IMG/VR virus record: IMGVR_UViG_3300029915_000095
Coordinates: 1-33,578 of that record
Direction: 5' to 3' (one strand)
Length of the DNA stretch: 33,578 bases
Source: a virus
The position numbers were made by a program, and so were the translations under genes. Of the stretch, positions 1 through 33,578 are shown piece by piece. Positions within the stretch are counted from its first letter, which is position 1. Each line of letters begins with the position of its first letter. The notes under the pieces were generated by a model. That model was not told the origin of the DNA, ran no database searches, and saw nothing but the letters and a program-made list of their open reading frames with translations.

Positions 1-309
1 TATTACCCAAATGACAATCGACCTGCTGAGGCGATTCAAGCTGCAAGGGATTTTGCAAATGGGTTAATCACAAAAGAGCAATTAAATATTGCTCGTGCTG
101 CTGCTGATGCTGCTGCTGATGCTGCTTATGATGCTGCTTATGCTGCTGCTTATTCTGCTGCTTATTCTGCTTATTCTGCTGCTTATTCTGCTTATTATGC
201 TGCTTTTAAGGCTGCTGCTTGTGCTTCTTATGCTGCTTATGATGCTGCTTATGATGCTGCCGGTAAGGAAAAGCGGGAACAAATTTTTCGTTCATATCTT
301 CAGCAATAA
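1..309 (+). CDS. Imm5-like protein with alanine-rich tail (partial, copy 1)
   Basis: The frame enters from the left edge already open and ends at TAA 307-309, so only about 102 C-terminal residues are visible. They begin inside the conserved segment RPAEAIQAARDFANG, followed by ITKEQLNIARAA. A low-complexity tail built almost only of Ala, Tyr, Ser and Asp, with GCT as the dominant codon, follows, and then the conserved end GKEKREQIFRSYLQQ. It is one of five paralogues in the window (others at 381, 1026, 2341 and, on the minus strand, 19493). The RPAEAI..AR core resembles the Imm5-like phage family by memory. The function is unknown. Confidence 0.85.
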   Translation, partial: YYPNDNRPAEAIQAARDFANGLITKEQLNIARAAADAAADAAYDAAYAAAYSAAYSAYSAAYSAYYAAFKAAACASYAAYDAAYDAAGKEKREQIFRSYLQQ

Positions 310-315
310 AATACC

Positions 316-344
316 TTGACAAATGAATATATTTTTGGTATTAT
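316..344 (+). promoter_or_regulatory. sigma70-like promoter for Imm5-like copy 2
   Basis: TTGACA (316-321), a 17-bp spacer ending in TTTGG, and TATTAT (339-344). TGG before the -10 gives an extended -10 element. The predicted +1 is the G of GTAGCAAATAACCC, the leader shared with other genes in the window. Confidence 0.85.
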
Positions 345-380
345 TGAGAAGTAGCAAATAACCCAATTTGAGGAGAACAG

Positions 381-953
381 ATGATACTGACAACGACATT
401 TAAGTTACTTCGCAAAGCAGATGCTTGCAAGGAATCATACACGAAACTTCGCAAGGCACTCAAGGGAGTAAAGGATACAGAACCGATCAATCTTATCACT
501 ATTCTTGAGGTTCTTAATCTCGATGATGCGCTTTGGGCATTGCGTGCAACAGAACAAAATTGTGATAAAGTGGCGCGTCTGATGGCGTCTGATTTCGCTG
601 AAGATACATTGCCGTTATGGCATAAATATTACCCAGAAGATAAACGCCCCGCTGAGGCGATTCAAGCTGCAAGGGATTTTGCAAATGGGTTAATCACAAA
701 AGAACAATTAAATATTGCTCGTGCTGCTTCTGATGCTGCTTCGAATACTGCTTATTATGCTGCTTCTTATGCAGCCGCTGTGCATGCTGCTTCTGCTTAT
801 GCTTATGCTTCTGCTTATGCTGCTGCTTCTTATGCTGCTTCTGATGCTGCTTCTGCTGCTGCTTATGCTGCTTATTATGCTTCTTATGCTGCTGCTTGTG
901 ATGCTGGTAAGGAAAAGCGGGAACAAATTTTTCGTTCATATCTTCAGCAATAA
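381..953 (+). CDS. Imm5-like protein with alanine-rich tail (copy 2)
   Basis: A 190-residue protein with ribosome site GAGGAGA before ATG 381. Residues 1-112 form a conserved alpha-helical-looking domain: MILTTTFKLLRK at the start, LWALRATEQNCDKVARLMA in the middle and RPAEAIQAARDFANG near 91-105. About 65 residues of Ala/Tyr/Ser/Asp repeat follow, then GKEKREQIFRSYLQQ. This is the longest tail of the five copies. The N-terminal half fits the Imm5-like family of phage and bacterial proteins by memory. Whether it is an immunity protein is unproven. It has its own promoter at 316. Confidence 0.85.
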   Translation: MILTTTFKLLRKADACKESYTKLRKALKGVKDTEPINLITILEVLNLDDALWALRATEQNCDKVARLMASDFAEDTLPLWHKYYPEDKRPAEAIQAARDFANGLITKEQLNIARAASDAASNTAYYAASYAAAVHAASAYAYASAYAAASYAASDAASAAAYAAYYASYAAACDAGKEKREQIFRSYLQQ

Positions 954-959
954 AATACC

Positions 960-988
960 TTGACAAATGAATAAATTTTTGGTATTAT
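960..988 (+). promoter_or_regulatory. sigma70-like promoter for Imm5-like copy 3
   Basis: TTGACA (960-965), 17-bp spacer, TATTAT (983-988), starting within seven bases of the preceding stop codon. Same spacer end (TTTGG) and leader as the promoter at 316. Confidence 0.85.
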
Positions 989-1025
989 TGAGAAGTAGCA
1001 AATAACCCAATTTGAGGAGAATGAG

Positions 1026-1544
1026 ATGATACTGACAACAACATTTAATTTACTTCGTGATGCAGCTTTTGACAATAACTCATACAAGAAACTTCGTGAA
1101 GAACTCGACGGCGTAACAGATGATGCACCTATCAATCTGCTTACAATCCTTGAGTTATGCGGTCTTAAGGAAGCGATATGGGCTTTGCGTGTCACAGAAC
1201 AAAATTGCGATAAAGTATCACAATTGATGGCGTCTGATTTCGCGCAAGAGGCATTGCCGCCTTGGAAGAAATATTACCCAAATGACAATCGACCTGCTGA
1301 GGCGATTCAAGCTGCAAGGGATTTTGCAAATGGGTTAATCACAAAAGAACAATTAAATATTGCTCGTGCTGCTGCGCATGCTGCTTCGAATACTGCTTCT
1401 TATGCTTCTGCTGCTTCTGCTGCTTATGATGCTGCTGCTGCTGCTTATTTTGCTGCTTATGCTTATTATGCTGCTTATTTTGCTGCTTATGCTGCTGGTA
1501 AGGAAAAACAGGAACAAATTTTTCGTTCATATCTTCAGCAATAA
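1026..1544 (+). CDS. Imm5-like protein with alanine-rich tail (copy 3)
   Basis: A 172-residue paralogue of the 381 gene, with the same promoter, leader and GAGGAGAATGAG ribosome site. Its N-terminal domain is the most divergent of the set: LLRDAAFDNNSYKKLREEL, DDAPINLLTILELCGLKE and VSQLMA replace the versions seen in copies 2, 4 and 5. The RPAEAIQAARDFANG segment and the C-terminus are kept. The alanine tail differs in length and order from every other copy, which suggests slippage or recombination within GCT-rich DNA. Function unknown. Confidence 0.85.
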   Translation: MILTTTFNLLRDAAFDNNSYKKLREELDGVTDDAPINLLTILELCGLKEAIWALRVTEQNCDKVSQLMASDFAQEALPPWKKYYPNDNRPAEAIQAARDFANGLITKEQLNIARAAAHAASNTASYASAASAAYDAAAAAYFAAYAYYAAYFAAYAAGKEKQEQIFRSYLQQ

Positions 1545-1550
1545 AATACC

Positions 1551-1579
1551 TTGACAAATCAAAAAGGATTTGGTATTAT
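1551..1579 (+). promoter_or_regulatory. sigma70-like promoter for the 1619 gene
   Basis: TTGACA (1551-1556), 17-bp spacer ending TTTGG, TATTAT (1574-1579). It is followed by GAAAAGTAGCAAATAACC, the same leader as the Imm5-like genes although the downstream gene is unrelated. Confidence 0.85.
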
Positions 1580-1618
1580 TGAAAAGTAGCAAATAACCAA
1601 AAAACGAAAGAGGAAAAT

Positions 1619-1942
1619 ATGACACATGAACTGGAACCGATGCTTTACTGGCAAGGTATAAACTCTATGCCCGAAGTCATTGCCTTTATCACCAGAGACT
1701 TTGAAGCCGAAGGCGCGTTGGACAACGCAACTGTTCACTATGCCGAATATGACTGCCCCAGTTATTCAGGATATGCCGTAGTGGTTTTTGAGCGTGATGG
1801 AAAGCTGTTTGAGGTCCATGGGTCGCATTGTTCCTGCTTCGGGCTTGAAGACCAATGGGGGCCAGAAGAGACAACTTGGGAAGCTATTGCGATGCGCCCT
1901 GATCCCCTTGGTGCGTATGCCAAGCAGAAGATTTCTGGGTAA
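1619..1942 (+). CDS. Conserved phage protein with GSHCSCFGLE motif
   Basis: A 107-residue acidic protein with ribosome site AGAGGAAAAT before ATG 1619. It carries VVFERDGKLFEVHGSHCSC and then FGLEDQWGPEET, a pattern I recognise from many uncharacterised phage proteins. The closely spaced His, Cys and Cys could bind a metal, but this is inference. The next gene starts 32 bases downstream with its own ribosome site, so the two probably form an operon from the promoter at 1551. No function is known to me. Confidence 0.8.
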   Translation: MTHELEPMLYWQGINSMPEVIAFITRDFEAEGALDNATVHYAEYDCPSYSGYAVVVFERDGKLFEVHGSHCSCFGLEDQWGPEETTWEAIAMRPDPLGAYAKQKISG

Positions 1943-1974
1943 GGTCTGCCAACAATATTTCATAGGAGAGACAG

Positions 1975-2268
1975 ATGCTTGGAATGTACGACGGTACCGA
2001 AGCGGATTGGATGGATGATGTACGCAGTCATGATGAAGATGATTATGACGAAGCGGGTGATGAATATTTTAATAATGTTCGTTCATCCCAATCGGAAGTA
2101 TGGAATAACAATGCATCTGCCAAAGTTGGTTCAAAGTGCCATTGTCCTGTATGCGGCAGAAATTTTGTAAAGAAATCGTATCAACAAAAATTTTGTCCGA
2201 GCAAAAAGGGAAGATCTTCCAAATGTAAAGACAAGTATTGGAATCTACAACGCGATTATCGAGCGTAA
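1975..2268 (+). CDS. Small acidic protein with C-terminal zinc-finger-like motif
   Basis: A 97-residue protein with ribosome site AGGAGAGACAG before ATG 1975. The first 50 residues are very acidic (DDVRSHDEDDYDEAGDEY). The C-terminal half is basic and has CHCPVCGRNFVKK, then FCPSKKGRSSKCKDKYW, consistent with one zinc-binding site (C..C at about 57-60, later Cys at 73 and 82). This resembles small zinc-ribbon proteins that bind nucleic acid. It is probably cotranscribed with the 1619 gene. The specific role is unknown. Confidence 0.75.
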   Translation: MLGMYDGTEADWMDDVRSHDEDDYDEAGDEYFNNVRSSQSEVWNNNASAKVGSKCHCPVCGRNFVKKSYQQKFCPSKKGRSSKCKDKYWNLQRDYRA

Positions 2269-2274
2269 AATTTC

Positions 2275-2303
2275 TTGACAAATGAATAAATTTTTGGTAT
2301 TAT
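2275..2303 (+). promoter_or_regulatory. sigma70-like promoter for Imm5-like copy 4
   Basis: TTGACA (2275-2280), 17-bp spacer, TATTAT (2298-2303), then the shared leader GAGAAGTAGCAAATAACCC. Confidence 0.85.
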
Positions 2304-2340
2304 TGAGAAGTAGCAAATAACCCAATTTGAGGAGAATGAG

Positions 2341-2859
2341 ATGATACTGACAACAACATTTAATTTACTTCGTGATGCAGCTTTTGACCACAACTCATAC
2401 ACGAAACTTCGCAAGGCACTCAAGGGAGTAAAGGATACAGAACCGATCAATCTTATCACTATTCTTGAGGTTCTTAATCTCGATGATGCGCTCTGGGCTT
2501 TTCGTGCAACAGAACAAAATTGTGATAAAGTGGCGCGTCTGATGGCGTATGATTTCGCGCAAGAGGCATTGCCGACTTGGAAGAAATATTACCCAAATGA
2601 CAATCGACCTGCTGAGGCGATTCAAGCTGCAAGGGATTTTGCAAATGGGTTAATCACAAAAGAACAATTAAATATTGCTCGTGCTGCTGCGTATGCTGCT
2701 TCGAATGCTGCTTCTTATGCTTCTGCTGCTGCTTCTGCTGCTGCTGCTTCTTATGTTGCTGCTGATGCTGCTTCTGCTGCTTATTATGTTGCTTCTTATG
2801 CTTCTTATGCTGCCGGTAAGGAAAAGCGGGAACAAATTTTTCGTTCATATCTTCAGTAG
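2341..2859 (+). CDS. Imm5-like protein with alanine-rich tail (copy 4)
   Basis: A 172-residue paralogue. Its first residues match copy 3 (LLRDAAFDHNSY), then it switches to the copy 2/copy 5 version (TKLRKALKGVKDTEPINLI), as expected from recombination between copies. The RPAEAIQAARDFANG segment, a distinct Ala/Ser/Tyr tail and GKEKREQIFRSYLQ follow. It ends one codon earlier than its relatives because the final CAA/CAG is TAG. tRNA-Leu follows 22 bases downstream and may share its transcript. Function unknown. Confidence 0.85.
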   Translation: MILTTTFNLLRDAAFDHNSYTKLRKALKGVKDTEPINLITILEVLNLDDALWAFRATEQNCDKVARLMAYDFAQEALPTWKKYYPNDNRPAEAIQAARDFANGLITKEQLNIARAAAYAASNAASYASAAASAAAASYVAADAASAAYYVASYASYAAGKEKREQIFRSYLQ

Positions 2860-2881
2860 TAAAATTAATTGAAGATATTTT

Positions 2882-2966
2882 GCCCGGTTGGTGAAATTGG
2901 CAGACACTATGGACTTAAAATCCATCGATGAAAATCATATCGGTTCGACCCCGATACCGGGCACCA
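2882..2966 (+). tRNA. tRNA-Leu(UAA)
   Basis: A class II tRNA with a long variable arm. Acceptor strands are GCCCGGT (2882-2888) and ACCGGGC (2956-2962), anticodon loop CTTAAAA gives UAA, the T arm has GGTTCGACCCC, discriminator is A and CCA is encoded at 2964-2966. It is the only tRNA on the plus strand here. Confidence 0.95.
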
Positions 2967-3006
2967 ACCTTCTTGAAACTGTTCACAGTAAAGAAGTCCA
3001 AAACTG

Positions 3007-3315
3007 ATGAGTAAAATAATGCGACGCTGGGACATATTTCTCGACCAAGTAAAGCCGGATACATGGCTGAAAATTTCATATGGTCGGTATGAAAATAGCA
3101 CAAAAGTGCTTAAATATATCGGCAAAATACCTTGGCCGATGGATTGCCGATATTATATGGACACCTACACCCTGCAACCTATCGTATGGTATAAGATGCT
3201 GGAACCAAAAAGCAATACCTTCTTTAACTTAGTACACCTTTATGAATATGTTGGCCTCACTAATGCGGAAATCATGACAAATGAAGAAGTTGTTCAATAT
3301 TTTCTGGAGGCATGA
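3007..3315 (+). CDS. Small cassette protein with C-terminal NEEVVQYFLEA motif (A type)
   Basis: A 102-residue protein; no strong ribosome site is seen and an internal ATG at 3019 is possible. It carries VKPDTWLKISYG, then KVLKYIGKI, MLEPKSN and a terminal EIMTNEEVVQYFLEA. The 4203 gene is a clear paralogue (KPNTWLKISFG, KVIKYVGEI, MLEPKSN). The codons for LEA (CTGGAGGCA) place GGAGG just before the ATG of the next gene, which overlaps this stop by four bases. The function is unknown; it is not a family I recognise. Confidence 0.7.
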   Translation: MSKIMRRWDIFLDQVKPDTWLKISYGRYENSTKVLKYIGKIPWPMDCRYYMDTYTLQPIVWYKMLEPKSNTFFNLVHLYEYVGLTNAEIMTNEEVVQYFLEA

Positions 3316-3518
3316 TGGCATTTCGTAGAGAAGAATTCATAACTAAAAAATTTGGATCTGGAAAAGGGTTGAGAATAGCAATGCTTGACTGCCCAAAGGA
3401 TGGCCGCGTGCAATGCGCATTATGTGAATCTTCAACCGGTTCAAAATCTATTGAAGATTTGGCACTGTATCGATATTTAACAAATGAAGAACTTGTACAA
3501 TATTTTCTGGAGGCATAA
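3312..3518 (+). CDS. Small cassette protein with C-terminal NEELVQYFLEA motif (B type)
   Basis: A 68-residue basic protein starting ATGATG, with the ribosome site GGAGG lying inside the last codons of the preceding gene. It has LRIAMLDCPKDG followed by CALCESSTGSKS, two Cys pairs that might bind zinc, and ends YLTNEELVQYFLEA. A related but interrupted copy lies at the right edge of the window on the minus strand (33498). It shares only the C-terminal motif with the A-type proteins. Function unknown. Confidence 0.65.
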   Translation: MMAFRREEFITKKFGSGKGLRIAMLDCPKDGRVQCALCESSTGSKSIEDLALYRYLTNEELVQYFLEA

Positions 3519-3520
3519 TT

Positions 3521-3740
3521 TGAAAATCGATCATTACTATCGAGTAACGATGTGTACTAATGAAGTCTACTATATGAAATGTCTTTCACAACAGTTTGGC
3601 TACTGGTATTGTGCGTCATTACACTTTAAATACGACGATACTGCATTCCAATTGACGAAAATAGGTACAATGCTTTTGGAATTAGTAAGGTCGAAGAACT
3701 AACAAACGAAGAAATAGTTCAAGTTATGTTGGAGATATAA
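3521..3740 (+). pseudogene. Frameshifted cassette gene (C-type)
   Basis: A TTG start at 3521 with GGAGG from the preceding gene reads 60 residues (KIDHYYRVTMCTNEVYYMKC onward) to TAA 3700-3702. The family hallmark appears only in another frame: from about 3635 that frame reads ENRYNAFGISKVEELTNEE, then IVQVMLEI, ending at TAA 3738-3740. The full-length gene therefore seems to have lost its frame between about 3630 and 3690. Even so, GGAG of the LEI codons still serves as ribosome site for the NADAR gene. A programmed frameshift or sequencing error cannot be excluded. Confidence 0.55.
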
Positions 3741-3741
3741 T

Positions 3742-4209
3742 ATGAACAATTTCTATCTTTTCTGGAAGCACGAATTTGGGCAATGGACCATGGCAGACAT
3801 TGTGGATGCTAATGGTATTGAATATAATTGTTGTGAACAATACATGATGTTTCAAAAAGCAGTTTTATTTGGCGATGCCACTTCTGCGATGAATATCATG
3901 AGTGAACTTGATCCAGCCAAGCAACGGAAACTTGGAAGACTTATCAAAAATTACGATGAGAAGATTTGGGAAATGAATCGTCTTCCAATTGTGATACATG
4001 GAAATTATTTGAAATTCACTCAGCATCAAAAACTGAAAGAACGGTTACTTGAAACTGCCGATAAAATTTTGGTTGAGGCATCTCCCTATGATTTGATATG
4101 GGGAGTGGGATTAGCAAAAAATGACCCTCTCATCATGAATATCAATAATTGGAAAGGCTTGAATCTTCTTGGTATTGCTCTAATGACTGTGAGGAGTATA
4201 TTGTGCTAG
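3742..4209 (+). CDS. NADAR family protein (YbiA-like N-glycosidase fold)
   Basis: 155 residues, the usual size of the NADAR/YbiA family. It shows FYLFWKHEFGQW near the start, the EYNCCEQYMMFQKA block at 27-40, ASPYDLIWGVGLA at 113-125 and WKGLNLLGIALM at 137-148, which match the family signature. Characterised members cleave N-glycosidic bonds in riboflavin intermediates or remove ADP-ribose from nucleic acid. In a phage a counter-defence role against NAD+- or ADP-ribose-based immunity is plausible but inferred. Its ribosome site GGAG lies in the end of the upstream remnant and its stop overlaps the next gene by seven bases. Confidence 0.85.
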   Translation: MNNFYLFWKHEFGQWTMADIVDANGIEYNCCEQYMMFQKAVLFGDATSAMNIMSELDPAKQRKLGRLIKNYDEKIWEMNRLPIVIHGNYLKFTQHQKLKERLLETADKILVEASPYDLIWGVGLAKNDPLIMNINNWKGLNLLGIALMTVRSILC

Positions 4210-4439
4210 ATATTTCGACATTGAAACCGAATACGTGGCTGAAAATTTCATTTGGAAATTATGTAAAAGTCATTAAATATGTCGGAGAAATATCTTTTGG
4301 CTGCTATGGTAGCTATCTTATGCTAGAACCAAAAAGCAATAACTGCTTTAGTGTAAGATCGTTGTTTGACTATGTTGGATGCGCTAAGGCAGAAATCATG
4401 ACAAATGAAGAAGTAGTTCAATACTATTTGGAGACATGA
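4203..4439 (+). CDS. Small cassette protein with C-terminal NEEVVQYYLET motif (A type)
   Basis: I chose GTG 4203 as start because TGAGGAG lies seven bases upstream and the frame then begins LDISTLKPNTWLKISFG, colinear with the paralogue at 3007. The 78-residue product also has KVIKYVGEI, MLEPKSN and the terminal EIMTNEEVVQYYLET. It overlaps the end of the NADAR gene, which implies coupled translation. An ATG further upstream (4149) lies inside the NADAR gene and is unlikely. Function unknown. Confidence 0.7.
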   Translation: MLDISTLKPNTWLKISFGNYVKVIKYVGEISFGCYGSYLMLEPKSNNCFSVRSLFDYVGCAKAEIMTNEEVVQYYLET

Positions 4440-4455
4440 AAAACATTATTTTCGA

Positions 4456-4728
4456 ATGCTAAATATCTCTATGAGACAAGTTAGAATTACAACAAAAAAT
4501 ATCGACTATCCTTCCGACAATGATTGTTTCATTCCAGAAGATGATCCAATTCATGCGATCAAGAAAGCAAATATGCTTGGCGGATTGGGAATGGAAAAAA
4601 TTATTGATGACTACACTAGAACTCTTCCAAAAATCGAAACCAATAACAAAGGCAAAGAAGCTTCTGAAAAAGGTTTAAAACCCGGAACCGAAGAATGGTT
4701 CAAACATTGGTTTGGTGACAAACGCTAA
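4456..4728 (+). CDS. Small hypothetical protein
   Basis: An open frame of 90 residues; ATG 4471 is an alternative start and neither has a clear ribosome site. The product has a GGLGMEKIIDDY segment in the middle and a polar C-terminus (GTEEWFKHWFGDKR). It is the last plus-strand gene of the cassette region and lacks the VQYFLEA ending. I recognise no family. Confidence 0.55.
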   Translation: MLNISMRQVRITTKNIDYPSDNDCFIPEDDPIHAIKKANMLGGLGMEKIIDDYTRTLPKIETNNKGKEASEKGLKPGTEEWFKHWFGDKR

Positions 4729-4934
4729 AAGGCTCGTAGAGGGATCGCCATCATGGATAGATACTACGAGTCCAATTCATCCTAGAAATGGCTCCTAGCC
4801 CCCTTCCAGCGTCAGCAATACGGCATACAACTATCCAAATGAAAAGCAAATGATCCATTTTGACTTTTTAAGTATTGATTTGCAATTTTTCTACTGTTAT
4901 CATAAGAAGATAGATATAGTGTCAGGAGAAAAAT
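4729..4934 (+). other. Intergenic region with inverted repeat and promoter
   Basis: No open frame is convincing here. CTCGTAG (4733-4739) and CTACGAG (4764-4770) form an inverted repeat that can extend to nine pairs around a 24-base loop and might end the upstream transcript, but no T-run follows. The right part holds the promoter at 4875. Confidence 0.5.
4875..4903 (+). promoter_or_regulatory. Weak sigma70-like promoter
   Basis: TTGATT (4875-4880), 17-bp spacer, TATCAT (4898-4903), about 30 bases before the start of the repeat endonuclease gene. It is less close to consensus than the others and lacks TGG before the -10. Confidence 0.5.
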
Positions 4935-6290
4935 TTGAAACGATTAACAACAAATGAGTTCATAGAGAAGGCTATTAAAATTCATGGGAATAATTATAGT
5001 TATCTTAATGTTGATTATTTAAATTCAATATCAAAAATATCAATCACCTGTAATATACATGGCGATTTCTTCCAAATACCAAATTACCATTTAAGTGGCC
5101 ATGGTTGCCCCAAATGCGGTATAGATAAACTATCGTCATTATTCTCCTCCAATACAAGCGAGTTCATACAAAAAGCCACTCTAATACACGATTCTTTGTA
5201 CACTTATGATACTGTAAATTACGTTTCTAGTGGTACTAAGGTATCTATCACTTGCAATCTTCATGGCGATTTCTTTCAAACACCCGCTAGTCATTTAAGT
5301 GGCAGAGGTTGTCCAAAATGTGGCAGAGACAAACGAGCTTTATCAAAAACTCTTACAACACATGAGTTCATAGAGAAAGCTATTAAAATTCACGGAAATG
5401 TCTACTATTACCTTAATGTTGTTTACTTAACTGCAAGATCAAAAATATCAATTACTTGTAATATACATGGTGATTTCCTTCAAACACCAAATTCTCATTT
5501 AAGTGGCCATGGTTGCCCTAAATGTGGTAAAGATAAACTAGCGTCGTCATTATCCTCCAATACTAGCGAGTTCATAGAGAAAGCCAATCAAATACACGGG
5601 AATAAGTATAGTTATCTTAATGTAAATTATACTAACAGTGACACTAAGGTATCTATCACCTGCAATCTTCATGGTGATTTTCTGCAAACTCCTGAAGGTC
5701 ATTTATCAGGGGCCGGGTGTCCTCGATGTGGTATGCTAGCAAAAATAAAATCATTATCCTCCAACACTAGCGAGTTCATACAAAAAGCCACTCTAATACA
5801 TGATTCTTTGTACACTTATGAAAATGTAAATTACATTTCTAGTGGTACTAAGGTATCTATCACTTGCAATCTTCATGGCGATTTTTCTCAAATTCCAGAA
5901 AGTCATTTATCTGGTGCCGGGTGTCCTGCCTGTAAAAGTAGTAAAGGCGAAAAATTAATTTACGAGTGTCTGGCCGCAGGTAAGATTGCTTTTCAGCCTC
6001 AATATTCATTTCCTGATTGTAAGTATGTTCTTCCATTAAGATATGATTTTGGAATATTCGATAATGATACAATAATTGGTTTAATCGAATTTAATGGAAT
6101 ACAACATTACAAAGCAATTGAATATTTTGGCGGAAAAGAATCACTATTATTGTCGCAACAGAAAGACGAAATTAAACAGAAATATTGCAAAGATAATGAT
6201 ATTCCTTTATTAATAATCCCATATTGGGAGAAACACAAAATACCCGAAATAATACACGGATGGTTAATGAAATGCAAAAAACAAAATTAA
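4935..6290 (+). CDS. DUF723-type zinc repeat protein with C-terminal nuclease-like domain
   Basis: A 451-residue protein starting at TTG 4935 behind AGGAGAAAAA. It has five tandem repeats of about 65 residues. Each opens FIEKAIKIHGN, continues SKISITCNIHGDF and ends HLSGHGCPKCG, giving a likely zinc site per repeat. From about residue 335 follows a domain with RYDFGIFD, GLIEFNGIQHY and IPLLIIPYWE, which resembles a PD-(D/E)XK or Vsr-like nuclease core. Such proteins occur as freestanding, probably mobile, genes in large phages and giant viruses. A related gene lies at 12541-14103. Its end overlaps the helicase start. Confidence 0.8.
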   Translation: MKRLTTNEFIEKAIKIHGNNYSYLNVDYLNSISKISITCNIHGDFFQIPNYHLSGHGCPKCGIDKLSSLFSSNTSEFIQKATLIHDSLYTYDTVNYVSSGTKVSITCNLHGDFFQTPASHLSGRGCPKCGRDKRALSKTLTTHEFIEKAIKIHGNVYYYLNVVYLTARSKISITCNIHGDFLQTPNSHLSGHGCPKCGKDKLASSLSSNTSEFIEKANQIHGNKYSYLNVNYTNSDTKVSITCNLHGDFLQTPEGHLSGAGCPRCGMLAKIKSLSSNTSEFIQKATLIHDSLYTYENVNYISSGTKVSITCNLHGDFSQIPESHLSGAGCPACKSSKGEKLIYECLAAGKIAFQPQYSFPDCKYVLPLRYDFGIFDNDTIIGLIEFNGIQHYKAIEYFGGKESLLLSQQKDEIKQKYCKDNDIPLLIIPYWEKHKIPEIIHGWLMKCKKQN

Positions 6291-7744
6291 TTATATTAGA
6301 TGAAGTGAATTGTAAATTTGAAGGATTAGATGCGAGTATCATACGAGAATTAGTAAAGAGAAATGAAATATTTGATCCTGCAAATAAGTATATTCCTAGC
6401 GTTCGAATGGGACGCTGGAGCGGAAATAAACAATACTTTTTTTTAAATGGCCACTCATTCGTAAATTTGTTGCCAGAAATTATCGATTATCTAATATCAC
6501 AGAATATTGAAATTGAATTGGAAGATACTAGAACCTATAATAGAGAGTTTTCTTTTGATCCCATCGACAAAAATTATCTAGCAAATGATGGAATTGTTTG
6601 GCCGGATGGTCATCAATTGGCTGGTCAGCCAGTAGTATTGAGGGACCATCAGGTTGATGCAGTCAATGCATTTCTTGACAATAAGCAAGGAATTGCGGTA
6701 CTTCCAACTTCAAGTGGAAAGACATTGGATGTTTGTGTTTTGTCAAAGAAAGTTGAAAAATATGGCAGAAGTATTGTTATTGTTCCAAATAAAGATTTGA
6801 TAACCCAAACTGAGGAGTATTATAGAACCTTTGGGTTAGATGTTGGTGTATACTATGGAGATAGAAAACAGTTCTTTACTAAGCATGTAATTTCAACATG
6901 GCAATCTCTTGAAAAACTCCGACAAAAACCAATCGATATTGGTCTTGATGAACCAATTACCTTTGAAAAATTTATGGATGGTATGGTTGCAGTAATTGTT
7001 GATGAATGTCATGGTATTGCTGCCGATAAATTGAGTTCTCTACTCACAAAAGAATTATCCAAAGTGCCTATAAGATGGGCGTTGAGTGGCACTCTTCCAA
7101 AGGATAAACATAATCTCATCAATCTTACAATTGCAATTGGAGACGAGTTTCATAAAATCTATACTACAGATTTGCAAGATAAAGGTATTCTCAGCAAATG
7201 TGATGTTAATGTTCTTCAATTGATTGATAGTAAAGAATTTTCAAGTTATGCGAATGAATATGATTTTCTTGTAACCAATAAACCAAGACTAGAATATATT
7301 TCTAAACTCATTCAAGAATCCGGGAAGACTGGAAATGTATTGGTATTAGTTGGTAGGAAAGAAACTGGAAGAGAACTTGAAAAATTGATTGCTGGTAGTA
7401 TATTCTTATCGGGTAGTAATAATTCCAAAGAAAGAAAATCTCATTATGATGAAGTGAAAACATCAGATTCAAAAATTATTATTGCCACCTTTGGTATTGC
7501 GGCAGTTGGATTGGATTTGCCTCGTCTCTCATCGTTGTATCTGATTGAGTGTGGGAAAAGTTATATAAAAGTGGTTCAAAGCATTGGAAGAATTTTGCGA
7601 ACAGCCTTTGATAAAAACTATGCTCTGGTGTGGGATATATGTTCATCTTGTAGATATTCAAAAACCCATCTTACTCAACGAAAAAAATGGTACAAAGAGC
7701 AAGGATTCCCATTCACCATAACAAAAATAAATTGGCAACAATAA
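6272..7744 (+). CDS. uvsW: UvsW-like SF2 DNA/RNA helicase
   Basis: 490 residues from ATG 6272, close to T4 UvsW (503). Residues 1-110 match the shape of the UvsW N-terminal domain (VRMGRWSGNKQYFFLNG at 44-60). Helicase motifs follow: Q-like LRDHQVDAV, motif I PTSSGKT (145-151), motif II DECH (244-247), motif III SGT (272-274) and motif VI QSIGRILRT (436-444). T4 UvsW unwinds R-loops and branched DNA and helps switch from origin- to recombination-dependent replication. The start overlaps the upstream gene by 19 bases; ATG 6260 is an alternative. Confidence 0.85.
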   Translation: MQKTKLIILDEVNCKFEGLDASIIRELVKRNEIFDPANKYIPSVRMGRWSGNKQYFFLNGHSFVNLLPEIIDYLISQNIEIELEDTRTYNREFSFDPIDKNYLANDGIVWPDGHQLAGQPVVLRDHQVDAVNAFLDNKQGIAVLPTSSGKTLDVCVLSKKVEKYGRSIVIVPNKDLITQTEEYYRTFGLDVGVYYGDRKQFFTKHVISTWQSLEKLRQKPIDIGLDEPITFEKFMDGMVAVIVDECHGIAADKLSSLLTKELSKVPIRWALSGTLPKDKHNLINLTIAIGDEFHKIYTTDLQDKGILSKCDVNVLQLIDSKEFSSYANEYDFLVTNKPRLEYISKLIQESGKTGNVLVLVGRKETGRELEKLIAGSIFLSGSNNSKERKSHYDEVKTSDSKIIIATFGIAAVGLDLPRLSSLYLIECGKSYIKVVQSIGRILRTAFDKNYALVWDICSSCRYSKTHLTQRKKWYKEQGFPFTITKINWQQ

Positions 7745-7750
7745 TTTCCA

Positions 7751-7779
7751 TTGAAATCTATTTAAAGATATAGTAATCT
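7751..7779 (+). promoter_or_regulatory. sigma70-like promoter for replication-type genes
   Basis: TTGAAA (7751-7756), 17-bp spacer, TAATCT (7774-7779), just after the helicase stop. It is followed by AGAGGG as ribosome site for the 7798 gene. Confidence 0.55.
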
Positions 7780-7797
7780 AACTATAGAGGGTATTAT

Positions 7798-8316
7798 ATG
7801 TACATTTTAGACGAAGAAAATAGAGCAATTGATTTGAATCTTATACCAGATGAGTGTGATATTCATTTTTGGGTTTATGATGCTGCGAAGGATATTAGAG
7901 ATTATCATGTTGCACCATTGATTATGTTGGAGAGTTTTTATTCTCCTATTGTAAAGTTGAAATTCACCGAAGATACCAATAGAAATCCACGGGAATATTC
8001 AATGAATATTCCTGCTGAATATCAGCTTTTGATTGGTGATCCTACATATGGAGAACTTGAATTAGTTCCAGTTACAAGTCTCTCAAAAAGGGGATTTATG
8101 ACTTTTGAAAATAATCCACTTAGTAGTTTTCGAGTGAAGTATCTACACGTTGATGTATCTGACATTTTGCCAAATGTAAAATGGTTTATGCCAAAGATTC
8201 AAATTGGTCAACTATTGTGTATTCCATTATCTACTGAGCCGAAGTCTCCATGTATTTACATCGCTCGTGATATGCCAAAATCTATGGAATGTATACCAGT
8301 CAAGGCCATGCTCTAA
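7798..8316 (+). CDS. Conserved phage protein of unknown function
   Basis: 172 residues with ribosome site AGAGGG before ATG 7798. Visible landmarks are PLIMLESFYSPIVKLKF, a central IPAEYQLLIGDP and ELELVPVTSL, and a C-terminal GQLLCIPLS; it looks beta-rich. The pattern feels familiar from T4-like phages, but I cannot name the family. Its position between the helicase and a clamp-loader-like gene suggests a link to replication or late transcription (inference only). Confidence 0.7.
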   Translation: MYILDEENRAIDLNLIPDECDIHFWVYDAAKDIRDYHVAPLIMLESFYSPIVKLKFTEDTNRNPREYSMNIPAEYQLLIGDPTYGELELVPVTSLSKRGFMTFENNPLSSFRVKYLHVDVSDILPNVKWFMPKIQIGQLLCIPLSTEPKSPCIYIARDMPKSMECIPVKAML

Positions 8317-8331
8317 GCAGCAGGAGAAAAT

Positions 8332-8811
8332 ATGGCAGTGAAAGATAAAGATGATCCATTGAATATTTTCAATGTGTTGAAGCAGATTGATAATAAGAAT
8401 TACGATTTTTATGATTCATTGGATGAAAATCAGAAAAAAACAATTGCGCCATACGTTATTATGAAATGGGATGCAAGTGTTTATGGATCATATGACCTTC
8501 AGGGATATCATGTGGTGGCAAATAATACCTATGTAAATGAAGATTTCTTTTCATTATACAATCATAAGAAACTGCAATATCTTTTATGTTGTGTTCCAAG
8601 TCCGGGTTTGGGAAATCAAAAACATTATTGGTTGGGTTCACAAAAAGGAAAAAGAAAATCACCATTGAAAAATTATCTACTGGAAAAATTTTCATTATGT
8701 AAAGAGTCTGATATTGATGTTATGTTAGCAACTACTAGTAGAGAGGAAATGGAAGTATGGTTGAAATCAAACGGTCTGGAAGAAAAACAAATAAAAGAGT
8801 TCCTGAAATAA
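8332..8811 (+). CDS. 62: Clamp loader small subunit-like protein (gp62-like)
   Basis: 159 residues with ribosome site CAGGAGAAAAT. The order FNVLKQIDNKNYDFYD, YVIMKWDASVYGS, FFSLYNHKKLQYLLCCVPSP and HYWLGSQKGKRKS parallels the small, divergent gp62 subunit of T4-related phages: two short N-terminal blocks, then a K-L-Q-Y block and a basic segment. gp62 acts with the gp44 ATPase to load the sliding clamp. gp44 and gp45 are not in this window, so context gives only partial support. Sequence conservation is low and the call is tentative. Confidence 0.55.
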   Translation: MAVKDKDDPLNIFNVLKQIDNKNYDFYDSLDENQKKTIAPYVIMKWDASVYGSYDLQGYHVVANNTYVNEDFFSLYNHKKLQYLLCCVPSPGLGNQKHYWLGSQKGKRKSPLKNYLLEKFSLCKESDIDVMLATTSREEMEVWLKSNGLEEKQIKEFLK

Positions 8812-9485
8812 TTCGAGGGGAGTTTCCTTGCCAATGGTGCAATAAAACTTTTTCAAAGGAAACAATTCTCATCAACCATTTTTGTGAACAGCGAAGAAGA
8901 CATAACCAGAAAGATACTCCATATGGTAGATATGGATTCAAAGCATATTCGGCAATCAAGAAAAGTATGCAAAGTAAAACTGTTCTTACAGAAGAAGAAT
9001 TTAGACAATGTGATTTTTATCTGGCGTGTATGCGATGGGCAAGATATGTGATCGATTCGAAATGTCTAAAACCTTTTGTATATTTGGACTGGTTATTAAA
9101 AAACAATATTCCCATTGATCAATGGACAAATGATACTATCTATAATCGTTGGACACAATTTTATACTCTTGATGAAGATCCTTGGATAGCATTTGAAAGA
9201 GGTATGGAAACTATTGTAAATTGGGGCGCTACACAGGGAAAAGATGTGTCTGAATATTTCAAACAAGTAAATGGAGTTGTTCTAACAGATGTTCAAAATG
9301 TAAAAATTTCTGGTTGGATGATATACTGTAGCAAGTCAGGAAAAAATTGGCTTAGCTCCTTGGAAAATGGCGATCTTGAACTTGTTTGGCCATGGTTGAA
9401 TGCCAGTAAATGGAACATCAAATTGGAAAAATATAAAGACGTGATGGAAGACATTTCTACAATTTGTGATGAGGCTGGATTATGA
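8757..9485 (+). CDS. Zinc-finger protein of unknown function
   Basis: 242 residues. The start at ATG 8757 overlaps the gp62-like gene by 55 bases, with GAGAGG and GGAAG upstream; no later in-frame ATG precedes the finger. Residues 22-50 hold FPCQWCNKTFSKE, then HFCEQRRRH, a C2H2-like finger (C..C, H and H/C). A helical body follows with KAYSAIKKSM and repeated Trp-rich helices. I recall similar finger-plus-body proteins in T4-like phages but no proven role. The stop overlaps the next gene (ATGA). Confidence 0.7.
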   Translation: MVEIKRSGRKTNKRVPEIIRGEFPCQWCNKTFSKETILINHFCEQRRRHNQKDTPYGRYGFKAYSAIKKSMQSKTVLTEEEFRQCDFYLACMRWARYVIDSKCLKPFVYLDWLLKNNIPIDQWTNDTIYNRWTQFYTLDEDPWIAFERGMETIVNWGATQGKDVSEYFKQVNGVVLTDVQNVKISGWMIYCSKSGKNWLSSLENGDLELVWPWLNASKWNIKLEKYKDVMEDISTICDEAGL

Positions 9486-10057
9486 CGTTCGATATTGATC
9501 TAGATTTTGGAAATCGAGATGAAATTCTCTCATACATTTCACACACCCCTGCTTCCCTTGAGAACGGTCGCAAACATAATTCCGGGGTATACTGTACCAT
9601 CGTCCCAACAAACCCCTTGACGGGGCAATGTAGCCTTTCCTATCATGATGCAGATGAGGCTGGATTCTTCAAATTGGACTTTCTAAATCAATCGGTGTAT
9701 TCAAAAGTAAAAAGTCCAGAACATATGGAAAAATTGATGAATATGCCTATCGACTGGAAACGCTTGAATACCGATAGAGAATTTGTGGAACAATTGCCAC
9801 ATATCGGAACATATTTTGACAAAATTGTTTCATTGCCAGAACCAATTACAAATATTGAAGAATTATCCTTCTTTCTGGCAGCATTAAGACCAGCAAAAAA
9901 ATATCTCATGGGGTTATCATGGGATAAAGTTAGACAGCACATTTGGAAAAAAGAAGAGAACGGGCAATATCAATACAAAAAATCCCATTCGATTTCTTAT
10001 AGTACACTTTGTACACTTGCAATGAGAATTATTTGTGATATGGAAAACACTAAATAA
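9482..10057 (+). CDS. PolIII-alpha finger-domain-like protein
   Basis: 191 residues beginning MTFDIDLDFGNRDEILSYI, like the DIDxDF motif of bacterial DNA polymerase III alpha. It continues FFKLDFLNQSVYSKV (compare LLKMDFLG in the polymerase), a middle block HIGTYFDKIVSL, ALRPAKKYLMG and a terminal KKSHSISYSTL resembling the KSHA-AY block. This is a freestanding piece equivalent to part of the finger region, without a polymerase active site. Related proteins occur in other T4-like phages by memory. Role unknown, perhaps blocking or mimicking the host replicase. Confidence 0.6.
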   Translation: MTFDIDLDFGNRDEILSYISHTPASLENGRKHNSGVYCTIVPTNPLTGQCSLSYHDADEAGFFKLDFLNQSVYSKVKSPEHMEKLMNMPIDWKRLNTDREFVEQLPHIGTYFDKIVSLPEPITNIEELSFFLAALRPAKKYLMGLSWDKVRQHIWKKEENGQYQYKKSHSISYSTLCTLAMRIICDMENTK

Positions 10058-10061
10058 TAAT

Positions 10062-10490
10062 ATGAAGATTTGTGAAGTTATTTCAAATATCGATGCAACT
10101 ACCTTGGGAAATGCAGTTAAGAAATTTTGTGCATCAAATGAATCTTACCAACTTTTAAGTAATATTGATCCAGAAATTTCAACATGGTCGTCTGGTGGAT
10201 GTTGGATTCTGGCTGATGCCATTCAAAAAGGCTTTGGTGGAACGTTAGTTGCTATTTACGACAATGGTATTGCTCAGCATGTTTTAATTGAGATGAATGG
10301 AACATTTATTGATTCCGATGGAGCAGCAACTAGCATTAAATTGCTCCATAGATGGAAGAGATGGGAAATGCGAAGAAATCCAAAAATCGGTCCATTTGAT
10401 CCAATTACAATTTCAGAAGATATTCCAAGACCAAAAGATCCAACCGACATTATCCATGGAATTTCACAATATCTAAAAGGTAAATCATGA
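10062..10490 (+). CDS. Papain-like fold candidate protein
   Basis: 142 residues from ATG 10062, five bases after the previous stop. Landmarks are SSGGCWILADAIQKGFGG near 44-61, IAQHVLIEMNG near 70-80 and TFIDSDGAAT near 81-90. A Cys at a helix start followed by His and Asp on strands is the order expected for a papain-like catalytic triad. The assignment rests on this order alone. It might instead be an inactive fold or a deamidase-like protein. Its stop overlaps the Nudix gene by four bases (ATGA), so the two are probably translated together. Confidence 0.55.
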   Translation: MKICEVISNIDATTLGNAVKKFCASNESYQLLSNIDPEISTWSSGGCWILADAIQKGFGGTLVAIYDNGIAQHVLIEMNGTFIDSDGAATSIKLLHRWKRWEMRRNPKIGPFDPITISEDIPRPKDPTDIIHGISQYLKGKS

Positions 10491-10900
10491 TAGCATCGGG
10501 CGCATTATTCTTTTCAATTCATACAAAACGATTTCTTTTTCTGCTTCGAAATAATACTCGAACCAAAAACACTTGGGGATTGTGTGGAGGAAAATTGATT
10601 GAAGGTGAGTCTGTCATTGAAGGTTTGAATCGAGAAATAGAAGAGGAAATTGGGTTCCTTCCAAAAACAGAAAAGATTATTCCTTTGGATAAATTTGTAA
10701 GCTTTGATGGAGGGTTTGAATATCATTCCTTCATCTTCGTTCTTGAAAATGAATTCATTCCCATTCTCAATGATGAACACGATGGATATTGTTGGGTTTC
10801 GTTGGAGAAACATCCAAAGCCATTACATCCGGGATTATGGAATTCAATTTCAACCAAAGAGATTCTTGAAAAAATCAAATACGTTGAAGGTGCCTACTAA
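10487..10900 (+). CDS. Nudix hydrolase
   Basis: 137 residues with a perfect Nudix box, G-x5-E-x7-REIEEEIGF, at 35-57, where the glutamates bind the metal for pyrophosphate hydrolysis. The upstream segment HTKRFLFLLRNNTRTKNTWGL is a typical first strand pair with W at 30. Substrate cannot be read; phage Nudix enzymes act on (deoxy)nucleotides, NADH, ADP-ribose or capped RNA. It is the last plus-strand gene of this block, and its stop codon abuts the stop of the opposing membrane protein gene with no spacer. Confidence 0.9.
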   Translation: MIASGALFFSIHTKRFLFLLRNNTRTKNTWGLCGGKLIEGESVIEGLNREIEEEIGFLPKTEKIIPLDKFVSFDGGFEYHSFIFVLENEFIPILNDEHDGYCWVSLEKHPKPLHPGLWNSISTKEILEKIKYVEGAY

Positions 10901-11212
10901 TTATTTCTTCTCAAAGAAACTCTTGAATAGACCAGCAATTTTTGAAGGACTATATACAACACAAACTAATAATGCCGAGAACATACCAAGAGTCATCAGA
11001 TTCATTGGAATGGCCTTGTTGATATAAATCAAATATCCTGCGAAAATTAATGTTGCAATTATAATACATAAAGTAGATACTCGTGAAGTGCTCCCACTTC
11101 CATTCTCAGAAGATACTACTGACCGCCAAAATGGTTTGGTCCAATTATCCATATGAGAATATGAAACCTTCTCAGACTTAACTACGGGTTGGGCATTATT
11201 ATCTTCCATCAT
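10901..11212 (-). CDS. Small two-helix membrane protein (holin-like size)
   Basis: 103 residues from ATG 11212 (ATG 11209 is equally possible). About 50 polar N-terminal residues precede two hydrophobic helices, STLCIIIATLIFAGYLIYI and LMTLGMFSALLVCVVY, and a short basic end FKSFFEKK. Size and topology would suit a holin or other small inner-membrane protein, but no family is recognised. A perfect TATAAATA box sits five bases before the first ATG, so the late transcript should start at the start codon. Confidence 0.65.
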   Translation of the reverse strand: MMEDNNAQPVVKSEKVSYSHMDNWTKPFWRSVVSSENGSGSTSRVSTLCIIIATLIFAGYLIYINKAIPMNLMTLGMFSALLVCVVYSPSKIAGLFKSFFEKK

Positions 11213-11217
11213 ACATA

Positions 11218-11225
11218 TATTTATA
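11218..11225 (-). promoter_or_regulatory. T4-type late promoter box
   Basis: TATAAATA on the minus strand, exact T4 late consensus, five bases before ATG 11212. It overlaps the left end of the 11223-11276 palindrome. Confidence 0.65.
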
Positions 11226-11276
11226 CAAAAACACAAAAACAAGAGATTTAAATCTCTTGTTTTTGTGTTTTTGTAT
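11223..11276. terminator. 54-bp perfect palindrome, probable bidirectional terminator
   Basis: A 27-bp arm (11223-11249) is exactly complementary to 11250-11276 with no intervening base. The core AAGAGATTTAAATCTCTT is flanked by A- and T-rich tracts, so both strands have a U-rich 3' side. It follows the stop of the minus-strand 11281 gene. Confidence 0.75.
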
Positions 11277-11280
11277 GAAA

Positions 11281-12156
11281 TTAAATTGTATCTAGATATG
11301 CAACGGGAATACTACCACCAGTCCAAGAAGTCATACCACGATGTATCCAGCGATAACGAGTACCATCAAAAGTATGAAGATAATGGGCATCATTGATAAT
11401 CTTCACATTTGACGTTGTTCCCAGAGTCTCTTCAACAATTACCGGAACTGGTAAGGCGGTAAATGATCCAGAAGAAGAAATAGTCAATTGCTGAACTGCA
11501 ATATTACCACCAACAACGGTGGGCGCAACAACAACAGGTTCAACTAACTCACCGGGATATGCCATAACAGGTGATACATATCCAACACCGGAACTAGTGA
11601 TAAATGAAGTATCCAAACCAAATACACCAGAAAGAAGTGCTCCAGTACCATTGCCATTTGTTGTAACAGATAGATTGGCAATATTCGAAGGAAGCGCTGT
11701 ATATTTCTGGGTTCCAAGAGCATTCACAAGCGTAGTAGTTAAAATTGCACCAGAACCATTTACAGTTGCAACCTGAAGATTGCCAGATACTGCGGCAGTT
11801 CCGCCTACAACAACCACATAATCATTGACTGCATAACCCTTGCCACCAATAGAAGGCGTTGCACTAACCAAACCAAGAGTTGCATTGGCCGTTGCTACAG
11901 TTGTTGGACCAGTTCCCTCTGGAAATGCCTTTACATAAACTTGGCCAGATGCAGTTGGTGTTCCGTTTGAAAGAGTACAAACACTTGTACCATTTACGGT
12001 TTTAGCTTTGACACGAGTTGGACTATTTTGACCCACCAATACTCCAGCAGTTGGTCCGGAATCTTTTGGACCCCATGCAACACACTGAATTTGATGAGAA
12101 ACTACTACATCGTTTGCGTTAAGGTTGAAAAATTTCGATGACAAAGGACGACCCAT
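11281..12156 (-). CDS. Putative virion structural protein
   Basis: 291 residues with ribosome site AAGGAG before ATG 12156. It begins MGRPLSSKFFNL, an opening common in phage virion proteins, and is rich in Gly, Thr, Ser and Val with short beta-type repeats (TVATANATLG, GNLQVATVNGSGA). It ends GTRYRWIHRG followed by a short tail, and lacks Cys-rich or enzymatic motifs. Composition fits a fibre, decoration or tail-associated protein. A late-type box lies at 12237 and the leader can form hairpins. Confidence 0.7.
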   Translation of the reverse strand: MGRPLSSKFFNLNANDVVVSHQIQCVAWGPKDSGPTAGVLVGQNSPTRVKAKTVNGTSVCTLSNGTPTASGQVYVKAFPEGTGPTTVATANATLGLVSATPSIGGKGYAVNDYVVVVGGTAAVSGNLQVATVNGSGAILTTTLVNALGTQKYTALPSNIANLSVTTNGNGTGALLSGVFGLDTSFITSSGVGYVSPVMAYPGELVEPVVVAPTVVGGNIAVQQLTISSSGSFTALPVPVIVEETLGTTSNVKIINDAHYLHTFDGTRYRWIHRGMTSWTGGSIPVAYLDTI

Positions 12157-12171
12157 TTTGTATTACTCCTT

Positions 12172-12207
12172 CGGTTCTAACCGACTACGAAAACGTTGAG
12201 CGTTTTC
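12172..12207 (-). promoter_or_regulatory. Leader hairpins of the virion gene
   Basis: In the minus-strand leader, GAAAACG and CGTTTTC (12189-12207) pair around a five-base loop. Closer to the start, TCGGT-TAGA-ACCGA forms a second small hairpin directly before the AAGGAG ribosome site. They could protect the RNA or tune translation (inference). Confidence 0.4.
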
Positions 12208-12236
12208 ATAAACCAAATAAATATATCTGGTAACAG

Positions 12237-12244
12237 TATTTAGT
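12237..12244 (-). promoter_or_regulatory. Late-type promoter box for the virion gene
   Basis: ACTAAATA on the minus strand, differing from TATAAATA at two positions, about 80 bases before ATG 12156. Confidence 0.4.
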
Positions 12245-12276
12245 CTACTTAGTATTTTCCGGCAATTTGTCTTCAT

Positions 12277-12284
12277 GCTAAATA
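12277..12284 (+). promoter_or_regulatory. Late-type promoter box for the 12290 gene
   Basis: GCTAAATA on the plus strand, five bases before ATG 12290, the same spacing as at 11218 and 26677. Confidence 0.45.
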
Positions 12285-12289
12285 CAAAC

Positions 12290-12487
12290 ATGAAGATACA
12301 TGAAATTTTAGAAAGTTCTGGCTACATTCCTAAAAACGAAAAAGAGGCAAAAGACCCTCGCTGGATAATGTCCCAAACTTGTGATGTTGGTCCAGAAGAA
12401 GGAAAGAAACAAGCCAAAAAATTGAACTTTGAACTCGATGACCGAGGTATGCCTCCAATCATGGGATCTAATGGTCTACTTAAATAG
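12290..12487 (+). CDS. Small hypothetical protein
   Basis: 65 residues. I chose ATG 12290 over 12275 because it gives MKIHEILESSGYIP and lies exactly five bases after a late-type box, whereas 12275 lies upstream of that box. The product is hydrophilic, with a PRWIMSQTCDVGPEEG segment and a C-terminal DDRGMPPIMGSNGL. It is followed at once by a palindrome. Predicted leaderless. Function unknown. Confidence 0.6.
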   Translation: MKIHEILESSGYIPKNEKEAKDPRWIMSQTCDVGPEEGKKQAKKLNFELDDRGMPPIMGSNGLLK

Positions 12488-12524
12488 TTGGTAAATCGAT
12501 TTACCAACCTCTCAGAGAGGTTTT
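12488..12524. terminator. Double hairpin terminator
   Basis: The 20-bp palindrome TTGGTAAATCGATTTACCAA (12488-12507) is followed by CCTCT-CAG-AGAGG and TTTT (12508-12524). It separates converging genes. The core GGTAAATCGATTTACC recurs at 30415-30456. Confidence 0.65.
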
Positions 12525-12540
12525 CAAACCGGGTTGATGG

Positions 12541-14103
12541 TTAGATACCATTAAAGAACTCCGAGAGCATTACCGGAACTTTTTTCAGTTCTGTGTATGG
12601 AATGGCCAAGAGTGGAATATTGTTATCTAAACAATATTTTCGTTTAATGGCATCATTCCGCTGAACAACTTCAAGATTGACATCACCGCCAAAAATTTCA
12701 ATTGAACAATAATGCTGTCTTCCTTGAAATTCGATCAATGCCACTAAATTTTTGTTCTTGTCAAATACTGCGAAGTCGAAAGGTAAAGTATTTATATGTT
12801 TGCATTCTGCGAATCGTTGTTGAGGTTCAAAAATAATTCCAGAATTTTTCAAATATTTTCTAATTGCATTTTCTCCTCTTGTTTCATTACATCCCTTGCA
12901 TCCGAAGCCTTGAACGTGAACAACAGGTTTTTGCCAAAATTCGCCATGCTTTGGACAAATAATACAAACTTTTTCGGCTCCAATAATATATTCTGTTTTA
13001 GCATATGAATATTTTCCATCATGCACTTTGCTGGCCTCTTCGACAAATTCATTTAACGTTTTTGTTTGAGTAATAGCTCTCCGCGCTATTCCACACTCAT
13101 TACATCCCCTTCCAGATAGATGACTATTCGGTTTTTGAAAAAATTCACCATGTTCTGGGCAAATAATACAAACATTCATTTTGCTGCCAATATATAAGGT
13201 TTTCGAATAATCATAGATATTGCCATGCTTCTCAATAGATTGCTGAATGAAGACACTGGTTGATTTTCTGCTACCTCGCAATTTTTTAATATAAGGGATC
13301 AATCTCCGTTCTTCGGCAGAACATTTTGAACAGGGATTACCTTGTAGATGATATTTTGGAGTATGAAAAAATTCACCATGTTCTGGACAAATAATACAAA
13401 CTGGAGCATTGCAATAAGTGTATATGGCTTTTGAATAGTCATACCTATCCCCGAATTTTTCCATTGCGGCGATGATGAACTTCTGTCCATTTTCTTCCAT
13501 CTGTTTTTTTCTATTGACAATTTTGCGACAAGCTGGACATGCAATTGAAAATTTCTTCAGTTTCTTAATGGTGGAATCAAAAGGACCATGCTCACCACAA
13601 TTCATAGTAAGAATTTCTTCTAAAATAATTTCTGGCGCAGCGCTTTTAGCTTTTTCCAAGGGTTTTAATCTGTTGCGTTCAAATGTTGCCTCTTTGCAAC
13701 ATTTCTTACATCCTTCGTGATTTTGGAGATGATTAAAAGGAGTTTGTATGAAAAGGGTGTGATGTTTCACACATTCAATTTCTATACGAACATGAGTACC
13801 AATATATGGATTTGAATATCTATATCTATTCGGCCCATATATAGCGATAGCTCTTTTTACAAATTCTTCGGTGGTTAAGGACCGTGGATTTGGTCGTAAT
13901 TTCTTGCAAGCTGGGCATCCCTTCTTCCTGTCAAGTGATAAATGTTTATCTGGCCTCACTTTGAAAGCTAAATTGCATTCATTGCATTTTAGCCAAACAA
14001 CTTTTGTTGTAACGACATACTCCGTTTGACCATAGTCAAATGTGTTTTCGCCATGTATGCGTTTTGATTTCACAATGAATTTATTGGTATTTTCACTAGT
14101 CAT
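12541..14103 (-). CDS. DUF723-type zinc repeat protein with C-terminal nuclease-like domain (second copy)
   Basis: 520 residues, related to the 4935 gene in architecture. It has five full repeats and one short repeat, each ending in a C..C pair. The clearest read FIQQSIEKHGNIYDYSKT, then CIICPEHGEFFQKP and HLSGRGCNECG. The C-terminal domain shows LPFDFAVFDKNKN, ALIEFQGRQHYCSI and IPLLAIPYTE. Compared with the first gene the early repeats are more degenerate. There is no ribosome site; a late-type box lies ten bases upstream. It probably arrived as a freestanding mobile nuclease, between two virion-type genes. Confidence 0.8.
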   Translation of the reverse strand: MTSENTNKFIVKSKRIHGENTFDYGQTEYVVTTKVVWLKCNECNLAFKVRPDKHLSLDRKKGCPACKKLRPNPRSLTTEEFVKRAIAIYGPNRYRYSNPYIGTHVRIEIECVKHHTLFIQTPFNHLQNHEGCKKCCKEATFERNRLKPLEKAKSAAPEIILEEILTMNCGEHGPFDSTIKKLKKFSIACPACRKIVNRKKQMEENGQKFIIAAMEKFGDRYDYSKAIYTYCNAPVCIICPEHGEFFHTPKYHLQGNPCSKCSAEERRLIPYIKKLRGSRKSTSVFIQQSIEKHGNIYDYSKTLYIGSKMNVCIICPEHGEFFQKPNSHLSGRGCNECGIARRAITQTKTLNEFVEEASKVHDGKYSYAKTEYIIGAEKVCIICPKHGEFWQKPVVHVQGFGCKGCNETRGENAIRKYLKNSGIIFEPQQRFAECKHINTLPFDFAVFDKNKNLVALIEFQGRQHYCSIEIFGGDVNLEVVQRNDAIKRKYCLDNNIPLLAIPYTELKKVPVMLSEFFNGI

Positions 14104-14113
14104 ATTTTGAAAG

Positions 14114-14121
14114 TATTTATC
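14114..14121 (-). promoter_or_regulatory. Late-type promoter box for the 12541-14103 gene
   Basis: GATAAATA on the minus strand, ten bases before ATG 14103. It forms a divergent pair with the box at 14155. Confidence 0.5.
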
Positions 14122-14154
14122 TTGAGTCTTATCTGGGGTATTTTACGCATCAAT

Positions 14155-14162
14155 GATAAATA
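14155..14162 (+). promoter_or_regulatory. Late-type promoter box for the 14214 gene
   Basis: GATAAATA followed by CTT, 51 bases before ATG 14214, leaving a normal leader with AAGGAGAATAAC as ribosome site. Confidence 0.55.
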
Positions 14163-14213
14163 CTTCTAGGAAAAGAAATTTTCCAATTCAAAAGTTGTAA
14201 AGGAGAATAACAA

Positions 14214-14627
14214 ATGAGTCAGCTTTATAAGACAAATCCGGCAGTTGATTATACAGGACCAGTGTTTCTGTTCGGAAAGACACCCATTGATACACTAGAA
14301 TTAAATTTTGGCACTGTTGCTTCAACAGCCAACCTAACCTCACCTTGGAACCTTGGCCCCAACGGTGTATATGCAGTTGTAAATCAGGTCATCCAGCAGA
14401 ACGCAACTGTTGAAATTCTGGGAACTCTTGCCAATTCTGTTTCATTTGTAAATGGAACTACTGGCAACTTGCTCTTGAAGGTCTTCACAAGTGGCGCAAA
14501 TGCTGAAGTTGGTCTTCAAAGTGCAATTCAGGCACTTGGCGTATTGAATACTTCCAATCTGTCTCTTGGTTGGACCAATGCTGCTGTTAATCTGGCTGGT
14601 GTAACTGTAACATCATTCAGTCTGTAA
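14214..14627 (+). CDS. Putative virion structural protein
   Basis: 137 residues with a strong ribosome site AAGGAG. It opens MSQLYKTNPAVDYTGPVFLF and is rich in Ala, Thr, Val, Asn and Leu with no Cys and few charged residues. It ends NLAGVTVTSFSL, a beta-type composition expected for a decoration, head or fibre protein. A late-type promoter precedes it and a strong terminator follows, so it seems to be a single-gene late transcript. I recognise no named family. Confidence 0.65.
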   Translation: MSQLYKTNPAVDYTGPVFLFGKTPIDTLELNFGTVASTANLTSPWNLGPNGVYAVVNQVIQQNATVEILGTLANSVSFVNGTTGNLLLKVFTSGANAEVGLQSAIQALGVLNTSNLSLGWTNAAVNLAGVTVTSFSL

Positions 14628-14925
14628 TTTTTAAAAACAAAAAACCCAGCCAAAAGGCTGGGTTTTTTGTTTTTATGTTCTGGCGACGATTCGTGGTCAC
14701 AAATCTATAATCCACCCGGCGCAGTGCCACACGTACAGTCCCACAATGGAAACCAAAATTAAAGCCAAGACAGGAAAGAATATCAATTAGTTGAACCGCC
14801 AATTTCAACTGATTGAGTAGTGCGGTTTCTCTACCAACTGCATCACCATACCGAACGTAAGAACCATGTGGTTCTACTGTTTCAGAGGAATAATTGCCAT
14901 CCTTGCCTTTGAAAACATCGGCCAT
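14617..14925 (-). CDS. Small hypothetical protein reading into a terminator
   Basis: 102 residues from ATG 14925, chosen for its GAGGAGAATTAC ribosome site. The first part, MADVFKGKDGNYSSETVEPH followed by ALLNQLKLAVQLIDIL, looks coding. The last 20 residues are translated from the shared terminator (14633-14674) and the end of the opposite gene. The native C-terminus may therefore have been lost by frameshift, or the frame simply runs into the terminator. Function unknown. Confidence 0.5.
   Translation of the reverse strand: MADVFKGKDGNYSSETVEPHGSYVRYGDAVGRETALLNQLKLAVQLIDILSCLGFNFGFHCGTVRVALRRVDYRFVTTNRRQNIKTKNPAFWLGFLFLKITD
14633..14674. terminator. Strong bidirectional intrinsic terminator
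   Basis: CCCAGCC-AAAA-GGCTGGG flanked by A-rich and T-rich tracts (AAAAACAAAAAA and TTTTTTGTTTTT) that also pair. It ends the 14214 transcript and can work in both directions. Confidence 0.9.
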
Positions 14926-14968
14926 GTAATTCTCCTCGTTTGTGCTTCTTACTACCAAAAATTAATTG

Positions 14969-15916
14969 CTATCGAATTTGAAACAATAATCCCTCATGAA
15001 AAGATGAAAGAGTTTTTCCACCTGAATAGCTAATGGCCGATTGAAGATCTTCCTTCAATTCTTTAAATAATGGGAGGATTGATCCCTTGTAATCAACAAG
15101 AATTTTCTTTCCTTCGACATTCTTGTATTCGCCTTTATTATGTTCAGATGCGGAACCAAAATATTCTTTGTATCTCTTCCCATCAATTTCAATGATGGAA
15201 CCTGCTGACTCATCATATCCAGAAAATAGACTTCCAGCCATAACCATAGTTGCTCCACAACTTAATGCTTTTGCAATATCACCATGTTCTGAAATATTTC
15301 CGTCTGCAATAATTGGAGTATTTGCATATCTAGAACATTCAGTAAGAGCAGAAACCATTGGTCTAGCAAATCCAGTCTTCAGTCGAGTAGTACAGACTTT
15401 CCCAAAACTTTGACCAACTTTACAAGCATCTGCGCCCCATTTTTCCAAATCATTAATAGCGGCAGAAGTTGAAATATTTCCAACAATAAGAAAACTTTCT
15501 GGGAAAGTGTCTTTGATAAGTTTGATTAGAGGTTCAACAGATACAGCCCATCCATTTGAAATGTCGATAGTAATGAAATCTGGCTTGTCAAGAATATTCT
15601 TAAATTTCAGAATATCGTCACCCTTATCACGAACTCCAATACTAATGGACGAAAACATTCCTTCTTCGTGCATTTGTTGAGTGAATGCAACATTATCAAT
15701 TCCAAATCGATGCATGGTGTAAAACCAATTTTTCTTTGCAAACAATTTACAAGTGTCTACATCAACAACGGTTTTCATGTTTGCGGGATAAATTGGCATG
15801 TCAAATGTAAATTTTCCTAGTGACACTGAAGTATCACACTCGGTTCTAGATTCAACAATTGTTTTTTGCGGATACAAATATACATCTTTGTAAGATAGTT
15901 CAATTGGAATATTCAT
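14969..15916 (-). CDS. guaC: GMP reductase-like enzyme (IMPDH/GMPR family)
   Basis: 315 residues, the length of a GMP reductase, without the CBS domain of IMP dehydrogenase. The catalytic-loop motif KVGQSFGKVCTTRLKTG spans 166-182 with Cys175, followed by TPIIADGNISEHGDIAKAL (200-218), MAGSLFSG (226-233) and YFGSASEHNKGEY in the flap. The fold is a TIM barrel. The reaction would be NADPH-dependent GMP to IMP, recycling guanine nucleotides. IMP dehydrogenase activity is the main alternative. Ribosome site AGAGGACATA. A host-derived nucleotide gene is in keeping with large phages. Confidence 0.85.
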   Translation of the reverse strand: MNIPIELSYKDVYLYPQKTIVESRTECDTSVSLGKFTFDMPIYPANMKTVVDVDTCKLFAKKNWFYTMHRFGIDNVAFTQQMHEEGMFSSISIGVRDKGDDILKFKNILDKPDFITIDISNGWAVSVEPLIKLIKDTFPESFLIVGNISTSAAINDLEKWGADACKVGQSFGKVCTTRLKTGFARPMVSALTECSRYANTPIIADGNISEHGDIAKALSCGATMVMAGSLFSGYDESAGSIIEIDGKRYKEYFGSASEHNKGEYKNVEGKKILVDYKGSILPLFKELKEDLQSAISYSGGKTLSSFHEGLLFQIR

Positions 15917-15925
15917 TATGTCCTC

Positions 15926-16150
15926 TTATGGTTTTGGATCTTTCACAATATAGTTATGCGAAGTCATCGATGCAAGCCAGCCAAGACGAATTTGAAAACG
16001 TTGGACGGAGATATACCTACCAGAATCTACTAGATGAACTAGATAGGAATCGTTTTCACATTGGATAAGTCTGGCGCGATGAAGACGGCGATCATCGGGC
16101 AATGAATGCACAGTGATCGCCGTATCAGGAATTAACTCAGGAAAGCACAT
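15926..16150 (-). CDS. Small hypothetical protein
   Basis: 74 residues from ATG 16150 with AAAGG upstream. It reads MCFPELIPDTAITVHSLPDD, then RARLIQCENDSYLVHL, a small beta-rich protein of about one SH3-sized barrel. It lies ten bases upstream of the GMP reductase on the same strand and is probably cotranscribed with it. No family is recognised. Confidence 0.55.
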   Translation of the reverse strand: MCFPELIPDTAITVHSLPDDRRLHRARLIQCENDSYLVHLVDSGRYISVQRFQIRLGWLASMTSHNYIVKDPKP

Positions 16151-16173
16151 GAAAATAACCTTTCATTTGTGAT

Positions 16174-16635
16174 TTAATAATCTGTCTGTCTTCGGATTAT
16201 GACAGGACTTTTGTTTTTTCGATTTGAGCAAGTAGACTTAATTGGCGCATGTTTATAGAATTTCTGCATCTCGCTAAGTTCACTATCGCTTAAATCTTCA
16301 ATATTTATTAACTGATTTCGAGCGGTGCTATTAGCATGAATTAATTCATTAAGTTTTAAATTAATTGCTTTAGAATCTCGATTCTGATTGTTCAGAATAA
16401 GGAATGCCATCATGAAAGTTGGCACCATTATTACCGTATTGAGTAATTGATTCCATAATGGTGAGAAGTTAAACCTCGGACCAACAATCATCCAAAACAA
16501 TACAATTATTCCTGCTCCAATAAATGTCCATGGTGAACCAAAACATCCACATATTACAGTAGCAAATCTTCCAAAATGTCCATGAATAGTTCTATCCTTG
16601 TTAGTAAGAAAAAGTTTTCCCACATATTTCCTCAT
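16174..16635 (-). CDS. Low-affinity iron permease family membrane protein
   Basis: 153 residues with two membrane helices (about 36-53 and 64-84). The blocks FGRFATVICGCFGSPWTFIG, WMIVGPRFNFSP, LWNQLLNTVIMV and MAFLILNNQNRDSKAINLKL, then ARNQLINIEDLSDSEL, match the low-affinity iron permease family (Fet4-like, PF04120) as I know it. Bacterial members are short and their transport function is not firmly shown. In a phage this is unusual and suggests acquisition from a host. Confidence 0.8.
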   Translation of the reverse strand: MRKYVGKLFLTNKDRTIHGHFGRFATVICGCFGSPWTFIGAGIIVLFWMIVGPRFNFSPLWNQLLNTVIMVPTFMMAFLILNNQNRDSKAINLKLNELIHANSTARNQLINIEDLSDSELSEMQKFYKHAPIKSTCSNRKNKSPVIIRRQTDY

Positions 16636-16660
16636 TCCATATTGTTGAAATTACTTTAGG

Positions 16661-16688
16661 TCAAGGCGAATGATATCATTCGCCTTGA
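16661..16688. terminator. 28-bp perfect palindrome, possible terminator
   Basis: TCAAGGCGAATGAT pairs exactly with ATCATTCGCCTTGA. It lies between two minus-strand genes. No U-run follows, so it may act as an RNA-end protector or as a protein-binding site instead. Confidence 0.5.
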
Positions 16689-16693
16689 ATGTG

Positions 16694-17050
16694 TTATACC
16701 TCGTCCTCAGTTAACCGTCTAAAAGCGCCTGAATGAAATGCATATCGAACAAGACCTTTGTGAACAATTGCAATGTGTTCAGGCATATGATTAATTTCAC
16801 CCAAAACCAACACTCTTTCTCCAATGTTGATTCCAACCTCTTCACTAGTAATTGAATCTCCAACAAATTCTGCAAGATATCCACACATCGAGCAAGGATT
16901 TTGCATCATTTGCATCAGTGGGAGTATTGTTGTTAGTTTAGAATAATCAGGCTCAGGCGCAGGATCAATACGGGTGGTAATGAACAAGCCCATACTGACC
17001 GCAATTATAATAACTCCAATAACTTCGAGAACCGAGATAAGAAATTGCAT
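16694..17050 (-). CDS. Small membrane-anchored protein
   Basis: 118 residues with ribosome site TAGGAGAAAAT before ATG 17050. An N-terminal helix LEVIGVIIIAVSMGLFIT anchors the protein. The rest is soluble: MQNPCSMCGYLAEFVGD has a C..C pair, followed by a small beta domain, INIGERVLVLGEINHMPEH and LVRYAFHSGAFRRLT, with an SH3-like look. No family is recognised. Palindromes on both sides suggest its own transcript unit. Confidence 0.6.
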   Translation of the reverse strand: MQFLISVLEVIGVIIIAVSMGLFITTRIDPAPEPDYSKLTTILPLMQMMQNPCSMCGYLAEFVGDSITSEEVGINIGERVLVLGEINHMPEHIAIVHKGLVRYAFHSGAFRRLTEDEV

Positions 17051-17073
17051 ATTTTCTCCTAATTGTGGTTTGT

Positions 17074-17109
17074 AAATTTGCCCAATAGATAGCTCTATTG
17101 GGCAAATTT
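17074..17109 (-). terminator. Hairpin terminator
   Basis: A 15-bp stem, AAATTTGCCCAATAG with CTATTGGGCAAATTT, around a six-base loop. It follows directly on the stop of the Band 7 gene; a T-run on the plus side (17107-17112) makes it possibly bidirectional. Confidence 0.75.
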
Positions 17110-17110
17110 T

Positions 17111-18013
17111 TTACTTTGAATAATTTGGAAGCATTACCATTGGATCGCTTTTCCCACCAGACATGACAACCGTCTGTGGAACGGAGCCATTCCAACGATA
17201 TAACCAAGCATTTTGAATGTCAAGACGCTTAGACTCCAAAATAACAGGGGTAATGGATGCAGCCTTAATCTTATTGGCTTGCGCTTCACCAGTAGCCTTA
17301 GCAACCGCAGCTTTAGCTTCACCTTCGGCTTGTGCAAACTGCTTATTTGCATCAGCAGTTACCTGCTTGAGTTCCATTTCTTTTTGCATAGAAATTTGAT
17401 TGGCTTGAATCTTCATATTGATTGCAGTTACCACGGCATCAGGAGGGCGAGGAGAGCCGATGATACTTAGGTCACCAACAAGCACCCCATCGGGTTCCAT
17501 TACCTTAGAAATACACTTTTCAGCGTCCTTGATAAATGCCGCCTTGTCACCCATAATATGGTCAATATCAGTCTTTCCGCCAACTTCATTTAGACATTCA
17601 CGAGTTGTATTTCGCAGAAAGCTATCGGCAAAAGTATTCAGATCCTTTGACTTATACTTCACGTAAAATTGAGGGATTTTGTCAGCTTGAACACGAACGT
17701 TGATACTTACATCAACGTTGATAGACATACCATCAACATTTGTGAAGGTAATAGAATCGTTTCCGGGAGAGCCTTCACTTGGAGAAGCGGTCCACTTGAA
17801 GTTGTGAACAGTGGTTGGATATACCGTTACTGAACTGAAAATGGGATTAAAGAATACCCAACCAGTTTGAGCAGGAGTATTTAGAACTCCCCTATCATTG
17901 CCAGCCATGGATACCTTAATTCCAGCTTCACCGGCACCGACACGAGTACAGCCAGTGGTGTAAATGGTTGATAGACAAATTGCAAACAAAGTAATACGAA
18001 ATAGAGTTTTCAT
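17111..18013 (-). CDS. Band 7/SPFH (prohibitin-like) lipoprotein
   Basis: 300 residues. The N-terminal hydrophobic segment ends YTTGC with Cys22, a lipobox-like site, so the protein is probably lipid-anchored outside the inner membrane. The SPFH domain follows: RVGAGEAGIKVSMAGNDRG, WVFFNPIFSSVTVYPT, INVDVSINVRVQ and a central ECLNEVGGKTDIDHIMG. A helical region KQFAQAEGEAKAAVAKATGE is typical of stomatin/prohibitin proteins, and YRWNGSVPQTVV is near the end. Such proteins form membrane microdomains and rings. Phage homologues exist; an envelope or superinfection role is inference. Ribosome site AAGGACGGGGC. Confidence 0.85.
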   Translation of the reverse strand: MKTLFRITLFAICLSTIYTTGCTRVGAGEAGIKVSMAGNDRGVLNTPAQTGWVFFNPIFSSVTVYPTTVHNFKWTASPSEGSPGNDSITFTNVDGMSINVDVSINVRVQADKIPQFYVKYKSKDLNTFADSFLRNTTRECLNEVGGKTDIDHIMGDKAAFIKDAEKCISKVMEPDGVLVGDLSIIGSPRPPDAVVTAINMKIQANQISMQKEMELKQVTADANKQFAQAEGEAKAAVAKATGEAQANKIKAASITPVILESKRLDIQNAWLYRWNGSVPQTVVMSGGKSDPMVMLPNYSK

Positions 18014-18029
18014 GCCCCGTCCTTTTTAG

Positions 18030-18248
18030 TTAGGATTCGTCCATATCTTTTGAAAGATACTTTTTGAATCGTGAATATACAATCATTCCATCACATAGCA
18101 GCAATAGAACAACAATTACCATTCCTCCAAAAAATGCAATATCACTTGGATACGACAATATTTTTAGATCGTATTTTAGAATTTCACAATTGACATATAG
18201 CAAAAACATGAAACAAAATGCTTTCACTATTGGAATTAAATATTTCAT
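18030..18248 (-). CDS. Small two-helix membrane protein
   Basis: 72 residues from ATG 18248, chosen for the GGAGAACTAT ribosome site. It has two hydrophobic stretches, PIVKAFCFMFLLYVN and IAFFGGMVIVVLLLLCDGMI, then a basic tail YSRFKKYLSKDMDES. It lies just upstream of the Band 7 lipoprotein gene, which suggests a shared envelope function. No family is recognised. Confidence 0.6.
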   Translation of the reverse strand: MKYLIPIVKAFCFMFLLYVNCEILKYDLKILSYPSDIAFFGGMVIVVLLLLCDGMIVYSRFKKYLSKDMDES

Positions 18249-18259
18249 ATAGTTCTCCG

Positions 18260-18475
18260 TTATGCTTCTCTGATACATGCTGCTGGAACAGTGTAGTGTG
18301 AAAAATGATAATTGTCGGTTGGAATTTTGTCAATAGCTGCAACAATGTACATTGTTGCAGCGCCCATATACATCGTAGATCTTCCGCGAATAATTCCTCT
18401 ATATTCTCCGGGAGCCGTGATGCCAAGCGAATGAATAATTACTGGAAGTCCTTCTACAAAGTCATATGTTTCCAT
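18260..18475 (-). CDS. Small hypothetical protein
   Basis: 71 residues with ribosome site AGGAGAATGAA before ATG 18475. The sequence METYDFVEGLPVIIHSLGIT, then EYRGIIRGRSTMYMG and YIVAAIDKIP, looks like a small beta-barrel; TVPAACI lies near the end. It belongs to the minus-strand run leading to the Band 7 gene. Function unknown. Confidence 0.6.
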   Translation of the reverse strand: METYDFVEGLPVIIHSLGITAPGEYRGIIRGRSTMYMGAATMYIVAAIDKIPTDNYHFSHYTVPAACIREA

Positions 18476-18487
18476 TTCATTCTCCTC

Positions 18488-18928
18488 TTAGTAGATAATG
18501 CGCAAATTGTTAACATCGGCTTTTCCATCATACCACAAATCAGACCCAATGAGCAATCGAGATGCAGTATGATATAGAACACTATGACGGCTAGTATTAC
18601 CACGATGCCATAAATATGCAGATACTCCAGTATAAACACTTGCCATACCCAAAGAATATGCATACTGAGTAGAAGTATGAGCGGCAACTGGCTTGAGGCT
18701 TGCTAGACCAAAAAATGTGCCACCTTCCTCGTAACCAGTTTTAATTCCAGTTCTCGTAGACCACGCATCCAATGTTCTAATCGAGAATTCTGACCCAATC
18801 AACACTTGATTGGTATGATTCTTGAAATAGTTCTGCGAATGTGTTACTGGAGTCGGAGCATTAGGAAGTTCCTGAGCCATTACCGAAATTGAAAACAACA
18901 TCAGAAAAATTGTTGCGATGAATTTCAT
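18488..18928 (-). CDS. Secreted protein with signal peptide
   Basis: 146 residues. MKFIATIFLMLFSISVMAQE is a classical signal peptide with cleavage after AQ-like Ala18. The mature part has LPNAPTPVTHSQNYFKNHTN, a TRTGIKTGYEEGG segment and SLGMASVYTGVSAYL, which could form outer-membrane-type strands or a short membrane helix. A sigma70-like promoter lies at 18973. No family is recognised. An envelope-modifying role is possible. Confidence 0.65.
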   Translation of the reverse strand: MKFIATIFLMLFSISVMAQELPNAPTPVTHSQNYFKNHTNQVLIGSEFSIRTLDAWSTRTGIKTGYEEGGTFFGLASLKPVAAHTSTQYAYSLGMASVYTGVSAYLWHRGNTSRHSVLYHTASRLLIGSDLWYDGKADVNNLRIIY

Positions 18929-18972
18929 TTTTTGATCCTTTCTAGTTTTGTCTGAGATTCATTACCAACACT

Positions 18973-19001
18973 AGAATACCAAAAATATATTCATTTGTCA
19001 A
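18973..19001 (-). promoter_or_regulatory. sigma70-like promoter for the secreted 18488-18928 gene
   Basis: TTGACA, 17-bp spacer ending TTTGG, TATTCT on the minus strand. The -35 is seven bases from the stop of Imm5-like copy 5. Confidence 0.8.
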
Positions 19002-19007
19002 GAAATT

Positions 19008-19493
19008 TTATTGCTGAAGATATGAACGAAAAATTTGTTCCCGCTTTTGGGCACCGGCAGCATAATAAGCAGCATAATAAGCAGCATTCGAAGCAGCACG
19101 AGCAGCACGAGCAGCACAAGAAGCATACACAGCGGCTGCATAAGAAGCAGTACGAGCAATATTTAATTGTTCTTTTGTGATTAACCCATTTGCAAAATCC
19201 CTTGCAGCTTGAATCGCATCAGCAGGTCGATTGTCATTTGGGTAATATTTCTTCCAAGTCGGCAATGCCTCTTGCGCGAAATCAGACGCCATCAGACGCG
19301 CCACTTTATCACAATTTTGTTCTGTTGCACGCAATGCCCAGAGCGCATCCTCAATATTCAGCACATCAAGAATAGTGATAAGATTAATCGGTTCTGTATC
19401 CTTTACTCCCTTGAGTGCCTTGCGAAGTTTCGTGTATGATTCCTTGCAAGCATCTGCTTTGCGAAGTAAATTAAATGTCGTTGTCAGTATCAT
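19008..19493 (-). CDS. Imm5-like protein with alanine-rich tail (copy 5)
   Basis: 161 residues, the shortest complete member. Its N-terminal part is nearly that of the 381 gene (LLRKADACKESYTKLRKALK, then KDTEPINLITIL). The tail is short and unusual in containing Arg (CAARAARAASNAA), and the end reads AQKREQIFRSYLQQ, with AQ replacing GK. The promoter and leader match the plus-strand copies 17 kb away, so the unit was copied and inverted as a whole. Function unknown. Confidence 0.85.
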   Translation of the reverse strand: MILTTTFNLLRKADACKESYTKLRKALKGVKDTEPINLITILDVLNIEDALWALRATEQNCDKVARLMASDFAQEALPTWKKYYPNDNRPADAIQAARDFANGLITKEQLNIARTASYAAAVYASCAARAARAASNAAYYAAYYAAGAQKREQIFRSYLQQ

Positions 19494-19530
19494 CTCATTC
19501 TCCTCAAATTGGGTTATTTGCTACTTCTCA

Positions 19531-19559
19531 ATAATACCAAAAATTTATTCATTTGTCAA
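19531..19559 (-). promoter_or_regulatory. sigma70-like promoter for Imm5-like copy 5
   Basis: TTGACA, 17-bp spacer, TATTAT on the minus strand, followed by the shared leader GAGAAGTAGCAAATAACCC. Confidence 0.85.
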
Positions 19560-19564
19560 GAAAT

Positions 19565-19783
19565 TTAGATCAATTTCAATGCCTTCTCCATGCATTCGAT
19601 CCATGAACCTTCAAATGTTTTGAACCTTCCCGATTTGGTAGTATACGAAACGTAGCAAATGTTCTTTCCATTTCGGCAAAGTATACCAATCATTCTTTCG
19701 GCGGTTTCGAGTTTGAGAGCATACCGATTATCGGCGGCTTCATGTCTAGCGAGATTACGATTTATTTGTTGTTCGATATCCAT
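19565..19783 (-). CDS. Small hypothetical protein, predicted leaderless
   Basis: 72 residues. MDIEQQINRNLARHEAADNR forms a helix, followed by a small beta part, MIGILCRNGKNICYVSYTT, and a final FEGSWIECMEKALKLI. ATG 19783 lies exactly six bases after the TAATAT -10 element, so transcription should begin at the start codon and no ribosome site exists. Function unknown. Confidence 0.65.
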   Translation of the reverse strand: MDIEQQINRNLARHEAADNRYALKLETAERMIGILCRNGKNICYVSYTTKSGRFKTFEGSWIECMEKALKLI

Positions 19784-19789
19784 GGTTCA

Positions 19790-19818
19790 ATATTACCAAA
19801 TCCTTTTTCACTTGTCAA
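19790..19818 (-). promoter_or_regulatory. sigma70-like promoter giving a leaderless transcript
   Basis: TTGACA, 17-bp spacer ending TTTGG, TAATAT on the minus strand, with six bases to ATG 19783. Confidence 0.75.
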
Positions 19819-20154
19819 TTAATTATCGAAGTTTCTTTTGCCCGACGATAGGAAAATTGCTTGACACCTTTTTTGCGAATTAGGTCAACAATCATTTGCG
19901 GAGAATCCTTAAACAGATCTTCTAGATCTTCCTTAGCAATCTCAGGGGAAGTTTCGAGCAAATAGCCTTCGTAGAATCTTTGACTATTCGCTCTTGCCCG
20001 AAGATCCATGAAATACAACATACTGGACAATTCTTTTCCATATGTGGCAGGTTCATCTTGAAGCGTATTCCGCGTAACGCAGAGGATCAATTTGGATGAT
20101 GGATTCAAGACCTTCACAGGACCAATAAACAATGAATTTGTTGTTTTTACTCAT
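19815..20154 (-). pseudogene. Conserved phage protein split by a frameshift
   Basis: ATG 20154 starts MSKNNKFIVYWSCEGLESII, which looks like the natural N-terminus but meets TGA after 33 residues. A second frame covers the rest: DEPATYGKELSSMLYFMDLR, then RARANSQRFYEGYLLE, EDLEDLFKDSPQMIVDLI and KKGVKQFSYRRAKE, ending at 19815. Joined with one frame change near 20060-20090, they give about 112 residues of a layout I recall from other T4-like phages (IVSWDC..LE at the start, RAR-NSQR in the middle). ATG 20154 lies six bases after a CATAAT -10 element. A sequencing error or programmed shift is possible. Confidence 0.6.
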
Positions 20155-20160
20155 GAATAT

Positions 20161-20189
20161 ATTATGCCACATATGGAAAGAATTGCCAA
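20161..20189 (-). promoter_or_regulatory. sigma70-like promoter giving a leaderless transcript
   Basis: TTGGCA, 17-bp spacer ending TGTGG, CATAAT on the minus strand, with six bases to ATG 20154. Confidence 0.6.
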
Positions 20190-20196
20190 GAATTTT

Positions 20197-20502
20197 CTAT
20201 TGGGCCAGAGCAAAATTCAAGGTTACTGAAACAACGCTGGTGCGATCAGATGCTACAAACTTCCACTTCTTCACGGCTTCCTCAGCGGCTGGTCCAAGCA
20301 TTCTGTTGCCTTCTACGGCGTTCACAGAAAGAACATTACCGGAAGCATCAACCGTGGCATCAACCTTCACAGCGCCCGATATTTTCATTCGTTTTGCCAA
20401 TTCAGGATATACAGGCGATACTCGCGTTTTAACTTCACGACTTTCGCCATACATCGAAAGAGTCATTCCAAACATCATGCAAATTACAAATAGTTTTTTC
20501 AT
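20197..20502 (-). CDS. Secreted TonB C-terminal domain protein
   Basis: 101 residues. A signal peptide (MKKLFVICMMFGMTLSMYG) is followed directly by a TonB C-terminal-like domain: VSPVYPELAKRMKISGAV, then KVDATVDASGNVLSVNAV, AAEEAVKKWKFVAS and VSVTLNFAL. The membrane helix and proline-rich linker of true TonB are absent, so it would be a free periplasmic domain. TonB links the inner-membrane motor to outer-membrane receptors. A free domain might compete for the TonB box, for example in superinfection exclusion (inference). Ribosome site AGGAGAAACAA. Confidence 0.8.
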   Translation of the reverse strand: MKKLFVICMMFGMTLSMYGESREVKTRVSPVYPELAKRMKISGAVKVDATVDASGNVLSVNAVEGNRMLGPAAEEAVKKWKFVASDRTSVVSVTLNFALAQ

Positions 20503-20519
20503 TTGTTTCTCCTAAGATT

Positions 20520-20548
20520 AGAATATCAAAATATAGTTTGCAAAGCAA
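20520..20548 (-). promoter_or_regulatory. sigma70-like promoter for the TonB-like gene
   Basis: TTGCTT, 17-bp spacer, TATTCT on the minus strand, with the -10 18 bases before ATG 20502. Confidence 0.6.
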
Positions 20549-20552
20549 GAAA

Positions 20553-20587
20553 AATGGTAACCAATATTCAAAATATTGGTTACCATT
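20553..20587. terminator. Hairpin terminator
   Basis: A 16-bp perfect stem, AATGGTAACCAATATT with its complement, around a CAA loop. It isolates the TonB-like unit from upstream genes; no long U-run is seen. Confidence 0.65.
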
Positions 20588-20794
20588 GTAATGGAATATT
20601 TCTTTTAGTCTTCTAAAGCAATGAGCAATAGGCAAACGAATTTACCATTGAACAATAGACAATAGACAACAAACATTTTCGAGTCATTTTACCGGGAGCA
20701 AATCACAAAAGCGATATAAGACGGAGCACTGACTCTATTAAAGTTTCATCCAATGGATGAGGGTTTGAAGACCTACTCAAAATATTCCAAACCA

Positions 20795-21355
20795 TTACAG
20801 AATATTGTGGTTCTGTAGAATCTGTTCAATATCGGTTGTCAACCCAAATTCAGTCTTGACATTCAAATCAAGCAATGAATCGGCCAACGAAATTTTCTGC
20901 TTCTTCAAAATATTTAGTTGACCCTTTAAAGTGTCCTTGTACTCGGCAGAAACAATACTAGCCACTAGATCTGATGCATAGTAGTTAGTTGACGTTTCCT
21001 GCTTCTGAAGTTTCATTTGCTTCGCCTTTATAACCTCAATATTTGTAATATCGGAAGATGAAAGAAGAGTCTGAATATCTCGAATGTCCTTATCAATAGT
21101 CGCAATGTATGCCAAGATATCAGATACTCCAACAGAAGCATTCAATCTTCCAATATTCTGACGAATAAAGGACTCTGCTTGACGTAGTAAATATCTCGAT
21201 TTGAAATTATTTGATAGAACAGTTTGTGCCTTATCAATAACACTCTTAGCAGAGTCAAACTCTCCAATGGCAACAGTGGTAGCTAATGGCAACCCATTAA
21301 TGGCGTTATTGATTTCTGTAAGAATGGATTTTGCTTTCCGTAAATTGATATTCAT
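20795..21355 (-). CDS. Coiled-coil-rich hypothetical protein
   Basis: 186 residues from ATG 21355 with AAGGAGAACTA as ribosome site. It is all helical in appearance: LRKAKSILTEINNAINGL, IDKAQTVLSNNFKSRYLL, IATIDKDIRDIQTLLS and LKGQLNILKKQKISLADSLL. Heptad-like patterns support a coiled coil. No Cys residues and no enzymatic motif are seen. It precedes about 210 bases without a gene and may end its transcript. Function unknown. Confidence 0.65.
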   Translation of the reverse strand: MNINLRKAKSILTEINNAINGLPLATTVAIGEFDSAKSVIDKAQTVLSNNFKSRYLLRQAESFIRQNIGRLNASVGVSDILAYIATIDKDIRDIQTLLSSSDITNIEVIKAKQMKLQKQETSTNYYASDLVASIVSAEYKDTLKGQLNILKKQKISLADSLLDLNVKTEFGLTTDIEQILQNHNIL

Positions 21356-21364
21356 TAGTTCTCC

Positions 21365-22120
21365 TTAGTGTGATCTTAATTCGGTGGTGTAGTAACAGTA
21401 TGGGGGAGACGATGGCGCAGGTTGGAATGTTACTGTTACTGAGGACGATGTTCCCATACTTGGCTCAAAATACACTAATGTAGATGGCCATGGATTAGAT
21501 GTTGAGTCCATCGAAACAAACTGTTCAACAGTAATACTATTAGAAGAAGATAATGTTGATTGAGATAAACCGATAGGACCATAAGTATATGAAAAACTTA
21601 ACAAGCTACTATAGGTGGAAGCGGCACTGAGCGAATCAGTATAAGATGTTCCACTACTATTACAGGAAATATTATAATTTCCAAAGCTATTTAATCCAAC
21701 AATAGTTGTATCTGACCATGACAAATAATACGCTGGAATAGTGCCTGATGTTGTAAGAGTAATATGATTAGAAGTTGTCATAGCATATGCCGATGACAAT
21801 ACATAAAAAGTTTGAAGTCTACCATTGGTACTATTTATAGATGGTCCAGAAACATAGGTCTGGGAATTATCATCTGTAATACTTGTGATATAACTAGATG
21901 TTCCAGTTGGAATATAAAAAGTCCATAAGATTGTATTACCAATGGCAACATTCTTTTGAAAAATGAAAGTTGTTCCAGTTGATTCAGAAACACCACTAAC
22001 TGATGAAGATACCTGCACTGTTGGAATAGGGTAAACAGAGTTAAAAGATCTACTGCCAATAGTATATTGGGCATGAGCAATAGAACTTATCAATAGCAAC
22101 ATTGGCAAAAATATTTTCAT
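21365..22120 (-). CDS. Secreted beta-rich protein
   Basis: 251 residues. MKIFLPMLLLISSIAHAQY is a clear signal peptide with an AHA cleavage site. The mature part is rich in Ser, Thr and Tyr, with segments such as VQVSSSVSGVSESTGTTF, NTILWTFYIPTGTSSYIT and SSVTVTFQPAPSS. It looks like a jelly-roll or Ig-like surface protein. It overlaps the upstream nuclease gene by four bases (ATGA), so the two are translated together. Function unknown. Confidence 0.7.
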   Translation of the reverse strand: MKIFLPMLLLISSIAHAQYTIGSRSFNSVYPIPTVQVSSSVSGVSESTGTTFIFQKNVAIGNTILWTFYIPTGTSSYITSITDDNSQTYVSGPSINSTNGRLQTFYVLSSAYAMTTSNHITLTTSGTIPAYYLSWSDTTIVGLNSFGNYNISCNSSGTSYTDSLSAASTYSSLLSFSYTYGPIGLSQSTLSSSNSITVEQFVSMDSTSNPWPSTLVYFEPSMGTSSSVTVTFQPAPSSPPYCYYTTELRSH

Positions 22121-22905
22121 TTAATCTCACATACAATTTTCTTTTTAGCAGTTTCATCATTTGTTAATGGCCAGAGCGTTGTATCAATTACCGCATCTGC
22201 TGGAAGAGGAAAAGTGATATCAACATCGACGTGCGATACTAAGAACTTTGATAATGGAACACTCTTTGGTTCATCTGCTTGTGGATATACAAATTCAAGA
22301 ACATGATGTGTAGTATCATCAATTACAATTTTATAAAATCCATGGGGAACCACAACTTTATTATTTCCCATTGTTGGATCTGTATTTGTGTATATAGGTC
22401 CAACATAAATTGTCAAAGAATGATTTGTTGCTACTGCCCAGTTTCTAATTGATGATTCCAATTGTTCCCAATTTTCCCGATTTAATCCCGGTAATTGAGG
22501 AGACATATTACTTAAAATAAAACTTTCTTGCATAGCAATTGCATTGAAACTATTGTCAGAGTCAGGAGACATATGTCCAATATCATAACCACTCTTTTCA
22601 TAATCTTCAGGAGTTGCCCTACTATCAATAGGAAGAGATTGATCAGTAGAAAATTGATTCTTTCTTGGTAGACAACCTATCGCATGATCTGGGGTTAAAG
22701 TATATGCAACATATACCGGAAGCCGAGCATTCAAATCATTCAATGTAATGTAGGCAGATCTACAAATCAATTTTGTATTTGCCTTTGTAGACATAGGTAA
22801 TCCAAATGGAGTAAATGACACACAATCATTTGTTGAATGCGGAGTTGGTTGCTCTGCATTCAACATAACAGAAAAGAATAGAAACATAGTTAGAAATAAT
22901 TTCAC
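22117..22905 (-). CDS. Secreted DNA/RNA non-specific endonuclease
   Basis: 262 residues, starting at GTG 22905 inside the stop region of the DHH gene. A signal peptide (MKLFLTMFLFFSVMLNAEQ) precedes the nuclease domain: YVAYTLTPDHAIG, YDIGHMSPDSDNSF with catalytic His111, and LSNMSPQLPGLNRENWEQLE, which holds the metal-binding Asn. The usual DRGH is DIGH here, with Arg replaced by Ile. Export implies action in the periplasm or outside the cell, for example on incoming phage DNA or host debris (inference). Confidence 0.85.
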   Translation of the reverse strand: MKLFLTMFLFFSVMLNAEQPTPHSTNDCVSFTPFGLPMSTKANTKLICRSAYITLNDLNARLPVYVAYTLTPDHAIGCLPRKNQFSTDQSLPIDSRATPEDYEKSGYDIGHMSPDSDNSFNAIAMQESFILSNMSPQLPGLNRENWEQLESSIRNWAVATNHSLTIYVGPIYTNTDPTMGNNKVVVPHGFYKIVIDDTTHHVLEFVYPQADEPKSVPLSKFLVSHVDVDITFPLPADAVIDTTLWPLTNDETAKKKIVCEIK

Positions 22906-23903
22906 TTAATTCTCCTGTTCCAAACTTCAATTGCTTCTGCTCTATCTAGATACCAAGCAGTAGATGGTTGAATTTTACAGATATCAGATTCACAACTTAC
23001 TGCGACTACTCTATGTTCATTTGAGCCAGTAACGAAAGGAACTGTTTTACAGAATGGACAAACAATGGGCAGCAATGCATTTCTTAAATCATCCATGCTC
23101 TTAACTTTGAAACCAGCAGCATGTTTATGTCCACCACCATTATATAGCTTCGCAATTTCACAAACATCAATTCCATTTTCTTTGGATCGTAGTGAAAACA
23201 CAAACCCTTCTCCATCGAAATACCACGAAGAAGCAAATGGTTTACCTTCACTCAATTTGTTCGCGCCATCGCTTGCTAATGTATATGGAAGATTGACGGT
23301 TGGAACAGTATATGATCCACCGATAACAATATCATATTTATTTTGCAATAGTTCATCAACATCTTTATCTTGCTTTTTGAGAATTGCAAGACCACTATTT
23401 ACCGCAAGTTCAAATCTAGCTGGCGTATCTAGATCACGATACAATTCTTGCCAATTTTCAAAAGTATACTCATATGAAAAAATATGAGCAGCAATTTCTT
23501 TTGAATATGCATATTCAAATTTCCAAAGATCGCGATCCTGAACATACTTTACTAGTGTTGGAGTAAAGTCTGGACCATGAAAATATTCCCAAGTAATCAT
23601 TGCACCAGATCTATCCATGTCAAATACAACATGAACATTGTCGGGAAGATCAACTAAATCTTCTTGAGCACTCTTATGATGGTCTAAAATAGTAATTGAA
23701 TTTGCGGCTTTAGCAAGTTCTAACATAGCCGGACGCTTATATGAAAAATCCACCATATATACATCTTTTCCAGTTACATCGGGAGGATTCGCAGAATGTT
23801 TTCCAGTATAAAATTCCCAATCTGGATGCCTTCTCCATATGGACCACGCGGCTGTAAAACCATCTGCACAATTTCCATGATAAATTACCAAAGTATTTGT
23901 CAT
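22902..23903 (-). CDS. DHH family phosphoesterase with C-terminal Lar-like zinc domain
   Basis: 333 residues. The DHH domain shows YHGNCADGFTAAW (8-20), VDFSY (51-55) and TILDHHKS (71-78). The DHHA1 domain carries GGGHKHAAGF at 256-265. These residues bind two metals, and family members cleave oligonucleotides, nanoRNA or cyclic dinucleotides. Residues 280-333 add IVCPFCKTVPFV, C304, C309 and AEAIEVWNRRI, which match the small Lar restriction-alleviation zinc domain (PF14354) by memory. The fusion is unusual. A signalling-nucleotide or anti-defence role is inference. Confidence 0.85.
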   Translation of the reverse strand: MTNTLVIYHGNCADGFTAAWSIWRRHPDWEFYTGKHSANPPDVTGKDVYMVDFSYKRPAMLELAKAANSITILDHHKSAQEDLVDLPDNVHVVFDMDRSGAMITWEYFHGPDFTPTLVKYVQDRDLWKFEYAYSKEIAAHIFSYEYTFENWQELYRDLDTPARFELAVNSGLAILKKQDKDVDELLQNKYDIVIGGSYTVPTVNLPYTLASDGANKLSEGKPFASSWYFDGEGFVFSLRSKENGIDVCEIAKLYNGGGHKHAAGFKVKSMDDLRNALLPIVCPFCKTVPFVTGSNEHRVVAVSCESDICKIQPSTAWYLDRAEAIEVWNRRIK

Positions 23904-23922
23904 TATTTTTCCTTATTGAATT

Positions 23923-23999
23923 TGGTTCAGGGAGGGAGATTCGAACTCCGCTATTCATCCTAGCTTATGAGACTGGATGCCATACCAACGGACCCCTGT
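23923..23999 (-). tRNA. tRNA with CAU anticodon (Met, or Ile2 after modification)
   Basis: The acceptor pairs ACAGGGG with TCCCTGA, with an A-A mismatch at the first pair. The anticodon loop is CTCATAA, the T loop TTCGAAT, and A plus CCA are encoded. The anticodon stem and T stem each have a mismatch and the D arm is irregular, so folding may be poor. The unpaired first position recalls initiator tRNAs. Confidence 0.7.
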
Positions 24000-24012
24000 G
24001 TGATTTTTAATA

Positions 24013-24088
24013 TGGAGCCACCAACAGGCATCGAACCTGCGACCGTCTGATTACAAATCAGATGCTCTGCCAACTGAGCTATAGTGGC
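24013..24088 (-). tRNA. tRNA-Thr(UGU)
   Basis: Acceptor GCCACTA with TGGTGGC, D arm TAGCTCAGTTGGCAGAGC, anticodon loop TTTGTAA, T loop TTCGATG, discriminator T and CCA encoded. A late-type box lies 18 bases upstream and a conserved hairpin just beyond it. Confidence 0.9.
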
Positions 24089-24105
24089 GTATTCTGTATC
24101 AAAAG

Positions 24106-24113
24106 TATTTATC
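24106..24113 (-). promoter_or_regulatory. Late-type promoter box before tRNA-Thr
   Basis: GATAAATA followed by CTTTT on the minus strand, 17 bases before the tRNA-Thr 5' end. It would allow late expression of the last tRNAs of the run. Confidence 0.5.
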
Positions 24114-24118
24114 CTACA

Positions 24119-24145
24119 TGCAGGAGGAATGTTCGCTCAACTGCA
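24119..24145 (-). ncRNA. Conserved hairpin, copy 1
   Basis: TGCAG (24119-24123) pairs with CTGCA (24141-24145) around a conserved 17-base segment, GAGGAATGTTCGCTCAA on the plus strand, which itself has a GAG/CTC stem. A second copy at 28681 has a different but again complementary outer stem. Confidence 0.6.
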
Positions 24146-24232
24146 AATATTAAATCCGGGGGAGGATGGATTTCACGATACGTTCCGCTTGTGGTGATCG
24201 GCCACTCTGCGTCTATCTCTCCCAGCGCACCA
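24146..24232. other. Gap between hairpin and tRNA-Asn
   Basis: No open frame. On the minus strand GGGAGAG and TCCTCCC can partly pair, and GTGG/CCAC forms a small stem with a CCGATCA loop, but there is no T arm. It might be a decayed tRNA; this is not supported further. Confidence 0.3.
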
Positions 24233-24310
24233 TGTATCTGTATATAGGATTCGAACCTATATCCCTCTCATTAACGGAGAGTGCTCTATCCTTTAAGCTA
24301 AAACAGATAC
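24233..24310 (-). tRNA. tRNA-Asn(GUU) with extended acceptor helix
   Basis: The anticodon arm CTCTC-CGTTAAT-GAGAG gives GUU; D arm and T arm (TAGG-TTCGAAT-CCTA) are normal. The ends pair over eight bases, GTATCTGT with ACAGATAC. The canonical seven-pair acceptor would start two to three bases inside and carry a T-T mismatch. No CCA is encoded. Outside, GCGCAC and GTGCGC (24225-24230, 24315-24320) pair again. Confidence 0.85.
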
Positions 24311-24331
24311 TACCGTGCGCAACTTTAAAAC

Positions 24332-24424
24332 TGGTGCAAGTAGCTGGTGCCGACCCAGCAACGTTCCTCCTACGGAAGCCGACTTTACAGGCCGGTGCGA
24401 CCAACCACTATTCGCCTTACTTGC
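24332..24424 (-). tRNA. tRNA-Tyr(GUA)
   Basis: A class II tRNA with a long variable arm. Acceptor GCAAGTA with TACTTGC, anticodon loop CTGTAAA, T arm GCTGG-GTCGGCA-CCAGC, discriminator A, CCA encoded. Confidence 0.92.
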
Positions 24425-24437
24425 ACATTAAACTTTT

Positions 24438-24513
24438 TGGTGGAGCCAGTCAGGATCGAACTGACGACCTCCTGATTGCAGGTCAGGCGCTCTCCCAACT
24501 GAGCTATGGCCCC
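24438..24513 (-). tRNA. tRNA-Ala(UGC)
   Basis: Acceptor GGGGCCA with TGGCTCC contains the G3-U70 wobble pair, the classic alanine identity element. Anticodon loop CCTGCAA gives UGC; D loop, T loop TTCGATC, discriminator A and CCA are standard. It may support translation of the alanine-rich proteins. Confidence 0.96.
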
Positions 24514-24518
24514 ACTAC

Positions 24519-24565
24519 TACTTTTTAAGTATACCAAACTTGTTTCTGTTTGTCAACTTAAATTT
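24519..24565 (-). repeat. 47-bp direct repeat carrying a promoter, copy 1
   Basis: Identical over 47 bp to 24598-24644. Each copy contains a full promoter reading into the tRNA run. Confidence 0.9.
24528..24556 (-). promoter_or_regulatory. sigma70-like promoter for the tRNA run (proximal)
   Basis: TTGACA, 17-bp spacer ending TTTGG, TATACT on the minus strand, followed by TAAAAAGTA. The tRNA-Ala 5' end is 15 bases from the -10. Confidence 0.9.
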
Positions 24566-24597
24566 TACCCCGCTCCATACTGCATTTGTTCTCTTAT

Positions 24598-24644
24598 TAC
24601 TTTTTAAGTATACCAAACTTGTTTCTGTTTGTCAACTTAAATTT
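24598..24644 (-). repeat. 47-bp direct repeat carrying a promoter, copy 2
   Basis: Second identical copy, offset 79 bp from the first. It begins at the stop codon of the 24644 gene. Confidence 0.9.
24607..24635 (-). promoter_or_regulatory. sigma70-like promoter for the tRNA run (distal)
   Basis: TTGACA, 17-bp spacer, TATACT on the minus strand, identical to the proximal promoter. Confidence 0.9.
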
Positions 24645-24868
24645 CACAGGTCAAAAATATTTATCCAATGACCAAATTCGTCTTCTACAATATCCAAGTC
24701 TGCACCGAAAATAGTAATCTCTGCATAGATTTCATACCGAGGAATGTTTTCGGTTTCTTCGTCAAATTCGTCAAACCGCATCCATTTTCCATTTGGATCT
24801 GGCCAATAATCAACTTCTGCAAGATCATAGTCAATTTGTCCGGCTCGAATTGTATATCTCATCACCAT
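24644..24868 (-). CDS. Small acidic hypothetical protein, predicted leaderless
   Basis: 74 residues from ATG 24868 (MVMRYTIRAGQIDYDLAEVD) or 72 from ATG 24862. Upstream ATGs lie in the promoter and cannot be used. The product is acidic, with WPDPNGKWMRFDEFDEET, YEIYAEITIFGADLDIVED and a terminal FGHWINIFDL. There is no ribosome site, and ATG 24868 sits six bases after a perfect TATAAT. A late-type box at 24658 lies inside its 3' end. Function unknown. Confidence 0.65.
   Translation of the reverse strand: MVMRYTIRAGQIDYDLAEVDYWPDPNGKWMRFDEFDEETENIPRYEIYAEITIFGADLDIVEDEFGHWINIFDL
24658..24665 (-). promoter_or_regulatory. Late-type box upstream of the tRNA promoters
   Basis: GATAAATA on the minus strand inside the end of the 24644 gene, directed at the tRNA run. 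Confidence 0.35.
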
Positions 24869-24874
24869 ATTTAA

Positions 24875-24903
24875 ATTATACCTCAACAAAAATTATTTGT
24901 CAA
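24875..24903 (-). promoter_or_regulatory. Consensus sigma70 promoter giving a leaderless transcript
   Basis: TTGACA, 17-bp spacer, TATAAT: full consensus at both hexamers on the minus strand. Six bases separate TATAAT from ATG 24868. Confidence 0.85.
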
Positions 24904-24925
24904 CCATTTTTAATTTGAAATTACG

Positions 24926-25282
24926 TCAGATTGCCCTCAGAATACTACCTTGAAGCCCTTTGCTTGTAAGGTAATCCATCGCTTTTTGACAATATTCCTC
25001 GTCCAGTTTTCTGTGACGGTGCTTCGTGACCATCATTCGGATAATCATAGAAAGGTCTTCCATAGCGATCTTCTGGTTCTCGATCTGCATATCTTGGTCG
25101 ATGGTCTTGTCACTGGTTGTTTTGAATACCCGGTTCAAACGCTTCCAGTCGGACTCGGAAACCTTGCTATCCCTCAAATCGATCAACTCCCGCAAACACT
25201 CTTGTACTTCCGGGGTGATATTGCACATCATTGGATCATTTGCTAATTGATCTAACCGCGCATTTTCTACATTACTCGACAT
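24926..25282 (-). CDS. Helical hypothetical protein
   Basis: 118 residues from ATG 25282, chosen because GGAAGGG lies just upstream, inside the alternative 25297 start. Sequence features are LDQLANDPMMCNITPEVQEC, LRELIDLRDSKVSESDWKRL, MEDLSMIIRMMVTKHRHRKL and DEEYCQKAMDYLTSKGL, all helical. No catalytic motif is seen. It is similar in style to small helical phage proteins that bind nucleic acid. Function unknown. Confidence 0.65.
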   Translation of the reverse strand: MSSNVENARLDQLANDPMMCNITPEVQECLRELIDLRDSKVSESDWKRLNRVFKTTSDKTIDQDMQIENQKIAMEDLSMIIRMMVTKHRHRKLDEEYCQKAMDYLTSKGLQGSILRAI

Positions 25283-25322
25283 TGTTTTCCCTTCCAAAAT
25301 TGTATCAGGTCCACGTTAATTA

Positions 25323-25343
25323 TCATGGCCATGATGATAAATA
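25323..25343. promoter_or_regulatory. Operator-like palindrome
   Basis: ATCATGGCCATGAT is a perfect 14-bp palindrome in the gap upstream of the 24926-25282 gene, followed by GATAAATA on the plus strand. It may be a protein-binding site; no clear promoter for the minus gene was found. Confidence 0.35.
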
Positions 25344-25398
25344 TCGTCGGATCTACCCAAAAAATGATAAAAATATCACACCGATGAGGTTTTCATAT

Positions 25399-25647
25399 TC
25401 AGTTGGAATAGTCGAAAGCTATCATCAATTCCGCATGACGAATTTGGTGTTTCAAATTGTTAATTTCTTTGATTACGGATGGTTTTCTTTCCAATTTTAA
25501 GGATAGTTCGTCAATCCTTTTTTGCATCCAGACAATTTCATGTTCGCATCGACGAATTCCGTCTTCGTTCCGACGTTTTCTATTTTCAGCCGAAATCCGA
25601 CCATCCACAAATTCTTTCATACCAGCATTAAATTCGTTGTTGTCCAT
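25399..25647 (-). CDS. Coiled-coil protein
   Basis: 82 residues with a strong ribosome site, TTGGAGGAGCG, before ATG 25647. A short N-terminus (MDNNEFNAGMKEFVDGRI) is followed by a long charged helix: RRCEHEIVWMQKRIDELSLK, then PSVIKEINNLKHQIRHAELM. The heptad pattern suggests dimerisation. Function unknown. It lies 14 bases downstream of the 25662 gene. Confidence 0.65.
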   Translation of the reverse strand: MDNNEFNAGMKEFVDGRISAENRKRRNEDGIRRCEHEIVWMQKRIDELSLKLERKPSVIKEINNLKHQIRHAELMIAFDYSN

Positions 25648-25661
25648 CGCTCCTCCAAATT

Positions 25662-25841
25662 TTAAAATTTGAGAACAATTGAATATTCGCCAGTGTCAAG
25701 AGGTACAATGTCCAGAATTTCAGACATTTCTTGAGCCATTAAATATAGTTCAGAAAAGTTACTATTGTCCGGTTTCAAGTGAAAAGAACCGTTGATGAAT
25801 ACATTCTTTAAAATTTGGAATTCTGCTTCTTGTTTGTTCAT
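25662..25841 (-). CDS. Small hypothetical protein, paralogue of the 25866 gene
   Basis: 59 residues reading MNKQEAEFQILKNVFINGSF, then HLKPDNSNFSELYLMAQEM and a final LDTGEYSIVLKF. A ribosome site AAAGGAAGATA precedes ATG 25841. The segment ILKNVFINGSF..DNSNF aligns with IMNEVFGNGSF..DNHDF in the next gene upstream, so the two are tandem duplicates. Function unknown. Confidence 0.65.
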   Translation of the reverse strand: MNKQEAEFQILKNVFINGSFHLKPDNSNFSELYLMAQEMSEILDIVPLDTGEYSIVLKF

Positions 25842-25865
25842 AGTATCTTCCTTTGTTTAAGATGG

Positions 25866-26045
25866 TTAGCGTCGTCGTGAAATGGTATATGTCAACAAAT
25901 CTGTGGTAGTGGTTCGAAAAATGTCAACCAATTTTTCGGCAGCAGCTTTCAAATTCTGAAAATCATGGTTATCATGGAAAATAGTGAAAGAGCCATTTCC
26001 AAAAACTTCATTCATGATCATAAGTTCTGATTCATTCAGAGACAT
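25866..26045 (-). CDS. Small hypothetical protein, paralogue of the 25662 gene
   Basis: 59 residues from ATG 26045 with AAAGG nearby (ATG 26060 would add five residues). It reads MSLNESELMIMNEVFGNGSF, then DNHDFQNLKAAAEKLVDIF and ends YTISRRR, a basic tail unlike the hydrophobic end of its paralogue. Function unknown. Confidence 0.6.
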   Translation of the reverse strand: MSLNESELMIMNEVFGNGSFTIFHDNHDFQNLKAAAEKLVDIFRTTTTDLLTYTISRRR

Positions 26046-26067
26046 TAAACAGCCTTTCATGTTACTG

Positions 26068-26406
26068 TTATAGGGATGTTGCTTTTGTTATAACGTCATT
26101 GGCATTGATTACTGCCAACCTCATCCTTTTTCGAGATGCAGACGAATGCGAGTCAAATGACGAAATGGCATCTACAAATTCTTGCAATGATTCCAGAAGA
26201 TCTGGTGCTGTAGCGATTAGTTGAGCATTAGCTACTCCAGCCCCCTTATCGTCGGAACATTGGCGTTCCATCACTTGAGCAATCCAAGATGCGTGAGGAT
26301 TATTTTCCGAATAGATTTCAACACACGGAACAAGTTCTCCACAAATTTTTGGATCGTTTACATGGATTACAGATGTTTTCCATGGTCCCGGCGTATGATT
26401 TACCAT
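26068..26406 (-). CDS. HTPGPW-type conserved phage protein
   Basis: 112 residues from ATG 26406 with ribosome site CGAGGAATAATC. It starts MVNHTPGPWKTSV and later has GVANAQLIATAPDLLESLQE. HTPGPW near the start with N-A-x-LIA-APDLL near the middle is a pattern seen in very many phage and prophage proteins of unknown function. It has its own promoter at 26436. Confidence 0.85.
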   Translation of the reverse strand: MVNHTPGPWKTSVIHVNDPKICGELVPCVEIYSENNPHASWIAQVMERQCSDDKGAGVANAQLIATAPDLLESLQEFVDAISSFDSHSSASRKRMRLAVINANDVITKATSL

Positions 26407-26435
26407 GATTATTCCTCGTATTTGATTACTTTTTA

Positions 26436-26464
26436 AGTATAGCAAAAGTATTTTGAATTGTCAA
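26436..26464 (-). promoter_or_regulatory. sigma70-like promoter for the HTPGPW gene
   Basis: TTGACA, 17-bp spacer, TATACT on the minus strand, then TAAAAAGTA as in the tRNA promoters. Confidence 0.85.
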
Positions 26465-26671
26465 CTAAATATCGACTTCCAATTCTCTCATGTCCAGTGT
26501 AACGTCTTTAGCCTTCATGATTTTGACATTGGCGATGATTTTTGGATTGAATATTACAACAATTGTTTGATTATTACAACCTTGCATCTCTCGGTAGGAA
26601 TATTCTAACCCTCTGCCGCCATGCCACATAGTAATTATATTTGAGGATTGCAACAATTCATCTATTTTCAT
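26465..26671 (-). CDS. Small hypothetical protein, predicted leaderless late gene
   Basis: 68 residues reading MKIDELLQSSNIITMWHGG, then RGLEYSYREMQGCNNQTIVV and ending DVTLDMRELEVDI. There is no ribosome site. ATG 26671 lies five bases after GATAAATA, the spacing seen at 11218 and 12277. Function unknown. Confidence 0.6.
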   Translation of the reverse strand: MKIDELLQSSNIITMWHGGRGLEYSYREMQGCNNQTIVVIFNPKIIANVKIMKAKDVTLDMRELEVDI

Positions 26672-26676
26672 ACATA

Positions 26677-26684
26677 TATTTATC
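26677..26684 (-). promoter_or_regulatory. Late-type promoter box
   Basis: GATAAATA on the minus strand, five bases before ATG 26671. Confidence 0.5.
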
Positions 26685-26694
26685 CTACGAACTA

Positions 26695-26731
26695 ACTAAG
26701 TGGGCGATGACTAAAACATCGCCCACTTAGT
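26695..26731. terminator. Stable hairpin between genes
   Basis: A 15-bp perfect stem, ACTAAGTGGGCGATG with its complement, and a seven-base loop. It could end the 26806-27393 transcript but has no U-run on either strand. Confidence 0.6.
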
Positions 26732-26733
26732 GC

Positions 26734-26791
26734 TTGCGGAAAGCTGGGATAGAGCGCTGTGTATCTCATCCCCTCTGTTACAATTCCGCAA
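26734..26791. other. Structured segment closed by an 8-bp stem
   Basis: TTGCGGAA and TTCCGCAA enclose 42 bases in which GGGAT/ATCCC and GAG/CTC can also pair. On the plus strand the stretch AGCTGGGATAGAGCGCT resembles a tRNA D arm, but no T arm exists. It may be a decayed tRNA or a small RNA. Confidence 0.4.
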
Positions 26792-26805
26792 TTTTCGTAT
26801 ATGTA

Positions 26806-27393
26806 TTACTGACAGCTATATTCATCGTGAGTATCAACTTCATGCTCGGCAATTACCTTCTTCATAAGATTCATGATAAGTTGATTGAAAGTGATATCCT
26901 GCTCATGTGCCATCATGAACAAAATAAGAAGATCCTCGTCTGAGAGATTGAGGCGAATTGACACCCTATTATCATAGGGCTTTCCATTAACAATCGCCGT
27001 CATCTTCTCAAGAAAATCTTCATCCGTTTCCAGATCAATGAATGGAATATCATCCCATGCCATATCTTGAACATTCCGTACAATTGCTTCGGCGAGATAT
27101 GCATCCTTATAGTCTGGATGAAATAGCCGATATACCCGATTGGTATCATTCTCACACACATATACTTCAAATACGGTATTTGCCAAATCTGTTGAAAATA
27201 TGATAGTGGAAGTTGCCTTGCCATCTGCACTATCGTAGTCCATCATACGAACATTTTTTCCATAACAATCCCAAAGATATTCTGAACTGTCGGTGAGACT
27301 ATACTTAATTACTTCCATCCACTGTTTCAATGTAATCATTATTTTTCTCCATGATTTGTTGGTGGACTGGAGTGGATTCGAACCACTGACCAA
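26806..27393 (-). CDS. Hypothetical acidic protein
   Basis: The open frame covers 195 residues from ATG 27393, but that start lies inside tRNA-Arg. The better start is ATG 27339 (MITLKQWMEVIKYSLTDSSE, 177 residues) with ribosome site GGAGAAAAATA. Features are YLWDCYGKNVRMMDYDSA, TSTIIFSTDLANTVFEVYVC and, at the end, RVSIRLNLSDEDLLILFMMA, then QDITFNQLIMNLMKKVI, which resembles a ribbon-helix-helix or Arc-like DNA-binding end. Such an end would suit a regulator. The rest is unassigned. Confidence 0.65.
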   Translation of the reverse strand: MVSGSNPLQSTNKSWRKIMITLKQWMEVIKYSLTDSSEYLWDCYGKNVRMMDYDSADGKATSTIIFSTDLANTVFEVYVCENDTNRVYRLFHPDYKDAYLAEAIVRNVQDMAWDDIPFIDLETDEDFLEKMTAIVNGKPYDNRVSIRLNLSDEDLLILFMMAHEQDITFNQLIMNLMKKVIAEHEVDTHDEYSCQ

Positions 27394-27436
27394 CAGATTA
27401 GAAATCTGTGACTCTATCCAACTGAGCTACCAATCC
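27360..27436 (-). tRNA. tRNA-Arg(UCU)
   Basis: Acceptor GGATTGG with CCAGTCC (one G-U pair), D arm TAGCTCAGTTGGATAGAGT, anticodon arm ACAGA-TTTCTAA-TCTGT, T loop TTCGAAT, discriminator A and CCA encoded. Confidence 0.95.
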
Positions 27437-27452
27437 ACTTGAGTTATTGTCA

Positions 27453-27665
27453 TTACAATTCGAACGCTTCCAGAACCGCACTTTTAAGTTCGTCAGCAGC
27501 ATCGGCCCACGCATTCTTGAAATTTGTTCCATGTCCAATACAGTTTCGTTGAAGCAAAAGTGTTCTTTTTCGCGGATTATATCCCACATAAATGCAGATA
27601 ATATCTAGAAATCGTTCCGAATATGCAGATGGTTCAATTTTCCTTACAAACGCTTTGTTCTTCAT
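27453..27665 (-). CDS. Small basic hypothetical protein
   Basis: 70 residues from ATG 27665, two bases after the upstream stop. It reads MKNKAFVRKIEPSAYSERFL, then YVGYNPRKRTLLLQRNCI and a helical end FKNAWADAADELKSAVLEAF. No typical ribosome site is present, so it probably depends on translation of the gene before it. tRNA-Arg follows. Function unknown. Confidence 0.6.
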   Translation of the reverse strand: MKNKAFVRKIEPSAYSERFLDIICIYVGYNPRKRTLLLQRNCIGHGTNFKNAWADAADELKSAVLEAFEL

Positions 27666-27667
27666 GT

Positions 27668-28234
27668 TTAGTGGCCCCATGAGCAAGAGACTGCTCCACC
27701 CAACCAAAGATTGCCACATCCATGCTTCATATTGACATAATCTCCATGAGCGCTATGACGGGTAATTTCGCCGGAACCCATATCTGTTACATTGGGGGTG
27801 AAGTTTCCAGACATGAATCCAGTATCAACAGTAGTTCCGCCGATTTCTTGCAATGATACAAAGTTCTTGGTTGTGTTGACAACTCGATATGCATCGACAT
27901 TTGTCTGATCGTATCCCCAAGTATTTACCACAATATCTCCAACCTTGAAATTGTGACCAGCATTCCGTTCAGAACGACGATTTTTCATCGTAATCTTGCG
28001 ATTGGCGAGAATAGCGAAAGTATTATCAATCGCCTTCTGAGCGCTTGCAATGTCGGAAAACGAATTATGAAAAGTGATACTGGCAGAATTTCCAGTGTAG
28101 AAAATAGCAATTACAGTTCCCTGTTTTCCATTATAAATATAACCAACGTCAAGGTTATCGTTGTTGGTCATAGAGATAAAGGTGTCAGGAATCCAACGGC
28201 GCTTTCCAGTCTTTGAAATTTCTTCGTAAGCCAT
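27668..28234 (-). CDS. Conserved phage/plasmid protein with SWGYDQTN-like motif
   Basis: 188 residues from ATG 28234 behind AAGAGC. The N-terminal half (MAYEEISKTGKRRWIPD, ITFHNSFSDIASAQKAIDN) is followed by FKVGDIVVNTWGYDQTNVDA, then YRVVNTTKNFVSLQEIGG and a terminal GDYVNMKHGCGNLWLGG. The G-D-I-..-WGYDQTNVD-Y-VV block is common in uncharacterised phage and plasmid proteins by memory. It has its own promoter at 28272. Confidence 0.75.
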   Translation of the reverse strand: MAYEEISKTGKRRWIPDTFISMTNNDNLDVGYIYNGKQGTVIAIFYTGNSASITFHNSFSDIASAQKAIDNTFAILANRKITMKNRRSERNAGHNFKVGDIVVNTWGYDQTNVDAYRVVNTTKNFVSLQEIGGTTVDTGFMSGNFTPNVTDMGSGEITRHSAHGDYVNMKHGCGNLWLGGAVSCSWGH

Positions 28235-28271
28235 GTTTGCTCTTTTCTTAATTGATTTGTGGTACTCTTTA

Positions 28272-28300
28272 AGTATACTAAAACAGATCTACTTTGCCAA
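28272..28300 (-). promoter_or_regulatory. sigma70-like promoter
   Basis: TTGGCA, 17-bp spacer, TATACT on the minus strand, then TAAAGAGTA. The -35 lies in the end of the 28289 gene. Confidence 0.7.
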
Positions 28301-28477
28301 GTATCCAACCAATTTGTCATGAACAATTTCCCAACGAATATTATTGGATGGATATTCAATACCATCAGCTACAATGATTGTGGAAGCATTTTCTGGACAA
28401 TAAGGCAAAATTCGTTTTTCACAATAATCAGTAGCATGGTACAACCGTCTATACAGAAAAAACCAAAATTTCTTCAT
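28289..28477 (-). CDS. Small hypothetical protein
   Basis: 62 residues with ribosome site AAAGGAATATC. It begins MKKFWFFLYRRLYHATDYCE, a basic aromatic start, continues RILPYCPENASTIIVADGIE and ends WEIVHDKLVGYLAK. It sits directly after tRNA-Ile on the same strand. Function unknown. Confidence 0.6.
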   Translation of the reverse strand: MKKFWFFLYRRLYHATDYCEKRILPYCPENASTIIVADGIEYPSNNIRWEIVHDKLVGYLAK

Positions 28478-28499
28478 GATATTCCTTTCGTGAATGTGG

Positions 28500-28575
28500 T
28501 GGTTGGCCTGATTGGATTCGAACCAATGACATTCCGCTTATCAAGCGAATACTCTACCATCTGAGTTACAGGCCC
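28500..28575 (-). tRNA. tRNA-Ile(GAU)
   Basis: Acceptor GGGCCTG with CAGGCCA (first pair G-A is a mismatch), anticodon arm TTCGC-TTGATAA-GCGGA, T arm ATTGG-TTCGAAT-CCAAT, discriminator A and CCA encoded. Confidence 0.93.
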
Positions 28576-28600
28576 ATGAAAACTATTTCTAAAAATGTTG

Positions 28601-28673
28601 GGTGGACAATGGGATTCGAACCCATGTAAACCTGCGCCACAGGCAGGTGCCTAAACCCCTCGGCCATGTCCAC
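28601..28673 (-). tRNA. tRNA-His(GUG)
   Basis: Acceptor GTGGACA with TGTCCAC, anticodon arm CCTGC-CTGTGGC-GCAGG, T arm ATGGG-TTCGAAT-CCCAT. The discriminator C fits His, but the expected extra G at -1 is T and CCA is not fully encoded, so both ends need added nucleotides. Confidence 0.85.
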
Positions 28674-28680
28674 ACTTGTT

Positions 28681-28707
28681 GTTAGGAGGAATATTCGCTC
28701 AACTAAC
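28681..28707 (-). ncRNA. Conserved hairpin, copy 2
   Basis: GTTAG (28681-28685) pairs with CTAAC (28703-28707) around GAGGAATATTCGCTCAA. Compared with copy 1 the loop differs at one base, while the outer stem has compensatory changes. It overlaps the stop codon of the 28703 gene and ends eight bases before tRNA-His. Confidence 0.6.
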
Positions 28708-28861
28708 GAAAATTATTTACTTCCATTTTCAACGATTCGTTTGAAAATGCAACAGCATTTCTCTTAAACTTGAATGGCCAAACTCCATTTGGCATCTGAA
28801 CTCTCCAAGGAAATTTGGTATCATTTTCCATCTTGAAAACTTCGTACAGAGAATGATTCAT
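28703..28861 (-). CDS. Small basic hypothetical protein
   Basis: 52 residues with ribosome site GAAAGGATCAG before ATG 28861. It reads MNHSLYEVFKMENDTKFPWR, then VQMPNGVWPFKFKRNAVAFS and ends MEVNNFR. Its stop codon lies within the conserved hairpin. It sits between tRNA-Cys and tRNA-His. No family is recognised. Confidence 0.6.
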   Translation of the reverse strand: MNHSLYEVFKMENDTKFPWRVQMPNGVWPFKFKRNAVAFSNESLKMEVNNFR

Positions 28862-28883
28862 GTTTTCTGATCCTTTCAGTTTT

Positions 28884-28957
28884 TGGAGTCCCGGATAGGA
28901 ATTGAACCTACGATAGTGATTTTGCAGACCACGGCCTTACCACTTGGCTACCGAGAC
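28884..28957 (-). tRNA. tRNA-Cys(GCA)
   Basis: Acceptor GTCTCGG with CCGGGAC (one G-U pair), anticodon arm GTGGT-CTGCAAA-ATCAC, T loop TTCAATT, discriminator T and CCA encoded. U73 is the Cys identity element. Confidence 0.94.
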
Positions 28958-28976
28958 TCGTTGTTGTGACTTTTTA

Positions 28977-29005
28977 AGTATACCAAAGATTACTTCTTTT
29001 GTCAA
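28977..29005 (-). promoter_or_regulatory. sigma70-like promoter for tRNA-Cys and followers
   Basis: TTGACA, 17-bp spacer ending TTTGG, TATACT on the minus strand, then TAAAAAGT. It lies between tRNA-Ser and tRNA-Cys. Confidence 0.88.
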
Positions 29006-29010
29006 GATTT

Positions 29011-29098
29011 TGGCGGAAGCGGTAGGATTCGAACCTACGGAACCTTTCGGTTCAACAGTTTTCAAGACTGCCAGATTAAACCACTCTCTCACGCTTCC
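29011..29098 (-). tRNA. tRNA-Ser(UGA)
   Basis: A class II tRNA. Acceptor GGAAGCG with CGCTTCC, anticodon loop CTTGAAA, variable arm GAACCGAAAGGTTC, T arm GTAGG-TTCGAAT-CCTAC, discriminator G and CCA encoded. Confidence 0.96.
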
Positions 29099-29105
29099 GA
29101 GTTAA

Positions 29106-29816
29106 TTACTTAATTAGCCAAAATTTATCGTCGTACAAAACCTGCAATGCCTTTGTTAAATTTGCACCATCTTTTAATTTGCAATTATACAATATTCCAT
29201 TTTGAATGGCACATGAAAACTCTGCACTATTCAATTGTGTTGGTGTTGTTAGAATAGTTCTTGGACCACTATACATAGTTATACATTCAGTTTCTGAGCA
29301 AGTAATTCCAGACGTTCGAGTTGCATTATCAAGAGCATTCAACCGGAGTTTCACATACGCAAGGTCTTGGATTACTTGCTCAAGAGGAGTAATGGCAATA
29401 GTATTATCACTACCAATATTTGTTCCAGTGAGAGCACTCAGTAATGTTCCACCAGAAAGTAGTAGATAGCGTCCTTCCGTTTGGAGCAAACCAGTCCCTG
29501 TTGGAAACATCGTTGAATCGTAGAGAACGATTGAATAACATGCCATAGCGGTTACGGTTGAATGTTGGCATGTTCTATCTTGGCAGGTTTCGGTATTACA
29601 ACCATCCATTGCTAGACGATGTTTTCCAGTCATATCTTCGCGGCAAGCATTATTGGCCAAATACTCTCCATTTTTACAAATCGGCGATTTTAATCCAAAT
29701 TCGCTTAATGACACTGAACAATCTATACAAGACCCAGAATTGACAGGTTTTGAAGATGTTTGCGCCATTGCAAAACTTGCCGTTAACAATATCAAAATTG
29801 AAACTATCTTTTTCAT
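29106..29816 (-). CDS. Secreted cysteine-rich protein
   Basis: 236 residues. MKKIVSILILLTASFAMAQ is a signal peptide. The first half of the mature part is Cys-rich (SGSCIDCSVSLSEFG, PICKNGEYLANNACR, CNTETCQDRTCQH), suggesting disulfides. Later parts are ITPLEQVIQDLAYVKLRLNA, a helix, and CSETECITMYSGPR. The layout of a Cys-rich start plus a helix-beta end might be a fibre-tip or adhesin type, but a signal peptide argues for export. No family is recognised. Ribosome site AAGGATAATT. Confidence 0.65.
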   Translation of the reverse strand: MKKIVSILILLTASFAMAQTSSKPVNSGSCIDCSVSLSEFGLKSPICKNGEYLANNACREDMTGKHRLAMDGCNTETCQDRTCQHSTVTAMACYSIVLYDSTMFPTGTGLLQTEGRYLLLSGGTLLSALTGTNIGSDNTIAITPLEQVIQDLAYVKLRLNALDNATRTSGITCSETECITMYSGPRTILTTPTQLNSAEFSCAIQNGILYNCKLKDGANLTKALQVLYDDKFWLIK

Positions 29817-29841
29817 ATTAATTATCCTTGTGTTTTAAATT

Positions 29842-30018
29842 TTAATTGAACAAATCACTCAAAAAGGCATAACTCGCATCGATGCTTTTTAAATATGAAA
29901 GAACTATATGATATGGCGGTTCTATCTTATCATCTAAGGGCAATCTCAACCCAAGTCTTACCGCTTTCTGCCAAACAAGGTCTTGCTTGTCAGCAGGAAT
30001 GCGATATTTCACACTCAT
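29842..30018 (-). CDS. Small hypothetical protein
   Basis: 58 residues reading MSVKYRIPADKQDLVWQKA, then VRLGLRLPLDDKIEPPYHI and ending DASYAFLSDLFN. ATG 30018 overlaps the stop of the upstream gene (ATGA), so translation is likely coupled; the upstream gene is predicted leaderless. Function unknown. Confidence 0.6.
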   Translation of the reverse strand: MSVKYRIPADKQDLVWQKAVRLGLRLPLDDKIEPPYHIVLSYLKSIDASYAFLSDLFN

Positions 30019-30257
30019 TTTATTTTAAATTCTTCTCGACGAAGGGTTTCATATTCTGTAGTTAATGCCTCAATTTTGGCTCTGAGTAATTGCATCTTCT
30101 TTAGGAGAGGTTTGCACGCTAGATTGCGTTCGTCACAATCCATGTTTGGATTGTTTTCGTCAAATTCGTCAAGTTTGTCAAGTTTGTCACTCACCTGATT
30201 GTGAAGAGTATTTAACTTTTTGATTTTTGTATCGAGTGTGTTCAGTTGTTGTCTCAT
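30015..30257 (-). CDS. Coiled-coil protein, predicted leaderless
   Basis: 80 residues from ATG 30257; an upstream ATG (30272) overlaps the -10 element. It is one long charged helix: MRQQLNTLDTKIKKLNTLHN, QVSDKLDKLDEFDE, a short Cys-containing turn (DCDERNLACKPLL) and LRAKIEALTTEYETLRREE. Two helices around the turn suggest a hairpin coiled coil. ATG 30257 lies six bases after a perfect TATAAT. Function unknown. Confidence 0.68.
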   Translation of the reverse strand: MRQQLNTLDTKIKKLNTLHNQVSDKLDKLDEFDENNPNMDCDERNLACKPLLKKMQLLRAKIEALTTEYETLRREEFKIK

Positions 30258-30263
30258 ATTAAA

Positions 30264-30292
30264 ATTATACATCCTTTGATTATGTTTGTCAA
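30264..30292 (-). promoter_or_regulatory. Consensus sigma70 promoter giving a leaderless transcript
   Basis: TTGACA, 17-bp spacer, TATAAT on the minus strand, six bases before ATG 30257. Confidence 0.87.
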
Positions 30293-30309
30293 GAGAAGAT
30301 TCATTATAC

Positions 30310-30393
30310 TGGTAGCCGAGGTCGGACTTGAACCGACAAGACCAAAGTCGCTAGTTCCTAAGACTAGTGTGTTTGCCATTTCACCACTCGGCC
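30310..30393 (-). tRNA. tRNA-Leu(UAG)
   Basis: A class II tRNA. Acceptor GGCCGAG with CTCGGCT (first pair G-U), anticodon arm CTAGT-CTTAGGA-ACTAG, T arm GTCGG-TTCAAGT-CCGAC, discriminator A and CCA encoded. Confidence 0.95.
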
Positions 30394-30414
30394 ATCCATC
30401 ATTATTTATCATTT

Positions 30415-30456
30415 GAATATACAGGAAGGTAAATCGATTTACCTTCCTGTATATTC
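30415..30456. terminator. 42-bp perfect palindrome, probable terminator
   Basis: 21-bp arms without a loop, centred on GGTAAATCGATTTACC, a core also present at 12488. It lies 11 bases after the stop of the YqeY-fusion gene. Confidence 0.65.
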
Positions 30457-30466
30457 TGTCAATTAA

Positions 30467-31504
30467 CTACAATGGATCAACAACATCCTTACAAATTTCC
30501 AGAACCTTATTCACGTTTTCTGCCCCTTCATTTTCAACATACTCTTTATAAGATTCGGGGTCAGTGAGATTAATGTAGGCATAGTGATACTTCCCACTCA
30601 ATCTGAACCAAGGAACAAAATTGTCAATCAATCCCTGCACAAATTTTGAAATATTCGGAGCATCAACAATACTCTTTGGAATATCAACAAATTCGTGTTC
30701 ACCATGCCGAAAAGTATACAGCCCTCGTACCGAACAATACAAACTCCAGTTAGCTGAATAATTCAAAGGTTCCTTTGCCATAAATTCATGATACCGAACA
30801 AGAGGAGCAAGCAATGAATTAAATTCATTTCCAAAATCCTTGTCGGAAATCAACTGAGCCAATCTAGCACCTTCGTGAAAAGAGTTTTCCACTAGAGTAA
30901 TAGCATTGGTGCCAACGAATTTTGAAACTTCATCCCAATTATCTACATATTCATCGAGACAATCGAAATCTAAAAACTTTGCATAGACTGAATTGTAGGT
31001 ATCCAAATACTTTTCAATCGTCTTTGAAATTGTTTTAGGCAAAGAGCCAGTGACCAAAACTTTCTTGACCTTTTTGCTTTTTGGTCTAGAATTCTTTAGT
31101 TGTTGTGCTACAAGGCTCTGTGAGGCTTTCATAAGGCTTCCCATATCCTTCGGTGTCAATGAGCGTCCAAGCGTGTCTTTAAGGTCTGCTACAGCTTGAA
31201 GAACAATGATATTTAGGTCACCATCGTCAAGCATTTTTGGTAGAAAATCTTCAATGATTGCAATTTCCTTGGCTTCAATTTCAACCAAGTCGTTTCTATT
31301 GCCTTTGGTGAACTGTTCGATTGAATCTTTTCGTTGTTTAATCATTGAATACAAAACTTGTTCTGATTCTTGTTGAGTCAGAGGCAAACGTTTTTCCTTC
31401 TCTTTGTTCTTGAGAGCATTCACCATTAGACGCAAAGTTTGAGTACGTTCACTATTTCTAGCCTTCATCGCTAGTACAACTTCTTTTTGAATTTTAGCAA
31501 TCAT
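30467..31504 (-). CDS. YqeY/GatB-like domain protein with extra C-terminal domain
   Basis: 345 residues from ATG 31504. Residues 1-140 match the YqeY family: MIAKIQKEVVLAMKARNSER, LRLMVNALKNKEKEKR, QVLYSMIKQRKDSIEQFTKG, EIAIIEDFLPKML and PKDMGSLMKA. YqeY resembles the tRNA-binding tail of the GatB amidotransferase. Residues 160-345 form a separate domain (TIEKYLDTYNSVYAKFLDF, LVENSFHEGARLAQLISD, YRFRL-less end FVPWFRLSGKYHYAYINL) that I do not recognise. A usual YqeY protein is about 148 residues, so this is a fusion. Its gene lies beside a tRNA run, in line with a tRNA link (inference). Confidence 0.75.
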   Translation of the reverse strand: MIAKIQKEVVLAMKARNSERTQTLRLMVNALKNKEKEKRLPLTQQESEQVLYSMIKQRKDSIEQFTKGNRNDLVEIEAKEIAIIEDFLPKMLDDGDLNIIVLQAVADLKDTLGRSLTPKDMGSLMKASQSLVAQQLKNSRPKSKKVKKVLVTGSLPKTISKTIEKYLDTYNSVYAKFLDFDCLDEYVDNWDEVSKFVGTNAITLVENSFHEGARLAQLISDKDFGNEFNSLLAPLVRYHEFMAKEPLNYSANWSLYCSVRGLYTFRHGEHEFVDIPKSIVDAPNISKFVQGLIDNFVPWFRLSGKYHYAYINLTDPESYKEYVENEGAENVNKVLEICKDVVDPL

Positions 31505-31508
31505 TATT

Positions 31509-31700
31509 CTACCCCAACGCTTCGATGATAGTGTTATCTGAAACTGGAAAGGTTCCTTGCACAGTTCCGCATTCCATACATAGAGAAAACTCCAAATAAT
31601 CATCGCCACCACCTTTCCAACAAAAATAATCATGGTAATCTTGGTAGTCATGCTCAGCTAAAAATTTCATTATTCGAGTGGACATTGGATGATGATCCAT
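31509..31700 (-). CDS. Small hypothetical protein with Cys pair
   Basis: 63 residues from ATG 31700 (MDHHPMSTRIMKFLAEHDY) or 58 from ATG 31685. An open frame extends much further upstream but there it is the shadow of the 31756 gene. It has DYHDYFCWKGGGDDYLEF, SLCMECGTVQGTF and ends NTIIEALG. The C..C pair with an earlier Cys may bind zinc. The YqeY-fusion gene starts five bases after its stop. Function unknown. Confidence 0.5.
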   Translation of the reverse strand: MDHHPMSTRIMKFLAEHDYQDYHDYFCWKGGGDDYLEFSLCMECGTVQGTFPVSDNTIIEALG

Positions 31701-31755
31701 TCCTTCTTCCCAACGATTCTTAGATATTAGACCAAGATCTTTCGCATTTTGATAA

Positions 31756-31983
31756 TCATTCCTTTCTTTTCTCAATGTCCGCAATAATCTCAGTTGCGGC
31801 TTCCAATAAGTTGTCGTCATCCTTATACAATGCCCATGCTTGCGTCTTAATGCAATCGGATTGACATTTTCCAGAAGGGGCATCACAATAGCTACACCGG
31901 AATGGTCCATTGGGATCATCATATTCACGATACGAATTAACGATATCGTCAATCAGTTTTAGAATTTTGTTTTCAGCAAGCAT
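31756..31983 (-). CDS. Small protein with zinc-binding-type cysteines
   Basis: 75 residues with ribosome site AGAGGAAAC before ATG 31983. It begins MLAENKILKLIDDIVNSYRE, then FRCSYCDAPSGKCQSDCI (four Cys, a likely zinc knuckle) and a helical end LLEAATEIIADIEKRKE. A promoter lies at 32004. Function unknown. Confidence 0.65.
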   Translation of the reverse strand: MLAENKILKLIDDIVNSYREYDDPNGPFRCSYCDAPSGKCQSDCIKTQAWALYKDDDNLLEAATEIIADIEKRKE

Positions 31984-32003
31984 GTTTCCTCTTTTCTATG
32001 ATT

Positions 32004-32032
32004 AGAATATCAAAAAGAATTTGAGTTTTCAA
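32004..32032 (-). promoter_or_regulatory. sigma70-like promoter
   Basis: TTGAAA, 17-bp spacer, TATTCT on the minus strand, overlapping the end of the 32010 gene and serving the 31983 gene. Confidence 0.6.
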
Positions 32033-32189
32033 GCTTTTCCAAACACGACTTGTATATTTTTAACGAAACCTCAAACCTTCCGGCAACGTCTGAATCCATA
32101 TGAAAAAAAGATACTGTCATTTTGCTCATCGCGTCTTGCACCAGCGATTTCAACTCAAAAATTTCAAGGCGAGTAAGATCAACTACCAT
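32010..32189 (-). CDS. Small helical hypothetical protein
   Basis: 59 residues from ATG 32189, which overlaps the stop of the upstream gene (ATGGTAG). It reads MVVDLTRLEIFELKSLVQDA, then MSKMTVSFFHMDSDVAGRFE and a helix LKIYKSCLEKLENSNSF. The overlap suggests coupled translation. Function unknown. Confidence 0.6.
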   Translation of the reverse strand: MVVDLTRLEIFELKSLVQDAMSKMTVSFFHMDSDVAGRFEVSLKIYKSCLEKLENSNSF

Positions 32190-32413
32190 AGGTCACTATC
32201 CACAATATTGTTGGCTTCTTGAAACGCGATAATTCGATCTGTTAGAATACTTGCGTATTGTTTCATTACCATCAACTGCATTCGTAGGAGCACTTGCTCA
32301 TCGACAGAAAGTGTCGGATAAATTTGTGAATGACTAATGAAGGAATTCAATTTCTCGCACTTGAGCCTCAATTCCCGATACTCTTCTACAACTCGTTCCT
32401 GAAATTCTGTCAT
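32183..32413 (-). CDS. Conserved small phage protein (crAss-like MTEFQ type)
   Basis: 76 residues with ribosome site GAGGAAAC before ATG 32413. MTEFQERVVEEYRELRLKCE, LNSFISHSQIYPTLSVDEQ and LLRMQLMVMKQYASILTDRI follow a pattern I recall from many small phage proteins that form a three-helix bundle. Function is unknown. It overlaps the next gene by a few bases. Confidence 0.75.
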   Translation of the reverse strand: MTEFQERVVEEYRELRLKCEKLNSFISHSQIYPTLSVDEQVLLRMQLMVMKQYASILTDRIIAFQEANNIVDSDLW

Positions 32414-32437
32414 GTTTCCTCGTTTCTGTGTTAAAAA

Positions 32438-32995
32438 TTAAGTTGTTGGCCAATATACCTCACCGGTTTTGACGCCTTCGAAGTCTTCGACGCCTTCGCC
32501 GGGGCAAGAACATTTGGTGCATCGATAGTTGATGAATGACGACATAGATTCAACCTCTTTCCAATCATGGGCGCAATATCGCCAGATCTTAGGAATTTCG
32601 TTGATATCAGATGGAACGCAAGATTGTAATTTCGTTTCCAAAACTTGATTGTCAAATTGCTGCGACATACTTTTTTGCACCTTTCTGTTTGGCGGTTGAC
32701 CAGTTCCTAAATCTTGGTGGGAAAAAATTCCATACAAATCGAGAAGTGTTGGATTCTTTCCAGACAATCGATATACAATCGAAATATCTTGAGTGAGATG
32801 AGCATGTTTTAATCCGGGAATTGTTTTGTTGAAAACTCCGTCAGATGAAAAAGGTTTGTCTGATGCTCCAAAACTTTGAAGAGGATTAGACATTTTCACT
32901 TCAAAAAACGCTTTCAATTTTCGCTCAATGAGGTTTCGGTAATGAGTGAAGGATCTTGAAAATAGATCACTTTTGCGAATCTTAATCGAGTTCAT
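32438..32995 (-). CDS. RelE/YafQ-like toxin-fold protein with C-terminal zinc-type tail
   Basis: 185 residues from ATG 32995, overlapping the upstream small gene by 14 bases. Residues 1-105 resemble RelE-type toxins: LFSRSFTHYRNLIERKLKAF, IPGLKHAHLTQDISIVYRL, then DLYGIFSHQDLGTGQPPN. The usual ribosome-dependent RNase core has His, Arg and Tyr near these positions. A linker (MSQQFDNQVLE) leads to a tail with RYCAHDWKEVES and YRCTKCSCPGEG, four Cys/His ligands. Together with the 32982 gene it may form a toxin-antitoxin pair. Activity is not shown. Confidence 0.65.
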   Translation of the reverse strand: MNSIKIRKSDLFSRSFTHYRNLIERKLKAFFEVKMSNPLQSFGASDKPFSSDGVFNKTIPGLKHAHLTQDISIVYRLSGKNPTLLDLYGIFSHQDLGTGQPPNRKVQKSMSQQFDNQVLETKLQSCVPSDINEIPKIWRYCAHDWKEVESMSSFINYRCTKCSCPGEGVEDFEGVKTGEVYWPTT

Positions 32996-33140
32996 GGTAA
33001 TCTGCCTCAACGTTGGTCAGGCCAAGCTCGGCCATCATTTCTTCACCGGTCATAGGCTCAGACCATTCGTTTTTATTGACGGATTCAAGAACGGCAACCA
33101 TCTTCGCGTTCGGCACGAAAAAAATATCTTCTGAAAGCAT
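32982..33140 (-). CDS. Small acidic protein, candidate antitoxin
   Basis: 52 residues from ATG 33140 with ribosome site GGGGAGACAAAC. It reads MLSEDIFFVPNAKMVAVLES, then NKNEWSEPMTGEEMMAELGL and ends NVEADYHELD. It is short, acidic, upstream of and overlapping a RelE-like gene, which is typical of an antitoxin. Its promoter lies inside an inverted repeat as in autoregulated modules. No DNA-binding motif is obvious. Confidence 0.6.
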   Translation of the reverse strand: MLSEDIFFVPNAKMVAVLESVNKNEWSEPMTGEEMMAELGLTNVEADYHELD

Positions 33141-33152
33141 GTTGTTTGTCTC

Positions 33153-33182
33153 CCCCATGTATTTATATTACCAAACATGGGG
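33153..33182 (-). promoter_or_regulatory. Inverted-repeat operator over two promoters
   Basis: CCCCATG (33153-33159) and CATGGGG (33176-33182) flank the -10 element and the overlapping TATAAATA box. This is the arrangement of an autoregulated toxin-antitoxin operator. Confidence 0.6.
33160..33167 (-). promoter_or_regulatory. T4-type late promoter box
   Basis: Exact TATAAATA on the minus strand, overlapping the TAATAT -10 of the promoter at 33165. Confidence 0.55.
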
Positions 33183-33193
33183 TGTTTTGTCAA
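33165..33193 (-). promoter_or_regulatory. sigma70-like promoter of the candidate toxin-antitoxin pair
   Basis: TTGACA, 17-bp spacer ending TTTGG, TAATAT on the minus strand, 24 bases before ATG 33140. Confidence 0.8.
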
Positions 33194-33194
33194 G

Positions 33195-33383
33195 TTAAAA
33201 ACAAAAATTTTGTAGATCGGCTTCTGAGAGAATTTGGAATTTGTCTTCCAACGTACATTTGAAAATAGCATACCCTTCCATCTTTCGAAGAAACTTAACT
33301 GCAACAATTGTTGCCTTCGCAAAAATACTGGTGTCGATCTTGGTGTATGCGGTACGGTACATTTTTGCTCTCTCACTAGTCAT
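33195..33383 (-). CDS. Small hypothetical protein
   Basis: 62 residues from ATG 33383 with AAAGAGGGATTTCACCA as ribosome region. It reads MTSERAKMYRTAYTKIDTSI, then KATIVAVKFLRKMEGYAIF and KCTLEDKFQILSEADL. It is transcribed from a promoter with the shared GTAGCAAATAACCC leader, although the protein is unrelated to the Imm5-like family. Function unknown. Confidence 0.6.
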   Translation of the reverse strand: MTSERAKMYRTAYTKIDTSIFAKATIVAVKFLRKMEGYAIFKCTLEDKFQILSEADLQNFCF

Positions 33384-33426
33384 TGGTGAAATCCCTCTTT
33401 CGGTTTGGGTTATTTGCTACTCTTCA

Positions 33427-33455
33427 ATAATACCAAAAATGAATTCAGTTGTCAA
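33427..33455 (-). promoter_or_regulatory. sigma70-like promoter with shared leader
   Basis: TTGACA, 17-bp spacer ending TTTGG, TATTAT on the minus strand, then TGAAGAGTAGCAAATAACCC. Confidence 0.85.
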
Positions 33456-33497
33456 GAAAATTCACAGTACCTATTTTTAAGATTATGATTCCAAATA

Positions 33498-33578
33498 CTA
33501 TTGAACAGCTTCTTCCTTTGTTAAATGACGATATTCTGCCAAATCTATGAGCGATCTAGAACCGTTTGCAGATTCACA
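33498..33578 (-). CDS. Cassette gene (B type) entering from the right edge, with premature amber codon
   Basis: On the minus strand the last 26 visible residues read CESANGSRSLIDLAEYRHLT, then KEEAVQ, followed by TAG (33498-33500), TATTTGGAATCA and TAA. This matches the end of the 3312 protein (CESSTGSKSIEDLALYRYLT, then NEELVQYFLEA), with TAG in place of a Tyr codon. The protein is thus clipped by five residues, unless the amber codon is read through. GGA of the conserved LE codons remains. The N-terminus lies outside the window. Confidence 0.65.
   Translation of the reverse strand, partial: CESANGSRSLIDLAEYRHLTKEEAVQ

Follow-up and report, generated by a model that had tools for sequence, protein, structure and literature searches.

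Candidate leaderless genes at sigma70-type promoters of a large tailed phage and a matching spacing excess in phage contigs

Described leaderless systems and the phage fragment

The usual examples of leaderless initiation in phages of the Gram-negative type are a handful of repressor genes. The first leaderless case named was lambda cI (PMC3160421), which also serves as a leaderless model (PMC9031893), and in phage PY54 the 5′ ends of the leaderless genes cI and cro were mapped by RACE (PMC4488713). The bacterial TA-led genes have TANNNT about 12 bp upstream of the start and lack a Shine-Dalgarno (SD) sequence (Zheng 2011, PMC3160421), and in Deinococcus-Thermus the −10 motif lies adjacent to open reading frames (ORFs; PMC12340547). 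Leader lengths in Lactococcus are bimodal, with none at 4–14 nt (PMC10986495), and according to the AR9 paper phage transcripts frequently lack a leader (PMC5312081). In the open-access journal literature searched, no phage-wide survey of leaderless genes was found.

The DNA analyzed here, referred to as the window, is the entire 33,578-base IMG/VR virus record IMGVR_UViG_3300029915_000095, a fragment of a large tailed phage. It carries 11 tRNA genes and encodes Band-7, IMPDH-like, YqeY-like, and DHH proteins, as well as a UvsW-type helicase whose nearest matches are from PA5oct-like and Atu_ph07 jumbo phages (44–45% identity). Megablast returned no similar DNA in the phage collection. Searches for close relatives gave none with the Band-7 protein, three contigs with the IMPDH-like protein and 21 with the DHH protein, all distant, and none with the promoter pattern that was near enough to align the five sites described below directly; strict promoters were few in the contigs of the distant relatives. 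Recoding by a possible ochre suppressor tRNA was ruled out, since TAA terminates 18 of 26 confident genes. Clear SD sites were found at most other genes, in agreement with the first-pass annotation, which had described a phage otherwise using strong ribosome sites.

Like lambda cI, expressed from PRM, and PY54 cI and cro, the candidates in the window are phage genes with host-type promoters and mRNAs that would begin at the AUG, as predicted here from sequence. However, the lambda and PY54 cases come from temperate phages and involve single repressor genes, whereas here one large phage has several small genes, unrelated to one another, that share the layout and stand beside tRNA and SD-led genes. 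The candidates share with the TA-led and Deinococcus-Thermus genes a TANNNT motif about 12 bp upstream, the absence of an SD sequence, and the importance of the spacing to the ORF, but those surveys covered cellular genomes, while the genes in question here are viral and have near-perfect −35 boxes in addition.

Promoter spacing and gene starts in the window

The strict promoter pattern TTG(A/G)CA-N17-(T/C)ANNNT occurs 21 times in the window, four times inside genes and 17 times between them. In five of the 17 intergenic promoters, all on the minus strand, an ATG begins exactly six bases past the −10 hexamer (33158, 30257, 24868, 20154, and 19783; Table 1). Four of these sites had been listed in the first-pass annotation and read in the sequence as described there, while the fifth, 33158, had been missed. 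The full motif followed by N6-ATG was observed five times, whereas dinucleotide shuffles averaged 0.05 (at most 1 in any of 300 shuffles), and the other ATG offsets from 0 to 15 after the full motif occurred 0 to 2 times each. The binomial probability of five of 17 promoters sharing one offset was 2.6e-5, or about 3e-4 allowing for ten offsets, and a separate pattern search gave four strict matches, where 0.53 would be expected even if one mismatch were tolerated. The earlier argument that identical spacing speaks against chance was thus borne out, as the window alone excludes chance at about 1e-4 to 1e-5.

The five promoters match the sigma70 consensus (TTGACA, 17 bp spacer, TATAAT) at 12, 12, 10, 10, and 10 of 12 positions. 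At every site the first base of the −10 hexamer lies at −12 from the ATG, the start codon is ATG, and the base 5′ of it is, by direct reading, a pyrimidine. No SD sequence precedes any of the five ATGs at the usual spacing; the sole such string, a GAGG 12 nt before 24868, is upstream of the −10 hexamer. The other 12 intergenic promoters continue after the hexamer and six bases with GTA (10), GTC, or GGT and lead to an SD-bearing leader or a tRNA, the latter being driven by the promoters at 29005 and 24556.

Table 1. Promoters and candidate genes of the window (strict promoter pattern)
Feature	Position	Strand	Sequence or basis
Sigma70-type promoter	33165..33193	−	TTGACA-N17-TAATAT (extended −10 TGG), then AAATAC, ATG at 33158
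Leaderless candidate gene, 58 aa; alternative SD-led start 33140	32982..33158	−	ORF list
Perfect consensus promoter	30264..30292	−	TTGACA-N17-TATAAT, then TTTAAT, ATG at 30257
Leaderless candidate gene, 80 aa	30015..30257	−	ORF list, coding score
Perfect consensus promoter	24875..24903	−	TTGACA-N17-TATAAT, then TTAAAT, ATG at 24868
Leaderless candidate gene, 74 aa	24644..24868	−	Coding score
Promoter	20161..20189	−	TTGGCA-N17-CATAAT (extended −10 TGG), then ATATTC, ATG at 20154
33-codon ORF, doubtful gene alone	20053..20154	−	ORF list, coding score
Promoter	19790..19818	−	TTGACA-N17-TAATAT (extended −10 TGG), then TGAACC, ATG at 19783
Leaderless candidate gene, 72 aa, PHROG 16256 family	19565..19783	−	Profile match, homologues, upstream stop
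Contrast-class example	19531..19559	−	TTGACA-N17-TATTAT-TGAGAA-GTAGCAAATAACC leader, GAGGAG SD before ATG 19493
Other contrast-class promoters	316, 960, 1551, 2275	+	Intergenic strict-promoter scan
Other contrast-class promoters	33455, 29005, 28300, 26464, 24635, 24556, 19001	−	Intergenic strict-promoter scan

Homology makes a strong case for the ATG at 19783 as a real gene start. An in-frame TGA lies six bases 5′ of this ATG, which is therefore the first possible start of the frame. The product matches PHROG 16256 (E = 2.7e-9, residues 3–55 of 72) and has homologues in IMG/VR contigs and in the Sinorhizobium phages phiM12 and phiN3 (34–40% identity), with the homologue alignment starting at Met1. 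The closest homologue, in contig L292, starts at the equivalent Met behind a leader. A leaderless layout shared among the homologues was considered and rejected, because the phiM12 and L292 genes have a promoter, a leader, and an SD sequence, and most homologues are SD-led. Judged from these layouts, the leaderless trait is not conserved in the protein family, and leaderless expression of the 19783 gene would be a lineage-specific change.

The other four products had no homologue, and their starts rest on sequence features. Of the five candidates, 24868 scores highest for coding (24.7 across its 74 codons, with the alternative frames there negative), and a homologue search with its product found none. 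The 30257 frame also scores positive, less distinctly than 24868, and its product likewise returned nothing in the homologue search; its stop is overlapped by the next gene (at 30018, 58 aa), which puts the 30257 gene at the head of an operon. At least 19783, 24868, and 30257 fit the leaderless model fully. At 33158, whose product was without homologues in the search, another frame scores equally high, and a second in-frame ATG follows 18 nt downstream at 33140, where a GGGGAG nine bases 5′ of the codon makes an SD-led start with an 18-nt leader possible; the gene may be both leaderless and SD-led.

Whether 20154 starts a gene is uncertain. The next long ORF after its short frame (19815–20132, 105 codons) is in the +1 frame, and the two would be joined by four instead of five A's in the run near 20148 or by a +1 shift before the TGA at 20055. 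Homologues were sought for either frame or a fusion and none were found; a homopolymer error, a real frameshift, and two separate reading frames are all possible. An imperfect inverted repeat of 38 nt (20012–20049 and 20165–20201) flanks the short frame, and the −35 box and spacer of the promoter sit within one of its arms. Taken alone, this site could have arisen by chance. The earlier claim of four genes starting at promoter +1 consequently holds for all four as to spacing, but 20154 offers no clear gene in this assembly.

Spacing in other phage contigs and in bacterial genomes

The count of ATG spacing proposed with the first-pass annotation was carried out on a larger set of IMG/VR samples and gave a sharp excess at six, and also at seven, bases. 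A first scan for TTGACA-N17-TATAAT-N{3,12}-ATG matched at least 120 contig stretches. Among the matches listed, open frames of at least 40 codons numbered 25 at spacing 6, 16 at spacing 7, and 2–5 at each of the remaining spacings between 3 and 12, so that 41 of the 67 open frames at 3–12 nt were at spacing 6–7 (p = 2e-13); these fell into 35 protein clusters rather than one family. The identical scan of bacterial genomes showed no excess, with 6/27 at spacing 6–7 (Fisher p = 6e-4 versus the 41/67 IMG/VR matches listed), a comparison to be read with a Clostridia-rich bacterial sample that was unmatched to phage-host composition.

A second scan used TTGACA-N12-TTTGG-TATNNT without an ATG condition, and loci of the relatives were added. 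The first starts formed two humps, with 14 at spacing 6, five or fewer at each neighboring spacing (0–5 and 7–10), none at 11–15, and SD-led starts from 16 up. The empty offsets 11–15 (leaders of about 5–9 nt) resemble the gap in Lactococcus, although the latter was obtained by RNA end mapping of host mRNAs and the phage pattern was deduced from sequence. In an enlarged set, mildly biased by three extra records that were chosen for having such sites and are absent from the count of 14 first starts, 19 of 25 ATGs at offset 6 opened frames of at least 40 codons, none with an SD sequence, compared with 25 of 86 ATGs at nearby offsets (p = 3e-5). One of the three extra records, G025, has ATG at spacing 6 in seven of 18 promoters, and the genes concerned include a gp33-like late-transcription coactivator and a 750-aa PHROG 459 protein.

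Bacterial RNA polymerase prefers a pyrimidine at −1 and a purine at +1. Among the sampled starts, C or T preceded the ATG in 38/43 cases at spacing 6 and 14/18 at spacing 7, together 52/61 (85%) compared with 89/181 (49%) of leadered starts (p = 3e-7), an excess expected at a transcription start from this −1 preference. CA-rich sequence downstream of the start is a known enhancer, and CA dinucleotides were only mildly more numerous there at the leaderless sites (3.6 and 3.2 vs. 2.75).

Among the sampled leaderless candidates are replication genes of T4-like phages (DNA polymerase, clamp loader, late sigma factor), together with primase, RNase H-like and RecB-like exonucleases, an SbcC-like subunit, and UvsW helicase. 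For most of these genes the alignment to the profile sets in before about residue 12, so the starts are right. In the cultured phage PA5oct, the deposited start of the exonuclease gp244, at record position 158242, is 7 nt past a perfect TTGACA-N17-TATAAT, and a homologue in an IMG/VR contig (L103, 33% identity) has equal spacing. No such class was present among the strict promoters of cyanophage Syn9, and the trait is therefore not general to T4-like phages.

Competing explanations and biological meaning

We consider the best reading of the five sites to be leaderless mRNA from host sigma70-type promoters, maintained by selection, with a rough probability of 0.85. Host RNA polymerase with the main sigma factor would begin transcription with the A of the ATG, seven bases past the −10 hexamer, yielding an mRNA with a 5′-terminal AUG and neither leader nor ribosome-binding site, possibly to the benefit of the phage. 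By analogy with lambda cI and other leaderless mRNAs, a ribosome, probably an intact 70S with initiator tRNA, would load on this AUG without SD contact. Initiation of this 70S kind would be insensitive to kasugamycin. The earlier suggestion of selected leaderless translation gains support from the excess in the window together with that at six and seven bases in IMG/VR. The accompanying statement that no ribosome site can exist would apply to transcripts from these promoters, but it goes too far for mRNA reading through from upstream genes, which could carry these ATGs, and for the SD-led start within the 33158 frame.

An unlikely alternative is that the short ORFs are not genes and that some of the promoters drive the following gene or a small RNA instead. 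The products are indeed only 33–80 aa long and four lack homologues, two sister promoters of the region drive tRNAs (29005 and 24556), and a repeated element in contigs L301 and L303 bears ATG or GTG at the start-codon position after the promoter. However, for 24868 the coding scores clearly favor the ATG frame, as they do in sum for 19783 and 30257, and the 19783 product belongs to a conserved family.

It is less probable still, and in our view improbable, that the ATG at +1 reflects a mere polymerase taste for pyrimidine-A-T, with translation beginning at a downstream SD-led ATG, such as 33140, or on read-through mRNA. The codons at offset 6 in the sampled phage promoters were ATG 26, GTG 7, TTG 1, ATA 28, and GTA 30; ATG is thus far more enriched than GTG or TTG in these contigs, and ATA and GTA match it, as expected if an R-T start is favored in itself. 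Against this explanation, offset-6 ATGs open long SD-less frames far more often than their neighbors do (19/25 vs. 25/86), and the 19783 frame has no other nearby start, homology beginning at its Met.

Chance, by which some of the ATGs frequent in AT-rich DNA fall +7 past promoter-like sites, is very improbable and is refuted for the whole five-site set: the window is AT-rich, with 85 loose promoter matches in 18.6 kb versus 63 expected, but the strict-promoter motif reaches about 100 times the shuffle expectation, and unrelated contigs show enrichment at the same offset of six, with open frames following.

Leaderless initiation at these promoters would be an ordinary mechanism at unusual density and part of a wider phage pattern, an interpretation that is probably right. 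The mechanism is well known; the interest lies in how broad it is in phages. A more tentative and rather doubtful proposal is that T4-like large phages keep a leaderless class as a strategy, in which 70S particles would start some of the early and replication genes (polymerase, clamp loader, primase, late sigma factor, accessory genes) on 5′-AUG mRNAs, and that this class is far commoner in them than in their hosts. If true, such a class would allow translation of these phage genes under conditions hindering SD-led initiation. With a clear spacing signature in uncultured phages, core replication genes included, gene callers that rely on SD sequences can misplace phage starts. The leaderless spacing is testable in culture, for example with PA5oct gp244, and phages may exploit SD-independent initiation widely.

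Promoters of the same style in other phage records

Twenty-three promoters in the style of those in the window were found in L301-L303 (G028), sequences of another sampled phage record, where the -10 hexamer was followed after six bases by GTA in most cases and, in a repeated element, by ATG or GTG. In L299, a sequence likewise from outside the window, exactly six bases separate the -10 from the ATG of a gp33-like coactivator gene. Within the window, the copies of a repeated cassette are nearly identical in promoter, leader, and start (GTAGCAAATAACCCAATTTGAGGAG...ATGATACTGACAAC), and the genes behind them, starting at 381, 1026, 2341, and 19493, are paralogous.

Coordinates of the features (window unless L299 is named)
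Feature	Position	Strand	Basis
Repeated cassette (promoter, leader, start)	316-2859; 19008-19559	+; -	
Possible frameshift	19815-20154	-	Coding signal
Imperfect inverted repeat, 38-nt	20012-20049; 20165-20201		
DHH phosphoesterase, Lar-like (restriction alleviation) domain fused at C-terminal end	22902-23903	-	
tRNA-like sequence, CAT at anticodon position	23920-24000	-	
tRNA, anticodon TTA (ochre suppressor)	24234-24308	-	ARAGORN
gp33-like late-transcription coactivator	L299:5995-6264	-	PF16805, E=6e-18

Inverted repeat and frame change at 20154

The frame opened by the ATG at 20154 comprises 33 codons closed by TGA (20053-20055), past which the +1 frame carries on the coding signal, indicating a possible frameshift. 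An assembly indel, a mutation, or +1 recoding could each account for this change. This 33-codon ORF lies between the arms of the inverted repeat. Its promoter has both the -35 box and the spacer within one arm, and the other arm falls within the following ORF.

tRNAs and stop codon use

Neither ARAGORN nor Rfam gave a call for the tRNA-like sequence. The anticodon loop of the putative ochre suppressor, CGTTAAT, lacks U33, and an Asn(GTT) tRNA with a distorted loop is therefore an alternative. Since TAA terminates 18 of the 26 confident genes in the window, reassignment of this stop codon in the phage is unlikely.
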